DNA of 64,000 nt from Saonia flava (lineage in GTDB: Bacteria > Bacteroidota > Bacteroidia > Flavobacteriales > Flavobacteriaceae), in NCBI RefSeq assembly GCF_011927795.1, contig NZ_JAATJJ010000001.1, positions 1,675,062 through 1,739,061 of the forward strand, given 5' to 3'. Every line of letters starts with the position of its first letter. Position 1 is the stretch's first letter. Of this stretch, positions 1-64,000 are shown in pieces. Made by a program: the position numbers and the translations under genes. The notes below the pieces were generated by a model. That model searched no databases. It had not been told where the DNA came from and saw nothing but the letters and a program-made list of their open reading frames with translations.

Positions 1-1791
1 TACGAAACCTTGGACTCCTCTTCCTGTTATAGCCTTAAAATTCTCGGCTTTCTTAACATTTACCTCTCTTTCAGCCCCATAGGCCACCGTTGCTTCGGCC
101 AAAGGATGCTCACTATTGCTGTTAAGGGCAACAATAAACTGAAGGATATCGATTTCACTAAAACGGTTGTCAAATGCTCCTACCTTTTCAACGGTTGGCT
201 TGCCTTCAGTAATAGTTCCTGTTTTATCAATAATAAGAGTGTCAACCTTGTTCATTTTTTCAAGAGCTTCGGCATTTTTAATGAGCACACCATTTTGAGC
301 GCCCTTGCCCACACCAACCATAACAGACATTGGTGTTGCCAATCCCAATGCACAGGGGCAAGCGATTATCAAAACGGCTATGGCATTTACCAAGGCATAG
401 ACATAACGCGGTTCTGGTCCCAAGATGGCCCAAACCGCAAAGGTAATAACTGCAATTAGTACCACAATTGGCACAAAATAGGCCGAAACTGTATCTGCTA
501 GTTTCTGAATGGGCGCACGACTACGGCTTGCTTCGTTGACCATGGCAATAATCTGTGAAAGTAGGGTATCACTGCCTACCTTTTTAGCGGTCATCAAAAA
601 AGATTGATTCCCATTTATAGTTCCGCTGCTCACCTTATCTCCTTCATTCTTGTTTACCGGGATTGGCTCTCCTGTAATCATGGACTCGTCTACGACACTA
701 GTCCCTTCCTTAATCACCCCATCAACCGGAATCTTATCCCCTGGCTTGACTTTAAGCACATCCCCAATTTCGATAGTATCAATACTAACTTCAACCTCTT
801 CTCCATCTACTACTTTTACCGCTTTGTTAGGAGCCAGCTTCAACAATTCCTTTACGGCTGAATTTGTTTTGCTGTGAGCTCGCGCTTCTAACAATTGTCC
901 CAATAAGACAAGTGTCAAAATCACTGTAGCTGCTTCAAAATACACATGCACATTCCCAGATTCTGTCTTGAACTGATCTGGAAACAAGTCTGGAAAAACC
1001 AACCCAAATACACTAAACAACCACGCTACACTAGCACCAATTCCTATAAGGGTAAACATATTGAGTTTCCAGGTTTTGATGCTACGATAGGCACGTTCAA
1101 AAAACATCCATGTGGCATAAAAAACCACTGGCATGGAAAGCACAAATTGTATCCAGTTCCATTGCCACTGTTCCAAAATGGAGTACAAAGGGTTGTCCGG
1201 AATCATTTCACTCATTGCAATCAAGAAAATCGGTAACGTAAATACCGTGGCAACCCAAAACTTTTTCGAAAGTTTGTTATAGGTCTTTTCTTCTGCGGAA
1301 AGGTCTGGTTCCATTGGCACCAAGTCCATACCGCATATAGGACAGCTTCCTGATTCATCTTTAACCACCTCGGGGTGCATGGGGCAAGTCCATTGACCTG
1401 AATGGACGGACAAAGCTGAAAGACTTTGTTCCTCAACCAAGTCCATACCACATATAGGACAATCCCCCGGTCTGCCATACGTCTTATCACCCTCACAGTG
1501 CATTGGACAGTAAAAAGTTCCAGTTCCTTTGCCTTTCGATTTCACTTTATCATCTATTTTAGGGGGATGATTGTGTTCCCCTGGCAAATGAATACTATAG
1601 ACACCTCCCTCATTTTCTAGAGCCTTCTGAAGGGTTTCTATATTGATATGGCGATTCATTTCGATAATAGCATCCTTTTTTTCTAAATCAACAGTTGTAT
1701 TAATTACACCATCAACCGCATTAAGTGTTTTCTCAACATGATTTCGACAACCATTACAGCTCATTCCTTGTATGTGATATATGTGTTTCAT
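1..1791 (-). CDS. copA: Copper-translocating P1B-type ATPase, N-terminal 597 residues (cut by window edge)
   Basis: Heavy-metal P-type ATPase that would pump Cu(I) out of the cytoplasm across the inner membrane. The frame opens at ATG 1791 and stays open to base 1, so the C-terminal part (rest of the P/N domains and last helices) lies outside. Order seen: HMA domain with GMSCNGC (Cys12, Cys15), two heavy-metal-binding Cys/Met motifs of the form CPMH...CPICGMDL (about residues 75-105 and 120-150), transmembrane segments, actuator TGEP loop, the ion-channel CPC motif (IACPCALG, near base 350) and the phosphorylation site DKTGT (near base 225). It is the last gene visible in the minus-strand copper cluster, 68 bp after the HMA-AraC gene. 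The CPC class fits copper or silver; exact metal is inferred. Confidence 0.93.
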   Translation of the reverse strand, partial: MKHIYHIQGMSCNGCRNHVEKTLNAVDGVINTTVDLEKKDAIIEMNRHINIETLQKALENEGGVYSIHLPGEHNHPPKIDDKVKSKGKGTGTFYCPMHCEGDKTYGRPGDCPICGMDLVEEQSLSALSVHSGQWTCPMHPEVVKDESGSCPICGMDLVPMEPDLSAEEKTYNKLSKKFWVATVFTLPIFLIAMSEMIPDNPLYSILEQWQWNWIQFVLSMPVVFYATWMFFERAYRSIKTWKLNMFTLIGIGASVAWLFSVFGLVFPDLFPDQFKTESGNVHVYFEAATVILTLVLLGQLLEARAHSKTNSAVKELLKLAPNKAVKVVDGEEVEVSIDTIEIGDVLKVKPGDKIPVDGVIKEGTSVVDESMITGEPIPVNKNEGDKVSSGTINGNQSFLMTAKKVGSDTLLSQIIAMVNEASRSRAPIQKLADTVSAYFVPIVVLIAVITFAVWAILGPEPRYVYALVNAIAVLIIACPCALGLATPMSVMVGVGKGAQNGVLIKNAEALEKMNKVDTLIIDKTGTITEGKPTVEKVGAFDNRFSEIDILQFIVALNSNSEHPLAEATVAYGAEREVNVKKAENFKAITGRGVQGFV

Positions 1792-1859
1792 AGTCCTAAA
1801 TTAGCTGATCTAAGGTACCTCGAATCTTTTCAAGGTGTTAGCACAATTGTGGGTAATAT

Positions 1860-2417
1860 TTATACTATTTTGTCATATGGTTTTCTATTCCATTCCCTAG
1901 CTTTTTGGTATGCCCCCATTGACATTCCCGTTGATGTTTTGAACTGCTTAGCTAGATGGCTACTACTGTTATAGCCCAATTGGTAGGCTATTTCCGAAAA
2001 TGTCTTATCCCTCATTTGAATAAGTTCCTTGGCCTTCTCTATTTTTAGGCCAATAAAATATTTCTCAATGGTAATTCCTTCATGGGCACTAAACAATTTG
2101 CTTAGCACGGAATAATCCCTGTTTATTTTATCCCCAAGATATTCCGAAAGATTTTGATTCATAGTCTGGTTTTTTAAACCGATTATCAAGAGGTTTTTAA
2201 TTGTGTTGATTATCTTTTCTTTATGATCAACCACAAGTTCAAAACCATTACGAACCAAAATCTCTCGGATCTTGTTTATTTCAATATTCGAATCCTCTCC
2301 AAATTGAATTTCTCCCAATTCAATATGGGTAACACGCAATCCGTTTTTTTCCAACTCGGATTTCAAAACAGATTTACACCTGTCGCATACCATATTTTTA
2401 ACTTTAACAGAAGTCAT
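1860..2417 (-). CDS. HMA-like metal-binding domain fused to AraC-type DNA-binding domain
   Basis: A 185-residue regulator. Residues 1-70 look like a small heavy-metal-associated fold with MVCDRC (Cys11, Cys14) near the N terminus; residues about 90-180 form an AraC/XylS double helix-turn-helix (FSEIAYQLGYNSSSHLAKQFK is the second HTH, followed by the usual TGMSMGAYQ ending). There is no sugar-binding cupin. Placed between the metal-binding lipoprotein and the copper ATPase genes, it is probably the copper sensor of this cluster, with Cys11/Cys14 as metal ligands. Fold assignment is from sequence pattern; the metal and target promoter are inference. AraC fusions to HMA-like domains recur in Bacteroidota copper loci, to my knowledge. 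Confidence 0.85.
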   Translation of the reverse strand: MTSVKVKNMVCDRCKSVLKSELEKNGLRVTHIELGEIQFGEDSNIEINKIREILVRNGFELVVDHKEKIINTIKNLLIIGLKNQTMNQNLSEYLGDKINRDYSVLSKLFSAHEGITIEKYFIGLKIEKAKELIQMRDKTFSEIAYQLGYNSSSHLAKQFKTSTGMSMGAYQKAREWNRKPYDKIV

Positions 2418-2437
2418 TGGGAATTTTTTAGTTTTTC

Positions 2438-2707
2438 TTAGTGTTTATGCCCGTCTTTTTGGTGTTCTTCATTGGCCACATAGGCCATCCCACATTTTGG
2501 ACAGGTTCCTTCTGTATCACTGCCACTGCCCTCACAATGCATTGGACAAACATAGGCCGATGCATATTCCTTAGCCACTTCTTCAGTAGTTTCTGATTGC
2601 TCAGTGGTGGTTTCATTGTTTTTTTCTGCTTTTCCTTTGCACGAAACTGAAAGAAAAAATGTTGCTAAAAAAGCGATTGTTACTAAAGTTTTGATTTTTG
2701 TGTTCAT
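2438..2707 (-). CDS. Small periplasmic heavy-metal-binding lipoprotein
   Basis: An 89-residue protein with a lipoprotein signal (hydrophobic core then FLSVSC, lipidated Cys about residue 23), an acidic/Thr-Glu-rich linker and a single heavy-metal-binding motif CPMHCEG...CPKCGM at residues 53-75, followed by a His-rich tail (HQKDGHKH). The same CPMH...CPxCGM module occurs twice in the neighbouring ATPase. It probably sits on the periplasmic face of a membrane and passes copper or a related metal to the efflux pump. It lies 11 bp downstream of the TolC gene and 20 bp before the regulator gene, so it is in the same operon. Metal specificity is not visible in the sequence. Confidence 0.82.
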   Translation of the reverse strand: MNTKIKTLVTIAFLATFFLSVSCKGKAEKNNETTTEQSETTEEVAKEYASAYVCPMHCEGSGSDTEGTCPKCGMAYVANEEHQKDGHKH

Positions 2708-2718
2708 TGTTTTAAAAT

Positions 2719-3936
2719 TTACTTGTTTATTAAATAATTGATAAGGGCAGATTGTACGTAATACAACCTAACCGATTGAATTTGATTGAGTTGAAATTTT
2801 AATTGTAGCTCTTGAATCTCCAGAACATCTTCAAAATCGATGGTTCCTGTTTCATAATTTTTTATAAGTATTTGTTCCGCATCTTTGGCTTGTTTCAAGT
2901 TTTTGGCTTGGATATTGAAGGCAATTCTGGCTTCATTCCGTTGTGATACTGCTTTTGCAAAACTAGACTCTAATACATTCAATCGTTCCTGCTTTTGGAG
3001 CTCTATTTCCTGCCTGCGCAACTCATTCTGTTTGGTACGGGAATCGTAGCGTTTGTTGAACATTGGAACTGAAAGTGAAACCATGGGCATAACAATATCT
3101 TTTCCATTATCACCAAATGTCATATTAGGTCGTTCCTGCACGGGAACATAATCCAACCCAAAGCCAAGCATAGGTGAACTTTCTTTTTTATTAAGCAATT
3201 CTGCATGGGTTACAGTCGCATACATCTTATCAAAGCGCAGTAATTCTGGGTTTAATTGCAAGCTATCTAAAGTAATAGGATCAATTTCCGGTATGCTCAT
3301 ACTAGAAACAACATCAACAGCAATACCAATGCCTCTATTTAATAATCCATTAAAAGCGGCTTGTTCTGCCAGGAATTCTTCTTGCAACACTTCCTTTTGT
3401 TGTTCTATTTCATTTTGACGTATCTGTAATCGTAATACATCCACCGCACTTGCCTTGCCAACCTCAACAGAGGTAAGTGCCAATTTTTCATAAGTTTGAA
3501 GCAACTTAATATTTTCGTCCAAGACATCTTGCTTGGCTTTTAGACTATATAATCTATAGTAGGATCTAGCCACGTCCAAGGTCAGTTTTCGTTTAACAAT
3601 AACATAATCAACATAATCTGTCTCAGCCATTGTCTCAGCATACCTTTGCCTAGCGGAGACCGTACCAAACCAAGGCAACATCTGCTTAGCTGAAAATCTT
3701 GCTCGTTGTGCTCCAGTTCGGGTTTCGGGCTCGCTCACAAAATAACCAGCGATAAACTCCGTATTGGGTAACCAATTGGCCTCATTCACCTTTTCCTGTG
3801 CAATGTTATAGTTCAGTTGATGAGCTTGAATAGTGGGATTGTTGGACTGTGCTTCTTCTATATAGGATTGTAATTGCTGTGCCTTTCCAATTGCACATAC
3901 AAACAACATAATCATGGTTACACATATACTTTTCAT
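2719..3936 (-). CDS. TolC-family outer-membrane efflux protein
   Basis: A 405-residue outer-membrane channel of the TolC/CusC family, expected to form the trimeric exit duct for the RND pump encoded just upstream. Signal peptide at residues 1-19 (ends GKAQQ), followed by two long alpha-helical coiled regions typical of the two outer-membrane efflux repeats. The start ATG overlaps the stop of the RND gene by four bases (3933-3936), implying translational coupling. Shorter than E. coli CusC (about 460 residues) but normal for the Bacteroidota heavy-metal type. An adaptor (membrane fusion) protein needed to join pump and duct is not encoded between these genes. Confidence 0.93.
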   Translation of the reverse strand: MKSICVTMIMLFVCAIGKAQQLQSYIEEAQSNNPTIQAHQLNYNIAQEKVNEANWLPNTEFIAGYFVSEPETRTGAQRARFSAKQMLPWFGTVSARQRYAETMAETDYVDYVIVKRKLTLDVARSYYRLYSLKAKQDVLDENIKLLQTYEKLALTSVEVGKASAVDVLRLQIRQNEIEQQKEVLQEEFLAEQAAFNGLLNRGIGIAVDVVSSMSIPEIDPITLDSLQLNPELLRFDKMYATVTHAELLNKKESSPMLGFGLDYVPVQERPNMTFGDNGKDIVMPMVSLSVPMFNKRYDSRTKQNELRRQEIELQKQERLNVLESSFAKAVSQRNEARIAFNIQAKNLKQAKDAEQILIKNYETGTIDFEDVLEIQELQLKFQLNQIQSVRLYYVQSALINYLINK

Positions 3937-6900
3937 TTGCTTGCTCTTTTGAGTTGATTTTCTTTTTTCCAGCTAAATAGAACAGGTACCACAAATAGGG
4001 TGATTAGGGCAATGAGCATACCTCCAAAACTTGGTATGGCCATTGGTATCATAATATCACTCCCTCGTCCCGTGGATGTAAGAATGGGCAATAAGGCCAA
4101 TATGGTTGTGGCCGTAGTCATTAAACAGGGCCGTATTCGTTTTTCGCCTGCTTCTATCACAGAATCACGAATACCCTGAGCATTATCTGGACTGTTACGG
4201 TCAAAGGTTTGAGTTAAGTAAGTGGCCATTACCACACCATCATCTGTTGCAATTCCAAATAGGGCAATAAACCCTACCCATACCGCAACACTTAAATTAA
4301 TGGTTTGCATCTGGAACAAATCCCTTAGGTTTTCGCCAAAAAAATTAAAATTGAAGAACCATTCCTGTCCGTACAACCATATCATTACAAAACCTCCTGC
4401 AAAGGCCACGGCTATTCCCGTAAATACCATTAAGGACGTCGTCACACTTCTGAATTGGAAATAGAGAATCAAAAAGATGATGATAAGGGACAAAGGCACT
4501 ACCAATGATAAAGTTTTTTCTGCACGAAGTTGGTTTTCATAGGTGCCGGTAAAGCCATAGCTTATTCCTTTGGGAACTGTTAGCTCACCACTATCAATCT
4601 TTGCCTGAATGGTCTTCTGTGCGTTTTCCACTACGTCCACCTCAGCAAAACCATCCATCTTGTCAAAGAGGACATAACCTACCAAAAAGGTATCTTCACT
4701 TTTAATAACTTGTGGCCCTTGTTCATATCGAATGGTGACCAACTCACTTAATGGCACAGGACTTCCCTTGGCCACAGGAACATAGATTCCTTTTATATCA
4801 TCTGGATTACCTCTAAGTTCTCTAGGATAGCGAACCCTGACTGCATATCGCTCTCTGCCTTCCACAGTTTGGGTCAAAGGCATTCCACCTACAGCTATTG
4901 ACAATATGCGCTGTACATCTTCAATAGTTATACCGTATCTAACCAAACGCTCCCTGTCTATATCAATCAATAAATAGGGTTTTCCTACAATTCGGTCTGC
5001 AAAAACTGCTTGTTCCTTAACACCTTCCGCTGTTTTAAGAATTTCTTCCAATTGCAGGCCGAAGGTTTCAATTTGTCTCAAATCTTGACCTTTCACCTTT
5101 ATACCCATTGGAGCACGCATTCCAGTCTGGAGCATTACCAATCGGGTTTCTATGGGCTGTAGCTTCGGGGCAGAGGTTACCCCTGGTAATTTTGTGACCT
5201 TAACTATTTCATTCCATATGTCATCAGGTGACTGTATCTTAGGTCGCCAATTACGGTAATATTCACCGTTTTCATCTTCAATTAATTGACCTCGGTCTGC
5301 TTTAAAAGCTTTATTCAAATAGCTTGAAGCGTTATTTACTTCCATATTTGGATTAGCTACCACCTTACCATTTTTTAATTCAAAAAAACGGTCTTTATTT
5401 ATACGGAAACGTTGGGGTTTTCCATCTAAGTTCAATTCATATTCTGAGCGATACTGTATTAAGTTCTCGTACATTGATAGTGGTGCGGGGTCCAATGCAG
5501 ATTCTGTCCTACCTGCTTTTCCTACCACGGTCTTTATTTCAGGAATACTGGCCACGGCCATATCTAGCTGTTGCAATACTCTTTTGTTTTCTGCGACTCC
5601 CGAATGTGGTAATGAAGTAGGCATTAGCAAGAACGAACCTTCGTTAAGAGAGGGCATGAATTCTTTGCCCGTATTGCGCATTATCAGCACACCAAAAATC
5701 ACAATGGCCGTAGGCAGGGCAAGAAAAAGAAACTTGTTTTGCAAAGCCCATCTTAAAATGCGGGTATAATACATTCGAAATACCCAAAAGGCAGCCAACA
5801 GACCACAACTAATGAATGACACGAATATAAGATTCATAATAATACTCCGATCAAAACCTAAGGGTCGCCAATACACTGCCAACAAAAAGACAATGGTAAT
5901 GACAGAGACAATTATGGCACCTAAATTGTATTCCTTAAGAGAAATTACACCTCTAAGGGATAGTATTGCCAACACTCCAAAAACAACAAGTAACAATCCT
6001 AGCCAATAACCTAATAGTACTGCTAAAACCCCCAGAACAATTAAGGCTCCACTAATGATATACCTAAAAATTGATTTAAGATTTCGTTTTTTGAAGAAAT
6101 AGGCGGCAAATGGAGGTATTAAGAACAATGCAACAATTATAGAAGCAGTTAATGCCATTGTTTTGGTAAATGCCAAAGGGCGAAATAATTTACCTTCAGC
6201 ACCAATCATTGTGAATACAGGAACAAAACTTATGACAGTGGTCAGCACCGCAGTTAAAATTGCTCCGGAAACTTCAGCTGTGGCATTATAGACAACGGTA
6301 TTGATAGATAATTGCTTTGAATCTTCAAGAGTATTGTTATCATCAAGATGCCTAATGATATTTTCAGAGAGAATAACCCCTACATCAACCATTGTACCTA
6401 TGGCAATGGCAATACCTGACAAAGCCACTATATTGGCGTCCACTCCAAATAATTTCATTGAAATAAAAACCATTAAGACCGCTACGGGCAATAATCCTGA
6501 AATCAAGATGGAAGCACGGAGGTTAAATACCATAACTATGATTACCAAAATAGTAATGAGAATTTCAAATGTCAAGGCCTCATTAAGCGTACCAAGAGTC
6601 TCTTGAATCAATTCCGTACGGTCATAAAACGGCACAATGGTTAATTGAGAAGTACGCCCATCTTTTAGTTGCTTAGTAGGTAAACCTGATGAAAGCTCTG
6701 CAATCTGGTCCTTTACATTATTAGTTACTTCCAATGGATTAGCACCATATCTTGCCACCACAACACCACCTACAACCTCGGCACCTTCTTTGTCCAATAC
6801 CCCACGGCGTGTGGCCGGCCCTAAATTGACTTTGGCAACATCTTTTATCCTTATGGAAGTAAAGTTTTCAGAAGTGACAACGGCATTTTCAATATCAGCA

Positions 6901-7673
6901 ATGGACTTTACATACCCGAGTCCCCTTACCAAATATTCAGCTTGATTTATTTCTAAGGTCTGTGCCCCAATATCCTGATTGGATTGTTTGACAGCCTTTA
7001 TCACATCACTCAAATGAATACCGTATTGCCGCATTAATTCTGGGTCAACATCAACTTGATATTCTTGAACGTAACCACCAATGGAAGCAACTTCGGAAAC
7101 ACCAGTAGCTGAAGAAAGTGCATATTTCACATAATAGTCTTGAATACTTCGTAGTTCGTTCAAGTCCCAACCGCCTGTTACATTTCCATCCTCATCACGA
7201 CCTTCTAAGGTATACCAAAAAATCTGACCTAATCCTGTTGCATCTGGACCTAGCGATGGGTTTACACCATTTGGCAAAAGTCCAGCTGGTAGGGAATTGA
7301 GTTTTTCAAGAATCCTACTTCGTGACCAGTAGAATTCTATATCTTCCTCAAAAATGATGTAGATGCTTGAAAACCCAAACATTGAAGAACTTCGAATTGT
7401 TTTCACCCCTGGAATACCCAATAAAGAAGTGGTAAGCGGATATGTAATCTGGTCTTCGATATCCTGTGGGGAACGCCCATCCCATTTGGTAAATACAATT
7501 TGCTGGTTTTCCCCAATATCTGGAATAGCATCTACCGCCACAGGGTCACTGGGCAAAAAACCTACATTCCATTTAAAAGGTGCGTTAACAATGCCCCAAC
7601 CCACAAAGAGGGCAAGCATTAGAACTGCTACAAGTTTGTTCTCTATTAGGAATTTTATTGCTTTATTGAGCAT
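3933..7673 (-). CDS. cusA: CusA/CzcA-family heavy-metal RND efflux pump
   Basis: A 1246-residue inner-membrane proton/metal antiporter of the HME-RND family. N terminus starts with the usual MLNKAIKFLIENK helix; two periplasmic porter regions, TM4 GIAIAIGTMVDVGVILSEN and the second-half GIATDDGVVMATYL motif with acidic residues of the proton relay are present. It is about 200 residues longer than E. coli CusA (about 1047): extra hydrophobic segments at residues about 530-635 (four predicted helices) and an insertion in the second porter region at about 730-830. First gene of the efflux operon; the TolC gene overlaps its stop by four bases. Copper/silver is the likely substrate from context (copper ATPase, CPMH metal-binding domains), though CzcA-type Co/Zn/Cd export is possible. 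Confidence 0.94.
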   Translation of the reverse strand: MLNKAIKFLIENKLVAVLMLALFVGWGIVNAPFKWNVGFLPSDPVAVDAIPDIGENQQIVFTKWDGRSPQDIEDQITYPLTTSLLGIPGVKTIRSSSMFGFSSIYIIFEEDIEFYWSRSRILEKLNSLPAGLLPNGVNPSLGPDATGLGQIFWYTLEGRDEDGNVTGGWDLNELRSIQDYYVKYALSSATGVSEVASIGGYVQEYQVDVDPELMRQYGIHLSDVIKAVKQSNQDIGAQTLEINQAEYLVRGLGYVKSIADIENAVVTSENFTSIRIKDVAKVNLGPATRRGVLDKEGAEVVGGVVVARYGANPLEVTNNVKDQIAELSSGLPTKQLKDGRTSQLTIVPFYDRTELIQETLGTLNEALTFEILITILVIIVMVFNLRASILISGLLPVAVLMVFISMKLFGVDANIVALSGIAIAIGTMVDVGVILSENIIRHLDDNNTLEDSKQLSINTVVYNATAEVSGAILTAVLTTVISFVPVFTMIGAEGKLFRPLAFTKTMALTASIIVALFLIPPFAAYFFKKRNLKSIFRYIISGALIVLGVLAVLLGYWLGLLLVVFGVLAILSLRGVISLKEYNLGAIIVSVITIVFLLAVYWRPLGFDRSIIMNLIFVSFISCGLLAAFWVFRMYYTRILRWALQNKFLFLALPTAIVIFGVLIMRNTGKEFMPSLNEGSFLLMPTSLPHSGVAENKRVLQQLDMAVASIPEIKTVVGKAGRTESALDPAPLSMYENLIQYRSEYELNLDGKPQRFRINKDRFFELKNGKVVANPNMEVNNASSYLNKAFKADRGQLIEDENGEYYRNWRPKIQSPDDIWNEIVKVTKLPGVTSAPKLQPIETRLVMLQTGMRAPMGIKVKGQDLRQIETFGLQLEEILKTAEGVKEQAVFADRIVGKPYLLIDIDRERLVRYGITIEDVQRILSIAVGGMPLTQTVEGRERYAVRVRYPRELRGNPDDIKGIYVPVAKGSPVPLSELVTIRYEQGPQVIKSEDTFLVGYVLFDKMDGFAEVDVVENAQKTIQAKIDSGELTVPKGISYGFTGTYENQLRAEKTLSLVVPLSLIIIFLILYFQFRSVTTSLMVFTGIAVAFAGGFVMIWLYGQEWFFNFNFFGENLRDLFQMQTINLSVAVWVGFIALFGIATDDGVVMATYLTQTFDRNSPDNAQGIRDSVIEAGEKRIRPCLMTTATTILALLPILTSTGRGSDIMIPMAIPSFGGMLIALITLFVVPVLFSWKKENQLKRASK

Positions 7674-7735
7674 ATAAATTTGGTTATTAGATAATTACAC
7701 TAGGTAGTATATTTAAATTGACAACAACGCATTTG

Positions 7736-7759
7736 GCCCAAAACAGTTAACTGCTGGGC
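7736..7759. other. Hairpin between the HYC_CC_PP and cusA genes
   Basis: GCCCA (7736-7740) pairs with TGGGC (7755-7759), enclosing the perfect palindrome CAGTTAACTG (7744-7753). It lies in the 107-bp gap between the HYC_CC_PP stop and the cusA start. There is no T-run on the minus strand, so it is not a clear intrinsic terminator; it could be a regulator site or an intercistronic processing hairpin. Confidence 0.35.
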
Positions 7760-7780
7760 TAATTCATTTTATCTAATAAA

Positions 7781-8197
7781 TCAAATCAAAAATGTCTCGT
7801 AAAGAACCTGAAAGTCCTTATTGAGCAGGGGGGGGGGATTTACTACAAAAGAGGTGAAAGAAAGATCGGAACTTTCAAATAAGCTTATATAAGAATAAAC
7901 ATAACTCACCAAGAATGTTTGTTGTTCAAAACTTACTTTAACAACATTGTCCTTTAAATCATCCTGACCCTCCATAATAATTTGCTTATCGGCACAACAG
8001 GACGTTTTCTCAATTTTGTCACCACATTTTTTGGAAGGTTTCATTTGCTCCATTCCACAGGCTGCGGCTTTCTCAAACAAAGCCACATCAACCAAAGTAT
8101 CTCCACAATAATGCATATCCATGGTAAAAGACAATGTTGAGAACAACACTATCGCCGACATGCAAATTGCTGATATTTTAATAAAAAGCTGCTTCAT
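7781..8197 (-). CDS. HYC_CC_PP family protein (secreted, copper-cluster associated)
   Basis: A 138-residue exported protein with an N-terminal signal peptide (hydrophobic residues 8-26) and the three motifs that name the family: MHYCGD (about residue 30), SCCADK (about residue 66) and the PPP run (NPPPLLNK, about residue 122). The Cys/His/Met content suggests metal binding in the periplasm, and its position directly upstream of the CusA pump supports a role in copper handling; the biochemical function of the family is not known to me. The PPP codons are a run of ten C on the coding strand (10 G on plus, 7828-7837), so the last 16 residues depend on correct reading of a homopolymer. Confidence 0.85.
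   Translation of the reverse strand: MKQLFIKISAICMSAIVLFSTLSFTMDMHYCGDTLVDVALFEKAAACGMEQMKPSKKCGDKIEKTSCCADKQIIMEGQDDLKDNVVKVSFEQQTFLVSYVYSYISLFESSDLSFTSFVVNPPPLLNKDFQVLYETFLI
7828..7837. repeat. G10 homopolymer inside the HYC_CC_PP gene
   Basis: Ten consecutive G on the plus strand encode the Pro-Pro-Pro motif of the HYC_CC_PP protein. In such AT-rich DNA this is by far the longest G/C homopolymer in the window. Gain or loss of one base would shift the frame for the last residues, so the tract is a possible slippage site or a place where sequencing may err. Confidence 0.9.
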
Positions 8198-8205
8198 TTA
8201 ACGAA

Positions 8206-8213
8206 CAAAGTTA
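8206..8213 (-). promoter_or_regulatory. Candidate -7 element for the HYC_CC_PP gene
   Basis: Minus-strand TAACTTTG fits the Bacteroidota sigma-A -7 consensus TAnnTTTG and ends 9 bp before the start codon at 8197. No TTG-type -33 element with 19-21 bp spacing was found, and the implied leader is very short, so the call is tentative. Confidence 0.35.
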
Positions 8214-8337
8214 CTAAATTTAAACAAATGTAAGATTTTGTTTAACAGTAGTTTTACTTTATAAATATAATAACGAGAAAATATGATTAAGATTATATTG
8301 AGGTATAATTCATCAAAAACACATTTTCTACTTTAAT

Positions 8338-8367
8338 AAAAAAAGCCTCTCCAAATGGAAAGGCTTT
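8338..8367 (-). terminator. Intrinsic terminator downstream of tRNA-Leu
   Basis: On the minus strand AAAGCCTTTCC pairs with GGAGAGGCTTT (11 bp, one G-U) around the loop ATTT and is followed by a run of T (8338-8344). It starts 7 nt after the tRNA 3' end. Confidence 0.85.
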
Positions 8368-8373
8368 CAATAG

Positions 8374-8455
8374 TACAGGCGGAGAGACTCGAACTCTCAC
8401 ACCTTGCGGCACTAGATCCTAAGTCTAGCGTGTCTACCAATTCCACCACGCCTGC
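8374..8455 (-). tRNA. tRNA-Leu (anticodon UAG)
   Basis: An 82-nt cloverleaf read on the minus strand: acceptor GCAGGCG pairs with CGCCTGT (one G-U), D region GGTGGAATTGGTAGACA typical of leucine tRNA, anticodon stem CTAGA/TCTAG around CTTAGGA giving anticodon TAG, a class II variable arm (TGCCGCAAGGTGT) and T-arm GAGAGTTCGAGTCTCTC. The discriminator is A as required for LeuRS; the CCA end is not encoded. An intrinsic terminator follows. It reads CUA codons (and wobble). Confidence 0.96.
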
Positions 8456-8559
8456 GTTTCCGTTAAAAACGGGATGCAAATATAAAGCAAAATTTCAATT
8501 TAAAAATGCTTCACCTTTAAAAAATCCTTTTAGTAATTTTGAGACAGATAAAAACTTCT

Positions 8560-9951
8560 ATGAACAACATTACATCATACATAAAAGAAAATAAGGAACG
8601 ATTTCTTAATGAGTTACAGGAACTTTTAAAAATACCTTCCATAAGTGCAGACTCTGCCTATTCCAAAGACGTTTTAAAAACTGCAGAAGTCATAAAAATT
8701 TCTTTATCAAAAGCTGGTTGCAACCTAGTGGAAATTCATGAAACCGCAGGATATCCTATTGTTTATGGGGAAAAAATAATTGACCCCAAATTACCCACCG
8801 TATTGGTATACGGACATTATGATGTACAACCACCAGATCCAATAAAATTATGGGATTCACCTCCTTTTGAACCTGTTATTAAAAAAACTGCTTTACATCC
8901 AGATGGCGCCATTTTTGCCCGCGGTGCATGTGATGATAAAGGACAAATGTATATGCATGTAAAGGCATTGGAATTTATGACCGAAACCGATCAGCTTCCC
9001 TGTAATGTAAAATTCATGATTGAGGGCGAAGAAGAAGTGGGCAGCAACAACCTTGCACTATTCGTGAAGGAAAATAGAAATAAATTAAAGAATGACATTA
9101 TTCTCATTTCCGATACTGGAATGATTGCCAATGATGTACCTTCCATTACAACTGGACTAAGAGGATTGAGTTATGTAGAAGTTGAAATAACTGGACCCAA
9201 CCGAGATTTACACTCAGGTCTCTATGGTGGAGCGGTAGCTAACCCAATTAATATACTCTCCAAAATGATTGCATCCTTACATGATGAGAACAATCATATA
9301 ACAATTCCTGGATTTTATGATAAGGTAGAAGAACTTTCCAAAGCTGAAAGAGCTGAAATGGCCAAAGCACCTTTCTCATTGGATGAGTATAGAAAAGCCT
9401 TGGATATAGATGCCGTTTATGGCGAAGAAGGTTACACTACTAATGAACGCAATTCCATTCGCCCTACTCTGGATGTCAATGGAATTTGGGGAGGATATAT
9501 TGGTGAGGGAGCCAAAACAGTCATTGCCAGTAAAGCGTATGCAAAAATTTCTATGCGTTTAGTGCCCAACCAAGATTGGGAAGAGATTACAGAATTGTTC
9601 TCAAAACATTTTGAAACAATTGCTCCCAAAGGCGTTACTGTAAAAGTAACACCTCATCACGGAGGTCAGGGTTATGTTACTCCTATTGATACTATAGGCT
9701 ACCAAGCAGCAAATAAAGCCTACACCAAAACCTTTGGTATTCCTGCAATTCCACAGCGTAGCGGTGGCAGTATTCCTATTGTTTCTCTATTTGAAGAGGA
9801 ATTGGAAAGTAAAACCATTCTTATGGGCTTTGGTTTGGACAGTGATGCCATACATTCCCCCAATGAGCATTTTGGTGTTTGGAACTATTTAAAGGGAATA
9901 GAAACCATCCCCTATTTTTACAAATATTTCACTGAAATGAACCGATCCTAA
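8560..9951 (+). CDS. M20/M28-type dipeptidase (PepV/CNDP-like)
   Basis: A 463-residue cytosolic zinc metallopeptidase expected to cleave dipeptides. Motifs of the M20 family are in order: YGHYDVQPPDP (metal-ligand His and catalytic Asp, near residue 85), RGACDDKGQ (bridging Asp), EGEEEVGS (general-base Glu and metal ligand), LISDTGM, then the dimerisation domain with DLHSGLYGG, and the C-terminal DAIHSPNEH metal ligand. I start at ATG 8560, because upstream in-frame initiation at 8539 would use TTG and lies close to the tRNA. No signal peptide. Monocistronic or co-transcribed with the DoxX-like gene 13 bp downstream. Confidence 0.93.
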   Translation: MNNITSYIKENKERFLNELQELLKIPSISADSAYSKDVLKTAEVIKISLSKAGCNLVEIHETAGYPIVYGEKIIDPKLPTVLVYGHYDVQPPDPIKLWDSPPFEPVIKKTALHPDGAIFARGACDDKGQMYMHVKALEFMTETDQLPCNVKFMIEGEEEVGSNNLALFVKENRNKLKNDIILISDTGMIANDVPSITTGLRGLSYVEVEITGPNRDLHSGLYGGAVANPINILSKMIASLHDENNHITIPGFYDKVEELSKAERAEMAKAPFSLDEYRKALDIDAVYGEEGYTTNERNSIRPTLDVNGIWGGYIGEGAKTVIASKAYAKISMRLVPNQDWEEITELFSKHFETIAPKGVTVKVTPHHGGQGYVTPIDTIGYQAANKAYTKTFGIPAIPQRSGGSIPIVSLFEEELESKTILMGFGLDSDAIHSPNEHFGVWNYLKGIETIPYFYKYFTEMNRS

Positions 9952-9964
9952 ACCATAAAATTTT

Positions 9965-11212
9965 ATGCTAACACAAGAATTTAAAGCGGAGTGGACTACA
10001 AAAATGAAAATAGTATTTAGATTTATTTTCGCTTATTTCTCTTTATATATTTTCTTAATGTTCGTGGGTGGTTTATTTGAAACACCCTTTAAATGGATTG
10101 GGAAGAATATTTTTAATTTCTCTTATAATTTTGAAGTCAGTGGAAATGGAAGCGGTGACAATACGTATGCATACATAAGTCTTTTCGTTGGAATTATAGC
10201 AACCATAATAATCACAATAGCATGGTCTATTCTTGATTCCAAAAGAAAAAGTTATAACAAAGCATTTTACTGGTTTTTAAAAATCCTTAGGATTTTTATC
10301 ATTATGGCTATGTTACTTTATGGGTTTGTAAAGGTCTTTCAAATACAATTTCCTTATCCTTCATTAACACGAATGTTAGAGCCATTGGGGAATTTTTCCC
10401 CCATGGGCCTTGCGTGGACCTATATGGGGTATTCCAAAGGTTTTAACCTGTTTACGGGTTCTTTGGAAATCATTGGTGGTTTATTATTGATTCCTCGTAG
10501 AACGCAAACATTGGGGTCTTTTTTGGTCATGGGTATTATGACTCATGTTGCGGTGATGAATTTTATGTTTGATATTCCTGTTAAAATATTATCTGTACAT
10601 TTAGTTTTAATGTCTGCTGTAATTTTCATGACAGATTACAGACGCTTTGTAAATGTTTTCTTTAAGAATAGACCTGTAGAACAATATGAGTATTATGACC
10701 CAGTAAATGAGAGGGGTTTTGATAAAATAGTTTTTTGGGTCAAATCTATAGGTTTAGCCTTACTGATTATAATAGGGTGTATTTTCGGATATAGTACTGA
10801 AAAAAGTAATGGGACGAAAAGAGAAAAACCTTATTTATATGGTATGTGGGAAGCCAAAACCTTTATAAAGAACAATGATACCTTACCCCCTTTAATCACA
10901 GACGATTATCGCTGGCATTATTTAATTGTAGATTACAAAGGAAGAGCCACAATAAAGACCATGACAAACAACAAGTTATATTACACCTTTGAACCAGATA
11001 CGACAGCATCAAAAATTAAGATGTACCTAAAAGATAATGAATTGGATATATCAAACTATCAATATTCATATCCAAACTATTCCCAGTTAGAATTAGAAGG
11101 ATTCAACAATAATGATACATTGAAAATTATTTTTAAACGTAAAGATTTGGATGATTTTTTATTGCACTCAAGAGGGTTTCATTGGATCAACGAATCTCCT
11201 CTAAACAAATAG
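9965..11212 (+). CDS. DoxX-like multi-pass membrane protein
   Basis: A 415-residue inner-membrane protein. Hydrophobic segments at about residues 15-40, 70-90, 95-120, 150-175, 180-205, 210-225 and 255-275; the region GFNLFTGSLEIIGGLLLIPRR and the following helices resemble DoxX/DoxD-like proteins, where the family function is poorly defined (membrane redox or electron-transport partners in some cases). The last 130 residues are soluble and predicted extracytoplasmic (YGMWEAKTF... onward). Begins 13 bp after the peptidase stop, so probably the same transcript. Substrate unknown. Confidence 0.72.
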   Translation: MLTQEFKAEWTTKMKIVFRFIFAYFSLYIFLMFVGGLFETPFKWIGKNIFNFSYNFEVSGNGSGDNTYAYISLFVGIIATIIITIAWSILDSKRKSYNKAFYWFLKILRIFIIMAMLLYGFVKVFQIQFPYPSLTRMLEPLGNFSPMGLAWTYMGYSKGFNLFTGSLEIIGGLLLIPRRTQTLGSFLVMGIMTHVAVMNFMFDIPVKILSVHLVLMSAVIFMTDYRRFVNVFFKNRPVEQYEYYDPVNERGFDKIVFWVKSIGLALLIIIGCIFGYSTEKSNGTKREKPYLYGMWEAKTFIKNNDTLPPLITDDYRWHYLIVDYKGRATIKTMTNNKLYYTFEPDTTASKIKMYLKDNELDISNYQYSYPNYSQLELEGFNNNDTLKIIFKRKDLDDFLLHSRGFHWINESPLNK

Positions 11213-11214
11213 TC

Positions 11215-11793
11215 TTATATTTTCTTTACATACTTGGTGATAATCACAATTTGTTGTGCCCCAACTTTACCTTCAATATATTCAGCATTTTCACAATCTA
11301 AAGAAATTCTTCTTACCGCTGTACCTTGCTTGGCAACCATGCTGGAACCCTTAACCTTAAGGTCCTTAACAAGCACCACATTATCGCCGTTTTCCAAAAC
11401 CACCCCATTTACATCTCTATGGACAATCTTATCCGCCTCGGCAACACCTTCTCCGGTGGCTTTTGCCCACTCTAAAGTTTCATCATCCAAATAAAGCATA
11501 TCCAACAAATCCTGTGGCCATCCTTCAGTTTTTAAACGAGAAAGCATTCTCCACGCAACTGCCTGTACAGCAGGGTACTCGCTCCACATACTATCATTTA
11601 AACAACGCCAATGGTTGGCATCTGTAGCATCTGGGTTCTCTATTTGATCAATACAAATTTCACATGCCAACAAACTCCCATCCACTCCACCTGTAGATTT
11701 AGGTGGGACTTCATAAATTTTTAAATTCTCATTTGCTGTACATAATTCGCAGATAGAACCGCTTCTTGCCTGTAAATCCTCTAATAGACCCAT
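11215..11793 (-). CDS. PhnA domain protein (YjdM-like)
   Basis: A 192-residue cytoplasmic protein of the PhnA/YjdM family. N-terminal zinc-ribbon-like part with CELC (Cys15, Cys18) and LACEIC (about residue 43-48), then the conserved helical stretch with AWRML, and the C-terminal small beta domain DVNGVVLENGDNVVLVKDLKVKG. Despite the historical name, the E. coli protein is not required for phosphonate breakdown and the function is not settled. Converges with the DoxX-like gene (stops 3 bp apart). Appears monocistronic. Confidence 0.9.
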   Translation of the reverse strand: MGLLEDLQARSGSICELCTANENLKIYEVPPKSTGGVDGSLLACEICIDQIENPDATDANHWRCLNDSMWSEYPAVQAVAWRMLSRLKTEGWPQDLLDMLYLDDETLEWAKATGEGVAEADKIVHRDVNGVVLENGDNVVLVKDLKVKGSSMVAKQGTAVRRISLDCENAEYIEGKVGAQQIVIITKYVKKI

Positions 11794-11838
11794 TCTTTGT
11801 TTTTGTGCTGCAAAACTACATCTATTTTCTGTATAGAA

Positions 11839-12690
11839 TCAGTTCTTTTCCAAATAGCCATTATCCAATAACCAGTCGGCCATACGCTGTGGCCACGAAG
11901 CCAAAGTTTTTAGTTCTGTACGATACCCCATATTAAAGGCATGTCCTCCTTTGGCATAAATATGGGCTTCAACTGGCCTATTCACTTTTCTGTATCCATT
12001 TACTATTTTAACAACAGGGCCCGAACAGCATTCATCATCATTGGCAACCACCATAAATGCAGGTGGTGCATCACTCGGAAACTCATCAGGAATTCCCAGT
12101 GGCCCAGGATAAACCAAAATTTGAAAATTGGGTTTTCCGTTCATTTTATCAATCCCATTTTTGGCTTGTGGATTTCCATCACCATTCCCATAAGCCACCA
12201 TGGAAACTACCTCCCCACCAGCAGAAAAGCCGAACATCCCTATTTTATTTGGATCTATATTCCATTCTTTGGCATTCTTTCTAATGGTTCGCATGGCCCT
12301 GTATGCATCTTCCTTGGCATGTACATTTAAATCATAGGGAGACCCTTCCTCGCGAGCTAATCTATATTTTAATACAAAAGCGGTAATTCCAAGTTTATTA
12401 AGATACAAGGCTGCATCTTTCCCCTCGGCATCAAAGACCAATTCCCTATGGCCACCTCCTGGGCATATTAAAACCGATGTTCCATTGGCAATACTATCAG
12501 GAGCTTTGAAAGCTGTTATGGAGGGGTTGTGCACATTTTTTACCCACCAATCCTTTGCCTGCTCTGGCTCATTTTTTAAATGCTCAAAACCAGGCGCCCC
12601 GTTTTCCCAGAGTGGGATAACAATAGGTTCATTTTGGGCATAACCAATAATCGAAAAAATAAAAAGAGAAATTATAAGGAAGGTTTTCAT
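11839..12690 (-). CDS. Secreted alpha/beta-hydrolase, acetylxylan-esterase-like
   Basis: A 283-residue exported esterase. Signal peptide at residues 1-18 (ends GYAQ). Alpha/beta-hydrolase features: oxyanion-hole ICPGGGHRELV, nucleophile elbow GFSAGGE (Ser about residue 156), acid in ANDDECC (about residue 216) and catalytic His in GGHAFNMG (about residue 249). The pattern matches the polysaccharide-deacetylating (BD-FAE-like) esterases common in marine Bacteroidota, where they remove acetyl groups from dietary glycans. The gene stands alone with a BlaI/M56 module divergently next to it; substrate cannot be told from the sequence. Confidence 0.87.
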   Translation of the reverse strand: MKTFLIISLFIFSIIGYAQNEPIVIPLWENGAPGFEHLKNEPEQAKDWWVKNVHNPSITAFKAPDSIANGTSVLICPGGGHRELVFDAEGKDAALYLNKLGITAFVLKYRLAREEGSPYDLNVHAKEDAYRAMRTIRKNAKEWNIDPNKIGMFGFSAGGEVVSMVAYGNGDGNPQAKNGIDKMNGKPNFQILVYPGPLGIPDEFPSDAPPAFMVVANDDECCSGPVVKIVNGYRKVNRPVEAHIYAKGGHAFNMGYRTELKTLASWPQRMADWLLDNGYLEKN

Positions 12691-12767
12691 TTTGTTTTGG
12701 TGGTTTTAATATCCTTAAAAATAGGGAAATACCCTGTTCCGCTTCTTAAAAGCATCATAAATTTAAC

Positions 12768-12829
12768 TCTACGTTTGTAGAATTCAAATATTTATTCTAT
12801 GTTTGTAGAACAAATTCTAAAAACGTAGA
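12768..12829 (+). promoter_or_regulatory. Promoter and triple operator of BlaI/M56 module 1
   Basis: Three copies of TCTA-N6-TAGA lie at 12768-12781, 12796-12809 and 12816-12829, the last ending one base before the blaI-like start codon. The first contains TTTG (12774-12777) and the second contains TATGTTTG (12798-12805), which together form a Bacteroidota promoter (TTTG, 20 bp, TAnnTTTG). The repressor would therefore cover -33, -7 and the region after the start site. Divergent dyads just before a BlaI-family gene are the normal mode of autorepression in this family. Confidence 0.82.
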
Positions 12830-12830
12830 A

Positions 12831-13196
12831 ATGCAATTGTCAAAATCCGAGGAAGAGTTAATGAATATTCTTTGGAAGCATAAAAAGGCTTTCATGAAGG
12901 ATTTATTAGATGCCTATCCAGAACCAAAGCCCGCTACAACTACTGTAGCTACCCTTTTAAAAAGGATGGCGGATAAGAACTTTATAGATTATAAAAGTTA
13001 TGGCCGTTCAAGGGAGTATTATCCTTTGGTTAAAAAGAAAGACTATTTTTCTAAACATGTAAACGGGCTCATTAAGAACTTTTTTAATGATAGTGCCTCA
13101 CAATTTGCATCCTTCTTTACCCAAGAAACCAATCTTTCTAAAAAAGAGTTGGAAGATTTAAAAGCTTTAATAGACAACGAAATCAAAAAGAAATAA
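12831..13196 (+). CDS. BlaI/MecI/CopY-family repressor (module 1)
   Basis: A 121-residue winged-helix repressor. The N-terminal HTH spans about residues 5-70 (SKSEEELMNILWKH, then TTTVATLLKRMADKNFIDY as recognition region), followed by the dimerisation helices ending in LKALIDNEIKKK. It would bind the three TCTA-N6-TAGA dyads directly upstream and be inactivated by the M56 protease encoded 2 bp downstream. In Staphylococcus the family controls beta-lactam resistance, but no beta-lactamase or PBP is near, so here it more likely controls the envelope-stress type M56 operon itself. Confidence 0.92.
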   Translation: MQLSKSEEELMNILWKHKKAFMKDLLDAYPEPKPATTTVATLLKRMADKNFIDYKSYGRSREYYPLVKKKDYFSKHVNGLIKNFFNDSASQFASFFTQETNLSKKELEDLKALIDNEIKKK

Positions 13197-13198
13197 AT

Positions 13199-15223
13199 AT
13201 GCTGGTCTATATTTTAAAATCTGGAGGTTGCCTCGCCATTTTATTCTTGTTCTATAAATTGTTTTTAGAGAAAGAGAACATGCATAGGTTTAAGCGTTTT
13301 TACCTACTGTTGTCTTTAGCACTGGCACTGATTATACCAACTCTAGTGTTCACAGAATATATTGAAACAACAGAATTGACTAATTCCGAAATTGTACATT
13401 TTACTTCCAACTCAAATGAAGTTATAAACGTACCTCCTGCTTTGAAATCGGATATTTTGGATATAGAACCCCTTTTATGGGTTGTCTATTTAATAGGGCT
13501 ATTTTTCTTCGGAATTAAATTCACGAAAAATCTATTTCAGATTTTATGGAGAGTCCGTAAAAATCCAAAGCAAATATTGAATCGTTTTACTCAGGTTTTA
13601 CTTCAAGAAAAACTTCCGCCCCATACGTTTTTTAAATACATCTTCTTGAATAAGAAAAAATTGGAATCCAATAAAATCCCAAAGGAAGTTTTGTTACATG
13701 AAGAAACCCATGCCCAACAAAAACATAGCTATGACGTTGTTTTTATTGAGCTATTACAAGTGGTTTTTTGGTTCAACCCCTTTATATATCTATTTAAAAA
13801 AGCCATAAAATTGAACCATGAATTCTTGGCCGACCAAGCCGTTTTGCAAAAGGACATTACTACAAAAAACTATCAAAATACACTGCTATCTTACTTATCT
13901 CATGATAGCCAAAAGAAGTATCAGCCAGAATTGGCCAATGCCATCAATTATTCATCAATCAAAAAACGATTTACAATCATGAAAACAAAAACATCAAAAA
14001 AAGGGGTTTTATTTAGAAGTCTTTTGCCCATACCATTAATAGCTCTATTGCTTTTTGGGTTTAGTGAGACCAAAATAATTCAAAAAGAAAATGAAGCTAT
14101 TAATATCTCGACTGAATTAAATTACCCCATTGAAATAAGTGGAGAACAATTATTGGAATATAATGTGTTAGCCAAAAAATATAACACACTTCCAATTGAA
14201 AAGAGAGTCATTCCTATAGAAGATTTGAAGGTTTTGGAAACCCTATACAAAAAAATGTCTGACGTCCAAAAACGGGGAGCTCAACCTTTTCCAGAATGCC
14301 CTCCAACAAAACCACAGAAGACTGTCAAAGAAATCATTATAAACATAAATAAGAACGGTCAACTTTTGGTTCAATCCGATTTAGTTAAATTAGAAAATTT
14401 AGAGAATTATTTGTCAAAAATAAATGCCCATTTGTCTTTTGATGAGAGAAAGAAAATCATTAGATCGGTCATTAAAACAGACCCAAAAACCCCTAAGAAT
14501 GTCATTGAAAAAGTAGACAAAATTCTTACTGAATATGGTTCTGCCACAATAAACTTTATAGGAGTAGAATCCGGTATTACCAAAAAAATACAAGAAAGTG
14601 CCACCAGGAAAGAAATGGCGGAATACACCAAATTAGCAAAAAAATACAATGCCATGTCTAAAAACAATTTTGAAGTTAAATCTAAAGAAGTTGAACGACT
14701 TAAGTATATATATAACAAGATGTCCGACAAACAAAGGGCTGACGCAGAATCTTTTCCAGATTTTCCTGCACCCCCACCAGCACCTAATGCACCAGGGGCA
14801 GTTAACTTACCACCGCCACCACCAATGAAATTCCCGGTAACAGACTCAGAAGTTGCCAAAATAGAATCGTCGCCTGCCATATGGCCAGAAAGTCTACGTA
14901 ATGCATCTCCGCCGCCACCAACCCAACAGAAAAATGGCTATAAAAGTGCTGCTATTGATAGCATAATTAATAACAAGGAAATTGCTGCCATTGATAAGAT
15001 AGATTTCTATGTGTCAGAACCACCAACTCCTCCAACACCTCCTTCACCTTTGGACCATGCCATAGAAATGGCCAAACAAGGTGCTACCTTTTATCATGGA
15101 AAAAAGAAAATTACGTCTGATGAGGCCATTTCCCTATTAAAAAGAGACGGTGACTTGAGCATGGAAGTATCCAGAAAAAACAACAACCCTCCAGTGGTCA
15201 AAATCAGTCGTTACTTGAATTAG
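13199..15223 (+). CDS. BlaR1-type M56 membrane metallopeptidase with repeated C-terminal region
   Basis: A 674-residue integral-membrane protease, partner of the upstream BlaI. Four N-terminal helices (about residues 5-20, 35-50, 92-110, 195-210 region) with zinc motif HEETH (His167, Glu168, His171) followed by FWFNPF and NHEFLAD, the standard M56 layout; one more helix at about 272-285. After it comes a 390-residue periplasmic part with no penicillin-binding domain. It contains two copies of a segment LAKKYN...Y-KMSD-Q-R...FP-PP at residues about 320-370 and 474-526, then proline-rich stretches. Probably signals by cleaving BlaI when the periplasmic part senses something; the signal is unknown. 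The stop is followed by an intrinsic terminator. Confidence 0.9.
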   Translation: MLVYILKSGGCLAILFLFYKLFLEKENMHRFKRFYLLLSLALALIIPTLVFTEYIETTELTNSEIVHFTSNSNEVINVPPALKSDILDIEPLLWVVYLIGLFFFGIKFTKNLFQILWRVRKNPKQILNRFTQVLLQEKLPPHTFFKYIFLNKKKLESNKIPKEVLLHEETHAQQKHSYDVVFIELLQVVFWFNPFIYLFKKAIKLNHEFLADQAVLQKDITTKNYQNTLLSYLSHDSQKKYQPELANAINYSSIKKRFTIMKTKTSKKGVLFRSLLPIPLIALLLFGFSETKIIQKENEAINISTELNYPIEISGEQLLEYNVLAKKYNTLPIEKRVIPIEDLKVLETLYKKMSDVQKRGAQPFPECPPTKPQKTVKEIIININKNGQLLVQSDLVKLENLENYLSKINAHLSFDERKKIIRSVIKTDPKTPKNVIEKVDKILTEYGSATINFIGVESGITKKIQESATRKEMAEYTKLAKKYNAMSKNNFEVKSKEVERLKYIYNKMSDKQRADAESFPDFPAPPPAPNAPGAVNLPPPPPMKFPVTDSEVAKIESSPAIWPESLRNASPPPPTQQKNGYKSAAIDSIINNKEIAAIDKIDFYVSEPPTPPTPPSPLDHAIEMAKQGATFYHGKKKITSDEAISLLKRDGDLSMEVSRKNNNPPVVKISRYLN

Positions 15224-15251
15224 CATTTATGTAATATCATAAATTTATCCT

Positions 15252-15276
15252 AAAGCCTCGGAAATCGGGGCTTTTT
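15252..15276 (+). terminator. Intrinsic terminator of BlaI/M56 module 1
   Basis: AAAGCCTCG pairs with CGGGGCTTT (9 bp, one G-U) around GAAAT and is followed by a T-run, 28 bp after the M56 stop. Confidence 0.85.
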
Positions 15277-15334
15277 GTGTAACAAATCATCGCAAACCAC
15301 GTTCTAATATTTTATCAATCAATTGAACACTGTT

Positions 15335-16435
15335 ATGATACAACGTTTTTTTATCCTTTGCTCCGGGGCAGATACCAACATTCTTAAAGATTGCTCCAAA
15401 GGAGAACAAAACAAATATGCCGGTATTGGCGCCACTGTTTTCTTCACAGCTATAATGGCATTTATTGCAAGTAGTTATGCCCTTTATACTGTTTTTGACA
15501 ACATCTATACCTCTATTTTCTTTGGGTTGATATGGGGGCTTCTCATTTTTAATCTAGACCGATTTATTGTCTCTACCATTAAAAAGCGAGACAGCTTTAA
15601 GAGTGAGTTGTTACAGGCATCCCCAAGAATATTATTGGCCGTTATCATTGCTGTGGTGATATCCAAACCTTTGGAAATGAAAATTTTTGAAAAGGAAATC
15701 AACCAGGTATTGTTGGAACAGAAAAATGAGCTTACTCTGGCCAATAAAGACCAAATTGCATTACAGTATGACCCTACGATTGCAAATCTAAATCAAGAAA
15801 TTTCAAATCTAAAGACTGAAATCAACACAAAAGAAGCGGAAACCAATGCTTTGTACGACACTTATATTTCTGAAGCTGAAGGAACAGCAGGAACAAAACT
15901 TCTGGGCAAAGGACCTGTTTATAAAGAGAAGCGAGAAAAACATGATGCCGCCTTATTAGAACTAGGACAATTAAAAGAAACCAATGCCCAAAAGATTGCC
16001 GGTATAGAAACCCAAATTGCCAATCTTAATTTGGAATATGCCAATACAGTAAAAGATTCCCAACCCATTATAGATGGTTTTGATGGACTTATGGCTCGTA
16101 TCAATGCGCTTGGAGAGTTGGCATGGTTCCCATCCTTTTTTATCTTTCTGTTGTTCTTGGCCATTGAGACTTCGCCAATAATCGCCAAACTTTTGGCTCC
16201 AAAGGGAGAGTACGATCTTAAATTAGAGGAAGAAGAAAGTGTTCTTAAAACTTGGGTAACGCAAAAAGTAGAACAGAGAAAACTATTACTTTCCACGGAT
16301 GGGGAATTGAACGAGAAAGTTTATTCGGATATAAAGTCTGAAGAAGAACTCTATATGTACAAAAAGAAAAAAGCAGAGGAATTGCTAAAGCTACAAGCAA
16401 ACCGTTTTCATGATATTCAGGTAAAAAGTCTTTAA
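15335..16435 (+). CDS. DUF4407 membrane protein with central coiled coil
   Basis: A 366-residue inner-membrane protein matching the DUF4407 pattern: two helices near residues 30-55 and 58-80, a third at about 100-120, a long extracytoplasmic coiled-coil-like segment (about 125-240, many Glu/Lys/Leu heptads) and a fourth helix at about 255-275 with FFIFLLFLAIETSP, then a charged cytoplasmic tail. Conserved LIFNLDRFIVST lies between helices 2 and 3. Start chosen at ATG 15335; an in-frame TTG 12 bases earlier is less likely. Function of the family is unknown. It has its own terminator 30 bp downstream. Confidence 0.85.
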   Translation: MIQRFFILCSGADTNILKDCSKGEQNKYAGIGATVFFTAIMAFIASSYALYTVFDNIYTSIFFGLIWGLLIFNLDRFIVSTIKKRDSFKSELLQASPRILLAVIIAVVISKPLEMKIFEKEINQVLLEQKNELTLANKDQIALQYDPTIANLNQEISNLKTEINTKEAETNALYDTYISEAEGTAGTKLLGKGPVYKEKREKHDAALLELGQLKETNAQKIAGIETQIANLNLEYANTVKDSQPIIDGFDGLMARINALGELAWFPSFFIFLLFLAIETSPIIAKLLAPKGEYDLKLEEEESVLKTWVTQKVEQRKLLLSTDGELNEKVYSDIKSEEELYMYKKKKAEELLKLQANRFHDIQVKSL

Positions 16436-16466
16436 AATCTTAGTTTGCTTATTTAGTATTGGGTAT

Positions 16467-16500
16467 AAAAAAAGGATTGCAGAAAAGCAATCCTTTTTTA
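16467..16500. terminator. Intrinsic terminator after the DUF4407 gene
   Basis: AAAAAAAGGATTGC pairs with GCAATCCTTTTTT around AGAAAA, giving T-runs on both strands, so it can stop transcription from either side. Confidence 0.85.
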
Positions 16501-16571
16501 TTTAGCTTTTAATTTTTGTGGACATTTAAACGGTTAACGAACACTATTTACTTTTTTGGAACAAAAACCCT

Positions 16572-16706
16572 TTAAGCAATATGGGTTTTTAAATCCAAAA
16601 TAATTTCTTTTTGGTTAATGCTTATGTCACATAACTGATAGGTCTCTCCAAAGTCATTAGTTTTAATGAATCCAATGTACTTTTTTATTTTTTGCTTCTT
16701 TATCAT
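16572..16706 (-). CDS. Possible 44-residue basic small protein
   Basis: A short frame with ATG at 16706 and TAA at 16572, encoding a Lys/Ile-rich protein that begins MIKKQKIKKYIGF and ends KTHIA. Support comes from context: it is the only frame in the 436-bp gap between the DUF4407 and response-regulator-GT2 genes, and it is preceded by a TAnnTTTG element and a perfect palindrome. No motif is recognised and the protein could be spurious. Confidence 0.35.
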   Translation of the reverse strand: MIKKQKIKKYIGFIKTNDFGETYQLCDISINQKEIILDLKTHIA

Positions 16707-16713
16707 TTTGAAT

Positions 16714-16738
16714 GGTATTAATTAATACCTCAAAAATA
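16714..16738 (-). promoter_or_regulatory. Promoter element and 16-bp perfect palindrome before the small frame
   Basis: Minus-strand TATTTTTG (16731-16738) matches the -7 consensus TAnnTTTG. Directly downstream is GGTATTAATTAATACC (16714-16729), a perfect palindrome that would cover the transcription start. The combination suggests a repressed promoter. No clear -33 element was seen. Confidence 0.45.
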
Positions 16739-16819
16739 GTTCCTTCAACAAATTAAAATTAATGGATTTAGTTGGTTGGAAAGTTTGGCGCGTTTAATGG
16801 TGAAAAACTGGAGTTAAAT

Positions 16820-16848
16820 AAAAAACGCACCCTTTAAAAAAGGATGCG
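16820..16848 (-). terminator. Intrinsic terminator of the response-regulator-GT2 gene
   Basis: Minus-strand CGCATCC...GGGTGCG stem (one T-G pair, extended by AAA/TTT) followed by six T, 25 bp beyond the stop codon at 16873. Confidence 0.8.
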
Positions 16849-16872
16849 CTTTAATCAAACCAACTATATCTA

Positions 16873-18015
16873 CTAACTATGATAATGAAATGCTATTTTG
16901 GCCAATTGTCCTACAATTTTAACTGAGTCCTTCATGGAAAGTTTGGACCCATCTGCATGTATCCATCGCTTCAATGGCTGCTCACAAATTAGGCTCTTGG
17001 CTTTTTCTTTTCCATAATGGTTTCTCATTCTCATAAAAATTTCAACATCAAATAACCATCTGGTAATAAATTTCTTAGTGAACAATAAATCAACTATATC
17101 CTTATCCATTATTTTGGCACCACATTGGGTATCGTTGAACTCCATTCCCAAAATTCGTCTTATAATAAGGTTTATGGTCTTACTAATTATTTTTCTTGCT
17201 GACTCCTTAGTAATGTTTGCACCCATTCTGCTCATGCGAGAGCCACTTACTATTTTAAATTCGGAGTTTTCCAATGTTTTGACCAAGTCATCAAAATCTC
17301 TAAAGTCAGTTGATAAATCTGCATCCAAATATCCTATGTAATCCAATTGGGGGTCTTTTGCCAAATGAAGCACACCCTGTCTTACGGCCTCAGCTTTACC
17401 TCCATTTTTTTCACAATCATATATGCTTATGGTATTTTCATGACCTTTACGCAGTTCTTCCAATACTTTTAGAGTATTATCCGTACTACCATCATTTACA
17501 AAACATAAGTGATACCCAAGGTTTTCGTAAGCAAAGTCCTTAAACGCCTCGCCAGACAATCTTTCCTCTTCATTATAACAAGGTATAACAACACCCACAC
17601 AATACTGTTGGAGCATTCTTGTTTTTTCCTTTTCCGAAGATGTATTCCCAGTTACTTCATTCCCCAAAATCCTCTTTACCCTAGCAGCCACTTCACTGAG
17701 GCTTACCGGCTTTTTCATATAATCATCTATTCCCAGGTCAAAACCGCTAACTATAATGTCATCATCTGTATTTCCAGACATTACCATAATAGGCGTTTTG
17801 GATTTTCTTTTGGTTCTAATATGTTTAACCACATCCAGCCCAGACATATCGGGCATATTTATATCGACTATGACCAAATCTGGTTTAAAGGAGTCAAATA
17901 AATCTTGCCCAGCTTTTCCCCTATCCGCAGTTTGCACTTCGTATCCCAATTCAACTAATCGCTTCTCAAGGGACATTAGGATTAGTTGTTGATCATCAAT
18001 AGCTAAAATCTTCAT
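16873..18015 (-). CDS. Response-regulator receiver domain fused to GT2 glycosyltransferase
   Basis: A 380-residue cytoplasmic fusion. Residues 1-118 are a complete CheY-like receiver: acidic pair Asp7/Asp8, phospho-acceptor Asp51 (VIVDINMPDMSG), Ser80 and Lys102 (YMKKP). Residues about 138-375 are a GT-A family 2 glycosyltransferase: VVIPCYNEEERL, FVNDGSTDNT, NGGKAEAVRQG, the DxD-type YLDADLSTD and SGSRMSRMG. The GT2 half resembles polyprenyl/dolichyl-phosphate sugar transferases (DPM1/ALG5 type), which make lipid-phosphate-linked monosaccharides, though there is no membrane anchor. The architecture suggests phosphorylation-controlled sugar transfer. Divergent from a GT-C-like membrane protein gene; its own kinase is not obvious, but orphan kinases lie 18 kb away. 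Confidence 0.9.
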   Translation of the reverse strand: MKILAIDDQQLILMSLEKRLVELGYEVQTADRGKAGQDLFDSFKPDLVIVDINMPDMSGLDVVKHIRTKRKSKTPIMVMSGNTDDDIIVSGFDLGIDDYMKKPVSLSEVAARVKRILGNEVTGNTSSEKEKTRMLQQYCVGVVIPCYNEEERLSGEAFKDFAYENLGYHLCFVNDGSTDNTLKVLEELRKGHENTISIYDCEKNGGKAEAVRQGVLHLAKDPQLDYIGYLDADLSTDFRDFDDLVKTLENSEFKIVSGSRMSRMGANITKESARKIISKTINLIIRRILGMEFNDTQCGAKIMDKDIVDLLFTKKFITRWLFDVEIFMRMRNHYGKEKAKSLICEQPLKRWIHADGSKLSMKDSVKIVGQLAKIAFHYHS

Positions 18016-18097
18016 AAGTATTTGGTGGATATTGTTAGTTACTTTATACTCTTAACCGAGAACGATATTAATCTTATATCTTGTTAATTGTTCCATA

Positions 18098-18151
18098 ATT
18101 AAGATGAATGCCCATAATGGCTAGTTTACTGACTATGTAGTATAGACGATT
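18098..18151 (-). promoter_or_regulatory. Three weak 21-bp-phased LytTR-like half-sites
   Basis: ATTAAGATGAAT (18098), GGCTAGTTTACT (18119) and GTATAGACGATT (18140) match the repeat GTRTAGRTGAAT seen at 32769 and 38733 with about 9, 8 and 10 of 12 positions, and are exactly 21 bp apart. No ATTTG-type -7 lies at the usual 28-29 bp distance, so this is weaker than the other sites and may be chance in AT-rich DNA. Confidence 0.3.
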
Positions 18152-18290
18152 GGAAATTTTATATCGAAATTCATTTGTGTAATCTTTTTCTTTCAAAATA
18201 ACGGAATATATTCTTTATTATTGTGATTCTTTTTCTATATTAATATTATTATCTTTATCTAAAAGATATTATTCCTACATATACTTCTGA

Positions 18291-21200
18291 ATGAAGAAAA
18301 CCAATACTCTTTTAGTCCTTGCACTAATTGTTGGCATTGCATTTCATGGTTCTGCTATTTTTTTCACCCTTGAATACACCTATGATGCACTGATACATTT
18401 GTTTTTTGCCGATCATTATGCCAATAGTTGGTTTGAGCCGTGGGATTTTAGGTGGTATACTGGATTTACGGTCCAAGCCTATCCCCCTCTTGTACATCAG
18501 GCAATAGGTTTACTGTCCCATATTGGTGGTTTAAAGTTTGGTCTTTTCACAGTTGGCCTACTAGCCATAATTCTATTTATTACTGGGGCCTATCGTTTTG
18601 GTGTTCTTATAACTGGTGACAGAAAAATTGGGGGCTACACAGCCTTGTTGGCAGTTTTTTCTTCCACTTTCATAGAAACACTCCACATTTTTGGTCAATT
18701 ACCAAGTATTGCTGCGCTTTCTATTCTTATGCATGCCCTTCCGGAAATATATTTATGGCTTAAAACGGGTAAATACAAATATTTGCTTACATCTCTTTCT
18801 TTGACAGCTGTAGCGGTTACCTCTCACCATGTAACCCCAATATTTGGTATGGTGTTCTTTATTTTTCCGCTCATTGGAATGGTAATTATGGACGATTCCA
18901 TGGACCGGGTGAAAGATGTAAAGAAAATCACTTTGAAAGTGTTTTTAATTTCATTTAAAAAGCTATTTTGGAGAATCGTAACTTTTGGATTTTCTTCTCT
19001 TTTCTTAATCATCACCTGTATTTTGCCCTATTGGATCAACTCCAAAAACAACCCAATAACACAGGTCCCTATTCCACATGGTTCCCGGGACAACTTTTTA
19101 GAAGTGACTTCCTCTGGATTAGTGTTTTTTGTTATTCCATGGGGAATTCTTCTGTTTATACTGCCCTACTTTATGTATAGGTTCTATAGCAAAAGATATT
19201 TATTTTTTGGACTTTCATTTTCAATGTTGACTTTATTGGGCACCGGTGGCACCACACCTCTTCCTCTAAAACTATTGGGTGAAACGGCCTTCAATATTTT
19301 AACCTTGGACCGCTTTACCTTGTGGGCAACCATAATGGCATTGCCCATATTTGGAGAATTCATGTACAGAATTGTAGAGGGGGATATAAAAACCTTGATG
19401 CAAAAAAAACTTGGTTCCGTGTATCACCGCATTATGGGTGGTGTAATCATTGGAGGAATGTTATTTATGGTGATATTCACAATGAGTTTGGGTTACTTTA
19501 GACCCTCCCAGCCACAAAAAATAAAAATGTTGCCCATTGTAAATTTCTTAAACCAAGACCAACATGACAAATGGCGATATTTACCTCTTGGATTCGGGGA
19601 TCAAATGGCATGGTTATCAGCACAAACCAAAGCCATGACAGTTGATGGCAATTATCATTCGGCCAGAAGATTGCCAGAACTTACAACAAGGGCTATAGAA
19701 AGAATAGAAAATTCCAAATTTAGGGGGGTTGAGGGCATTGGATCACTACAACAATTTTTAACAGTACCAGAAAAATATAACCTCAAGTACATTTTCTCCA
19801 ATGACAAATTTTATGATCCTATATTGTATTTCTGTGGATGGCACCGTTTGCAACAATTGGAAAATGGTATAATGGTATGGGAAAAATTAAATGTTCCACC
19901 TTTACCCAGCATTATCTCCAAAGATGATGTTTCTACCACATTAAAACTTATGTGGGGAATTATTCCTTTATCAACCGTCTTAATTGCTTTTATTATCAAT
20001 ATTCAATTGATATGGTATAGAGTTCTAAAATCAAAAAAAATAAGTCCCCCTGATTATATGACCTATAAAAAGGATTACAAAAATTTTCCTTTTGGGCTAG
20101 TTATTATAAATCATATTTGGGCGGCAATATTGTTGCTTTGTCTAGCTTATGGCATGTACCTATTCTATATAAAGAATACAACCCAAATATCTCCCGATAA
20201 CGTTGTTAAGGCCTATTATGATGCTTTAGATTTTAAAGAATTCCAAAGGGCACATTCTTATTTGGACCCAGAAAGTGATGTTACTTTAGCTCAGTATATG
20301 TTAGAAGTTTCTGTAACAGATGGTATTCTAAGTTCATATGCCAAATTAGATTCTATTGGCATTGAAATTATAGACAAAAAGAAGAAAAGTGCGAAAGCTA
20401 AAATTAGCACACAATGGATAACACCTTTGGAAAAAGTTTATAAAAATTATTATCATGAATTACTAAAAAGAAATGGTCAATGGTATATTAAGCCTTCTAA
20501 GTTAGACAATGATATACCTCCTGATCAGCTTTTTGTGGCTAATGGCTCCACTTTTTATACCCATGGTAGACGTCGAATTACAACTCAACAAACACACCAT
20601 GAAGATATTTTAAAGCAACCGCTTTTAGAAATATTATCAGCCAAATTAGTACAACTAAATGGTCAGTATAGTATTATTGGTGAACTACAAAATGTTGATG
20701 ATGTACCATCAGATGTTGTTTTAAAGGCAACTTTATACAACGATGATAATACGGAGCTGGCCAACTTTAATGCAAAATATCATATTAAACATAAGTTGAT
20801 GCCCAAGGAAACCACTCCTTTTAAAATTAATTTTGAAGGTATAGCATGGTCTTCAACAAAAGATACTATTCCTCCAACATTTAATCCTGATGAATTTACA
20901 CCAATTAGCTTGGAGGAACAACCAACTAAATTTAACCTTCAATGCGCAGGAAATGTAGCCATTACCGACCTGTATAAAAGTGTATCATTACAAGAGTTGG
21001 AATATACTGACCATGGCATAGAAGGATCTTTATTTAATTCGGGAATACAGGAAGTCACTATACCACAATTATTAATTTCCTATTATAGTTCCGATGAAGA
21101 ATTAATTTGGGTAGATCACCAATTTTTAATAGATGGGGTTAGAGTCCAACGTAAACAGTTTTTTAATTACCACCCTAGGGACATTTCCAATATAAAATTA

Positions 21201-21377
21201 ATTAATTCCAATATGGAAAATTGCTTTATAAATGGGACATTAAATTCGGAAATAGCAGAAAAAATAAATCCGAATAGAAATAAGGAACATATTATAAAGC
21301 AGTCGCAACCTTTTAAAGGAAATGGATATGATTTTATAAAATTTGATATTAATAGTTATATAGGAAATCCAAAATAG
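18291..21377 (+). CDS. GT-C-like polytopic membrane protein with NTF2-like and beta domains
   Basis: A 1028-residue envelope protein. The first 600 residues hold about 12 hydrophobic helices; the first external loop carries TYDALIHLFFADHYA (Asp32, His36, Asp41, His42), typical of GT-C glycosyltransferases and of the PTPS_related (6-pyruvoyl-tetrahydropterin-synthase-related) membrane family. A helix at about residues 600-622 leads to an exported part: an NTF2/SnoaL-like domain at about 635-738 (VVKAYYDALD...NGQWYIKPSK) and a beta-rich C terminus. GT-C enzymes use lipid-phosphate sugars on the outer side of the membrane, which would fit the divergently encoded GT2. First gene of a three-gene operon (1 bp gap to the next). 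Enzyme activity is inferred, not shown. Confidence 0.72.
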   Translation: MKKTNTLLVLALIVGIAFHGSAIFFTLEYTYDALIHLFFADHYANSWFEPWDFRWYTGFTVQAYPPLVHQAIGLLSHIGGLKFGLFTVGLLAIILFITGAYRFGVLITGDRKIGGYTALLAVFSSTFIETLHIFGQLPSIAALSILMHALPEIYLWLKTGKYKYLLTSLSLTAVAVTSHHVTPIFGMVFFIFPLIGMVIMDDSMDRVKDVKKITLKVFLISFKKLFWRIVTFGFSSLFLIITCILPYWINSKNNPITQVPIPHGSRDNFLEVTSSGLVFFVIPWGILLFILPYFMYRFYSKRYLFFGLSFSMLTLLGTGGTTPLPLKLLGETAFNILTLDRFTLWATIMALPIFGEFMYRIVEGDIKTLMQKKLGSVYHRIMGGVIIGGMLFMVIFTMSLGYFRPSQPQKIKMLPIVNFLNQDQHDKWRYLPLGFGDQMAWLSAQTKAMTVDGNYHSARRLPELTTRAIERIENSKFRGVEGIGSLQQFLTVPEKYNLKYIFSNDKFYDPILYFCGWHRLQQLENGIMVWEKLNVPPLPSIISKDDVSTTLKLMWGIIPLSTVLIAFIINIQLIWYRVLKSKKISPPDYMTYKKDYKNFPFGLVIINHIWAAILLLCLAYGMYLFYIKNTTQISPDNVVKAYYDALDFKEFQRAHSYLDPESDVTLAQYMLEVSVTDGILSSYAKLDSIGIEIIDKKKKSAKAKISTQWITPLEKVYKNYYHELLKRNGQWYIKPSKLDNDIPPDQLFVANGSTFYTHGRRRITTQQTHHEDILKQPLLEILSAKLVQLNGQYSIIGELQNVDDVPSDVVLKATLYNDDNTELANFNAKYHIKHKLMPKETTPFKINFEGIAWSSTKDTIPPTFNPDEFTPISLEEQPTKFNLQCAGNVAITDLYKSVSLQELEYTDHGIEGSLFNSGIQEVTIPQLLISYYSSDEELIWVDHQFLIDGVRVQRKQFFNYHPRDISNIKLINSNMENCFINGTLNSEIAEKINPNRNKEHIIKQSQPFKGNGYDFIKFDINSYIGNPK

Positions 21378-21378
21378 G

Positions 21379-22599
21379 ATGAGGTTAAAACATATATTTT
21401 ATATTCTATTATTTACTACTTCTTTATATACATTAGGATATAAAAGCAGTGGTGACTCACCTACATCCGTTCTTAAAACAACAAAAACAGATTATATAGC
21501 TGGTGACCCCATAACATTAGAATTTGAAGCCAACACTTCACTAGATCTAAAGTTGATTCTTAAAAATTCCAATGGAACAAGTATAGTTGAGCCATCTAAA
21601 AATGGAAACAAGCATCTTTTTGTTATTCCAAAAAATTTTACAAAAAAATCTGGCCCTTGTTACTGGAGGCTTCTTTTTAAAGGACAAATAACTTCTCAAG
21701 GAATTTTAAATATTACTCCAAATATGGACAACCCCGTCCATATAGAATCATATTTTGGTCCTAGATCCATAATTGCTGGGAATAAAGATTATTCTATGTT
21801 GGTTGTAGTGCCAACTGACTTATATGACAACCCTGTACCAAAAAGCACCAAGGTAAGTGTGAAACATCAATTTGAAAATAACATTCAAATTGATAGCATA
21901 TCTACTGGAAATCTGTATGCCTCAAAAATGATTTTCTCTACTGAAAAAACAGGAAGAATCTTGGTTTCCTCCTCTTGTGAAAATATAAACTCGAAAGAAT
22001 TTACCTCAAAGGTATTTCCATCTACTGCAATGAGTTTTGAAATTGATTACAAAAGGGAGCATAAATTCGCAGATGGGAATCAAGTTGTGGAATTTTCCAC
22101 ATCCATTATAAAAGATAAATTTGATAATGTCTTGAGTAATGGCACCATGGTCTACTTCATAATAGAAAATAATGATGGTTACCAACTAAAAACAATGGGA
22201 ACCACACTAAATGGAATAGCTAGTGCCAAAATGTTACATCCCACTCAAAAAGAGTCATGGAAAATCAAGGCATATATTACAGGAGCTTCTGAAAGTAATA
22301 CTCTAGAACTAAATTTTGATGCTGCAATAAAAAATTACAAAGTTCACATTTCTGAAAACAACAGAGAAATTGTTATTGGTCCATTAGAAAGTTTTATGGA
22401 TCAAGTAGTGCCCGACGGCATTCCAATTAAAATGGGCATTTATGATTTAAACAAAAAATTAGTGGATACCAAAATAATTACTTCTCGTAAAGGAATGGGA
22501 AAATTCACTTTGAGCAACGATTTTTTTTCACATGGAAACTATTTTTTAGAAATTAAATCCGCAGGTATTACAAAGAAATTCAATATAGAATTAAAATGA
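21379..22599 (+). CDS. Exported beta-rich (Ig-like) protein of unknown function
   Basis: A 406-residue protein with an N-terminal signal or anchor (residues 1-20) followed almost entirely by predicted beta strands. Segments such as KTDYIAGDPITLEFE, DLYDNPVPKSTKVSV and IIKDKFDNVLSNGTMVYF look like repeated Ig/invasin-like or bacterial Big-type domains (about residues 35-115, 120-220, 225-310 and 315-406). No catalytic motif is seen. It starts 1 bp after the GT-C-like gene and its stop overlaps the glycoside-hydrolase start by four bases, so all three are made together and may form an extracytoplasmic complex that handles the polysaccharide. Confidence 0.72.
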   Translation: MRLKHIFYILLFTTSLYTLGYKSSGDSPTSVLKTTKTDYIAGDPITLEFEANTSLDLKLILKNSNGTSIVEPSKNGNKHLFVIPKNFTKKSGPCYWRLLFKGQITSQGILNITPNMDNPVHIESYFGPRSIIAGNKDYSMLVVVPTDLYDNPVPKSTKVSVKHQFENNIQIDSISTGNLYASKMIFSTEKTGRILVSSSCENINSKEFTSKVFPSTAMSFEIDYKREHKFADGNQVVEFSTSIIKDKFDNVLSNGTMVYFIIENNDGYQLKTMGTTLNGIASAKMLHPTQKESWKIKAYITGASESNTLELNFDAAIKNYKVHISENNREIVIGPLESFMDQVVPDGIPIKMGIYDLNKKLVDTKIITSRKGMGKFTLSNDFFSHGNYFLEIKSAGITKKFNIELK

Positions 22600-24125
22600 G
22601 CAAAAGAATAAACAGGAATATTTATAGAAGTTTATTAATACTTTCATTTTTAGGAATCAATGGTTTAATTCTATTTGGGTTAAGCACTACCTTATCCTAT
22701 TTAAATAGTGGAGCAGACAGAAGTTCAATGCTCCATTTGGAAGCCAATTTAGATGAAAGTTATCTTCCTAAAATGAATTGGGACAGGGCCAAAAATTTAG
22801 GAAGGCCAATTGGAGATCAAACTTTAATGGAAATTGAAAAAGATTATTTAAGTGCATGGCATGTTCGCAATATGGCTTATAAAAGCAACGACCCCTTTGG
22901 AATTCATGATTATTATACGGATAGTGCAAGAGTAAAGTTATTTGATATTATTAATCTTAATAAAGCAAATGATATTGAATTAAACACAACAACATTGGCA
23001 CATAATCCAAAAATTGAATTCTATAGCACTGATGGAACTTTAGTTGTAATATCGGACAATAATGTTACATCCTATGAAGAAATTTATAAAGCCGATAAGT
23101 TGTTGGTTAAACAAAGGGACACAACCAACTATCAGATTATGATGCTTCTTGAAGATGGATTTTGGAGAATTCGCCATTTAGAAATTAATTCCAAAGAATT
23201 GGAAACCGTACAATTGGAAACCCAAGACTCTATTAATAGGGTTGAAGATATAAATTCAATTAAGGGAGTAAATTATTATCCAAAAGATAGTCCATGGGAT
23301 ATGTTCGGAAAAAAATTTAATGATAGTATAATAGATGCCGATTACAAATTAATAAAGAGTATGGGGCTCAATACCATAAGAATATTTATACAATATGAAG
23401 ATTTTGGCAAAGCCAATGTTTTAAAAGAAAAATTGGACAAACTGAAAGTAGCACTTGATTTAGCTCAAGAAAATAATATAAATGTCATTGTTACATTATT
23501 CGATTTTTATGGCAATTACGATGTGTCCGATTGGACGATTACTGATAGACATGCTGAGCAAATTGTTACCATTTTTAAAGACCATAAAGCCATAATTGCA
23601 TGGGACATTAAAAATGAGCCAGATTTGGATTTTGATTCAAGAGGAAAAGAAATGATATTGGCCTGGTTGGAAAATATGATTCTTAACATTAAAAATTGGG
23701 ACAAAAATCACCCTGTAACCATTGGGTGGTCCAGTCCCCAAGCAGCGATTAATTTATCCAAAGAGGTAGATTTTGTTTCCTTTCATTACTATCAAGACCT
23801 CAATGCTTTTGAATATGCCATGGACAATTTAAAACTAGAAATCCCTAATAAACCTATTGTGCTACAAGAATATGGAATTTCATCGTATAGTGGTATTTGG
23901 AATTTATACAAAGGATCTGAAAAAAAACAAGCAGCATATTATGAGCAAATACAAAAGGTTATAAAAGAAAAAAATATTCCATATGTTTTTTGGACTTTAT
24001 TTGATTTTGAAGAAGTGCCTGTAGATGTGGCGGGCAGATTACCTTGGCGAACAAAAAAACAACATTACTTTGGCTGCATTGACAAAAAGGGTAATAAGAA
24101 AGCTTATTTTAAACATTTAAAATAA
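22596..24125 (+). CDS. Membrane-anchored NTF2-like plus GH5/clan GH-A glycoside hydrolase
   Basis: A 509-residue protein. N-terminal anchor helix at residues 11-36, then an NTF2-like domain at about 82-200 (YLSAWHVRNMAYK...GFWRIRHLEI), then a TIM-barrel glycosidase from about 215. Clan A landmarks are clear: NTIRIFIQY, the acid/base in WDIKNEPD (Glu341), FHYYQDLN and the nucleophile in VLQEYGIS (Glu425), ending with WTLFDFEEVP. So a retaining endo- or exo-glycosidase on the outer face of the inner membrane. Start overlaps the previous stop (ATGA). In polysaccharide export loci such hydrolases trim or release chains (compare PelA and PslG by analogy); the substrate is unknown. Confidence 0.83.
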   Translation: MSKRINRNIYRSLLILSFLGINGLILFGLSTTLSYLNSGADRSSMLHLEANLDESYLPKMNWDRAKNLGRPIGDQTLMEIEKDYLSAWHVRNMAYKSNDPFGIHDYYTDSARVKLFDIINLNKANDIELNTTTLAHNPKIEFYSTDGTLVVISDNNVTSYEEIYKADKLLVKQRDTTNYQIMMLLEDGFWRIRHLEINSKELETVQLETQDSINRVEDINSIKGVNYYPKDSPWDMFGKKFNDSIIDADYKLIKSMGLNTIRIFIQYEDFGKANVLKEKLDKLKVALDLAQENNINVIVTLFDFYGNYDVSDWTITDRHAEQIVTIFKDHKAIIAWDIKNEPDLDFDSRGKEMILAWLENMILNIKNWDKNHPVTIGWSSPQAAINLSKEVDFVSFHYYQDLNAFEYAMDNLKLEIPNKPIVLQEYGISSYSGIWNLYKGSEKKQAAYYEQIQKVIKEKNIPYVFWTLFDFEEVPVDVAGRLPWRTKKQHYFGCIDKKGNKKAYFKHLK

Positions 24126-24165
24126 AAAAGGGAGCAATAAGGTAATTTACCCCGCCCCCTTTTTT
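24124..24165. terminator. Bidirectional terminator between convergent operons
   Basis: AAAAAAGGG(A)GC pairs with GC(C)CCCTTTTTT, with an inner GGTAA/TTACC hairpin; T-runs on both strands serve the glycosidase operon on plus and the GT4 gene on minus. Confidence 0.7.
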
Positions 24166-24181
24166 GCCTATCCACCTAAAA

Positions 24182-25417
24182 TTATTTTTCAAAGTGCAGC
24201 ACTGTTTTTTTCTCTACCATAAGTTCGTTCGAACCTTTATACTTCTTCTTGCTTATTTTGTTAAAGTGGTCCAAATACATTTCTGTTATTTGTGACATTG
24301 GCAAAGAACAAGCAGCTCTATAATTAGCCATTCCTAAGGCCCTTCTATATGCATCGTTAGAGATTATATTCTCTATCGCATTTGCAAGTGATTCAGAACT
24401 ATCGGCATCGAAAAATTCTCCCTTATAACCCTCCTCTTCAATTAATGTGCTCAAATCTCCCAAATCTGGCAATGCAACAGCACAGCCATAGCTCCCAGCT
24501 TGGTGCAATACTCCGGAACTTCCTGTGGTGGATGTATATGGGAATACTGTCACCGCACAATCCCCAAAAATCTTTGGAACATCCTCTTCCGCCACATATC
24601 CTGTAAAACGTAGATTTTTAACATCCTTATATTTCTGGGCAACTGCATCTAAATAACCAGGTGTATTGGGGCTATCTGTCCCTGCAATCACAATTTCCAT
24701 ATCCTCATCGCTTCTACTTCTAATTTTCTCAACGGCATCAATAAGAATTTCTACTTTTTTGTACGTTCCAAACTTACCAAAGGCCATAATTTGCTTTGGT
24801 CCTTTTGGAAGATTATAAGTGGGTTCTGGTGGAGTTTCAAAAGCACCGTGTGGTACCAAAGCAATATTCTCTGCTTTATATTTATTTTCCAAAATGGTTA
24901 CATATTTACTTATGGTAACCGCAACCATATCAGAGGCCAGAACAAATTTTGTTAATGTAGTTCCTATAAAATTATATATTTTTTGAAGTATTTTGTTTTC
25001 AGTGAATCCGGCATTCTCCAAATCTACTTGCTCCAATATATTGTGCAATAAGGATATTGTTGGTATTCCCTTTAACTTGCATATATATGGAAGTAGCAAC
25101 CCAAGTGCGGCAGGTACTTTTTTGTCTCCAAATTTTAAAAACTGAAGATTGAAGAGAACAGCATCCGGTTTAGTTTCGGAGATGGCTTTACCAACACTAT
25201 AAATATTTTTATAACTGTTAAAACTCCAACATTCTTTGACCGTTATTTTGCATCCCTCTTCCTCAAAAGCTAAATCCTTTGCTCCCTCTGTATGATCACA
25301 GATCAATACCAACTCCTCAACTTGATTTTGTAATCGAAAATGTTTCACCAAATAATACCCATACTCTGTCAAGGTTACTTTACTCGGAGGATATGCAGTT
25401 ACAATTGCTAGTTTCAT
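24182..25417 (-). CDS. GT4-family glycosyltransferase (GT-B fold)
   Basis: A 411-residue cytoplasmic glycosyltransferase. N-terminal Rossmann half starts MKLAIVTAYPPSKVT; the nucleotide-sugar half contains IMAFGKFGTYKKVEILIDAV, FTGYVAEEDVP and the retaining-GT4 signature region VTVFPYTSTTGSSGVLHQAGSYG with GAxxALPDLGD-like ending. It is 35 bp downstream of a Wzx-like flippase gene on the same strand, so both probably act on one polysaccharide: the transferase extends the chain in the cytoplasm and the flippase moves it. The GT4 plus flippase pairing resembles PelF/PelG in outline only. Sugar specificity unknown. Confidence 0.88.
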   Translation of the reverse strand: MKLAIVTAYPPSKVTLTEYGYYLVKHFRLQNQVEELVLICDHTEGAKDLAFEEEGCKITVKECWSFNSYKNIYSVGKAISETKPDAVLFNLQFLKFGDKKVPAALGLLLPYICKLKGIPTISLLHNILEQVDLENAGFTENKILQKIYNFIGTTLTKFVLASDMVAVTISKYVTILENKYKAENIALVPHGAFETPPEPTYNLPKGPKQIMAFGKFGTYKKVEILIDAVEKIRSRSDEDMEIVIAGTDSPNTPGYLDAVAQKYKDVKNLRFTGYVAEEDVPKIFGDCAVTVFPYTSTTGSSGVLHQAGSYGCAVALPDLGDLSTLIEEEGYKGEFFDADSSESLANAIENIISNDAYRRALGMANYRAACSLPMSQITEMYLDHFNKISKKKYKGSNELMVEKKTVLHFEK

Positions 25418-25452
25418 ACTGTTTATGTTAGGTTATATGTGTTTAGAATTAA

Positions 25453-26691
25453 TTACTTAATAAGCCTTTTACTGGCGAAATATAAAAGTTGCACCCCCAA
25501 TAATATGGCCATGGCTATTATTTGGACAAAGACTACCATTTCCAAATTTTCATGAAAAAGTACCACCAAGACTATTTGTCCCATGCCCAATAAACCAGAA
25601 ATGATGACCGGAACATATTGATCAAGTGACAAAAAGTAATAGGCAAATATGTTAGAAATAGCAAAGAGCGATGTGGCCAAAGCGTATTTCCATAGTAAAC
25701 CCGCCATGGCTAAATATGCTTTACCAAACATTAGGTTAATAATAAGATTTGGAAAAAAGAAACATACCGTAACAATGGATATGGATAATACACCTATATA
25801 TAAAACATATTTAAAAAGGATAGGGGCTGTTGCTTCACCATCCTTTTGTTTTTGAATGACTGTAGGCAACAACAACATAACAAACATCCACGCTACAAAA
25901 TACACTACTCTTCCTATCAAGGCCAAAGAAGCATATAATCCAGCATCCATTGCATCAAAATAATGCTTCACCAATAATATATCACTGTTGTTTATGATTA
26001 TCTGAGTTAACTCATAACAAGCCGTGAGCACCATAAATTGGGATACTTTTTTAGCATTTTCTGGTTTTAATACCCCTGTGTTTTTTAAAGAGATTCCTTT
26101 TAAATCTGAAGGAAACAATCCAAAGAAAAAAGAAAGTAATATCCCTATGGCGACCAAAATTCCGGGTTTCATGGGGACCACCAATAAAAGTGCTAATGTC
26201 AACAACAACCTACCCCACATTTCTGTTTGATAAGTAAGGGACAATTTTTTAAACTTTAACTGACCTTGATAGGTTCCACGATTAACACTCATAAAAAAAT
26301 AAAAGGGTATTCCAAAACCAAAAGCTATAAACATCCAAGGACTTTCTGCGTTGAACAAAGTCTGCAGATTTTTGGAAAAAAGAATTATTAAAATGCCTAC
26401 TACAATTCCAAAAACAGTAGCCCATTTGTAACTTTTATTTTTAAAAACCCTCCATTCGACACCTGAAAACTCTACTGCAAATTTTGCTGTCGCCAATTGA
26501 AAAGTCATTCCCACAAATGACAGTACAAGCAATAAAGTGATTAATAGAGCCGCCTCTGCAAATGCCTCAGGCCCCAAAAGCCTACCTAACAACAAATTAT
26601 ATAAATAATTTCCGCCATTTACCAACAACACACTACCCATGAACAGTTGTTCTGGCGTAATTTTTTTTAGGACAAGTTTAATGGCGGTCAA
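25453..26691 (-). CDS. Wzx-like polysaccharide flippase (MOP superfamily)
   Basis: A 412-residue polytopic protein with about 12 hydrophobic helices, opening with TPEQLFMGSVLLVNGGNYLYNLLLGRLLGPEAFAE, the pattern typical of MOP-superfamily flippases (GxxLYnlllgRlLGPeaFG). It would move a lipid-linked or nascent polysaccharide across the inner membrane. The GT4 gene follows 35 bp downstream. Its 5' region is unusual: about 370 bp upstream of the start include a LytTR-type site, a structured RNA segment and an intrinsic terminator, suggesting regulated readthrough. Confidence 0.88.
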   Translation of the reverse strand: MTAIKLVLKKITPEQLFMGSVLLVNGGNYLYNLLLGRLLGPEAFAEAALLITLLLVLSFVGMTFQLATAKFAVEFSGVEWRVFKNKSYKWATVFGIVVGILIILFSKNLQTLFNAESPWMFIAFGFGIPFYFFMSVNRGTYQGQLKFKKLSLTYQTEMWGRLLLTLALLLVVPMKPGILVAIGILLSFFFGLFPSDLKGISLKNTGVLKPENAKKVSQFMVLTACYELTQIIINNSDILLVKHYFDAMDAGLYASLALIGRVVYFVAWMFVMLLLPTVIQKQKDGEATAPILFKYVLYIGVLSISIVTVCFFFPNLIINLMFGKAYLAMAGLLWKYALATSLFAISNIFAYYFLSLDQYVPVIISGLLGMGQIVLVVLFHENLEMVVFVQIIAMAILLGVQLLYFASKRLIK

Positions 26692-26802
26692 TAGTTAGTA
26701 TTTAATTATTATTGTTTTGAACAAACTTTATATTATAAACGTGAAATCTGTATAATATTGTAGTCCATTTCTTTCTTTTATAAACATTTAGGGTTAGGTT
26801 AT

Positions 26803-26840
26803 TTAAAAAAAGGGAAGCAGAAACCCACTCTACTTCCCTT
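26803..26840 (-). terminator. Intrinsic terminator in the leader of the flippase operon
   Basis: On the minus strand AAGGGAAGTAGA pairs with TCTGCTTCCCTT (12 bp, one T-G) around GTGGGTT and runs straight into seven T. It sits 112 bp upstream of the flippase start, so it must be read through or bypassed for expression. The direct outer repeats AACCTAACC (26847-26855) and GGTTAGGTT (26792-26800) flank it as an inverted repeat. Confidence 0.78.
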
Positions 26841-26931
26841 GCACTCAACCTAACCTAAACCATTATACTTTATTTGTGCCTATTTATTGGTTAAAAACAC
26901 TAGCTAATAATTTCAAACTTATTTTTTAAAA

Positions 26932-27050
26932 AATTGCGGGCACATTTTCTACATTATAGCCTATGAACATAAGTCGGGGGACTTAACTATATATAGCCTT
27001 TTCATTTAAACAAAACACCAGAGGCATTTTAATTATCACAACCCGCAATT
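26932..27050 (-). ncRNA. Structured leader RNA candidate upstream of the flippase operon
   Basis: A 119-nt segment closed by the 9-bp inverted repeat AATTGCGGG (26932-26940) / CCCGCAATT (27042-27050). Inside are the hairpin TAAGTC-GGGG-GACTTA (26970-26985), flanked by TATAG/CTATA, and a GCCT/AGGC pairing (26996-26999 with 27032-27035). I assign it to the minus strand because a -7-like element and LytTR site lie upstream and a terminator downstream in that direction. It does not match a riboswitch class I know; the rest of this 571-bp gap shows no coding frame I trust. Confidence 0.42.
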
Positions 27051-27066
27051 AGATTGTTTTCTTAGG

Positions 27067-27134
27067 CAAATATCATATGCGGTGTCATACTTTTCTTTCA
27101 GTTTTCGATGGATGGAAGATTGGTGTAGACCAAT
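27067..27134 (-). promoter_or_regulatory. Candidate LytTR site and -7 element of the flippase-GT4 operon
   Basis: Repeats TTTTCGATGGAT (27102-27113) and GTGTAGACCAAT (27123-27134) are 21 bp apart and match GTRTAGRTGAAT at about 8 and 10 of 12 positions. Minus-strand GATATTTG (27067-27074) lies 28 bp to the left, the same spacing as at the lruC-type gene (GATATTTG at 32734-32741, repeat at 32769). Weaker than the sites at 32769 and 38733 in sequence, but the geometry is the same. Confidence 0.5.
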
Positions 27135-27262
27135 GAACAATTACTACATTCCAAGTTCATATTTCCATATATATCTTTATTCTGTTCTTATTAGGACTTT
27201 AAATACTAATAATTACAAAACTTTATCGTTATATTTTGTAGTAATTAACTTACATAGATTTT

Positions 27263-29320
27263 ATGTCAAAAAAAATTCTTTTTCTTTTCCTATTTATAGG
27301 TTTCACGGTATTGGGACAAAATGATATGCAGCCTGGGTTTAAACTATTGGAAACAGGGCAATTTGAAGATGCTGAAACCTTTTTTAAATCTTATCTTGAA
27401 CGTCAGCCCAATAATAAAACAGCACAAATATGTTATGGTAGAGCAGTAGGGCTAAGTGGCAACCCATTAGAGGCCAATACTCTTTTTTCCAATTTATTGG
27501 ATACTTATCCAGGGGATTTTGAAATTCAAATTAATTATAACGAATCCTTTCTTTGGGCCAAGGAATTTAAAAAAGCCAAGCCACTATATAAGAAATTGGT
27601 GGAGGAGTATCCTGAAAATTTTGGTGCCGTACTGGGCTATGCCAATACATTGTCCAATTTAAAGGAATATCAAGAAGCAACGGATTGGGTAAATAGGGCT
27701 TTGGAAATAGACCCTAATAATGAAAGCGCCAAAACATCTAGAAAATATATATATATGGGACATGCCAATGAGCATGTCAACAATCAAAAGTATGAGATTG
27801 GCAAAAAATTGCTCAATAAGATATTTAATGATTTTCCAGAAGACAAAGACGCACTTTTGAATTTGGCAAACTTGTACCTCATTATTAAAGAAGTTGATAG
27901 CGCTATCCATACCTACAGACGATATGCCACATCACCCAAAGATTCCATTACAGCTTTAAATGGGATTGCTTTGGCATACCATATTGGGGAAAAAGACAAA
28001 GAAGCTCTTAGGATAGCCAAAAATTCAAGAGAAAAGGTAATGGTCTTTAAAGATTACGAGCTTAAAGAACGTACTCATGAACGGTATGTCCAAGCCTTGA
28101 TCTGGAATAGAAAATACGGAAAGGCCAAGGAGGAAATAAAAAAACTCGAAACCCAATATAAAGATAGGGATTGGATCTATTCGCTAAGGGCCACCTTGGG
28201 AATGTATACAAGTAATTTTAAGATGAGTATAAATAACTATAATGCGATTTTGGTCAAAGACAGTGCTTCCTTTGATGGTAATTTAGGTAAGGCCAATGCC
28301 CTTTTTGCCTCTGATAAAATTATTCCATCCTATAAAGCTGCCTTTCAAACCTTGGAAATATTTAAAAACCAAAAAGACGCCTTATCCTTTATAGAAAAAC
28401 TAAATACTAAATATACACCATATGTAGAGGAAGTTGTAAAATATACATTTGACAATGGTAAAAACACGGCCTTTTCCAGTAATACAACTGCCAGTGTTCC
28501 TTTATCCACTAAACTATTGACCACCTTGTCCTATGAATATAGAACAACCGAAAATACCTTAACCCTAAACAAGGCAAATTCTCATGTTATTTTAGCAGGA
28601 GCTACCTATAAGTTACTCCCAAAAACGAACATAAAGGCCTTACTGGGAATTAATAACTCTAGATCAACTGATAACACATTTACCCAACCTATAATGGATT
28701 TTAAGTTACAGTTACAACCTTTAAAACTACAGAATATAGAATTAGGTTACCAGAGAGAAGTACAGAGTTTTAACGCTGATCTTATTGAAAGAGAAATTGT
28801 CCTGAACCATTATGGACTTGCCTATAATCTAGGCACCAATATAAATCTTGGATGGTATACACAGGCCATACATACCCAACAAACGGATGATAATACCCGA
28901 AATTTAGTTTTTACATCCCTCTACTATAATATAATGAGAAAGCCTGCCCTAAAAATGGGCCTTAATTACCAATACTTATCTTTTAAAGATCAAGTACCAA
29001 CTATTTATTTTAGCCCAAGTATTTACCAAGCTGTTGAAATTTTTGCAGACATTCGAGGGGATATTTCCGAAAAGACCAAATACATGGCCAGTGCTGCAAC
29101 AGGTATACAGAAAGTGGAACAGGATGATAAAACATCCCTTTTTAGGGCAGAAATTGGTTTACAGCATCAATTCTCCAAAAGATTTAGCAGTAATTTATAT
29201 GGTAAGTATAGTAATATTGCTTCTGCCACGGCCGCAGGTTTTGAGTTTACAGAGATTGGCTTAAAATTGAAATGGCTTTTGACCAAAAAGCCATTGTTTT
29301 ATAAGAAATTAAATGATTAA
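27263..29320 (+). CDS. TPR-rich YaiO-family outer-membrane protein (polysaccharide export porin candidate)
   Basis: A 685-residue protein with a signal peptide (residues 1-19, ends VLGQN), about eight tetratricopeptide-like repeats over residues 20-385 (for example FEDAETFFKSYLERQPNNKTA and YQEATDWVNRALEIDPNNESA), then a C-terminal beta-barrel of the YaiO type (about 395-685; alternating strands, ends FTEIGLKLKWLL). TPR-barrel proteins such as BcsC, PgaA and PelB carry exopolysaccharides across the outer membrane; by analogy this would be the exit pore for the polysaccharide made by the neighbours. Monocistronic, divergent from the flippase operon. Confidence 0.85.
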   Translation: MSKKILFLFLFIGFTVLGQNDMQPGFKLLETGQFEDAETFFKSYLERQPNNKTAQICYGRAVGLSGNPLEANTLFSNLLDTYPGDFEIQINYNESFLWAKEFKKAKPLYKKLVEEYPENFGAVLGYANTLSNLKEYQEATDWVNRALEIDPNNESAKTSRKYIYMGHANEHVNNQKYEIGKKLLNKIFNDFPEDKDALLNLANLYLIIKEVDSAIHTYRRYATSPKDSITALNGIALAYHIGEKDKEALRIAKNSREKVMVFKDYELKERTHERYVQALIWNRKYGKAKEEIKKLETQYKDRDWIYSLRATLGMYTSNFKMSINNYNAILVKDSASFDGNLGKANALFASDKIIPSYKAAFQTLEIFKNQKDALSFIEKLNTKYTPYVEEVVKYTFDNGKNTAFSSNTTASVPLSTKLLTTLSYEYRTTENTLTLNKANSHVILAGATYKLLPKTNIKALLGINNSRSTDNTFTQPIMDFKLQLQPLKLQNIELGYQREVQSFNADLIEREIVLNHYGLAYNLGTNINLGWYTQAIHTQQTDDNTRNLVFTSLYYNIMRKPALKMGLNYQYLSFKDQVPTIYFSPSIYQAVEIFADIRGDISEKTKYMASAATGIQKVEQDDKTSLFRAEIGLQHQFSKRFSSNLYGKYSNIASATAAGFEFTEIGLKLKWLLTKKPLFYKKLND

Positions 29321-29734
29321 TGGACTTGTATTTTGCACAAACAATAATCGACCAAGTAAAAATCAAAATGTGGTTGTGCTAGTGTTCCATAAATAAAAAA
29401 GCTTACATCTAAGAACGGTTCTTTTTCTGACTACCAAATACTTACTTAAGAGGAATCATCTACAAACTTATAATCTTCTATACTAATCAAAGCAGTATTG
29501 GAAAAAACTTCTTATTTGGCTGTTCTAAGTATCTCTAAACAATAACCTCAAGCTGTAATATAGAATACATCTTATATTATATTTGCGACGATGGCCCAAC
29601 TCTTATATGGTTTTTAAGTATATAGCTAAATAAGCAACTTGTATTAATTTAGCATTAGGCCTTTGAGAACATTGGGCAAACCTTGTCTTCAAAAAGCAAG
29701 AGGATTTGTTTTAATCTAATAGGAAGTAACAGGT

Positions 29735-29775
29735 ATAAAAAGCAGAATAACCATGCAATAATTGCATGGTTATTC
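29735..29775 (-). terminator. Terminator-like hairpin beyond the LruC-type gene
   Basis: Minus-strand GAATAACCATGCAA pairs perfectly with TTGCATGGTTATTC (14 bp, loop TTA), followed after three bases by five T. It lies about 90 bp past the LruC-type stop codon and probably ends that transcript. The rest of the 542-bp gap 29321-29862 shows no gene. Confidence 0.65.
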
Positions 29776-29784
29776 CTCAAACAT

Positions 29785-29839
29785 GGTGATGACTTATGTA
29801 TTCCATCTGTGCCCTCTTACCAATGCACAGGTCATCACC
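29785..29839 (-). other. Bulged hairpin in the 3' untranslated region of the LruC-type gene
   Basis: On the minus strand GGTGATGACCTGTGC pairs with GCACAG and, after a 13-nt one-sided bulge, with GTCATCACC, making 15 bp in two helices around a 12-nt loop. It starts 24 bp past the stop codon. Its role is unknown; stability or processing of the long mRNA is one possibility. Confidence 0.5.
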
Positions 29840-29862
29840 TCAACAAACACCAACCAAAATCT

Positions 29863-32712
29863 TTAATTCTTTATTAATTTACCTTGATAGGTTCTATTAT
29901 TTACCATATCCACCAGTGTATATACATACATACCATTGGACAAATTATTCGCTTCAAAACGGACAGATTTTTGATCGTCCATAGTATGTACCACTTCCCT
30001 ATGTATCACTTGGCCCAATAGGTTGGACACCATCATTTGCACCTCATTCACTTCTTGAGGAAAGCTAATAATCACATATTCAGTAAATGGATTGGGGTAA
30101 CTTTTTACACCAAAATTTTCAGTTTCAATCTCTTCTTGCACAACACTTTCTTCTTCGGTTGGCATTACAAGCATCTCTTTATCATTTAAAGCCATAGCCT
30201 CAACTTCTAGGTCAAAGGATTTAAAGTTCTCATAATCTCCTTGCACTGAAAATACAACCGTTCTTAGTTTAGTAAAGTCCATAGATTGCCCCAAATGGTT
30301 TTTAAATTCACTGAACATAATGCTTGTTGGGGTTAAACTATCATTTGCAACAATAGTGGTTCTTAACCTTTCTTCCCAAATATCTGTTGCATCTGTAACC
30401 AAGCTAATTTCCAAATCTACATCGCTTTGTAATTTAAACTGTAAACGATCATAATCTGTAATGTCCAAAACCAAATCCCCAGCCAAAATATTTCTAAATA
30501 CATTAATGGTACCTTTTACCTGCCCTTTTGCAGAAACACTTCTTTCCACAGGATACGCAGAAGTACTGTCACTCTCTACTTCCGCAAAGATTTGAAAATC
30601 CTCAATACTGTCTATTGTACTGTCGTAATCTACTCCCCAAGGACCATCGGCTAAATAAATAGCATCATATTGAAATGAATTCTCCGCCGTTATGGATAGG
30701 CCTATGTCAAAAATAAAACCAGGTTCAACCACAATTTCTTCATTCCATGCACCCGACAGTGTGTACATTTCATTCATGTTCTCCAAGTCCAACTGCTCGG
30801 TCCTTTTAAAATTACCATCCAAATTCATCCATTGCGCATTAACCTTGTTTACAATGTTAAGATGTAATTTACCTCGTTTATAGAACCCACTTTGGATAAA
30901 TACTGTGGGAACAATATTGTCCTGTGAGTTTTTGGCCAACTGCCCTTCTAATTTTAGTTGTTTTAATATGTTGTTTACGATTGTGGTTACCTGCCCCATG
31001 GAGCTGCCCCATACCTGAAAATTTAGATAATCTCCAGCTGGGTATTGATCTAAGTTCCAAAGGCTATACAATGTATTTCCACCATCTTGTTTTATTGAAA
31101 ATGTCAAGGCATATTCCACATCTCCAGTAGCTCTCTCTATTTGAGAGTACACCAATTTATATCCTTGTAAAGTTACAGTTCTAACATCCAATAACTTTGA
31201 GCTATTAAGACGATCACATATGGTTTTGGAGTGATCATAAACTCCTCCTTTGGTCTCTGTTGCCAATGCCGCTGTTACCCGGTCTTCTTCTTGGTAATAA
31301 TCAATAGAGAATATATTTACCGCATTCGTAATCTCCAACAAATCTTCTGGACTGGAAACATAAGTTGTTTCCGTTCCCAACATACCTGTCTGTGGAAAGT
31401 AAGAGTCCAAGGTTCCAGATTTGGCACCAATAGACTTATAGGTCTTCTTTAAATATTTTCTCTGTGCCTTTTTTGTATTCTTGGAAGTTCCTTTCTTATT
31501 TCTTGTAAAGTTTCTTTTCGCAATAAGTGTTGCCAAATCGCCATTGCTTTCCAGACCACCATCATTTGCTGAGGAAATTGGAGTTGCATCCGTAACACCT
31601 GCATAATTTGCAGTTCTTAAGGCAGTGTACGGGTTTGCTGTCACATAAAATATAGCATCATTAAAATCATTGTCACACCAATCTAAATCTCTTCTCACAT
31701 CCTCAAAACCAAGGATAATTCGCTCGTTGTCCGGGTCTTTCAACAATACATTATGATGCCTTAAAGTCTCATCACTCTCAGGGTTAAAATCTGGATTGGA
31801 GTATACTTGCCAAATATCATGTGCCACTTCCTTACCATTCCAGGCATTTGCTAATAATACCCAACCAATACCAGTACCTGCAGTAAAGGTTCCTATTTTA
31901 ACTTTATCTCCTACTTGCAATCCCCCTCCTGCTCCAAGTTCCGAAGCATTTGGATATATAATGGTAATATCCTCTTGATTGGGAACTGTTGTTGGTGGAT
32001 TATTTATATCATAGGTATAATATCCCAACACGTTTGTATATCCAGCTCCCTCAGTAATAAATGTGACCCAAACATCTGCATTATCGTCCAAAATCAAGTC
32101 CGTATCATAACCAGATGTAATATATTGAGGATTGTATTCTGGAACTGGGAAACTCTCGGGGAGAGAATTGTTAATTGTTTCCAATTCTGACTCTGTAACT
32201 ACATCTCCTGGCGTTTCCAAGTACAAGGGTGTTCCATCATTATCATATGCACCTAAATATTGATAATTAAATACATCACTAGATGGTAAAATTGTAATGG
32301 TATTTTCTGGCCCCACGCCCCAATTGTTTACCGCTGCCATTGAGCTTCCCGTATTTCTATCCACTAGTTGGACCATAACCAAAAATACCTCTGGAGCTAT
32401 CTCTTGGCTGGTTTCATTAAATCCAGATAAATGAATAGATCCATTGAATGTGGAGGACGATGCTGAAGCAGGGACGTTTACACTCTGCCAGTGCATACCT
32501 GTACTCCAATTAATTTGGCTACCATTGTTTTGAGATTTTAATAAGGCTATAGAAAAATAGGCATCTACATCACTGACATAATCAATGGAAAAATTTATAG
32601 TTTCACCCAACTCAATTGGATTTTGTTGAAAACTAAAATTAGAAACTGCTCCTGTTTGGGCAAACCCGAAAGAAAAACAGCTTAATAGGCTAATGAGTAA
32701 AAATTGTTTCAT
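29863..32712 (-). CDS. Large secreted LruC-domain protein with type IX secretion signal
   Basis: A 949-residue cell-surface or extracellular protein. Start chosen at ATG 32712, which gives a clean signal peptide (MKQFLLISLLSCFSFGFAQTG); the frame could also open at a TTG 24 bases earlier. A DUF4114-like acidic motif (GFEDVRRDLDWCDNDFNDAIF, about residues 345-365) looks like a calcium-binding site; the middle and C-terminal parts match the LruC/DUF4842-type layout (beta-rich). The last 80 residues are a type A T9SS sorting domain: SYPNPFTEYVIISF, LLGQVI and NGMYVYTLVD. Likely exported by the gliding/T9SS machinery and anchored outside. Upstream lies a two-repeat LytTR site. Possibly a matrix or surface adhesin; that role is inferred. 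Confidence 0.86.
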   Translation of the reverse strand: MKQFLLISLLSCFSFGFAQTGAVSNFSFQQNPIELGETINFSIDYVSDVDAYFSIALLKSQNNGSQINWSTGMHWQSVNVPASASSSTFNGSIHLSGFNETSQEIAPEVFLVMVQLVDRNTGSSMAAVNNWGVGPENTITILPSSDVFNYQYLGAYDNDGTPLYLETPGDVVTESELETINNSLPESFPVPEYNPQYITSGYDTDLILDDNADVWVTFITEGAGYTNVLGYYTYDINNPPTTVPNQEDITIIYPNASELGAGGGLQVGDKVKIGTFTAGTGIGWVLLANAWNGKEVAHDIWQVYSNPDFNPESDETLRHHNVLLKDPDNERIILGFEDVRRDLDWCDNDFNDAIFYVTANPYTALRTANYAGVTDATPISSANDGGLESNGDLATLIAKRNFTRNKKGTSKNTKKAQRKYLKKTYKSIGAKSGTLDSYFPQTGMLGTETTYVSSPEDLLEITNAVNIFSIDYYQEEDRVTAALATETKGGVYDHSKTICDRLNSSKLLDVRTVTLQGYKLVYSQIERATGDVEYALTFSIKQDGGNTLYSLWNLDQYPAGDYLNFQVWGSSMGQVTTIVNNILKQLKLEGQLAKNSQDNIVPTVFIQSGFYKRGKLHLNIVNKVNAQWMNLDGNFKRTEQLDLENMNEMYTLSGAWNEEIVVEPGFIFDIGLSITAENSFQYDAIYLADGPWGVDYDSTIDSIEDFQIFAEVESDSTSAYPVERSVSAKGQVKGTINVFRNILAGDLVLDITDYDRLQFKLQSDVDLEISLVTDATDIWEERLRTTIVANDSLTPTSIMFSEFKNHLGQSMDFTKLRTVVFSVQGDYENFKSFDLEVEAMALNDKEMLVMPTEEESVVQEEIETENFGVKSYPNPFTEYVIISFPQEVNEVQMMVSNLLGQVIHREVVHTMDDQKSVRFEANNLSNGMYVYTLVDMVNNRTYQGKLIKN

Positions 32713-32733
32713 GATTTGGGATTTAATATTGAA

Positions 32734-32801
32734 CAAATATCACAACTACTTATACAAAACATCTGTAGGTATAGATGAATAACATTTTACTATAGTTGGA
32801 T
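32734..32801 (-). promoter_or_regulatory. LytTR-type tandem site of the LruC-domain gene
   Basis: Direct repeats GTATAGATGAAT (32769-32780) and CTATAGTTGGAT (32790-32801), 21 bp apart, begin 57 bp upstream of the start codon and 28 bp beyond the minus-strand -7-like GATATTTG (32734-32741). The segment aligns base for base with the site before the receiver gene at 38677 (about 24 of 35 positions identical). ATAGTTGGA also resembles the general LytTR half-site. Confidence 0.72.
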
Positions 32802-32834
32802 ATAATCTTACTGTCGAGTGGCTATTTTATAATC

Positions 32835-33545
32835 TTATAATAAATTTAATCTTCTCATTAACTCCGGTCTATTGGACCTGCTAATGGGAATCACATTTTT
32901 TCCTATCAAAACACTGTTGTCCTCAATATCAATTATTTTAGTGAAATTTATTATAAAGGATCTATGTATTTGTAGAAAGATGTCTTCTGGCAATTTTTGC
33001 TTTATTTTTTTTAATGTAGAATGTACTGTGTAATTTTCCTTTTCAGTTTTTACATCTATATAATCCCCTTTTGCTTCGATCAATAAAATTTCATCAAACT
33101 GTAATTTTATTAATCTTCTATCTATATTAATGTATAATTCTTGCCCTACTGAGGAACTTTTCTCTTCCTTGTTTGCAATGACCGGCTGTTTTGCCATACT
33201 ACCCTTTACTTTTAGAATTGATTTTTCAAATCGTTCTGGAGTAATAGGCTTAACCAAATAATCCACAATTGCCTCATATTCATATGCTTCAATGGCAAAA
33301 TCTTTATCAGAAGTGGTCAGTACAACTCTTGGCGGATCCTTAAGGGTCTGCACAAAATCAAATCCTGAAAAACCTGGCATATGGATATCCAAGAAAATAA
33401 CATCAACAGTTTGCTGGTTTAAAAATTTAATGGCGTCCATGGCATTGGAAAACTGGTCAATTACATCCAAATCGGGTATATTTTCACTTAGTTTTGCAAC
33501 CACAGCTCTTGCCATTGCTTCGTCGTCTACTATTATACAATTCAT
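32835..33545 (-). CDS. LytTR-family response regulator (LytR/AgrA type)
   Basis: A 236-residue two-domain transcription factor. Receiver at residues 1-120 with acidic pair Asp7/Asp8, phospho-acceptor Asp53 (IFLDIHMPGFSG), Thr in VVLTTSD and Lys in YLVKPIT. LytTR DNA-binding domain at about 135-236: LYINIDRRLIKLQFDEILLIEAKGDY, YTVHSTLKKIK, FLQIHRSFIIN and the terminal IPISRSNRPEL. It ends a seven-gene minus-strand signalling operon, 7 bp after the Hpt gene. LytTR proteins bind imperfect direct repeats about 21-22 bp apart; such repeats were found before three transcription units here. No terminator is seen before the LruC-domain promoter 34 bp further on. Confidence 0.95.
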   Translation of the reverse strand: MNCIIVDDEAMARAVVAKLSENIPDLDVIDQFSNAMDAIKFLNQQTVDVIFLDIHMPGFSGFDFVQTLKDPPRVVLTTSDKDFAIEAYEYEAIVDYLVKPITPERFEKSILKVKGSMAKQPVIANKEEKSSSVGQELYINIDRRLIKLQFDEILLIEAKGDYIDVKTEKENYTVHSTLKKIKQKLPEDIFLQIHRSFIINFTKIIDIEDNSVLIGKNVIPISRSNRPELMRRLNLL

Positions 33546-33552
33546 AGTTGGA

Positions 33553-33873
33553 TTATAATGTGTTTACAAATTTTTGTACTCCTTCTAAAATGCCCTTAAA
33601 ATCCCCTTCAAGTATTGTTTCCCCTCTTTTTAAATCTTCTTCATATCGTACAGCAAGTCTATATGCATCTTCTAAACCAAAAATATTTAGTTTATGCTTT
33701 AACTTATGCACTATCTCCGCTGTTTCAAATAATTTATTTTCTTTAACCGTATTCTCATAGGTTTCTACCTCAACAGGCAATTCGGTTTTAATAATATTAA
33801 TAAATTGTTTTTCAAAAGCCTCATCATCACCCGATAATTCTTTTATATATTTTAAATTAGGCGTCTCTTTCAT
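33553..33873 (-). CDS. Histidine phosphotransfer (Hpt) protein
   Basis: A 106-residue all-helical protein with the Hpt signature IVHKLKHKLNIFGL; His56 is the likely phosphorylated residue (HxLK), and the usual Gly-Ser of the motif is replaced by His60-Lys. Stand-alone Hpt proteins carry phosphate between receiver proteins, so in this operon it could link the CheY-like receiver (38276-38677) to the LytTR regulator or collect phosphate from both kinases. Located 2 bp after the second kinase gene and 7 bp before the regulator gene. Confidence 0.88.
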   Translation of the reverse strand: MKETPNLKYIKELSGDDEAFEKQFINIIKTELPVEVETYENTVKENKLFETAEIVHKLKHKLNIFGLEDAYRLAVRYEEDLKRGETILEGDFKGILEGVQKFVNTL

Positions 33874-33875
33874 TT

Positions 33876-34934
33876 TTATTTTTTTAAGGTAAAAAAGAAT
33901 GTAGTCCCTTTATTTACTTCAGAAGTCAACCAAATATCCCCTTCATATAGATTGACTATTTTTTTAACCAAAGACAACCCTATTCCTGTGGCACTATAAT
34001 TATCTTCTAGTTTTTTGAACATGTCAAAAATATTGGCCTTATACTGTTCTGGAATTCCCTTGCCATTATCTTTAACGCTAAACTCCCAAAAATCATCCTT
34101 ATCCTCCACATCTATAAAAATCTCTCCACTTTCCAAGTGCTCTGAAGCTGAAATAGCATTAGTGATTAGATTTTTGAACAATTGCTCCAATGTAAATTTT
34201 TGAGCCTTTAAACTGGGTAATTTTTTAGAACAAGAAATTGACACATTATCCGGTATGAATACCGTATTTTTAATTTCATCCACGAGTAAATTCAAATCCA
34301 TCTCTGTGGCTTTCTCTTCTAACGAGTCTATTGTAGCATGGGTTAAAATACCATTGATTAATGCATCCATTTTAGCCAAATTTTGGAATAAAAGGTCAAT
34401 ATTGGATTTACTACTATCGGTAAAATTTTTGGCATCGTCTTCCTTAATCCAGTTCAAAAGAGCATCCATATTTCTTATTGGTGATTTAAGATCATGCGAA
34501 ACCATATGGGCATAGTTGTTCAATGCTTCATTCTGTTGCTCCAAATTGGTCAACAACACATCTTTCTCACTAGTAATACGTGCTATTTCTTGTGCTTGAT
34601 CCTCAATATCCTTTGCCAACTTTATTGGATCAAAAGATTGCGCCCTAAACATAGCTTCTGACTCAGTATTTGGATTATTTCTATATAAAGATACCATAGC
34701 CCCCTCCAATGCCTGAAGTATCTTTTTTTGGCTTTCTGCTTCCTTCCTTAACTTGCGATTGGCAACAAATAATTCCTCTGAGCTAATTGCTGTTGCCCGC
34801 TGAATCATCATTACTTGTTCATCAAAATTTTTATAGGAAGATTCCACTGATTCCAAAAAAACCTCTATTTCCGGATTATTTGAAAGATTCTCCGGCAGAT
34901 ATTTTCTAATCTGTCTCTTTAATAGTGAATGCAT
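33876..34934 (-). CDS. Soluble histidine kinase without recognised sensor domain
   Basis: A 352-residue cytoplasmic kinase. Residues 1-130 are helical and coiled-coil-like, with no transmembrane helix or PAS domain; HisKA with YAHMVSHDLKSPIRNM (phosphorylated His about residue 147) follows, then the HATPase with LITNAISASEH (N box), DNGKGIPEQY (G1) and GIGLSLVKKIV (G2). Start ATG overlaps the stop of the FIST gene by one base (TAATG), so it is coupled to it; this pairing fits kinases that are switched by a separately encoded FIST/NosP sensor. Signal input is inferred from the neighbour. Confidence 0.9.
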   Translation of the reverse strand: MHSLLKRQIRKYLPENLSNNPEIEVFLESVESSYKNFDEQVMMIQRATAISSEELFVANRKLRKEAESQKKILQALEGAMVSLYRNNPNTESEAMFRAQSFDPIKLAKDIEDQAQEIARITSEKDVLLTNLEQQNEALNNYAHMVSHDLKSPIRNMDALLNWIKEDDAKNFTDSSKSNIDLLFQNLAKMDALINGILTHATIDSLEEKATEMDLNLLVDEIKNTVFIPDNVSISCSKKLPSLKAQKFTLEQLFKNLITNAISASEHLESGEIFIDVEDKDDFWEFSVKDNGKGIPEQYKANIFDMFKKLEDNYSATGIGLSLVKKIVNLYEGDIWLTSEVNKGTTFFFTLKK

Positions 34935-36067
34935 TACTCGCTAAAAAGGGTTAAGGTCATCGTTTGATTATGCAATTGACATTTACTCTGTCCGGCAAAA
35001 GGAGCTATTTCCCCATAAGAATAAAAACCGGTTATTTTGGCGTCTGCCCCTATAGTATGACTAACCTCCTCTATTTCCTCCTCCGTTCTTTGATCCATCA
35101 CCAATTTTCTGCCCACACAACTCACTAAAATAGCCAATTCTGGATTGTTTTTTCTATCTCTCATGGCATACTTCGCTGCCTCAGACGCTCCCTCAACTAT
35201 ATCATCCACCGTCGCCATCATTAATTGTACCCTTGACTCCTGCGGAACATCACCAGCCAATATCATTGAATTTTGCTCTTCATCAATATTTAATATTGTT
35301 CTAACAATAGGTTCTTCATCTATTTTGCTCCATACTTTTAATGGGTACAAGAGTGCGGCCTGTGGTAAATCATTTGCTTTATCCCCCAAATACGTTTTGT
35401 AAAGATCTAATGCAGGCTGGCCATCTATTTCATAAAGAATATTTCCTTCAGATTTTGTTACGACTCTTTCTGGTCCAAAACCAGTCCAACCACCATAATT
35501 GGCCGCTGTTATTTCTAAAGTATCACCGTAAAAACCAATAACAATGACTTCTCCAATTTTAGGCTCTTCATTATAGGAGGCCAATGTCTTTTCAAATCTA
35601 GCATCATCACCACATAACCCTCCACTTATACTTACTTCTTTATCAACAATTTCTTCAATAGCATCAATTAAAGTACTGCCGTTCACAGAGCTTCCTTCAG
35701 ATATCACCAAAACATGTTTTAGGTCATCTAATGACAATCCTTTCATTAAGGCATTCCCCAAAGCACGAATATCATTGTCAAATGATAGCACGTTTTCCCT
35801 GTTAATAATAAAATTACTTTTCTCGAATTGAATTGCAGTCAAAACAATACTTCCATCATATACCGAATCCTCCAATATCTCACCAGATGTACTTCCATAA
35901 ACTATATGGCCATCTGGGAACAGGCTTACAACCTCATCATGTATCTTATTCTTTTCAAATGCATGACGGTTTCCAAAAACTAAAACCAAAGGTTTTTGTA
36001 GAGGTTCTTTTTTAGAAGTAAAAATCCAATCATTTTTAGATTTCCTTTTCGCTTGTAATATTTTCAT
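34934..36067 (-). CDS. FIST-domain sensory protein (NosP-like)
   Basis: A 377-residue cytoplasmic protein with FIST_N (about residues 20-215; GSTSGEI, SGGLCGDDARFEKTLASY, GFYGDTLEI) and FIST_C (about 220-365; GWTGFGPERVVTKSEGNILYEIDGQPALDLY, LVSCVGRK, GFYSYGEIAPF, LHNQTMTLTLF). FIST proteins are sensors; a subgroup named NosP binds heme and nitric oxide and controls neighbouring histidine kinases. The gene is flanked by two kinases and sits in the same operon as an H-NOX gene, so NO sensing is plausible. Whether this protein binds heme cannot be decided from sequence; small-ligand sensing is the alternative. Confidence 0.9.
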   Translation of the reverse strand: MKILQAKRKSKNDWIFTSKKEPLQKPLVLVFGNRHAFEKNKIHDEVVSLFPDGHIVYGSTSGEILEDSVYDGSIVLTAIQFEKSNFIINRENVLSFDNDIRALGNALMKGLSLDDLKHVLVISEGSSVNGSTLIDAIEEIVDKEVSISGGLCGDDARFEKTLASYNEEPKIGEVIVIGFYGDTLEITAANYGGWTGFGPERVVTKSEGNILYEIDGQPALDLYKTYLGDKANDLPQAALLYPLKVWSKIDEEPIVRTILNIDEEQNSMILAGDVPQESRVQLMMATVDDIVEGASEAAKYAMRDRKNNPELAILVSCVGRKLVMDQRTEEEIEEVSHTIGADAKITGFYSYGEIAPFAGQSKCQLHNQTMTLTLFSE

Positions 36068-36068
36068 T

Positions 36069-37664
36069 TTATTTTTTTAAGGTAAAACTAAAAGTGGTTC
36101 CTTTCCCAATTTCACTGTCCAGCCAAATCTCACCATCATAGAGATCAATTATTTTCTTTACAATGGACAAACCTATGCCAGTAGATCTCTCTTTGTTTCC
36201 AATGGACTGAAATATTTTAAATATTTTTTCATGATATTCTTTAGGTATCCCTACCCCATTGTCTTTTATACTAAATTCCCAATGCGAAGGGGTTTCTTTG
36301 CTGCTTACGGAAACAAGACCTTTCTCTTCTTCAATATGTACAACGGCATTTCCAATTATATTCTGAAAAAGCTGGTGTATTTTGGTCTTGTCGGCAAAAA
36401 TTGTTGGAAGTTTGTTTAACGTCTTTACTTCCACATGGTCCGGAATATATATAATGTCCCTAATATCCTTAATTACTGTATTAACATCAACTTTGGTATT
36501 ATCAAGATTGTCACTTTTAATAGTGGAATATTTTAATATCCCATCTACAAGTTTATCCATTGCCTCAACTTTCTCCTGCATTGCCTTTAGCTGAAAAACA
36601 CCATTTTCGTCCAGAGAGCTGGCATAATCCTCCAACAACCATGTTGACAATGCACTAATACTACGTAAGGGAGATTTTAAATCATGTGAAACAATATGTG
36701 CATATTCTTGAAGCCCTTTATTACTGGCTTCCAGCTCTTTTAATAATTGTTCTTTTTGTTCTTCAAGATTTCTCTGCTCTGTAATATCCTCAATGATTGC
36801 AACTTGATATCCCTTTTGTTTCTTTTCTTGCTCTACCCTACTTATAAGAGTTTTGGCCAAAAACGTAGAACCATCCTTTTTATAAAACCTTTTTACCAGC
36901 GAGTAATTTTCTTGATTCTCACTAGGTTCAAAATTGGATATCTCTTTAATAGAGGTAGAATTATTACATGTCATCGAAATTTTGTCCAATGAAAGCTTTT
37001 TTAGTTCTTGCTCTGTATAACCAAATAAATTCACGGAGGCATTATTAGCCCTAATTATTTTGTCGTCGACAGTAAGTACAATCCCAAGTGGAGAATTTTC
37101 AACTATAATGTCCAATTGTTTTCTTTTCTCGGCCAATAATTTTTCTATTTCGTCCTCTTTGGTGATATCTCTTATTACACCCTGGGCAGCAATTGGCTTT
37201 CTATTTTTATCATATATTATACTGCTATTGACATGAATAAATTTTTCATTCTTGTCCTTGTCTAATATTTTGGTTTTGTAATTTTTTAGTTCGCCTACTT
37301 CATATAATTTATGAAAAGATTCTTGGGTATATTGTACATAATCTTTATGAACCAAGTTCATAAGATTAATTTCTTCTATATTATTATCATACCCCAAAAG
37401 TTCTTTAGCAGCACCGTTCATCCTTAAAATATTCCCCATAATATCCATAACAATATAGGGGTCTATAATATTATAGAAAACACCTTCGAGTTCAGAAGTC
37501 TTTTCCGAAAGCATATTTTCTAACCGCTCATTGGATTCCTTTAACTGATTTGTAGCATCATAAAGTTCTTTGGATTTTTCCTCCAAAATACGTTCGGCCT
37601 GTAAACGTGCTTTTTTTTGTCGTTCCAAAGCCTTTTTAAGAAGGGTCACTTCTTTATTCTCCAT
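36069..37664 (-). CDS. Soluble PAS-PAS histidine kinase coupled to H-NOX
   Basis: A 531-residue cytoplasmic kinase: N-terminal coiled coil (KKALERQKKARLQAERILEEKSKELY), two PAS domains (about residues 60-180 and 185-305, with a PAC-like GYQVAIIEDITEQ end), HisKA with YAHIVSHDLKSPLRS (phosphorylated His about residue 325) and HATPase with IIGNAVVHIEE, DNGVGIPKEY and GIGLSIVKKII. I choose ATG 37664, which overlaps the H-NOX stop by 11 bases; the frame remains open to another ATG at 37703 (50-base overlap), but the shorter form gives the usual N terminus of this kinase type. H-NOX proteins typically inhibit such kinases when NO is bound. Confidence 0.9.
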   Translation of the reverse strand: MENKEVTLLKKALERQKKARLQAERILEEKSKELYDATNQLKESNERLENMLSEKTSELEGVFYNIIDPYIVMDIMGNILRMNGAAKELLGYDNNIEEINLMNLVHKDYVQYTQESFHKLYEVGELKNYKTKILDKDKNEKFIHVNSSIIYDKNRKPIAAQGVIRDITKEDEIEKLLAEKRKQLDIIVENSPLGIVLTVDDKIIRANNASVNLFGYTEQELKKLSLDKISMTCNNSTSIKEISNFEPSENQENYSLVKRFYKKDGSTFLAKTLISRVEQEKKQKGYQVAIIEDITEQRNLEEQKEQLLKELEASNKGLQEYAHIVSHDLKSPLRSISALSTWLLEDYASSLDENGVFQLKAMQEKVEAMDKLVDGILKYSTIKSDNLDNTKVDVNTVIKDIRDIIYIPDHVEVKTLNKLPTIFADKTKIHQLFQNIIGNAVVHIEEEKGLVSVSSKETPSHWEFSIKDNGVGIPKEYHEKIFKIFQSIGNKERSTGIGLSIVKKIIDLYDGEIWLDSEIGKGTTFSFTLKK

Positions 37665-38199
37665 CTTGGACAATATTAAATTTGACTTCGGTCCCATTTT
37701 CATTTAATAATTCAAAATTAACTGTTGCTGTTTTATTAAAATGCTCAAAGGACTTTTCAATAAGTCCGTGTGCCAAACGATATAATCCTCTTGATGAAGA
37801 ATATATCATCGTTAAGGAATTATCTGTTTGCTCCAAGATTTTAAAGGTGGGCAATTCCGCATCTGGATATAATTTCTTCACATGCAGATGTATATGGTCT
37901 TCTATGGAATAAATTAGACTTAATGGAGAAGAATAACTCTGAATAACTTCTGGATGTGCTTTACTCAAACCATTAAAAAGATATAAGCCAAAAGCATATA
38001 TTAAGTCATCCACCGGAGCTTTAACCTCCTTACTTAAATTGGTGATAAGACTTACCATTTCATTAAATTCGTAGGTGCCAACAGAAGTATAAATACCTTC
38101 AGAGGGTAAATGGGAGTTTTCAATAATTGAATCAGCAACCTCTAATCCAAATTTTTCTTCCACCATTTCCAAAAACTCAGTAAAAACTATTCCTTTCAT
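37654..38199 (-). CDS. H-NOX heme-nitric oxide/oxygen sensor
   Basis: A 181-residue heme sensor. The start MKGIVFTEFLEMVEEKFG is characteristic of the HNOB family. His104 (in DHIHLHVKKLYP) aligns with the proximal heme ligand of soluble guanylate cyclase, seven residues before the Tyr-Pro, and the heme-propionate motif YxSxR is intact as Tyr133-Ser-Ser135-Ser-Arg137. There is no guanylate-cyclase or methyl-accepting domain, so it is a stand-alone H-NOX acting on the overlapping kinase. In facultative bacteria these sense low nanomolar NO and control biofilm formation. Distal-pocket residues that discriminate O2 were not assigned. Confidence 0.95.
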   Translation of the reverse strand: MKGIVFTEFLEMVEEKFGLEVADSIIENSHLPSEGIYTSVGTYEFNEMVSLITNLSKEVKAPVDDLIYAFGLYLFNGLSKAHPEVIQSYSSPLSLIYSIEDHIHLHVKKLYPDAELPTFKILEQTDNSLTMIYSSSRGLYRLAHGLIEKSFEHFNKTATVNFELLNENGTEVKFNIVQDGE

Positions 38200-38255
38200 T
38201 TAAAGTATTTTAAAAATTAAATGTAGGAAAATATGTACTTTTTTAAAAAAAAATG

Positions 38256-38269
38256 TTGTAAAATTACAA
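38256..38269. promoter_or_regulatory. Palindrome upstream of the H-NOX gene
   Basis: TTGTAA-AA-TTACAA lies in the 76-bp gap between the receiver gene and H-NOX, 57 bp before the H-NOX start. It could be an internal operator (for example for a CRP/FNR-type regulator) or a processing site; evidence is the symmetry only. Confidence 0.3.
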
Positions 38270-38275
38270 AATCTG

Positions 38276-38677
38276 TTAGGCCTTGACCAATTCATTGGTG
38301 TCCCAATATTCCAAAACCTTTTTTAATTTATTCTCGTAATCCTCATATTTTAAAGGCTTTATAACATATCCCGCAATACCAATTTTATAACATTCCAATA
38401 AATCCGCTCTATTTTCAGATGTTGTCAAAATAATAGTAGGTAAGTATTTTAGTACATCATCTTCTTTAAGGATTTTAAGAAATTCCGTACCACTCATTCT
38501 TGGCATGTTTAAGTCCAGCAAGATGATATCTGGCAAGCTCGCTCCCGATTTTAAAATATTTAAGGCCTCTTCCCCATTCTTAGCCTCTGTTATATTATGT
38601 TTTAATTGTAGCTTAGAAACAGTTCTATTTAGTTTCATAGTTTCAATTGCGTCGTCTTCAATAAAAAGAATATCCAT
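38276..38677 (-). CDS. Single-domain CheY-like response regulator
   Basis: A 133-residue receiver with no output domain: acidic pair Glu7-Asp8/Asp9 (LFIEDDA), phospho-acceptor Asp55 (IILLDLNMPRMSG), Thr87-Thr88 in IILTTSE and Lys in YVIKPLKYEDY. This type (RcpA/CheY-like) often passes phosphate through an Hpt or acts by protein contact. It is the first gene of the signalling operon, 76 bp before H-NOX, and has a tandem LytTR-type site 56 bp upstream, suggesting autoregulation. Confidence 0.93.
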   Translation of the reverse strand: MDILFIEDDAIETMKLNRTVSKLQLKHNITEAKNGEEALNILKSGASLPDIILLDLNMPRMSGTEFLKILKEDDVLKYLPTIILTTSENRADLLECYKIGIAGYVIKPLKYEDYENKLKKVLEYWDTNELVKA

Positions 38678-38696
38678 AGTACTTCACTTTAGATTA

Positions 38697-38765
38697 CAAA
38701 TGTGACACTTATATAATGAACATACCTATCTAGTGTAGGTGAATAGCATTTAAGTGTAGATGAAT
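38697..38765 (-). promoter_or_regulatory. LytTR-type tandem site of the signalling operon
   Basis: Direct repeats GTGTAGGTGAAT (38733-38744) and GTGTAGATGAAT (38754-38765) differ at one of 12 positions and are 21 bp apart. They begin 56 bp upstream of the receiver start codon and 29 bp beyond the minus-strand CACATTTG (38697-38704), the likely -7. Same arrangement as at 32734-32801. Confidence 0.75.
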
Positions 38766-38845
38766 GGAAAAATGGTATCGATAAATATTTTAGAATATTG
38801 GACAATTAGAATGTTTTTGATACATGAATGAGCTTTCCATAGGGC

Positions 38846-40615
38846 TTATATTATTTCCATTTTCTTAAGAAGAAAGGATGCGTTCATATTTTGACAAATT
38901 CCTTCTTTAAACTTATAGTCAAAATGAAGTTCACCGTTCACAATTTCAGCATCAAAATAATAATTCTTTACTGGTTTTAGTTCTTTGGCAATATCGCACA
39001 GGCTTAAATCATGCGTGGCTATTATTCCAGTAGAATTGGATGCTACTAACCGCTTTACAAACCTACGGGAGCCCTTTGCCTTATCTATACTGTTGGTGCC
39101 CTTTAAAATCTCATCCAAAACAATAAAATAACGCTCCGTTTTAATTTCATCCACAATAAACTTCAATCGCTTTAACTCAGAGTAAAAATAGGATTCATCA
39201 TCGGTAAGCGAATCTGTGGTACGCATACTTGTAATTAGTTTAATTGGAGAGTATTCCGCCTTTTTAGCACAAACAGGAAGTCCAATATTTGCCATTACAA
39301 TTTGCAATGATATGGTGCGCAAAAAAGTACTTTTACCAGCCATATTGGCTCCTGTAACAATAAAAAATTGTTCTTCGTCTATCTCTACGTCATTGGGAAC
39401 ACTCTTCATGGAGTCCAGCAAAGGATGTGATGCTCCCTCAGATTTTAATACCGTTTTATTATTATTTATTTTCGGAAAAGTATATGTTGGGTGATTAAAA
39501 GTGAAATTCCCTAGACTATTATAAGCATCAAAAAAAGCAATTGTAGCAAACCACTGTTCAACATGCAGCCCATATCTTTCTATCCACTTTTCAATAGAGT
39601 AGCTCTGTCTTAGATCCCACAATAGAAAAGCATTTCCTACTAATCCCATCAACATATTGTTACGTTGATCCAAAGCACCTAAAATACGTGCGAACTCCTT
39701 TAATATTTTAGAGGTTTTTACTTTTTTGGAAACAACAGTTGCCCTTTTTTCCTTTAATAATTCTGAAGAAAGACTAGTCTTCTCAATCTCCAAAATCAAT
39801 TTCTGATATTGATGAAACGTACTTTGTATTTTTGCAGTATCAGATGACAGCTTATTAATTTTCTTGAGAAACCTTCCTGTTATACCTAACCCAACAAAAA
39901 ACCAACCTGTAACTATCCAACCAGAAACAAAACCTAAAAAATAAACTGTAATGAGAATGGCTGAAAACACTGAAAACACATTGGGCAAATGTTTCATGAT
40001 TTCGGGAACAAAGCTCTTGTAATTTGCCAACCATTTTAGAATGGTTTTATATGAGGTCTCTGTTTTTACCAAGCCCGCTACTGCCGAATATTCCTGTCTC
40101 CATTCAGGCATTTTGGATAATTCCTTTATAGCTTCCTGTTTCTGCTTTATCTGTGCTATTGAATTTTCGGTAAGAATATGTGCCAAAACTTCTGTCCCTT
40201 GTGCTAGGCAAGTCCTATTGCTATATTGATAAAAAGAACCTTTGCCGAACAGGTCAATATCCTGACTAAAATGATGCAAAGGGTCCTTAAACTCATTTCC
40301 CTCTGGCAAGCCATTAAACTTTCTATTTAACACTTCAACTTCGGTTTTATTCAGCTTAATAAGAGCATTTAATTTGTCACTTTTATATTGTAAATCTGAA
40401 TGCCTAGAAACCAAAAAAAGAAAGATCATTATAGTTGCAAGAATAATCCCAACAACCAATCTAGCGTTCCCAAATGCAAAATAAACCGCTGCAACCGCAA
40501 TGCAAAAAATTGCCAAGCGAAGCATACTGGATGTAAACAAACGCTCTTTTATTTTAGACAACAGGGTTGTATGTTGCTCTATTTGATTGGCGTAAAAAGT
40601 AAAAAGCTCTTGCAT
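38846..40615 (-). CDS. Membrane-anchored MutS-like ATPase
   Basis: A 589-residue protein with a MutS-family ATPase domain at the C terminus: Walker A GANMAGKSTFLRT (about residue 420-432), SYFYSELKRLKFI, Walker B YFIVLDEILKGTNS and the trans-His signature GIIATHDL. Unlike MutS it has no mismatch-recognition domain; instead it carries two hydrophobic segments near residues 31-70 and a further hydrophobic stretch at about 210-245, plus the lever/clamp-like helices. Such MutS relatives are widespread in Bacteroidota and of unknown role. It is not in an obvious operon with the signalling genes, being 169 bp from the receiver gene. Confidence 0.83.
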   Translation of the reverse strand: MQELFTFYANQIEQHTTLLSKIKERLFTSSMLRLAIFCIAVAAVYFAFGNARLVVGIILATIMIFLFLVSRHSDLQYKSDKLNALIKLNKTEVEVLNRKFNGLPEGNEFKDPLHHFSQDIDLFGKGSFYQYSNRTCLAQGTEVLAHILTENSIAQIKQKQEAIKELSKMPEWRQEYSAVAGLVKTETSYKTILKWLANYKSFVPEIMKHLPNVFSVFSAILITVYFLGFVSGWIVTGWFFVGLGITGRFLKKINKLSSDTAKIQSTFHQYQKLILEIEKTSLSSELLKEKRATVVSKKVKTSKILKEFARILGALDQRNNMLMGLVGNAFLLWDLRQSYSIEKWIERYGLHVEQWFATIAFFDAYNSLGNFTFNHPTYTFPKINNNKTVLKSEGASHPLLDSMKSVPNDVEIDEEQFFIVTGANMAGKSTFLRTISLQIVMANIGLPVCAKKAEYSPIKLITSMRTTDSLTDDESYFYSELKRLKFIVDEIKTERYFIVLDEILKGTNSIDKAKGSRRFVKRLVASNSTGIIATHDLSLCDIAKELKPVKNYYFDAEIVNGELHFDYKFKEGICQNMNASFLLKKMEII

Positions 40616-40656
40616 AAAAGGAATCTGGTTTATGGGACTAAGATATATATTCCATC

Positions 40657-41130
40657 TTAGTTTTTCTCCATTGCGTTGAGCATAGCTATTTGTCCTAAGT
40701 GATAAATATCATGTTGGGAAATACTCGTCAATATTGGTCCAAAATCATAATCCTTTCCTGGTACTTTTTTGGAGAGCAATTCCTCTGTAGCATTATCCAA
40801 AAAACCAATTAAATCTATTTGTGTTTTACTTAAATCCTCTTTTAACTCATTCCATTCTTTCTCATTCTCAATATGTGTTTCAGACCAATCGGAATCACTA
40901 TCCATTATGATATCGTAATTCATATCTCCTTGCAGCTTCTTTAAGACAAAAATTCTCCAATTTATTATATGTTGTACTAAAACCGCAATGGATTTTTCAC
41001 CATACTTTTTTGTATTAACATTTTGCCAAGCAATGGTGTTTAGCTTTTTCATGACAGAATCCCCATACCAAGGTTGTCCATTGAACGACTCCTTTAAGTC
41101 GGTTATAATTTTGTTAAGTTGACTTTCCAT
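40657..41130 (-). CDS. DinB-like (DUF1572-type) four-helix protein
   Basis: A 157-residue protein of the DinB/YfiT-like metal-dependent superfamily. Sequence runs through four predicted helices; His residues expected as metal ligands appear at QHIINWRIF (about residue 49) and HDIYHLGQI (His139, His143). Several members are thiol transferases; activity here is not known. Five bases downstream of the MmcQ-type gene, in a run of small minus-strand genes. Confidence 0.82.
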   Translation of the reverse strand: MESQLNKIITDLKESFNGQPWYGDSVMKKLNTIAWQNVNTKKYGEKSIAVLVQHIINWRIFVLKKLQGDMNYDIIMDSDSDWSETHIENEKEWNELKEDLSKTQIDLIGFLDNATEELLSKKVPGKDYDFGPILTSISQHDIYHLGQIAMLNAMEKN

Positions 41131-41135
41131 AGGTT

Positions 41136-41495
41136 CTACTTAAGGGACGCCCATTCTGCTTTTAGCTTTTTGGTAAACTTGGAAACCACCAAATCATAGG
41201 AATGGTCTATTAGTTCCATTATCAATTTGGGTGGCAAGTTTTCTAAGTGAAGTGTATTCCAATGTACTTTGCTCATATGGAAACCTGCAGTAATTTCCCC
41301 ATCATATTCTTCTCTTAGCTCAATGGCTCTTTCTGGGTCACATTTAAGATTCACCTGTGAAGGTATTCTTTCCAAAGGAGCCAAAGCAAACATTTTGCCC
41401 ATTACCTTGAACACTAAAGTTACGGCATCAAAAGGAAACTCTTCTGTTACTCCTTTTTTGGTTATACAATAGTTCCTAAACTCTTCAATGTTCAT
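41136..41495 (-). CDS. MmcQ/YjbR-family protein
   Basis: A 119-residue cytoplasmic protein of the MmcQ/YjbR (double-wing-like) family: MNIEEFRNYCITKKGVTEEFPFD, MFALAPLERIPSQVNLKCDPERAIELR and MSKVHWNTLHLE are typical. Possibly DNA-binding by fold, but no role is proven. The ATG overlaps the preceding acetyltransferase stop by four bases, so the genes are co-translated. Confidence 0.9.
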   Translation of the reverse strand: MNIEEFRNYCITKKGVTEEFPFDAVTLVFKVMGKMFALAPLERIPSQVNLKCDPERAIELREEYDGEITAGFHMSKVHWNTLHLENLPPKLIMELIDHSYDLVVSKFTKKLKAEWASLK

Positions 41496-42019
41496 TTTTC
41501 CAACAATTCTTTAGCGTTATTCCATACTATTCTATGTGCCCTAATAGGTTTGTCCCCAATCTCCGTACTGGTAACGGTTTCAATGTTTTTTCCTCCCAGA
41601 ATAGCATAAAAATCAATAGCCGAAGTATTACTTTCCAATACCCATAAATATAACTTGGCATTGGGAAAATCGTTAAACGATTCTTGTGCTATCAACTTAA
41701 TTAACTTAGAACCAATCCCTTTTCCTTTAATCTTGCTCGAGACATGCAAGTTATCTATAAAGGTTCCATAAACAGGGTCATCGTTCATGTAGGCACACAA
41801 AAAACCGCAAATTTTGTTTCCTTGTTCTGCTATAAGTATATGCTGGTTATGTTTTGATGTAGCAAAACGCTCCCGCCAAACCCCAAGCCGCTCATCCATA
41901 ACTTGGTTGTCCAAGAAATCATCTGTAAAATCACCTCTATAATTTTCTTGCCAACTTACCGCATGCAAATTTGCAATGGCTAAATAATCTGATTTTACAG
42001 CAAGCCGATAGGAAATCAT
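41492..42019 (-). CDS. GNAT-family N-acetyltransferase
   Basis: A 175-residue acetyltransferase with the GNAT core: beta strand FIDNLHVSSKIKGKGIGSKLI (acetyl-CoA-binding R/QxxGxG/A loop, here KGKGIGSK, about residue 92-100), LYLWVLESNTSAIDFYAILGGK (motif B). Substrate is unknown. Overlaps the MmcQ-type gene by four bases; 4 bp after the Dabb gene. Confidence 0.9.
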   Translation of the reverse strand: MISYRLAVKSDYLAIANLHAVSWQENYRGDFTDDFLDNQVMDERLGVWRERFATSKHNQHILIAEQGNKICGFLCAYMNDDPVYGTFIDNLHVSSKIKGKGIGSKLIKLIAQESFNDFPNAKLYLWVLESNTSAIDFYAILGGKNIETVTSTEIGDKPIRAHRIVWNNAKELLEK

Positions 42020-42023
42020 GGGA

Positions 42024-42419
42024 TTACTTTATGGTTTGGGAATCATAGACAATTACCTTTTCCCAAAGGTCACTGCATTCTTCCACAAAAAGCAAATGTG
42101 GTGGTTCTGATTGGTATTTAGCCTGCGCCTCCGCGGACTCAAAAGAAACAATCAAGGAATAGGTAAACGAACCATCTACCACATCTCTGGATGCTTTGGG
42201 TGGCGTGCCAATAAATTGAGTTTTGGCATAGGCAGAGTTGTTCATGAACTTGGTAAGCGAAGCTTCAAACTTTGCTCTATCTTCCTGACTATTTGGGTTT
42301 TTAAACCAAAAATACACCGTGTGTGCAAAGGCTGGGTCAAAAGTTTTCATATTGGTTTCATTTTGACCACAAGATACCATGGTCAGTGTTAAAATTAAAA
42401 TTACTAGCGCATTTTTCAT
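42024..42419 (-). CDS. Dabb-family (stress-responsive alpha/beta-barrel) lipoprotein
   Basis: A 131-residue protein with a lipoprotein signal (LILTLTMVSCGQNE, lipidated Cys about residue 17) and a dimeric alpha/beta-barrel domain: HTVYFWFKNPNSQEDRAKFEASL, FTYSLIVSFESAEAQAKYQSEPPHLLFVEE. The Dabb fold is heme- or small-molecule-binding in some families. Function unknown; sits in a string of closely spaced minus-strand genes. Confidence 0.84.
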   Translation of the reverse strand: MKNALVILILTLTMVSCGQNETNMKTFDPAFAHTVYFWFKNPNSQEDRAKFEASLTKFMNNSAYAKTQFIGTPPKASRDVVDGSFTYSLIVSFESAEAQAKYQSEPPHLLFVEECSDLWEKVIVYDSQTIK

Positions 42420-42423
42420 TTCT

Positions 42424-43047
42424 CTATTTTTCTAAAAATTGTTTTTCTCTATTTGATATTTCTATAGCTGAATAATCTAATTTCCAGCCAATGGTTTCCA
42501 CTATTTTTTCCATAATCAAAATAGCTTCCAAAGCTTCCTTTCTTGCTGTTTCCATCAATCCGCTTTCTGGAATTTTATCTCTTATGTGTTGTTTTGCCTC
42601 TAAATTCAATGTGGTTAAATCATCTGGGGAAAAGGTGTTGAAAAGTCCATTTTTTATATCATAAAATTGCAGGTCGGGTTCAATGGACAGAATCTCTGGT
42701 TGTGGAAAATTATTAAGCTTTATAGTTTTATTTTCAGTATCCGCATCCATTAGCACTTTTTTTAAATCGTACCCAATCTGTGCTTTTGCATTAATTACAA
42801 TCAATGCTTTCTTTTTACTGCTTACCAAGCTCATAAAATGCTCCTTGGTATTTTCATATTTATAAATTTCAGCAAAATCCCCCTCAACAGAAATAAGCTT
42901 ACAAACACTTTTTATTTTCTCCAGTAGCACTATGGATTGGTGTTGAGTTAATTCTTTACTCTTCTTCTTACCAAACAATCCATAAAGCCAATACATAAGT
43001 ATTGCACCCAAAACAAGTCCTAAAAAGATTTCTATAATACTATCCAT
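42424..43047 (-). CDS. DUF4230 domain membrane-anchored protein
   Basis: A 207-residue protein with one N-terminal membrane helix (residues 5-25) and the DUF4230 domain in the remainder (residues about 45-200; ALIVINAKAQIGYDLKKV, ILSIEPDLQFYDIKNGLFN). Its function is not known. Four bases after the next upstream gene on the same strand overlap region (stop of the DUF4260 gene lies inside, 8-base overlap 43040-43047). Confidence 0.87.
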   Translation of the reverse strand: MDSIIEIFLGLVLGAILMYWLYGLFGKKKSKELTQHQSIVLLEKIKSVCKLISVEGDFAEIYKYENTKEHFMSLVSSKKKALIVINAKAQIGYDLKKVLMDADTENKTIKLNNFPQPEILSIEPDLQFYDIKNGLFNTFSPDDLTTLNLEAKQHIRDKIPESGLMETARKEALEAILIMEKIVETIGWKLDYSAIEISNREKQFLEK

Positions 43048-43399
43048 TGTTTCCTATTTCTCCTAAATGGGTATACTTAAATCCTTTATCATATTTTAAT
43101 CCGTAACCAAAAATTCTGTCAAAAGAAGCATGTGAAAACAATATAATTCCAACTAATTGACATAAAGTTTGTGACCAATACAGTCCCAAAAAATATATTA
43201 AAACAGCCAATCCCTTATGATGAAAGATATTATACATAAATGCTCCAACTTTATTTCCAAACAGGTAGCCCAACATTCCAATATCTGGAGTCAACAATAA
43301 TACTAAAAACCACCACCATTGATATTGTAACTGACTAAAAAGAAACATTCCCAAAAGGAACATTCCCAATTCTTCAATTTTTAATGTCAATTTCATCAA
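43040..43399 (-). CDS. DUF4260 membrane protein
   Basis: A 119-residue integral-membrane protein with four hydrophobic segments, matching DUF4260 in pattern (PDIGMLGYLFGNKVGAFMYNIFHHKG, HASFDRIFGYGLKY). Function unknown. It overlaps the cyclase gene by four bases and the DUF4230 gene by eight. Confidence 0.9.
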   Translation of the reverse strand: MMKLTLKIEELGMFLLGMFLFSQLQYQWWWFLVLLLTPDIGMLGYLFGNKVGAFMYNIFHHKGLAVLIYFLGLYWSQTLCQLVGIILFSHASFDRIFGYGLKYDKGFKYTHLGEIGNNG

Positions 43400-44175
43400 T
43401 TTAAAATTTTATACAATACAGGTCTACTTGGACTTGCATCATTTTCAAAAGGAGCTACTTGTAAATTTAGGAGATAGGGACCATCTTTTATGGAGTTTTT
43501 TACATATATAAACTCTGTTATTGTTGCCTGGGTTCTTATTTTTCCTCCTATTTGCCAAAAAGCTTTGTGCGAGGCCAAAGTTCCGTTGTCCTTTTCTTTA
43601 TCTACAGACGGAAGGTCTATTAATAAATGTTCTACTTTTTTGCTCACCAAAAATCTCATGGCCTCTTCACTTATGTAAGGTGGGTTTGTGTGTGAGTATT
43701 GTCTTGTTAGTTTCCCTTTAGTATTAGGCAATGTTCTTATTACCAAGGCATCACAATTTTTACCCTCCAAAACATATTCCATTAGTTTTTTAGAAATAAC
43801 AAAGTCATTTTCTTTTTTTTCTGGAGCTATGGTTACCACCTCTGCCAAGAAGAAAAACTTTTTTAAATGCTTATTTATGGAATAGAAATCTTTGGTAATG
43901 TGCCCCACACATTCTGTATGTGTTCCATGTGCATGTGGGTTAAACTCGATATTGTTAAAGTTAACAGAAGCTCCTTCCGATACTTTTACCTTACGGCCAT
44001 CCGAAATGTGAGGTTCTATTTTTGGAGAATCTACATACCAAGCATTTACATTGGATGCCTTTCCCCGTAATGGAATGGATATATCCAAAGCTTTGGACAA
44101 ATCAATTCTGTAGTTCCTGGAGTTTTGTTTAATGGTTGCAATCAAATCAATTTCTTTTTCTCTCCAATTTAACAT
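43396..44175 (-). CDS. Cyclase-family (arylformamidase/KynB-like) metal-dependent hydrolase
   Basis: A 259-residue cytoplasmic protein of the cyclase family, with the metal-binding HAHGTHTEC motif (about residue 84), and HLLIDLPSVDKEKDNG near residue 185. KynB hydrolyses N-formylkynurenine in tryptophan breakdown and other members act on cyclic amides or isatin; no kynurenine genes are nearby so substrate stays open. I start at ATG 44175; an in-frame ATG at 44199 would extend it by eight residues. Either way the start lies inside the hemW gene by 29 or 53 bases. Confidence 0.86.
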   Translation of the reverse strand: MLNWREKEIDLIATIKQNSRNYRIDLSKALDISIPLRGKASNVNAWYVDSPKIEPHISDGRKVKVSEGASVNFNNIEFNPHAHGTHTECVGHITKDFYSINKHLKKFFFLAEVVTIAPEKKENDFVISKKLMEYVLEGKNCDALVIRTLPNTKGKLTRQYSHTNPPYISEEAMRFLVSKKVEHLLIDLPSVDKEKDNGTLASHKAFWQIGGKIRTQATITEFIYVKNSIKDGPYLLNLQVAPFENDASPSRPVLYKILN

Positions 44176-45307
44176 AAAAAAGGTCCGAAGCAATCCCATC
44201 TGTCAAAAACTTTCCCTTTTTTGTTACCAAAAGGGTATCATTATCAATATAAAGCAATTGCCCTACAATATGTCGTTGCGCTTCTTTAACCAAATATTGG
44301 CGGTACTCTTTTCCAAAATCCAATTCTATTTTAGGTAAAGACACTCCCCAAATTGTTCGTAGACCCGTCATTACATATTCATTGTATTGGTCTGCTATAG
44401 AAAGTTTTTCAACCTCAATAGGCAACACACCTTCCATGATTGATTTAATATATTTTGCATTGTTCCTAATATTCCATCCTCTTCTTTGTCCATCAAAGGA
44501 GTGAGCCGATGGACCTATCCCCAAATACCTTTTTCCCTGCCAATAAGAAGTATTGTGTTTTGAAAAAAAATCTGGTTTTCCAAAGTTTGAAACTTCATAG
44601 CAAATATAGTCCGCCTTTGTTAATTTATCCACTAAAATACTAAAGTGAGCAGAAGCTATTTCATCATCAATAGGTTTAATCTTTCCTTTCTTTATAAAAT
44701 CTGCCAGTGCCGTTTTAGGTTCAACCGTTAAAGCATAACTAGAAATATGTGGAATATTAAAAGACAATGCTTTTTCTATATTACTTATCCATTTTTCATT
44801 GCTCATATTGGGCATTCCGTAGATAAGATCAATGGATATATTGTCAAAATACCGAGTAGCTTCAATCAAGCATGACTCCGCTTCTTTGGCATTGTGTGCC
44901 CGGTTCATCAACAATAAATCCTCCTCAAAAAAAGATTGAATCCCAATACTTAGACGATTTATTCCGATAGTTCTATAATCTTTGAAAATAGTTCCGGACC
45001 TTTCTTTCACCGATATCAAATCATCTGGATTGGCTTCCAAGGTAATTTCTGGATTGTCTATAACCTTATAGTTTTTATATATGGTTTCTAGAATAGCCTT
45101 TAATTCACCTATTTCTAAAACGGAAGGGGTTCCCCCGCCAAAATAAATGGTTTCTATTGTGTCCTTATTTTCATTCTTACGCAACTGCAATTCTCTTATG
45201 ATTGCATCAATCATTTCCGATTTTTTTTTCAAAGAGGTAGAAAAATGAAAATCACAATAATGACATGCTTGCTTGCAAAAAGGAATGTGCAGATAGATAC
45301 CGGACAT
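44147..45307 (-). CDS. hemW: Radical SAM heme chaperone HemW
   Basis: A 386-residue radical SAM protein with the [4Fe-4S] motif CKQACHYC (Cys11, Cys15, Cys18), then FGGGTPSVLEIGEL, EANPDDL, INRLSIGIQSFFEEDLLLMNRAHNA and the HemW-type ending. HemW inserts heme into respiratory enzymes; it was earlier annotated as HemN-like coproporphyrinogen oxidase. It lacks the extra N-terminal region of true HemN. Four bases upstream is ruvC on the same strand. Confidence 0.94.
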   Translation of the reverse strand: MSGIYLHIPFCKQACHYCDFHFSTSLKKKSEMIDAIIRELQLRKNENKDTIETIYFGGGTPSVLEIGELKAILETIYKNYKVIDNPEITLEANPDDLISVKERSGTIFKDYRTIGINRLSIGIQSFFEEDLLLMNRAHNAKEAESCLIEATRYFDNISIDLIYGMPNMSNEKWISNIEKALSFNIPHISSYALTVEPKTALADFIKKGKIKPIDDEIASAHFSILVDKLTKADYICYEVSNFGKPDFFSKHNTSYWQGKRYLGIGPSAHSFDGQRRGWNIRNNAKYIKSIMEGVLPIEVEKLSIADQYNEYVMTGLRTIWGVSLPKIELDFGKEYRQYLVKEAQRHIVGQLLYIDNDTLLVTKKGKFLTDGIASDLFYVKLERKRN

Positions 45308-45311
45308 TTAA

Positions 45312-45866
45312 TTATTTCTTTACTCGAGAACTGTTCTGTTTTACAAAAGCATCCCAGCCAGAATAAGATTTTCCAACTTCAATTCTGCCTTCATTGTAAA
45401 AATGACAAACAGCGGCCGCAAGCCCATCGGTACTATCCAAATTCTTGGGAAGTGTTTTTAAGGCCAATGTGCTTTGAAGCATTTTAGCTACTTGTTCTTT
45501 ACTGGCATTTCCATTCCCGGTAATGGCCATTTTAATTTTCTTGGGAAGATACTCCGTTATAGGAATTTGTCTTGATAGTCCTGCCGCCATAGCAACCCCT
45601 TGGGCACGACCCAGTTTTAACATGGACTGTACATTTTTTCCAAAAAAGGGAGCCTCAATAGCAATCTCATCTGGGTGATAGGTATCAATCAATTCAATTG
45701 TCCTTTCAAAAATGAGCTTCAATTTAGTATAAGGGTCATTGTATTTTTGAAGTAAAAGCTCATTCATTTGAACAAACTCCATTTTTTTGTTCACCACCTT
45801 AATGATACCAAACCCCATAATAGTGGTTCCCGGGTCTATTCCCAAAATAATTTTCTCTTGTCCCAA
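45312..45866 (-). CDS. ruvC: Crossover junction endodeoxyribonuclease RuvC
   Basis: A 184-residue Holliday-junction resolvase. RNase H-like core with the four acidic residues: Asp11 (ILGIDPGTTIMGFGI), Glu (AIEAPFFGKN, about residue 70), and the C-terminal LDSTDGLAAAVCH (Asp-Asp). It cleaves junctions produced by RuvAB during recombination. Normal length for the family. It lies between the hypothetical lipoprotein (2 bp upstream) and hemW, a conserved Bacteroidota order. Confidence 0.96.
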   Translation of the reverse strand: MGQEKIILGIDPGTTIMGFGIIKVVNKKMEFVQMNELLLQKYNDPYTKLKLIFERTIELIDTYHPDEIAIEAPFFGKNVQSMLKLGRAQGVAMAAGLSRQIPITEYLPKKIKMAITGNGNASKEQVAKMLQSTLALKTLPKNLDSTDGLAAAVCHFYNEGRIEVGKSYSGWDAFVKQNSSRVKK

Positions 45867-45868
45867 GC

Positions 45869-46345
45869 TTAGTTTGTATTTATAATGATGGGAATTCTAA
45901 ATTTTGCCGTTACCGGAATACCTCTTTTTATGGCTGGTTCCAAATGGGGCAAGGTCTTTAGGCTCTGTCTTATAATACCATCAAATTCTGGTAACTGACT
46001 CAATATTTCTTCATTCTTTTCCATATCCACCACAGATATTTTTCCAACATCGTCAATTAAAAAATCCAAATAGAGTGTGTCCAAAATGTCAGACTCCAGA
46101 ATAAATTCAAACTCTCTCAAAGTTGATGAAAAATGGGCCAACAAGGTATCCTGAAAACATTCCCGTTGTTTTGTCTTTGAAACGTTTTCATTACAATTAT
46201 CAAACATTGGGTATTTTTCCACATCGTTCCAATCTAGCTCCGACATTAGTTGGCTTGTCAATTTTTGCGTCTTGGTCTCCCTGGACTCAAACAAATCACA
46301 GGAAACCAACATCACTAAAAATCCTATAAACCAAAGCTTACGCAT
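45869..46345 (-). CDS. Hypothetical lipoprotein
   Basis: A 158-residue protein with a lipobox (LVMLVSCDLF, Cys16). The middle carries two Cys (FDNCNEN and RECFQD) and the end (TLPHLEPAIKRGIPVTAKFRIPIIINTN) resembles the last strands of a TonB C-terminal domain, so it may be a small TonB-like periplasmic protein. Function unknown; 2 bp before ruvC. Similar end patterns occur twice in the M56 protein at 47544-49616. Confidence 0.7.
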   Translation of the reverse strand: MRKLWFIGFLVMLVSCDLFESRETKTQKLTSQLMSELDWNDVEKYPMFDNCNENVSKTKQRECFQDTLLAHFSSTLREFEFILESDILDTLYLDFLIDDVGKISVVDMEKNEEILSQLPEFDGIIRQSLKTLPHLEPAIKRGIPVTAKFRIPIIINTN

Positions 46346-46389
46346 GCAACACTGTATTCTTTGGGGAAATTACGATTTTTTAAGGTATT

Positions 46390-47529
46390 TTAATCCACTG
46401 CGTAATGGATTTCCTCTTTGAGTTCTGATATACGTTTTTTAGCAAAACTGCTAAAATAACTTTTCTCCTGGCCCAATTTCACCAATAGCTGTTGGTAATA
46501 TTCCAACTTTACTTTTGGGTCTTTGTAGTATTCATCTGCCAACACACATACTTGGTAATAGACAATCGTATTGGTAGTATCTTCCTGGTACGCCTTTTTA
46601 TAATAATCAAAAGCCTCTTTTATTTTATTCTGTTGTTTTGCCAAACGTGCCAATGCACTATATTCTTTACTTAGCATAGGGGTTTGCTCCTCTATGGATT
46701 TTTTAATGAAAATGGCGGCACTATCCAATTTCTTTTGTTTTTGATACACCTCTCCCAAGTTAAAGTAAGCTTCCGCCCTGGCAGAATCAAAATCCAAAAG
46801 TTTGGTATAACTAGTTTTTGCTTTTTCAAACTCCCACAATTTAAAATAGGCATAACCCATTTTCTGATAAATATGGGCTTTGTTCTCTCCCAATTCAATT
46901 AGTTTTTTAAAAGTCTGGGCAGCCTCAGCATACTTTCCATTGTTAAAAAGTGCGAGTGCCTTAAGATTGATAATGGAAACATCATTGGGGTGTTCAAGAA
47001 GTCCAATATTTAAAATTTCAATGGCCCTGTTATCTTCTTGTTGTAACACATAATACTTGCCCAACTGAAAAATACTTCGAAGATGGGTGCTGTCCAAAGC
47101 AATAGCCTTTTTAAAAGCTTCCGCTCCTTTTTCTGACTTCTCTTGTTGCTGGAAGGACCTTCCCAAATAGTACTGATATTCTGGATTGGTATTATTACTT
47201 TTTATTAGGTCTTCAAATAGAAGTTGAGCTTTTGGATAATCTTTGACTTTTATATAGAGTTTTCCCAGTTCAAATTTTGCAATCTTACGATTGTCATCCT
47301 TCTGCACCAATACTTCATATTCGGAAATTGCCTTATCATGACTTCCGATAGCATTGTAAGCCCTTGCTATTTGTAAATTGGAGTGCTTAGAACCTATTTT
47401 TGCATATTCATTTATGGCATGGGTATAATTGCCCAAAGCGTAAAGACTGTCTGCAACGTTCAAAGCCGAGGACTGTGCCTCGGCCTTTAAACAAGCTAAA
47501 ATCATAAATAATAGTACTGCTTTTTTCAA
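46390..47529 (-). CDS. TPR-repeat exported protein
   Basis: A 379-residue protein with a signal peptide (residues 1-18, ends KAEAQS) and about nine tetratricopeptide repeats over nearly the whole length (for example YPKAQLLFEDLIKSNNTNPEYQYYLGRSFQQQ and LDSAAIFIKKSIEEQTPM). It is a scaffold for protein contacts, probably periplasmic. It begins 14 bp after the M56 stop in the same direction, so it is probably in the BlaI/M56 module 2 operon. No catalytic motif. Confidence 0.87.
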   Translation of the reverse strand: MKKAVLLFMILACLKAEAQSSALNVADSLYALGNYTHAINEYAKIGSKHSNLQIARAYNAIGSHDKAISEYEVLVQKDDNRKIAKFELGKLYIKVKDYPKAQLLFEDLIKSNNTNPEYQYYLGRSFQQQEKSEKGAEAFKKAIALDSTHLRSIFQLGKYYVLQQEDNRAIEILNIGLLEHPNDVSIINLKALALFNNGKYAEAAQTFKKLIELGENKAHIYQKMGYAYFKLWEFEKAKTSYTKLLDFDSARAEAYFNLGEVYQKQKKLDSAAIFIKKSIEEQTPMLSKEYSALARLAKQQNKIKEAFDYYKKAYQEDTTNTIVYYQVCVLADEYYKDPKVKLEYYQQLLVKLGQEKSYFSSFAKKRISELKEEIHYAVD

Positions 47530-47543
47530 ATAATTTCTTTTTG

Positions 47544-49616
47544 CTAGAGTTTAAAAGTAATCGGTATAGAATAAGGAACATTTACTGCATTTCCATGATG
47601 TATGCCCGGTTTCATTTTGGGCAATCTAGATATAATCCCAACTGCAACATCTTCTAACCTTCTATCTGGTCCACGTTTACGGATATTTGCAATGTTTCCA
47701 TCTCTATTAATTGTAAACATAATATTCACTCTTCCTTGAACACCTTCTGTTTGAGCATCTTTGGGGTACCAAAAGTTTTTCTTTATATGCTCTATCATTT
47801 TCTCATTAAAACACGTTTTTTTATCATCTACATCTTCGCAGCCAGGAAAAATTGGAACCTGATCTACCGTTCCATAAGGGATATTTTTGTTTGATAGACT
47901 ATTGGTCAAATTCTCAGAAATTCGATTTTTTAAGGCTAACAACTGCTTATCTAGATTTACAATTATAGAGTTTTTATCATTTGAAGTTTTTAATAATCTG
48001 TCTCGTTCTTCTAATAGTTGATTATATTTTTCTACCGCTGATGAGACCTCATCGTCACTTCCTTTTAATTTAAAAGTAATAGGAATAGAATAGGCAACAC
48101 CGACTTTCTTACCCCCGTTTTTTCCTGGTTTCATTTTAGGTAATCTGGAGATAATTCGCTCTGCCTCTTTTTCCAATAATGAATCCGGTCCTCTCATTCT
48201 AAAATCGACCATTTCCCCTTTTTTGGAAATAGTGAACATTACATTTACCCTCCCTTGAATACCTTTTTCCTGTGCTTCTTTAGGGTAGTTGAAGTTTTTT
48301 CTAATATGTTCATGTATTTTTTCATTAAAACATGCTTTTTTATCCTCAATATTTTCACAACCTGGAAAAATGGGCACTTCATCTACTTTGGCAAAAGGAA
48401 TTACCGTTTCAGAAAGGTCTTTTTCCACTTTATACAATTCATAAAGCTTGGAAGATGGTAAAGATGGATTTCCATACTTTTTTAATATTTCTTCTGGGAC
48501 TTCCTCACCTAAAGCGGGATATGTTACAGTAAGTAGTTCATTAACATACTGTCTATAAAGTATTTTATATTCAAAGAAATCCTCTTTCTTTATTATTTCT
48601 TCAGATTTGAATCTGGAAGGAAGTTTTGAACTTAAATACACATTGGAAATGGAACCTTCAATTTCAACTTGTTTTTTTATTTTGTTTTTAATTTCGTTTA
48701 TAAGTTTAACATCATTAAGACTTAATGTTGTTTCATTATATGTGTACGAAGCTTCTGTGGCAGAAGTATAAAATAGCATACCTAGTATTAAAGGCACCAA
48801 TGCCAAATACTTTAACTGATAAATTCTTTTCGTTTTTTGTTTTTGTAACATGACTATTCGTTTTTTGATTAATGATGATTTAAAAAATGGATTGATGAAA
48901 GATATATTCTGTGTCTGAAAAACTTGTGACAACAGTAATTGATATTGCTCCTTTTTGTGGGTTTTGGCCACTTGGGCATCTGCAATAAATTCGTGCAGTT
49001 CAGAGATTCTACTCTGGTACACATAGACCAATGGATTAAACCAGCCCACGATACGCATGATTTCAAAAAACATAAGGTCAAGTGAGTGTTTTTGCTTAAT
49101 ATGAACCATTTCATGCAAGACAATATTTTCGTATTCTTCATCCTTAATCTGGTCTCCCATAAAAATGGTTTTAAAGAAAGAAAATGCCACCTTGCTCTGT
49201 TGGACCAAAACTTGGGTAAAATCTTTAAAATATTGGACCTCCCCTTTTTTTCTTAACCTTAAAATTTGGTGGATTTTATAGGCAAAAAGTACTACGGCCA
49301 ACAACATTCCTCCATAAAGAATACCATATTCCCATGAAATGTCAAAAACACTGGAAGTATTAGTTTCAGAAAGCACAACTTCTTGCATGCTCATGCCCCA
49401 CAAATATTCTGGATATGCTATGAATTTTTGAGGAACAGTGGTCTTAAAGGCTTCAATCTTTATCCATGGAAGTATGGCGGACAAGATAAAGGTTCCCATT
49501 AAATAGACACGGTTCCATTGAAAAAATGTTTCTCTTTTTAAGAACAGGTCATAAATGATCAAAAACAACAACTGAAATGCGATGCACTCTAAGATATATT
49601 GTATCATTTGGAACAA
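47544..49616 (-). CDS. M56 membrane peptidase with two TonB C-terminal domains
   Basis: A 690-residue membrane protease. N-terminal helices and the M56 zinc motif HEMVH (His168, Glu169, His172) followed by GWFNPLVY and LHEFIAD. After a helix at about 270-290 comes a periplasmic part with two tandem TonB-like C-terminal domains (about residues 408-516 and 582-690), each starting VD-VPIFPGCE, with ACFNEK/TCFNEK and GRVNVMFT/GRVNIMFT and ending YSIPITFKLKG or equivalent. TonB fused to M56 is a known Bacteroidota arrangement, but a duplicated domain is less usual. It may couple proteolysis to outer-membrane energy or sensing. BlaI lies 3 bp upstream. Confidence 0.9.
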   Translation of the reverse strand: MFQMIQYILECIAFQLLFLIIYDLFLKRETFFQWNRVYLMGTFILSAILPWIKIEAFKTTVPQKFIAYPEYLWGMSMQEVVLSETNTSSVFDISWEYGILYGGMLLAVVLFAYKIHQILRLRKKGEVQYFKDFTQVLVQQSKVAFSFFKTIFMGDQIKDEEYENIVLHEMVHIKQKHSLDLMFFEIMRIVGWFNPLVYVYQSRISELHEFIADAQVAKTHKKEQYQLLLSQVFQTQNISFINPFFKSSLIKKRIVMLQKQKTKRIYQLKYLALVPLILGMLFYTSATEASYTYNETTLSLNDVKLINEIKNKIKKQVEIEGSISNVYLSSKLPSRFKSEEIIKKEDFFEYKILYRQYVNELLTVTYPALGEEVPEEILKKYGNPSLPSSKLYELYKVEKDLSETVIPFAKVDEVPIFPGCENIEDKKACFNEKIHEHIRKNFNYPKEAQEKGIQGRVNVMFTISKKGEMVDFRMRGPDSLLEKEAERIISRLPKMKPGKNGGKKVGVAYSIPITFKLKGSDDEVSSAVEKYNQLLEERDRLLKTSNDKNSIIVNLDKQLLALKNRISENLTNSLSNKNIPYGTVDQVPIFPGCEDVDDKKTCFNEKMIEHIKKNFWYPKDAQTEGVQGRVNIMFTINRDGNIANIRKRGPDRRLEDVAVGIISRLPKMKPGIHHGNAVNVPYSIPITFKL

Positions 49617-49619
49617 GTT

Positions 49620-49982
49620 TTATTTATCATCTTTTTTGATGTCCTTTAAAATGGATTCCAGTTCAGAAAGGCTCATATCATTTTTCTTCATAAAGAAGGA
49701 GACCATACTTTTAAAAGAACCCTGAAAATAGCCGTCCACCAATTTGTTTATGGACTGATTACTATAGTCGGATTTCTTTAAAACAGGAAAATAAATATGC
49801 CCCTTACCCACCTTTTCATGGTCCACAAACCCCTTGTCTTCCAGAATACGCACAATGGTGGATACTGTATTGTATGCTGGTTTGGGTTCTGGTAATTCTT
49901 CAATAATGTCGGCAACATTACTCTTTTCCAATTGCCATAAAATTTGCATTACCTCTTCTTCTGCTTTTGTGAGCTGCTTCAT
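49620..49982 (-). CDS. BlaI/MecI/CopY-family repressor (module 2)
   Basis: A 120-residue winged-helix repressor with TKAEEEVMQILWQLEK at residues 4-19, recognition region AYNTVSTIVRILEDKGFVDHEKVGK, and C-terminal dimer helices. It is about as long as the module 1 repressor and clearly paralogous. Directly upstream are three dyads ACTA-N6-TAGT, different in flanking half-site from those of module 1 (TCTA-N6-TAGA), so the two repressors probably do not cross-bind. Followed 3 bp later by its M56 partner. Confidence 0.93.
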   Translation of the reverse strand: MKQLTKAEEEVMQILWQLEKSNVADIIEELPEPKPAYNTVSTIVRILEDKGFVDHEKVGKGHIYFPVLKKSDYSNQSINKLVDGYFQGSFKSMVSFFMKKNDMSLSELESILKDIKKDDK

Positions 49983-49988
49983 TATACA

Positions 49989-50053
49989 ACTAATTTTTTA
50001 GTTCAATTTCAAACAAATATAACTAAATATCTAGTTCAAACTAATTTTTTAGT
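49989..50053 (-). promoter_or_regulatory. Triple operator and promoter of BlaI/M56 module 2
   Basis: Three ACTA-N6-TAGT dyads at 49989-50002, 50022-50035 and 50040-50053. Minus-strand TATATTTG (50014-50021) fits TAnnTTTG and sits between the first and second dyads; TTTG (50037-50040) lies upstream but with only 15-bp spacing, so the -33 is less clear. The first dyad begins 7 bp before the start codon at 49982. Confidence 0.8.
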
Positions 50054-50109
50054 TAGAAAATTTTGTAACAAATAGAAACTATCTTCGTCAAACAAGTAAA
50101 ATTAATATT

Positions 50110-50625
50110 GTGGATATTGCACTTCTAATTATAGGTTTCATCTTTATGCTGATTGGAATTTTGGGTAGTTTTTTACCCGTTTTACCCGGTCCTCCTTTAA
50201 GCTGGATTGGTTTGTTGTTACTTTATTTAACCAAAGCCATCCCGAATGATTGGTGGTTTTTGGGAACAACATTGGTAATTGCTCTTATCGTTTTTGCATT
50301 GGACTATGTTATTCCGGCCATGGGAACCAAAAAATTTGGTGGCACCAAAGCGGGTATGATTGGAACAACCATTGGGCTCTTGGTAGCCATCTTTTTTCCA
50401 GTTCTTGGAATATTTGGGATTATTATTTGGCCTTTTGTAGGTGCTTTGGTTGGAGAATTAATGAACAAAGCGGATCAAAAAACCGCTATGAAAGCAGCAT
50501 TTGGTTCTTTTATTGGTTTTCTTACCGGTACTTTTTTAAAATTCTTGGTCGCAATAGTCTTCTTAGGGCTCTTTATATCCAAAGCGTGGGATTATAAAGA
50601 AGCACTTTTTCCTTTTTTTGAATAA
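50110..50625 (+). CDS. DUF456 membrane protein
   Basis: A 171-residue protein with a GTG start and the family pattern: helix then GSFLPVLPGPPLSWIGLLLLY, VLDY-type VFALDYVIPAMGTKKFGGTKAGMIGT, and further helices to the C terminus. Four or five membrane segments; function unknown. Divergent from the BlaI module 2. Confidence 0.9.
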   Translation: MDIALLIIGFIFMLIGILGSFLPVLPGPPLSWIGLLLLYLTKAIPNDWWFLGTTLVIALIVFALDYVIPAMGTKKFGGTKAGMIGTTIGLLVAIFFPVLGIFGIIIWPFVGALVGELMNKADQKTAMKAAFGSFIGFLTGTFLKFLVAIVFLGLFISKAWDYKEALFPFFE

Positions 50626-50665
50626 CACAAGTATATTGAGGACATCTTAAGAATCTTAGAGAAAC

Positions 50666-51217
50666 CTACATCCAAACCGTTTTATCTTCAATTGGGCCTC
50701 TTGTAACCTCAAGAAGTTCTCCATCATAATATCCCATATAGAAAAATCCTAGACACCGCTCTCCTTCGGCTAAATCCAAAAATTCGTCCATAAATTTTAT
50801 AAGTCCTGGGGAACTCCAATAACTTCCAATTCCCTTTTCTGCACAACAAAGCCACATATTTTGGACTGCCATCGCGGTAGCAGCTATTTCTTCCCATTCC
50901 GGCAAACTTTCCATGGGGTCTCTTTGCATACAAATGGCAACTACAGCTGCCGAGCGATTAGGGTTTTCCTGTAGTTTTTTTATGGTCACAGTTTTAGGCT
51001 TGGGGTCTTTTTCTTGATAGGTATCGGACAAAAATTTTCCCAATGCTGTTTTGCTTTCACCCATTAATACCTTAAATCGCCAAGGTTCCGTTTTTTTATG
51101 GGTGGGCGCCCAATTGGCCGCTTCCAATATTTCCTTAATATCAGATTTACTTATAGGTTTATCATTATACTGTACAGGAAAAACAGAGCGTCTCTTTTTT
51201 ATCAATTCAAAAATCAT
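50666..51217 (-). CDS. Nitroreductase-family flavoprotein
   Basis: A 183-residue FMN-dependent oxidoreductase of the nitroreductase fold: IKKRRSVFPVQYNDKPISKSDIKEILEAANWAPTHKKTEPWRF (FMN-binding N terminus), ATAMAVQNMWLCCAEKGIGSYWSS (GxG loop) and GFFYMGYYDG. Single-domain and short, similar to YdjA-like proteins. It starts 14 bp downstream of the LysR gene on the same strand, so is probably in its transcript. Natural substrate not indicated. Confidence 0.9.
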   Translation of the reverse strand: MIFELIKKRRSVFPVQYNDKPISKSDIKEILEAANWAPTHKKTEPWRFKVLMGESKTALGKFLSDTYQEKDPKPKTVTIKKLQENPNRSAAVVAICMQRDPMESLPEWEEIAATAMAVQNMWLCCAEKGIGSYWSSPGLIKFMDEFLDLAEGERCLGFFYMGYYDGELLEVTRGPIEDKTVWM

Positions 51218-51231
51218 ATTCTACTTTTTAA

Positions 51232-52119
51232 TCATTTATTTAACAATAAATCCAGACAATTTTGCAATGCTGGATTTCGATTATCTTTTTTCCATACTGC
51301 TGATAATATTGCCCTTTGCGGAATATTTTTTAGCTCTATAAATTTTACTCGCATTAAAAATCCAGATTGTAAGGAGGTGGGTACAATGGCAATACCCAAA
51401 TTGTTTTCCACCAGCTTAAAAATAGTATGGGCATGGACCGATTTATGTGAAATTTTGGGGGTAAATCCAGCATCTTCACAAATACTCATTATTGTGTCGT
51501 AATATAGTGGGCTATATTCTTGGGAAAAAAGAATGAAGTCTTTCTCTCTTAATATTTCAACCCCGGTAAAATTTCTGGTCAATATGGGAAAAGACTCTGG
51601 CAATACCACAGAAAATGTGTCTTCATATACCACTTTACTTTCCAACGGTTCTGGCACTCTTGATAAGCGCACAAAGCCTAAATCCAATTTATCTTTTAGC
51701 AAGGAACTTACTTGGGCGTTATTGGATAGCTCGTCCAAACTGGTTTTTATCTTTGGAAACCTATCTTTTAATTTTACCAACAATTTTGGGATTACATTTT
51801 GCATGGCAGACCCCAAAAACCCAATGCGAACCTCTCCATGTTCGCCTTGATCTATACGTTTCAACTGCTTGGTGGTCATTTCCAAGTGATTGATAATAAA
51901 TTCTATCTCTCCCTTTAAATATTGGCCCGCTACCGTTAATTCCACCTTTTTCTTATTCCGGACAAACAACTGTGTATCCAAAATCTCTTCCATTTGTTTA
52001 ATCTGCCTACTTAAACCTGGTTGTGAAATAAATAACTTCTCCGCTGCCCTTCTATAATGTAATTCATCAGCAACCGCAAGGAAGTATTTGAAATGACGTA
52101 GTTCTAATTGATAACTCAT
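51232..52119 (-). CDS. LysR-family transcriptional regulator, likely for hut genes
   Basis: A 295-residue regulator. HTH at residues 4-60 (LRHFKYFLAVADELHYRRAAEKLFISQPGLSRQIKQMEEIL) and the periplasmic-binding-protein-like effector domain from about 90. The start is at ATG 52119; a longer in-frame reading to 52140 would begin with TTG. It faces hutH with 78 bp between the start codons, the usual layout of a LysR regulator controlling the divergent operon, so it probably controls histidine use (urocanate being a possible ligand). The nitroreductase gene follows 14 bp later. Confidence 0.9.
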   Translation of the reverse strand: MSYQLELRHFKYFLAVADELHYRRAAEKLFISQPGLSRQIKQMEEILDTQLFVRNKKKVELTVAGQYLKGEIEFIINHLEMTTKQLKRIDQGEHGEVRIGFLGSAMQNVIPKLLVKLKDRFPKIKTSLDELSNNAQVSSLLKDKLDLGFVRLSRVPEPLESKVVYEDTFSVVLPESFPILTRNFTGVEILREKDFILFSQEYSPLYYDTIMSICEDAGFTPKISHKSVHAHTIFKLVENNLGIAIVPTSLQSGFLMRVKFIELKNIPQRAILSAVWKKDNRNPALQNCLDLLLNK

Positions 52120-52197
52120 GGTTATTATATGCTCAACCAAACAATATTAGTAAGTATCAAACTTAATCAATAATTTTATAAATATAAATGTATCAAG

Positions 52198-53778
52198 ATG
52201 CTTTCTACACCAAAAACTTTCCTTTTAGGAGAGGAACATTTAACTGCCAGTATTGCAATTTCAATTGCAAGAGGTCTTACCAAATCCGTAATATCCAACC
52301 AACAACGTTCAAAAATTAAGGCAAGTGCCCAGAAAGTGGCCACTATCGTTGCCAAAGGTGAGGTGGTATATGGAATAAACACTGGGTTTGGTCCACTTTG
52401 CACAACCAGAATATCCAAGGAAGAAACCCAAATTTTACAAACCAATATTTTAAAAAGCCACAGTGTTGGTGTAGGCAGGCCCATAGATAAAGAAATTGCC
52501 ACATTAATGTTAGTTCTAAAGGTACATTCGTTGGCTAAAGGATACTCAGGTATAGCTGAAACCACATTAGACCGAATTCTTTGGCACCTTACAAATGATG
52601 CCATCCCTATTGTCCCGTCACAAGGCTCGGTAGGCGCATCTGGAGATTTAGCCCCACTATCTCATTTATTTCTACCCTTAATTGGCTTAGGCATCGTGGA
52701 ATACCAAGGAAATAAAATTACAACTGCTGAACTTCATAAACTTAAAAACATGGCCTCTTTGGAACTAGGCCCTAAAGAAGGTCTTGCACTTATCAATGGA
52801 ACGCAATTTATTGCTGCACACGCCATAAAAGTAATTGAGAGGCTACAAAGCTGCCTATCTCAAGCAGATATCATAGGGGCCATGATGATTGAAGGGCTTC
52901 AGGGATCCATTAAACCTTTTTACAAAGAGCTTCATGAACTACGCCCTTTTAAGGGAAATATGCACGTGGCATCCAGAATACAATCCCTATTACAAGGGTC
53001 AGAGATCATGGAAGACCATATAAATTGTGAAAGAGTGCAAGATCCTTATTCATTACGTTGTATTCCCCAAGTGCATGGGGCTTCAAGAAATGCATGGCTT
53101 CATTTAAAAGAAATGATGGAAATAGAACTAAATTCTGTTACAGACAACCCTATTATAATTGATGAGAACCTCACCATTAGTGGGGGTAATTTCCATGGGC
53201 AGCCTCTGGCAATGGCCCTGGATTATGCTTGTTTGGCCGCTTCTGAAATTGGAAACATATCAGATCGTAGAATTTATTTGGCATTGGAGGGAAACAGCCC
53301 TGGTGTACCTAAACTATTAATGAATGATACGGGTATTAATTCTGGCTACATGATCTTACAATATACCACGGCAGCTTTAGCCAGTGAAAATAAGGGACTG
53401 TGCTTTCCATCCAGTGCAGATAGTATTCCTACTTCTTTAGGGCAAGAAGACCATGTAAGTATGGGTTCCATTGGAGGACGAAAAGCATTGCAGGTAATAG
53501 AGAACGTAGAGAAAATTTTAGCCATAGAATTATTGACTGCAGGTCAAGCCTTTGAATTTAGAAAACCCATGAAATCTGGATTAGTATTGGAAGAGGTCCA
53601 TAAAATACTACGATCTAGAGTCCCCTTTGCAAATAGAGACCGTGTATTTTCAGATGATATTGAAATTGGAATCGAAATGATACAAAACGGAACTATTATG
53701 AAAGTAGTTGAAGAAGCTTGTAAAAAAGAGAAAATAAATCTCAAAACTGCTTTTTCCAGTGAATTTGAAATATATTAA
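52198..53778 (+). CDS. hutH: Histidine ammonia-lyase (HutH)
   Basis: A 526-residue enzyme that removes ammonia from histidine to give urocanate. The MIO prosthetic group forms from Ala147-Ser148-Gly149 (GSVGASGDLAPLSH). Other family signatures: YGINTGFGPL near residue 60, ISGGNFHGQPLA near residue 325 and SMGSIGGRK near residue 424. First gene of a five-gene operon; hutI begins 4 bp after its stop. Confidence 0.97.
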   Translation: MLSTPKTFLLGEEHLTASIAISIARGLTKSVISNQQRSKIKASAQKVATIVAKGEVVYGINTGFGPLCTTRISKEETQILQTNILKSHSVGVGRPIDKEIATLMLVLKVHSLAKGYSGIAETTLDRILWHLTNDAIPIVPSQGSVGASGDLAPLSHLFLPLIGLGIVEYQGNKITTAELHKLKNMASLELGPKEGLALINGTQFIAAHAIKVIERLQSCLSQADIIGAMMIEGLQGSIKPFYKELHELRPFKGNMHVASRIQSLLQGSEIMEDHINCERVQDPYSLRCIPQVHGASRNAWLHLKEMMEIELNSVTDNPIIIDENLTISGGNFHGQPLAMALDYACLAASEIGNISDRRIYLALEGNSPGVPKLLMNDTGINSGYMILQYTTAALASENKGLCFPSSADSIPTSLGQEDHVSMGSIGGRKALQVIENVEKILAIELLTAGQAFEFRKPMKSGLVLEEVHKILRSRVPFANRDRVFSDDIEIGIEMIQNGTIMKVVEEACKKEKINLKTAFSSEFEIY

Positions 53779-53782
53779 TGAG

Positions 53783-55033
53783 ATGAAAAAATACACGCTT
53801 ATTGGTCCCTTTTTCCAAGTGGTTCCCATGACGGGACTTCCATTAAAAGGAGCTATATCAGATACCCAAAACCAAATTCTGCCAGAAGCTGGGATTCTAA
53901 TTAAGAATGATACTATTGAAGCCGTTGGAAATTTTACTGAGCTACTTTCTAAATATGAAGATGCCCATTTAATAAAACTTAATGGTCAATATGTTTGTTT
54001 ACCAGGCCTAATAGATGCCCATACCCATATTTGTTATGGTGGCTCTAGGGCAAATGATTATGCCATGCGGAACGCTGGGAAAACCTATTTGGAAATTTCA
54101 AAATCGGGTGGTGGAATTTGGGATACCGTCACGGAAACAAGAAAATTGTCCATGGAAGAGCTTGCACAAAAAACCATTGAAAGAGCAAATCACCATCTTA
54201 AAAATGGCATTACTACACTAGAAGTAAAAAGTGGTTATGGTCTTTCTGTGGAAGAAGAGTTAAAAATGCTCAGAGCCATTAAAAAGGCAAATACCATTAC
54301 AGCACCTGACCTAGTTTCCACTTGTTTGGCCGCCCACATGGTTCCAAAAGATTATCATGGTACTGCTGAGGCTTATTTAAATAAAATCAGTACTGTTCTT
54401 TTTCCTAAACTACAAGAAGAGAATCTCACCAACCGCATTGATGCCTTTATTGAAGAAAATGCATTTTCCAAATCCCAAATTGCTCCATACTTTGAAAAAG
54501 CCCATGACCTGGGTTTCGATATCACTGTACACGCAGACCAATTCTCTACCGGAGGTAGTGAAGTTGCTGTAAATCATGAAGCTATTAGTGCGGACCATTT
54601 AGAAGCAAGTACTGACAAAGAAATAGCGCTACTGGCAAAAAGCAATGTAATTGCAATGGCATTGCCTGGCGCCTCTTTAGGCTTGGGCTGTGCATTTACT
54701 CCCGCTCGTAAAATTCTGGACGCCGGAGGTTCCCTGGCAATTGCCAGTGACCATAATCCAGGCTCTGCCCCTATGGGCTATCTATTAGCGCAGGCAGCCA
54801 TGCTAGGTGCTTTTCAAAAGCTAACAAATACAGAGGTTTTGGCTGGCATTACCTATAGGGCCGCAGCTGCATTAAACCTAAAAGATCGAGGTAAAATAAA
54901 TACAGGTATGTTAGCAGACCTATGTGTTTTTAATACCAATAATTATAATGAAATCTTATACAATCAAGGAAGTCTAAAACCTTGTATGGTATGGAAAAAT
55001 GGAACGCTTGTTTTTGATAAACAAAAAAATTGA
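53783..55033 (+). CDS. hutI: Imidazolonepropionase (HutI)
   Basis: A 416-residue amidohydrolase that opens imidazolonepropionate to formiminoglutamate. Metal ligands in DAHTHICYGG (residue about 75), VKSGYG, HADQFS (about residue 250) and SDHNPGSAP (about residue 325). Start chosen at ATG 53783, 4 bp after the hutH stop; an in-frame GTG at 53759 would overlap hutH. Normal length for the family. Confidence 0.96.
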   Translation: MKKYTLIGPFFQVVPMTGLPLKGAISDTQNQILPEAGILIKNDTIEAVGNFTELLSKYEDAHLIKLNGQYVCLPGLIDAHTHICYGGSRANDYAMRNAGKTYLEISKSGGGIWDTVTETRKLSMEELAQKTIERANHHLKNGITTLEVKSGYGLSVEEELKMLRAIKKANTITAPDLVSTCLAAHMVPKDYHGTAEAYLNKISTVLFPKLQEENLTNRIDAFIEENAFSKSQIAPYFEKAHDLGFDITVHADQFSTGGSEVAVNHEAISADHLEASTDKEIALLAKSNVIAMALPGASLGLGCAFTPARKILDAGGSLAIASDHNPGSAPMGYLLAQAAMLGAFQKLTNTEVLAGITYRAAAALNLKDRGKINTGMLADLCVFNTNNYNEILYNQGSLKPCMVWKNGTLVFDKQKN

Positions 55034-55037
55034 ACTT

Positions 55038-57041
55038 ATGGACTTTAAAAAAGTAATCCTTCAAGGACTACCCATAGAACTTCCTCAGAAAAAAACGTAT
55101 GTAAAAAATGCCAACCATGCACCAAAACGAAAGGATATCCTTTCAAAAGCAGAAAAAACACTTGCGGTTCGCAATGCACTACGTTATTTTCCTAAGACTT
55201 GGCATTCCGAACTAGCAAAAGAATTTGCAGAAGAACTAAAACGGTTTGGGCGTATTTATATGCACCGTTTTAAACCTGATTATAAAATGTATGCCCGTCC
55301 AGTATCTGAATATCCTGCCAAAACTATACAAGCGGCAAGTATAATGCTCATGATACAGAACAATTTGGATCCCAAGGTTGCCCAACATCCAGAGGAATTG
55401 ATTACCTATGGTGGCAATGGAGCTGTTTTTCAAAACTGGGCACAGTACCTTCTCACCATGGAATATTTGGCAAACATGACCGCCGAACAAACCTTACATA
55501 TTTATTCTGGACATCCTATGGGGTTGTTTCCTTCCAACACAGAAGCACCTAGGGTTGTGGTCACAAATGGCATGATGGTTCCCAACTATTCCCAACCGGA
55601 TGATTTGGAAAAATATAATGCCTTGGGTGTTACCCAATATGGACAAATGACAGCTGGTTCCTATATGTATATTGGACCACAGGGCATTGTGCACGGCACT
55701 ACCATTACCGTAATGAATGCCTTTAGAAAAGTTCTCCACAAGGATGAAACTCCCAATGGAAAAATTTTTTTAACCGCTGGATTAGGTGGTATGAGTGGGG
55801 CACAACCCAAATCAGGAAATATTGTAGGCTGTATTACAATTTGCGCAGAGGTCAATACTGCTGCGGCCAAAAAAAGACATCAACAAGGATGGGTAGATGT
55901 GCTTATTGACAATATGGATGAGTTAATTGAAAGGACTAGGAAAGCCCAAAAACAAAAGGAAATAGTATCCATTGCCTTTATTGGCAACATTGTGCATGTA
56001 TGGGAACGCTTTTATGAAGAAAATATACATGTGCATCTAGGATCGGATCAAACTTCCTTGCACAATCCATGGGCCGGTGGTTACTACCCTGTGGACATAT
56101 CCTTTGAAGAAGCAAACCAAATGATGTCCGATAATCCTGATCGGTTTAAGAAACATGTTAAAAACACCCTTAGAAGACATGCTGCAGCTATAAATAAGCA
56201 TACAGCAAAAGGCACCTATTTTTTTGATTATGGCAATGCGTTTTTATTGGAAGCTTCGCGTGCAGGAGCCAATGTAATGGCAAAAAATAACGTCGATTTT
56301 AAATATCCTTCCTATGTGCAGGATATTTTGGGACCTATGTGTTTTGATTACGGATTTGGACCCTTTAGATGGGTTTGTACTTCTGGCAATGAAGAAGATT
56401 TAAGAAAAACCGATGCCATTGCCCTTGCAGTTATGCGGGAAATAAAGAAGAATGCTCCAGAGGAAATTCAACAACAGATGCAAGATAACATTACTTGGAT
56501 CAAACAAGCGGACACAAATAACCTTGTTGTAGGTTCACAGGCCCGTATTCTATATGCTGATGCAGAAGGAAGGGCAAAAATTGCAGATGCTTTTAATAAG
56601 GCCATAGGTACTGGTGAAATTACAGCTCCTATTGTTTTAGGCAGAGACCACCATGATGTAAGTGGTACAGATTCCCCTTATCGGGAGACCAGCAACATTT
56701 ATGATGGAAGTAAATTTACCGCCGATATGGCAATTCATAATGTTATTGGTGATAGTTTTAGAGGAGCAACATGGATCTCTATCCACAATGGCGGTGGTGT
56801 TGGTTGGGGAGAAGTCATCAATGGTGGATTTGGAATTGTATTAGATGGGTCAAACGAAGCCTCAAATCGATTAAAGAATATGCTTTTTTATGATGTAAAC
56901 AATGGGATATCCAGAAGAAGCTGGGCAAGAAACCCTGAGGCTATTTTTGCCATAAAAAGGGAAATGGAACGCACCCCTCAGTTAAAGGTTACACTACCAA
57001 ACTCTGTTGAGGACGAATTGTTGGAAAAATTGTTTGATTAA
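55038..57041 (+). CDS. hutU: Urocanate hydratase (HutU)
   Basis: A 667-residue urocanase, longer than the 555-residue enterobacterial type and similar to the ~680-residue form seen in Bacteroidota and eukaryotes. Uses NAD+ tightly bound as electrophile; visible signatures include ITYGGNGAVFQNW, HIYSGHPMGLFPS, TAGLGGMSGAQPK, GSDQTSLHNPWAGGYYPV, DYGFGPFRWVCTSG, and the ending LGRDHHDVSGTDSPYRETS, IHNGGGVGWGEVINGGFG. Starts at ATG 55038, 4 bp after hutI. Confidence 0.97.
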   Translation: MDFKKVILQGLPIELPQKKTYVKNANHAPKRKDILSKAEKTLAVRNALRYFPKTWHSELAKEFAEELKRFGRIYMHRFKPDYKMYARPVSEYPAKTIQAASIMLMIQNNLDPKVAQHPEELITYGGNGAVFQNWAQYLLTMEYLANMTAEQTLHIYSGHPMGLFPSNTEAPRVVVTNGMMVPNYSQPDDLEKYNALGVTQYGQMTAGSYMYIGPQGIVHGTTITVMNAFRKVLHKDETPNGKIFLTAGLGGMSGAQPKSGNIVGCITICAEVNTAAAKKRHQQGWVDVLIDNMDELIERTRKAQKQKEIVSIAFIGNIVHVWERFYEENIHVHLGSDQTSLHNPWAGGYYPVDISFEEANQMMSDNPDRFKKHVKNTLRRHAAAINKHTAKGTYFFDYGNAFLLEASRAGANVMAKNNVDFKYPSYVQDILGPMCFDYGFGPFRWVCTSGNEEDLRKTDAIALAVMREIKKNAPEEIQQQMQDNITWIKQADTNNLVVGSQARILYADAEGRAKIADAFNKAIGTGEITAPIVLGRDHHDVSGTDSPYRETSNIYDGSKFTADMAIHNVIGDSFRGATWISIHNGGGVGWGEVINGGFGIVLDGSNEASNRLKNMLFYDVNNGISRRSWARNPEAIFAIKREMERTPQLKVTLPNSVEDELLEKLFD

Positions 57042-57063
57042 AGTCTCTCTCAATTAAAATTGT

Positions 57064-57870
57064 ATGGAAATATTTAAAATTATAGAACCTAAGAAAGCCA
57101 TTGTTCCCATAGTGATAAGTATTCCCCATTCCGGAACCACAATACCTAAGGACATAAAAATCAACCTAAAAAAAAGAATGAGGCGGTATATGGATGATAC
57201 GGATTGGTATGTCCACAATCTTTATGAATTTGCTTCTTCTCTAGGGATTACAGTAATTAGAACAAAAATAAACAGATGGGTGATCGATCTTAATCGAGAC
57301 CCGGAAAGTTTGCTGCTATACAATGACAAAAGGCTTATAACTACTATAGCACCAACTACCGATTTTTTTGGTAAAAAAATATATAAATCCTCTAATTTGG
57401 AACCTGATCAAACCGAAATCAATAGGAGATTGGCCAATTATTACTGGCCCTACTACAAAGAACTGGAAACTCTTTTGCAGAGCAGAAAAAGGGAATTTGG
57501 AAAGGTTCTGCTTTGGGATGCCCATTCCATTCGCCATAAAGTGAGCACCATACAAGAAGAAATTTTTCCTGATATGATTTTGGGGAACAACGATGGAGCA
57601 ACAGCGCACCCAAAATTAATTAATACAGCGTTGAATGTGCTAAAATCCGGAGAATTTAAAATAAACCATAATTTACCTTTTAAAGGAGGCCATATTACTC
57701 GCTATTTTGGAAAACCAGAAAATGACATACATGCGTTACAATTAGAAATGAACAAAATACTTTATATGGATGACAATGAAATTAATTACAACACTGTTAG
57801 AGCCAAAAAGGTGATAAACGTTCTTGAAAAAACAATGGAAAGTCTAATTGAAACTATAAAGACCATTTAA
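57064..57870 (+). CDS. hutG: N-formylglutamate amidohydrolase (HutG-type)
   Basis: A 268-residue N-formylglutamate deformylase: ISIPHSGTTIP (metal-ligand His near residue 24), DTDWYVHNLYEF, NRWVIDLNRDPES, LLWDAHSIRH. With HutF it forms the two-step route from formiminoglutamate to glutamate plus formate. The stop codon overlaps the hutF start (TAATG). Confidence 0.93.
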   Translation: MEIFKIIEPKKAIVPIVISIPHSGTTIPKDIKINLKKRMRRYMDDTDWYVHNLYEFASSLGITVIRTKINRWVIDLNRDPESLLLYNDKRLITTIAPTTDFFGKKIYKSSNLEPDQTEINRRLANYYWPYYKELETLLQSRKREFGKVLLWDAHSIRHKVSTIQEEIFPDMILGNNDGATAHPKLINTALNVLKSGEFKINHNLPFKGGHITRYFGKPENDIHALQLEMNKILYMDDNEINYNTVRAKKVINVLEKTMESLIETIKTI

Positions 57871-59249
57871 TGAAAACCTATTATTTTAAAGGGATATTAC
57901 AAAAATCTGGGTGGTTTAAAAATACGGGGATTAGAGTGGACAATTTAGGGGTCATAACAGATTTGTTCACATTTAACCCTAAAAATACCTCTATCGATAT
58001 AATAAATGGATATGCTCTTCCAGGTTTTCAAAATGCACATTCCCATGCATTCCAATATGCTATGGCGGGGTTAGCAGAAAAACATGAAAAAGTCAATAAA
58101 CAAGACGATTTCTGGGGATGGAGGGAGGCAATGTACCAATTGGCACTAAGTATTAATCCAGACCAAATGGAGGCAATTGCAACTATGTTGTATACCGAAA
58201 TGGCCAGACATGGCTATACCAATGTAACCGAATTTCATTATCTGCACCACGATAAATCTGGCAAACCCTATTCCAATTTAGCTGAAATGGGAAGTCGGTT
58301 GATTTCTGCCGCTAAAACGGCGGGAATTGGGATTACTCTAGTCCCCATTTTTTATAATAAAGGAAATTTTGGGGTAGAACCCAACAATAGACAAAGAAGG
58401 TTTATTTCAACATCTATTGATGAGTATTTAAAATTATTTAATGCCAGTGAAGCAGCATGTAAACATTATGAGCATGCCAATGTTGCCATAGGAGTTCATT
58501 CTATGAGAGGTGTAGACCCTTATGATATAGTGGAAATAGCCAATAATGGCCCCAAGAACATCCCTTTTCATTTACATGTTTCAGAACAACTCCAGGAAGT
58601 TGAGGATGCCAAAATATTTTTGGGAAAACGCCCTGTGGAATGGCTTTTAAATCACATAGATCTTAACGATAGGTTTCATTTGGTACATGCAACCCACCTT
58701 ACAGATCAAGAAATTAGTGGAATTGCCGAAAGTAAAGCCAATGTTGTGCTTTGTCCTACCACAGAAGGAAATTTGGGTGATGGTATATTTCCTTTAAGAA
58801 AATATCAAGAAAAGGGGGGTAAATGGAGTATAGGTACAGATAGTCATATAGGCCTAAATCCATTTGAAGAATTAAGATTATTGGACTATGGACAACGATT
58901 AATATCACACAAAAGAAATACATTTTTATCTGATAATAAAAATGATAGCGGAACAAATGCCCTGGAAATGGCAGTTTTAACGGGAAGAAAAGCAATGGGC
59001 AATTACAGTTCAGAATTTTTTACAATTGGGGATTCTTTGAATGCATGTGTTATAGACGCATCAGCGCCATTGATTGCTACATCTTCGGAAAAGAATCTTA
59101 CTTCTACAATTGTATATTCAACAGATAGCTTATTTCAGTCAGAAACCATTTCTCACGGAAATAGAATTGTTTCTTCAAATATGCACCAAAACAAATACGG
59201 TATAGCAAAAGGTTTTATAGAGACATTGAACCAATTGAAAAACAGGTGA
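57870..59249 (+). CDS. hutF: Formimidoylglutamate deiminase (HutF)
   Basis: A 459-residue amidohydrolase that converts formiminoglutamate into N-formylglutamate. Metal ligands in QNAHSHAFQ (residue about 57), FHLHVSEQ (about 235), VHATHLTD and IGTDSHIGLNP (about 325). Together with hutG it replaces the direct HutG-type formiminoglutamase. It is the final gene of the operon. A T-run terminator on the plus strand was not obvious downstream. Confidence 0.93.
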   Translation: MKTYYFKGILQKSGWFKNTGIRVDNLGVITDLFTFNPKNTSIDIINGYALPGFQNAHSHAFQYAMAGLAEKHEKVNKQDDFWGWREAMYQLALSINPDQMEAIATMLYTEMARHGYTNVTEFHYLHHDKSGKPYSNLAEMGSRLISAAKTAGIGITLVPIFYNKGNFGVEPNNRQRRFISTSIDEYLKLFNASEAACKHYEHANVAIGVHSMRGVDPYDIVEIANNGPKNIPFHLHVSEQLQEVEDAKIFLGKRPVEWLLNHIDLNDRFHLVHATHLTDQEISGIAESKANVVLCPTTEGNLGDGIFPLRKYQEKGGKWSIGTDSHIGLNPFEELRLLDYGQRLISHKRNTFLSDNKNDSGTNALEMAVLTGRKAMGNYSSEFFTIGDSLNACVIDASAPLIATSSEKNLTSTIVYSTDSLFQSETISHGNRIVSSNMHQNKYGIAKGFIETLNQLKNR

Positions 59250-59302
59250 TTTTTATATATGGGGCAAGTGCATATACTCCTCACAGAAAATTGATTCTTA
59301 AC

Positions 59303-59397
59303 AAAAAAAGCCTCCCTTTATGGAAAGCCTTTCATTGGTTAAATTACAACACATGTAATTTATACCTAGTTCCAATTATAATTGGAACACAACACAA
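59303..59397 (-). ncRNA. Predicted small RNA with three hairpins
   Basis: A minus-strand unit between hutF and the glycosidase gene. It has a -7 element TATATTTG (59403-59410), then a perfect self-complementary hairpin GTTCCAATTATAATTGGAAC (59369-59388), a hairpin AAATTACA/TGTAATTT with loop ACACA (59341-59361), and an intrinsic terminator (GCTTTCC/GGGAGGC with G-U pairs, loop ATAAA, seven T at 59303-59309). No frame runs through it. The terminator resembles that of tRNA-Leu at 8338. Expression is not shown and the family is not recognised. Confidence 0.6.
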
Positions 59398-59402
59398 CAC
59401 TG

Positions 59403-59410
59403 CAAATATA
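59403..59410 (-). promoter_or_regulatory. -7 element of the predicted small RNA
   Basis: Minus-strand TATATTTG matches TAnnTTTG exactly, a few bases upstream of the first hairpin. A -33 TTG was not found at the usual spacing (nearest is 29 bp). Confidence 0.5.
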
Positions 59411-59524
59411 GGAAGGTTTTTTTATTAGAATGGTTTTTTCAATAAAAACATATAAGTCAATCTAGTTTAAAAACTTTCCTTTTTTGTACCTTAATCACAT
59501 CTATATCAAAGACATTCCTTCTAA

Positions 59525-61645
59525 ATGTACAAGTACATCCTATTCTTTTTATTACTTTCTACAAACTCTTTCGGACAAAAAAAAATTGACAGAAAAACAG
59601 TCGTATCAAGACATACTGTCCAGATCTCAGAAGTTGATACTTTAAATCCATTAACACTGGGAAATGGAAAATTTGCCATGACCATGGACGTAACAGGACT
59701 CCAAACTTTTCCAATTAAGTACTCCAAAGGAATCCCATTGGGAACAATGAGCGAATGGGGATGGCATAGTTTTCCAACAGATAAAAAATATGATATTAAT
59801 GAAACGCTTCAATCTATAAATTCCCATGGAAGACAAGTGCCATATGCCCGCCAATGGCCTTCTGAGGTTAGTGCCGGAAAAGCTTCCAATTACATTCGCC
59901 AAAACCCCCACCGTATTCATTTGGCCAATGTTGGATGGTATATTTTAAAATCTGATGGAAGTAAAATCAATATTTCAGATGTTAAAAATATCCGCCAAAA
60001 ATTAGACTTATGGAATGGTGAATTGATCAGCATATTTGAAATTGAAGGTATTCCCGTGAAGGTTGTTTCTTTAATTGGGCTAAAAAATGATGTTTTAGGT
60101 GTGAAAATTAAAAGTCAACTCGTCAAAGAAGGACGTATTGGGTTAACCATTAAATATCCTTATCCTACAGACACTTTTTTGGACGAAGCTGTAAATTATG
60201 ATTCCAATGAATCTCTAAGATTAAAGCTAAGACCCACAAATCATAAAAATCTTGTTATTGAAAGAAACCTGGATAGTACAAATTATACCACTTTGTTGTC
60301 CTCTTCCTTAAATTTAAATTCTGAACCGGAATACCAAGAAGGTTTTAATATTTTCCCTAATGAGCAAAAGGATACTTGGTCTTTTAGTCTAAATTTTTCC
60401 AATGACACTAAAAACTTAAAGCAGGTCAAATTCAACGAATTTAGAAAACAGGCCAAATCTAGTTTTCATTCCTTTTGGGACTCTGTTGGCATGATTGATT
60501 TTGGTGAAACCAAAGACCCTAGGGCCTTTGAATTGGAGCGTAGAATGATTCTTTCCCTATACCTAACCAAAATAAATTGTGGCGGCAGTTCTCCTCCTCA
60601 AGAAACAGGGCTTACCTACAATTCTTGGTATGGAAAACCTCATATAGAAATGAGCTGGTGGCATGGGGTTCACTTCGCACAATGGAACCAGCCAGAGGTA
60701 TTAAAAAAACAAACAAATTGGTTTTTTAGAAGCAAAACAACGGCGAAAACTATAGCTAAAAGACAAGGGTTCAAAGGAGTTAGATGGCAAAAAATGACCG
60801 ATAATAATGGAGGGGAAACAACCTCATCCATTGGCTCTTATCTTATTTGGCAGCAACCCCATTTTATCTACTTCTCAGAATTGTTATATAAATTAAGCGA
60901 AGAGAAAAACTTATTACAAGAATATTATCCTCTGGTCGAGAAAACAGCGGAATTCATGGCAGATTTTGCTTGGTATGACCCAAATTTAAAACGTTACGTA
61001 TTGGGTCCAGGAGTAATTCCGGCCCAAGAACGATTTGACCCAGAAATAACATTTAACCCGACTTTTGAGTTGGCCTATTGGCGCTGGGGGTTAAATACGG
61101 CCCAAGAATGGAGAACACGAATGGGAATGGAGAGAAATAAAAAATGGGATAAAGTGCTTTCTGGGTTGTCTCCTTTGCCAGCACAAGATGGTTTATATCT
61201 TGCTACCGAAAGCTCTCCAAATTCTTATTCTGAAGTAAAATTTATGACAGACCACCCCAGTGTTTTGGGCGCCTATGGAATACTTCCCCGCACAGACGGT
61301 TTAGATAAAAAAATTATGCAAAATACCTTTGATAAAATTTTAACGGACTGGAAGTGGGAAGAAACCTGGGGATGGGATTTTCCAATGACTGCAATGACAG
61401 CTATAAGACTTGGTTCACCTAACAAAGCAATAGATGCTTTACTCATGCCAATTACCACCAACACTTTTCTAAAGAACGGCCATAATTACCAAAACAAAAC
61501 CTTGCGCATTTATTTACCAGGAAACGGAGGGTTTTTAACAGCTTTGGGAATGATGGCGGTTGGCACATATGAAACTAAAGAGGCTGTTTCTTCATTCCCT
61601 AAAAATTGGAAAATCAAAATTGAAAATATTCGAAAGATTCATTAA
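59525..61645 (+). CDS. Secreted six-hairpin glycosidase-like protein (GH65/GH95-type fold)
   Basis: A 706-residue exported protein: signal peptide residues 1-17 (ends SFGQKK), an N-terminal beta-sandwich part (about 25-310) and an (alpha/alpha)6 barrel (about 325-680). Local patterns YGKPHIEMSWWHGVHFAQW and WDFPMTAMTA are typical of Bacteroidota glycosidases annotated as GH65-like; the general acid was not identified, so the family is a best guess. It may act on alpha-linked glucosides or fucosides. Located 69 bp before a Gfo/Idh/MocA oxidoreductase, a common sugar-catabolic pairing. Confidence 0.72.
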   Translation: MYKYILFFLLLSTNSFGQKKIDRKTVVSRHTVQISEVDTLNPLTLGNGKFAMTMDVTGLQTFPIKYSKGIPLGTMSEWGWHSFPTDKKYDINETLQSINSHGRQVPYARQWPSEVSAGKASNYIRQNPHRIHLANVGWYILKSDGSKINISDVKNIRQKLDLWNGELISIFEIEGIPVKVVSLIGLKNDVLGVKIKSQLVKEGRIGLTIKYPYPTDTFLDEAVNYDSNESLRLKLRPTNHKNLVIERNLDSTNYTTLLSSSLNLNSEPEYQEGFNIFPNEQKDTWSFSLNFSNDTKNLKQVKFNEFRKQAKSSFHSFWDSVGMIDFGETKDPRAFELERRMILSLYLTKINCGGSSPPQETGLTYNSWYGKPHIEMSWWHGVHFAQWNQPEVLKKQTNWFFRSKTTAKTIAKRQGFKGVRWQKMTDNNGGETTSSIGSYLIWQQPHFIYFSELLYKLSEEKNLLQEYYPLVEKTAEFMADFAWYDPNLKRYVLGPGVIPAQERFDPEITFNPTFELAYWRWGLNTAQEWRTRMGMERNKKWDKVLSGLSPLPAQDGLYLATESSPNSYSEVKFMTDHPSVLGAYGILPRTDGLDKKIMQNTFDKILTDWKWEETWGWDFPMTAMTAIRLGSPNKAIDALLMPITTNTFLKNGHNYQNKTLRIYLPGNGGFLTALGMMAVGTYETKEAVSSFPKNWKIKIENIRKIH

Positions 61646-61713
61646 AACATGTACTTAATTTCAACAAAATCAATTTATTGCGTAAATTAATCAGGCAAAA
61701 CTAAAATCATACC

Positions 61714-63111
61714 ATGACCACATCCAGAAGAAGTTTTATTACATCAATAAGCATGCTTGCAGCCCATACGGCCTTCCCTATTTCATCTTTTAATTTTAAT
61801 ACCTCTAAAAAGTTACGGGTAGTACTTGTAGGCACAGGAATTAGAGGTATCAGCTTTTGGGGGAGAAGGCTTGTTCAAGAATACTCGGATATTCTTGAGT
61901 TTGTTGGTCTTAGTGATATTAACCCTGGAAGATTACAGTTTGGAAAAGAATATATAGGTGCAGACTGCCCAACATTCACGGATTTTGATGCTATGTTAAA
62001 AAAGACCAATCCAGATTTGGTAATAGTAACCACCAAAGACTCTACCCATCATCAATTTATTATAAAAGGGTTGGAAAAAGGGTGTGATGTACTCACTGAA
62101 AAACCACTTACCATTGATGAAGTCAAATGCCAAGCCATTCTAGATGCAGAAAGAAAATCTGGTAAAAACTTAATTGTCGGTTTTAATTACCGTTGGAGTC
62201 CTTACAGTACCAAAATAAAAGAACTATTGGCAAACAATGCCATTGGCAAACTTACCTCTGTAGATTTTCATTGGTACTTAAACACCTATCACGGAGCCTC
62301 TTATTTTAGAAGATGGCATGGGCAAAAAGACGAGGGCGGTTCTCTTTGGGTACATAAATCCACGCATCATTTTGATTTATTGAATTGGTGGATAGATTCC
62401 GACCCAAACGAAGTTTTTGCCTATGGCGATTTGGAGCATTATGGTTCCAACGGCCCTTTTAGAGGATCTAACTGTAGAAGCTGTGAGCATAAAGCCAATT
62501 GTGATTTTTATATGGATATTACCAAAAACAAACATCTTATGGATTTATATGTGGCTCACGAAAAGCATGATGGATACATTAGAGACAATTGTTTGTTTAG
62601 GGAAGAAATAGATATTTATGATAAAATGTCCGCCCAGGTTAGATATACCAACAATGTTACCTTAAATTATTCCCTTACCACATATTCTCCCTACGAAGGC
62701 TGGAAAGTTGCTTTTAATGGTACAGAAGGAAGAATTGAGGCTTGGCTGGATATTCCCTATCATGAAAACATTGCCGTAAACCAAGCGGAAATGCATGCTA
62801 AAGAAATGGAGCAATCTGCCATGGAGGATGTTAAAAATGAACCCATAATAGTCCACAAGCTTTGGAAAGATTTTGACGTTGTGAATGTGCCTACAGAAAA
62901 AAGTGGTCACGGTGGTGGTGATGGGCGTTTGCAAGACAAAATATTTAGAACTGCGGATACTAGAGATCCTTTTGATAGGGCTGCCGGAAGTAGGGATGGT
63001 GCCATGTCCATTTTAATCGGTATTGCTGCAAGAAAGAGTATTGAATCTGGCAACCCCATAAAAATTGCCAATTTAACTGACTTGGAGCCCATGGAAAAGC
63101 GAATTATATAA
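61714..63111 (+). CDS. Tat-exported Gfo/Idh/MocA oxidoreductase
   Basis: A 465-residue NAD(P)-dependent sugar oxidoreductase. Twin-arginine signal MTTSRRSFITSISMLAAHTAF marks export in folded form with bound cofactor. Rossmann fold VVLVGTGIRGISFWG (about residue 35), the catalytic-site EKP motif (TEKPLT, about residue 130), WHGQKDEGGSLWVHKSTHHFDLLNWW and a Cys-rich segment SNCRSCEHKANC (about residue 252-263) that could bind a metal. Substrate unknown; it belongs to the accompanying glycosidase by position. Confidence 0.9.
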   Translation: MTTSRRSFITSISMLAAHTAFPISSFNFNTSKKLRVVLVGTGIRGISFWGRRLVQEYSDILEFVGLSDINPGRLQFGKEYIGADCPTFTDFDAMLKKTNPDLVIVTTKDSTHHQFIIKGLEKGCDVLTEKPLTIDEVKCQAILDAERKSGKNLIVGFNYRWSPYSTKIKELLANNAIGKLTSVDFHWYLNTYHGASYFRRWHGQKDEGGSLWVHKSTHHFDLLNWWIDSDPNEVFAYGDLEHYGSNGPFRGSNCRSCEHKANCDFYMDITKNKHLMDLYVAHEKHDGYIRDNCLFREEIDIYDKMSAQVRYTNNVTLNYSLTTYSPYEGWKVAFNGTEGRIEAWLDIPYHENIAVNQAEMHAKEMEQSAMEDVKNEPIIVHKLWKDFDVVNVPTEKSGHGGGDGRLQDKIFRTADTRDPFDRAAGSRDGAMSILIGIAARKSIESGNPIKIANLTDLEPMEKRII

Positions 63112-63371
63112 GTTTAGAGTTTAATTAAACCCTTCCATATCCAGTTTAGCTGCCCATTGTAAATAGGTCAGCATTATCCTTTGGGTCAATTTGCAAATAT
63201 GTTAGGCATTAAGGTCAAGGTATTTAAGTCTGATAGCCCAAATAAAAGTGTAAAAAAATATTTTAAAAGAATATAATCTAATTCCCCACAACCATTTTGG
63301 TTTGTTTTACAACAAAAATAGTGGTCACCCCAAAGAAGATTTTAGTTTTACAGCAACCAAAACCAAAATAT

Positions 63372-63878
63372 ATGAAGAATATACGCCTTGCATTCGCCCT
63401 ATTTTTTTTAGGAGTGGGAATCCATGCCCAAGAAGGCTTTAAACTTGGATTCCAGGCAGGTTTGCCTTTTAACGACTTTAATAATGAAGTAAGTGTGGTC
63501 GTTGCCCTTGATGTAGGATATGTATGGACACCAGCAGAGTTTCTGGACCTTGGAATCATGACAGGGTTTGTCAATGGATTTTCAGAATCTTTTCACTCAG
63601 ATGTTGTACTAACAGATTTACCAAACGTTCAATTTATCCCCGTTGCCGGTTCTGTAAGGGTATGGCCATCAAATTCATTTTCACTGGGCATTGAAGCAGG
63701 TCAAGCTTTGGGCATAAATAAGGACAATGAAGGCGGTCTATACCTTAGACCATTAATGGGATACCTAATGGGACCAAAAACGGAAGTCAATGTATCTTAC
63801 ACCACTATACAATTGGACAATAAATCATGGTCCACTGTAACTCTTGGATTACTCTATACTTTTAAGTCTGATTGGTAA
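63372..63878 (+). CDS. Small outer-membrane beta-barrel protein
   Basis: A 168-residue exported protein with a signal peptide (FALFFLGVGIHAQEG, cleavage about residue 20) and alternating strands ending in an aromatic (VTLGLLYTFKSDW), typical of eight-stranded OmpX/PorT-like barrels. Start at ATG 63372; the frame could reach a TTG at 63297 but that lacks a signal peptide. Function unknown. Confidence 0.75.
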   Translation: MKNIRLAFALFFLGVGIHAQEGFKLGFQAGLPFNDFNNEVSVVVALDVGYVWTPAEFLDLGIMTGFVNGFSESFHSDVVLTDLPNVQFIPVAGSVRVWPSNSFSLGIEAGQALGINKDNEGGLYLRPLMGYLMGPKTEVNVSYTTIQLDNKSWSTVTLGLLYTFKSDW

Positions 63879-64000
63879 GGAAAACCTTAGGAATTAAATT
63901 CTTTGGAAAAACAATATTTCTTTAAATATTTAAAGAGATTCTTTTAAAACCAGCATACCTACCGTTAAGCTAAAGTTTACACTATTTTAATCTTACTCTA

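Follow-up and report, generated by a model that had tools for sequence, protein, structure and literature searches.

A predicted H-NOX/FIST phosphorelay operon with LytTR-type promoter repeats in Saonia flava and other Flavobacteriaceae

As reviews describe it, nitric oxide (NO) controls biofilm in Proteobacteria, for the most part by way of c-di-GMP or of quorum-sensing relays. The closest described circuits are those of Vibrio, from H-NOX/HqsK and NosP/VpsS to LuxU and LuxO, in which a gas-sensor partner controls a cytosolic sensor-less kinase and a stand-alone Hpt leads to a transcription regulator, with effects on polysaccharide genes; these kinases are hybrids, each has one gas sensor in the circuits described, and the pathway is shared with quorum sensing (PMC6769237). 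In Burkholderia NosP-NosK-NosR, a FIST gene adjoins a sensor-less kinase and the output is an HD-GYP response regulator (PMC12570481). In Shewanella (HnoX-HnoK-HnoB) and Legionella, H-NOX acts on biofilm through a kinase or enzyme under its control (PMC8846402). LytTR regulatory systems have been described with 9-bp autoregulatory repeats upstream of their own operon, mostly separated by a 12-bp spacer and so with a 21-bp period, and with regulators that pair with membrane inhibitors rather than act in a phosphorelay (PMC6193735).

We analyzed 64,000 nucleotides of the Saonia flava genome (the window), which carry seven open reading frames on the minus strand between 32835 and 38677, spaced 1 to 76 bp apart with two overlaps:

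32835..33545, minus strand: LytTR response regulator, predicted end of the relay (LytTR and Response_reg, Pfam; D53)
33553..33873, minus strand: stand-alone Hpt (H56; below the Pfam cut-off)
33876..34934, minus strand: HK2, histidine kinase without a sensor (H147; HATPase, Pfam)
34934..36067, minus strand: FIST sensor protein, a putative sensor (Pfam), in an optional cassette with HK2
36069..37703, minus strand: HK1, PAS histidine kinase (H340; PAS, HisKA and HATPase, Pfam)
37654..38199, minus strand: predicted H-NOX gas sensor (H104, Y133-x-S135-x-R137, L142 instead of the distal Tyr)
38276..38677, minus strand: REC, stand-alone CheY-like receiver (Response_reg, Pfam; D55)

A first-pass annotation had described these genes as a tightly packed operon in which two potential NO sensors feed one phosphorelay. 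Its observation is confirmed and its interpretation is partly supported. All seven genes lie in the order it gave; FIST and HK2 are coupled by TAATG (the junction reads GTAATGC, its A common to stop and start), and the PAS kinase overlaps H-NOX by 50 nt, counted from the first ATG of the kinase reading frame. Pfam agrees with the domain assigned to each protein, with the HisKA of HK2 (19.4 bits, cut-off 26.9) and the Hpt (18.0 bits, cut-off 24.6, E 0.0034) below threshold. The residues it singled out (H-NOX H104 and YxSxR, Hpt His56), as well as REC D55 and LytTR D53, are each kept in at least 136 and at most all of the 141 loci aligned, the window locus included.

Compared with Vibrio, features of the locus's own are a stand-alone receiver, two putative sensors per operon, a LytTR output and repeats at neighboring promoters. 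The series of kinases, single-domain receiver, phosphotransferase and DNA-binding regulator resembles the Bacillus sporulation phosphorelay, which differs in its proteins, signals and output; to our knowledge, Spo0B of Bacillus is not an Hpt of the type encoded here. What appears to be new is the output, namely LytTR-type repeats at the promoters of the operon and of an adjacent gene cluster. Literature titles and abstract openings, mostly of papers outside subscription, contained no prior account of the operon, the sister kinases or the repeats.

We favor, with a probability of roughly two in three, a two-input phosphorelay that would control matrix (exopolysaccharide-type) genes by direct transcription. 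A gas, most likely NO, would bind H-NOX and set the activity of HK1, and some ligand, possibly heme or NO, would bind the FIST protein and set the activity of HK2, the sister copy of HK1. Both kinases would phosphorylate REC, whose phosphate would pass to Hpt and then to LytTR. Phosphorylated LytTR would bind 21-bp-phased direct repeats in front of its own operon, genes for secreted proteins and the neighboring flippase/glycosyltransferase genes. The sign of the NO effect is beyond the reach of sequence.

The H-NOX scores 134.4 bits on HNOB (Pfam cut-off 25.5), and its heme motif is kept across the aligned loci (H104 in 140/141, Y133 and S135 in 141/141, R137 in 136/141). Position 142, whose equivalence to Tyr140 depends on a +2 offset to Caldanaerobacter numbering, is Leu or Phe in 139/141 loci, so the distal Tyr is absent, as in NO-type rather than O2-type proteins. 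The nearest solved relative is 6BDE (52% identity, 176 residues), the sister entry of which, 6BDD, is H-NOX from Kordia algicida. By sequence the protein looks like an H-NOX of the NO type; NO is the most likely gas and HK1 the probable partner. A link between H-NOX and denitrification was rejected: copper nitrite reductase occurs in 15/48 H-NOX carriers versus 77/201 non-carriers (p 0.41) and is absent from the genome that contains the window, so an internal NO source by this enzyme is not supported.

The FIST protein had been proposed as a potential second NO sensor. It belongs to the FIST family (FIST 141.5 bits and FIST_C 127.6 bits, the FIST_N plus FIST_C pairing of NosP), and its identity as NosP was rejected, with 66.5 bits against a cut-off of 450 on the NCBIfam NF041558 equivalog model. 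The label "second NO sensor" is therefore a guess. Plasmids provided no yardstick: two record lists, of 30 and 33 entries, carried no NosP annotation. A close competitor, to which we give slightly less than an even chance, is that H-NOX alone senses NO and the FIST protein another signal, such as heme availability or a small metabolite; the operon would then integrate two different signals. The low NosP score speaks for it, and so does H366, the sole invariant histidine, which is general to the FIST family. The predicted structure (mean pLDDT 90.4) points the same way, with FBXO22 as its best fold match and a list of matches that includes no heme template. Sequence and profile searches of solved structures likewise yielded no heme template, and sequence, profile and structure searches found no solved bacterial FIST structure. 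By conservation, C317 and C363 stand out together with H366 as possible heme ligands, C317 being another residue general to the family. A review grants FIST possible binding of NO and/or heme, by a mechanism it calls little understood (PMC8846402). However, NosP-type FIST proteins adjoining a sensor-less kinase are reported to be NO-responsive (PMC12570481), and FIST is repeatedly found close to H-NOX. In 48/249 family genomes (13 genomes with weak FIST only were left out of the count), H-NOX is followed on the same strand, at a distance of 2.4-3.8 kb, by a FIST_C match, which places the operon far beyond chance; the regions compared exclude a fragment without a cut-off score (G076) and the window's own region. 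FIST genes close to hnox already appear in a published neighborhood network (PMC8738867, section 10). In the two-input relay that we favor, heme or NO is a possible FIST ligand.

The seven-gene order recurs in relatives. From 174 loci, 173 with H-NOX, we retained 160 distinct ones, nearly all from Flavobacteriaceae and the window not counted; a partial H-NOX (L235), 13 duplicate H-NOX loci and short loci (L001-L032) were left out. All seven genes occur in the same order in 80/160, and 59/160 have the relay without FIST and HK2, 55 of these 59 in the exact order REC-H-NOX-HK1-Hpt-LytTR. An Hpt occurs in 145 loci, of which 85 have FIST together with HK2, 59 have neither and one has HK2 alone (144/145 concordant). 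FIST and HK2 are one optional cassette outside the core. On a core tree of 141 rows (140 of the 160 loci plus the window), a quick method counts at least 25 changes in cassette presence, a number that does not distinguish gain from loss. Distances of FIST and HK2 correlate with those of REC, H-NOX, Hpt and LytTR (rho 0.70-0.81) much as the latter do among themselves (0.65-0.79). Of 51 supported splits in the cassette trees, 13 disagree with the core tree, so some cassette exchange is possible. This on/off cassette at a single slot is a natural experiment in adding a second sensor to a relay.

HK2 is a sister of HK1. In a tree of HK1, HK2 and 18 of the 25 other kinase matches in the genome (from the best 20 matches), their cores form one clade with support of 96/99, a bootstrap value not fully settled, and among its paralogues in the genome HK2 scores best against HK1 (207.5 bits versus 150.7 for the next). 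The phospho-acceptor is kept in both (HK1 H340 in 141/141 loci, HK2 H147 in 82/82), and all residues of a four-step His-Asp relay are present, with REC D55 in 141/141, Hpt H56 in 140/141 and LytTR D53 in 141/141; the conservation of H56 offsets the weak Hpt score. Neither kinase has a receiver domain of its own by Pfam, unlike the hybrid kinases of Vibrio. Direct phosphate exchange between two histidines is not normal, so REC is the likely first acceptor, and the most likely route, as read from these genes, would be from either kinase to REC, Hpt and LytTR. Kinase kinship and similar helices favor the convergence on one Hpt and regulator that had been suggested, in a scheme that omitted the receiver.

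We consider it unlikely that the kinases do not share the relay, with HK1 serving REC alone and HK2 either reaching LytTR through Hpt and another receiver or acting mainly as a phosphatase. REC adjoins H-NOX and Hpt adjoins HK2, and in L318, L322 and L335 the array, REC and LytTR stand together without an intervening Hpt match. The phospho-acceptor helices can be read both ways: the HK1 and HK2 consensus differs at His offsets +8, +10, +13, +14 and +16 but is common at +7, +11, +12, +15, +18 and +19. Most of the 59 loci without the cassette, however, keep REC, H-NOX, HK1, Hpt and LytTR in unbroken order. It is improbable that the operon is an ordinary, already described H-NOX/NosP arrangement, since the known Vibrio relays from H-NOX or NosP to Hpt run on hybrid kinases (PMC6769237).

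Regarding the end of the favored two-input relay, the following sites were found:

38731..38788, minus strand: three LytTR-type direct-repeat units with a 21-bp period at the operon promoter, a putative autoregulation site (best pair 42.9-44.2 bits)
38697..38700, minus strand: TTTG, possibly from a -7 element of the Bacteroidota type, at an offset of 30 from the last repeat unit
32766..32824, minus strand: weaker repeat array upstream of the DUF4114 protein gene (14.7 bits; outermost unit by eye)
27099..27136, minus strand: repeat array preceding the paired flippase and glycosyltransferase genes (43.3 bits)

The outermost unit of the operon array is degenerate, and six shuffles of the window gave no pairs above 8 bits. 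TTTG would fit the -7 consensus of Bacteroidota; offsets of 29 or 50 are most frequent in relatives. A repeat unit was found upstream of the operon in 142/149 regions, window included, and in 0/149 shuffled regions. A second unit (score >4) lies exactly 21 bp away in 100 of the 149 and 22 bp away in 3, giving 103 operons preceded by direct repeats of the LytTR period. The motif tracks the LytTR gene: it is present in 133/134 loci with LytTR (absent from L213) versus 9/15 in which LytTR was not seen (p 2.4e-6, all 15 counted). Those nine are six contig ends and three loci of doubtful assembly or frame, and the intact LytTR-less loci have the motif in 0/6. Five of these six, found in Euzebyella, Pseudozobellia and a record labeled Cytophaga, may go back to a single event; the H-NOX locus of the remaining one, L231, is divergent. 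Binding of the repeats by another protein, with a coincidental LytTR link, is very unlikely: there are few intact loci without LytTR, most of them related to one another, but the contrast of 133/134 with 0/6 goes together with an array beside another REC and LytTR gene in three genomes without the operon LytTR, and with agreement in shape and 21-bp period with known LytTR sites (PMC6193735). The repeats are probably a LytTR autoregulation site, and their conservation offers a direct, cheap handle on relay output.

Across the 249 family genomes, the repeat pattern gave 97 matches and its reversed control 0. Of these, 52 precede H-NOX by at most 1.2 kb (with some genomes counted twice), 29 are further along the same H-NOX region, every one on the downstream side, 8 are elsewhere in H-NOX genomes and 8 in genomes without H-NOX. 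The 45 non-operon sites (distances taken for 40) comprise 32 before cluster or neighboring secreted genes, 6 before relay genes and 7 others. A matrix trained on these 45 gave four window hits above 8 bits, all at the promoters listed here, and 0 in 6 shuffles. When as many as 3 mismatches were allowed, the pair pattern matched the operon array alone in the whole genome; single units with one mismatch occurred 21 times elsewhere (control 10 across the whole genome), none with a scoring partner at 21 bp.

The genes next to the operon are:

29863..32712, minus strand: secreted DUF4114 protein with a T9SS sorting tail (domain search), candidate target
27263..29320, plus strand: TPR protein of the exopolysaccharide-type cluster (sub-cut-off XrtA/PgaA-type matches)
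25453..26691, minus strand: polysaccharide flippase (Polysacc_synt_3; domain search)
24182..25417, minus strand: glycosyltransferase group 1 (domain search)
18291..24125, plus strand: cluster genes for a large membrane protein without a family match, an Ig-like protein (below cut-off) and a glycosidase-like protein
16873..18015, minus strand: fusion of a receiver with a family 2 glycosyltransferase, a candidate for a second output

The first-pass annotation had included neither the repeats nor this cluster. From the position of the repeats, the end regulator appears to switch the adjacent exopolysaccharide-type (slime) genes, with the DUF4114 protein as a probable LytTR target. A distance of 445 bp separates the flippase array from the start annotated for the flippase, with no STAS-sized gene between them.

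The genome has 0 GGDEF and 0 EAL matches, which closes the usual route from NO to c-di-GMP and sets it apart from the H-NOX/c-di-GMP pathways of Shewanella and Legionella. GGDEF was matched in 5/249 family genomes; many of these marine Flavobacteriaceae keep H-NOX though 244/249 lack a match, seemingly wired straight to matrix-type genes. A wider scenario is doubtful: a c-di-GMP-free flavobacterial NO-to-matrix switch, in which the H-NOX kinase was copied long ago and the copy took FIST, a second heme/gas sensor, as its new partner, the two kinases feed one relay, and the FIST-kinase plug-in has come or gone at least 25 times, always at one fixed slot. Matrix would then be controlled at two levels, transcription through the LytTR repeats and enzyme activity through the receiver-glycosyltransferase. 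Upstream of the gene for the latter, relatives carry a repeat array and the window a weak one (4.6 bits).

The seven-gene minus-strand operon claimed by the first-pass annotation is present at 32835-38677, with open reading frames and assigned domains for a stand-alone receiver (REC), H-NOX, a PAS kinase that is its probable partner (HK1), a FIST protein, a sensor-less kinase (HK2), a stand-alone phosphotransfer protein (Hpt) and a LytTR response regulator. The HisKA domain of HK2 (19.4 bits, cut-off 26.9) and the Hpt (18.0 bits, cut-off 24.6) are weak by Pfam alone, and both assignments are backed by motifs kept among relatives. The window genome has one H-NOX match and one FIST_C match, both at the operon.

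A genome search for the seven-gene order, as had been proposed, recovered all seven genes in 80 of 160 distinct H-NOX loci, an additional Hpt being present in two of the 80. Six genes without LytTR were found in five loci and the relay without FIST and HK2 in 59 (55 in the exact plain order); the remaining 16 are cut off by contig ends or unusual in form. The locus belongs to the Flavobacteriaceae: where the record carries a name, 77 of 79 distinct loci are assigned to this family, a further one bears the name Cytophaga and the last lacks a family. Among 249 genomes of this family, H-NOX occurs in 92 and FIST_C in 75. Excluding 13 genomes with only weak FIST matches, a strong FIST follows H-NOX on the same strand, 2.4-3.8 kb downstream, in 48 of 62 genomes. 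H-NOX and a strong FIST are both found in 56 of the 249 genomes, H-NOX only in 36, FIST only in 6 and neither in 151.

In the Hpt-bearing loci, FIST and HK2 are both present (85) or both absent (59), with HK2 alone in one; by this both-or-neither pattern the two genes form a cassette at a fixed slot. HK2 stands without FIST at locus L234. Cassette presence changes at least 25 times on the core-protein tree (141 rows). FIST and HK2 distances track core-gene distances (rho 0.70-0.81), pointing to largely shared descent and repeated losses, despite conflict between cassette and core tree at 13 of 51 supported splits.

The best match of HK2 in the window genome is HK1 (207.5 bits; next 150.7). A tree of 68 kinase cores, which included 18 of the 25 other kinase matches of this genome, united HK1 and HK2 in one supported clade apart from those 18 (96/99, bootstrap not fully settled); the HK2 group is less firm (76/89). 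HK2 and the H-NOX kinase are related. Outside H-NOX operons, 18 of 20 fetched FIST loci carry another FIST type adjoining a larger kinase, and the six of these kinases that were included in the tree all group in a different clade. A genome of the same genus as the window is without any H-NOX match, and its FIST (L236) is of a different kind and adjoins a larger, hybrid-type kinase. H-NOX kinase reading frames at L142-L231 range from about 400 to more than 900 codons stop to stop, suggesting a changing number of PAS domains.

Partner choice is thought to be set by residues following the phospho-acceptor His. Here the HK1 and HK2 consensus sequences agree at +7, +11, +12, +15, +18 and +19 but diverge at +8, +10, +13, +14 and +16, a pattern compatible with, but no proof of, two sensors converging on one partner. 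Domain searches found no receiver within either HK1 or HK2. Of 160 gene chains, 155 contain a stand-alone REC, among them every one of the 140 with both Hpt and LytTR. Gene content points to kinase to REC to Hpt to LytTR as the simplest complete route that phosphate could take. As an array-REC-kinase-Hpt-LytTR chain also occurs in H-NOX-free genomes (L304, L326), the relay seems to be the core, with the sensors as inputs, judging by gene content. Together with L323, these loci are H-NOX-free relay versions of the form array-REC-kinase-Hpt-LytTR or array-Hpt-LytTR.

The proximal His and YxSxR motif of H-NOX are intact, as first noted, and the distal Tyr is absent. Among solved structures, this H-NOX is closest to 6BDE and 6BDD, the latter the Kordia algicida protein (PMC7356049). 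By its structural model (mean pLDDT 90.4), the FIST protein has a genuine FIST fold, and FBXO22 is its best match among solved structures. Its identity as NosP was rejected by the curated model. At L146 (5664-6851), a very divergent FIST (50 bits) with Phe where H366 sits occupies the FIST slot, a predicted sensor swap. In three genomes (G101, G069 and G225), four divergent FIST genes follow one another in tandem over about 4 kb.

Upstream of REC, a 16-bp unit with the consensus CCATTCRTCKACASTW was found in 142 of 149 regions, including the window, and in none of 149 shuffled regions. A second unit (score >4) follows at exactly 21 bp in 100 regions and at 22 bp in three, and a TTTG element most commonly lies at offsets of 29 (30/142) and 50 (25/142). 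Known LytTR regulators bind 9-bp repeats, mostly spaced by 12 bp (PMC6193735). The motif was present in 133 of 134 loci with a LytTR gene. Of 15 loci where no LytTR was seen, nine have the motif (six contig ends, plus L152, L167 and L200, judged doubtful in assembly or frame); the six without it are all intact. Across these sequences, the motif accompanies the LytTR gene. The operons of G011, G172 and G227 have no LytTR, and in each of these three genomes an array elsewhere adjoins a REC and a LytTR gene (L318, L322 and L335).

With up to three mismatches, the array pattern had 97 matches in 63 of the 249 genomes; the reversed pattern had none in the same search. Sites no more than 1.2 kb upstream of H-NOX account for 52 of the 97 (a few genomes are counted twice); another 29 are found downstream in that region, 8 at other places in genomes with H-NOX, and 8 in H-NOX-free genomes. 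A distance to the next start was available for 40 of the 45 sites outside the operon; 34 of them fall at 70-150 bp (median 112.5). By our own reading, the genes behind the 45 sites are STAS/flippase (16), secreted DUF6923-type protein (7), receiver-glycosyltransferase (6), relay REC (5), glycosyltransferase (3), Hpt (1) and others (7). All nine downstream 20-kb stretches (L348-L356), picked for holding such sites, contain the cluster found at 16.9-32.7 kb of the window.

A matrix built solely from the 45 non-operon sites of other genomes scored above 8 bits at four places in the 64-kb window, at the flippase promoter (43.3), the operon (42.9 and 24.2) and the DUF4114 gene (14.7), and nowhere in six window shuffles. 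Across the whole window genome, the pair pattern matched only the operon array, and single near-units elsewhere had no partner unit. In ten relatives (L308, L311, L313, L316, L328, L329, L333, L336, L338 and L340), a small STAS-domain protein, of about 90-100 residues, lies between array and flippase; the window has no such protein there.

The cluster holds a flippase, glycosyltransferases, a glycosidase-like protein, secreted T9SS proteins and a TPR protein with sub-cut-off XrtA/PgaA-type matches. It looks like an exopolysaccharide synthesis and export cluster, and a "matrix" role would be our reading. One conserved member may give the relay a second output, at the level of an enzyme:

16873-18015, receiver fused to a family-2 glycosyltransferase

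Its upstream region in the window scored only 4.6 bits with the 45-site matrix. Neither GGDEF nor EAL has a match in the window genome, and GGDEF occurs in five of the 249 genomes (three above cut-off), so the common route from NO to c-di-GMP cannot be the link here. Only one of the five, G051, has H-NOX, and its GGDEF is below cut-off. Copper nitrite reductase is above cut-off in 48 of the 249 genomes and is not associated with H-NOX (15 of 48 carriers versus 77 of 201 non-carriers), which disfavours a simple denitrification story. Algae or other microbes could supply NO from outside.

Among titles and abstract openings, with few subscription papers covered, no earlier description of the operon, the repeats or the cluster link was found. 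In a review, a neighbourhood network already places FIST genes near hnox in one H-NOX group, which may or may not be from Bacteroidota (PMC8738867), and relays from H-NOX or NosP via LuxU are known in Vibrio (PMC6769237). Elsewhere in the window, at 1860-7673, inspection by eye showed an AraC-type regulator close to heavy-metal or multidrug efflux-like genes, with an RND pump and an outer-membrane factor.
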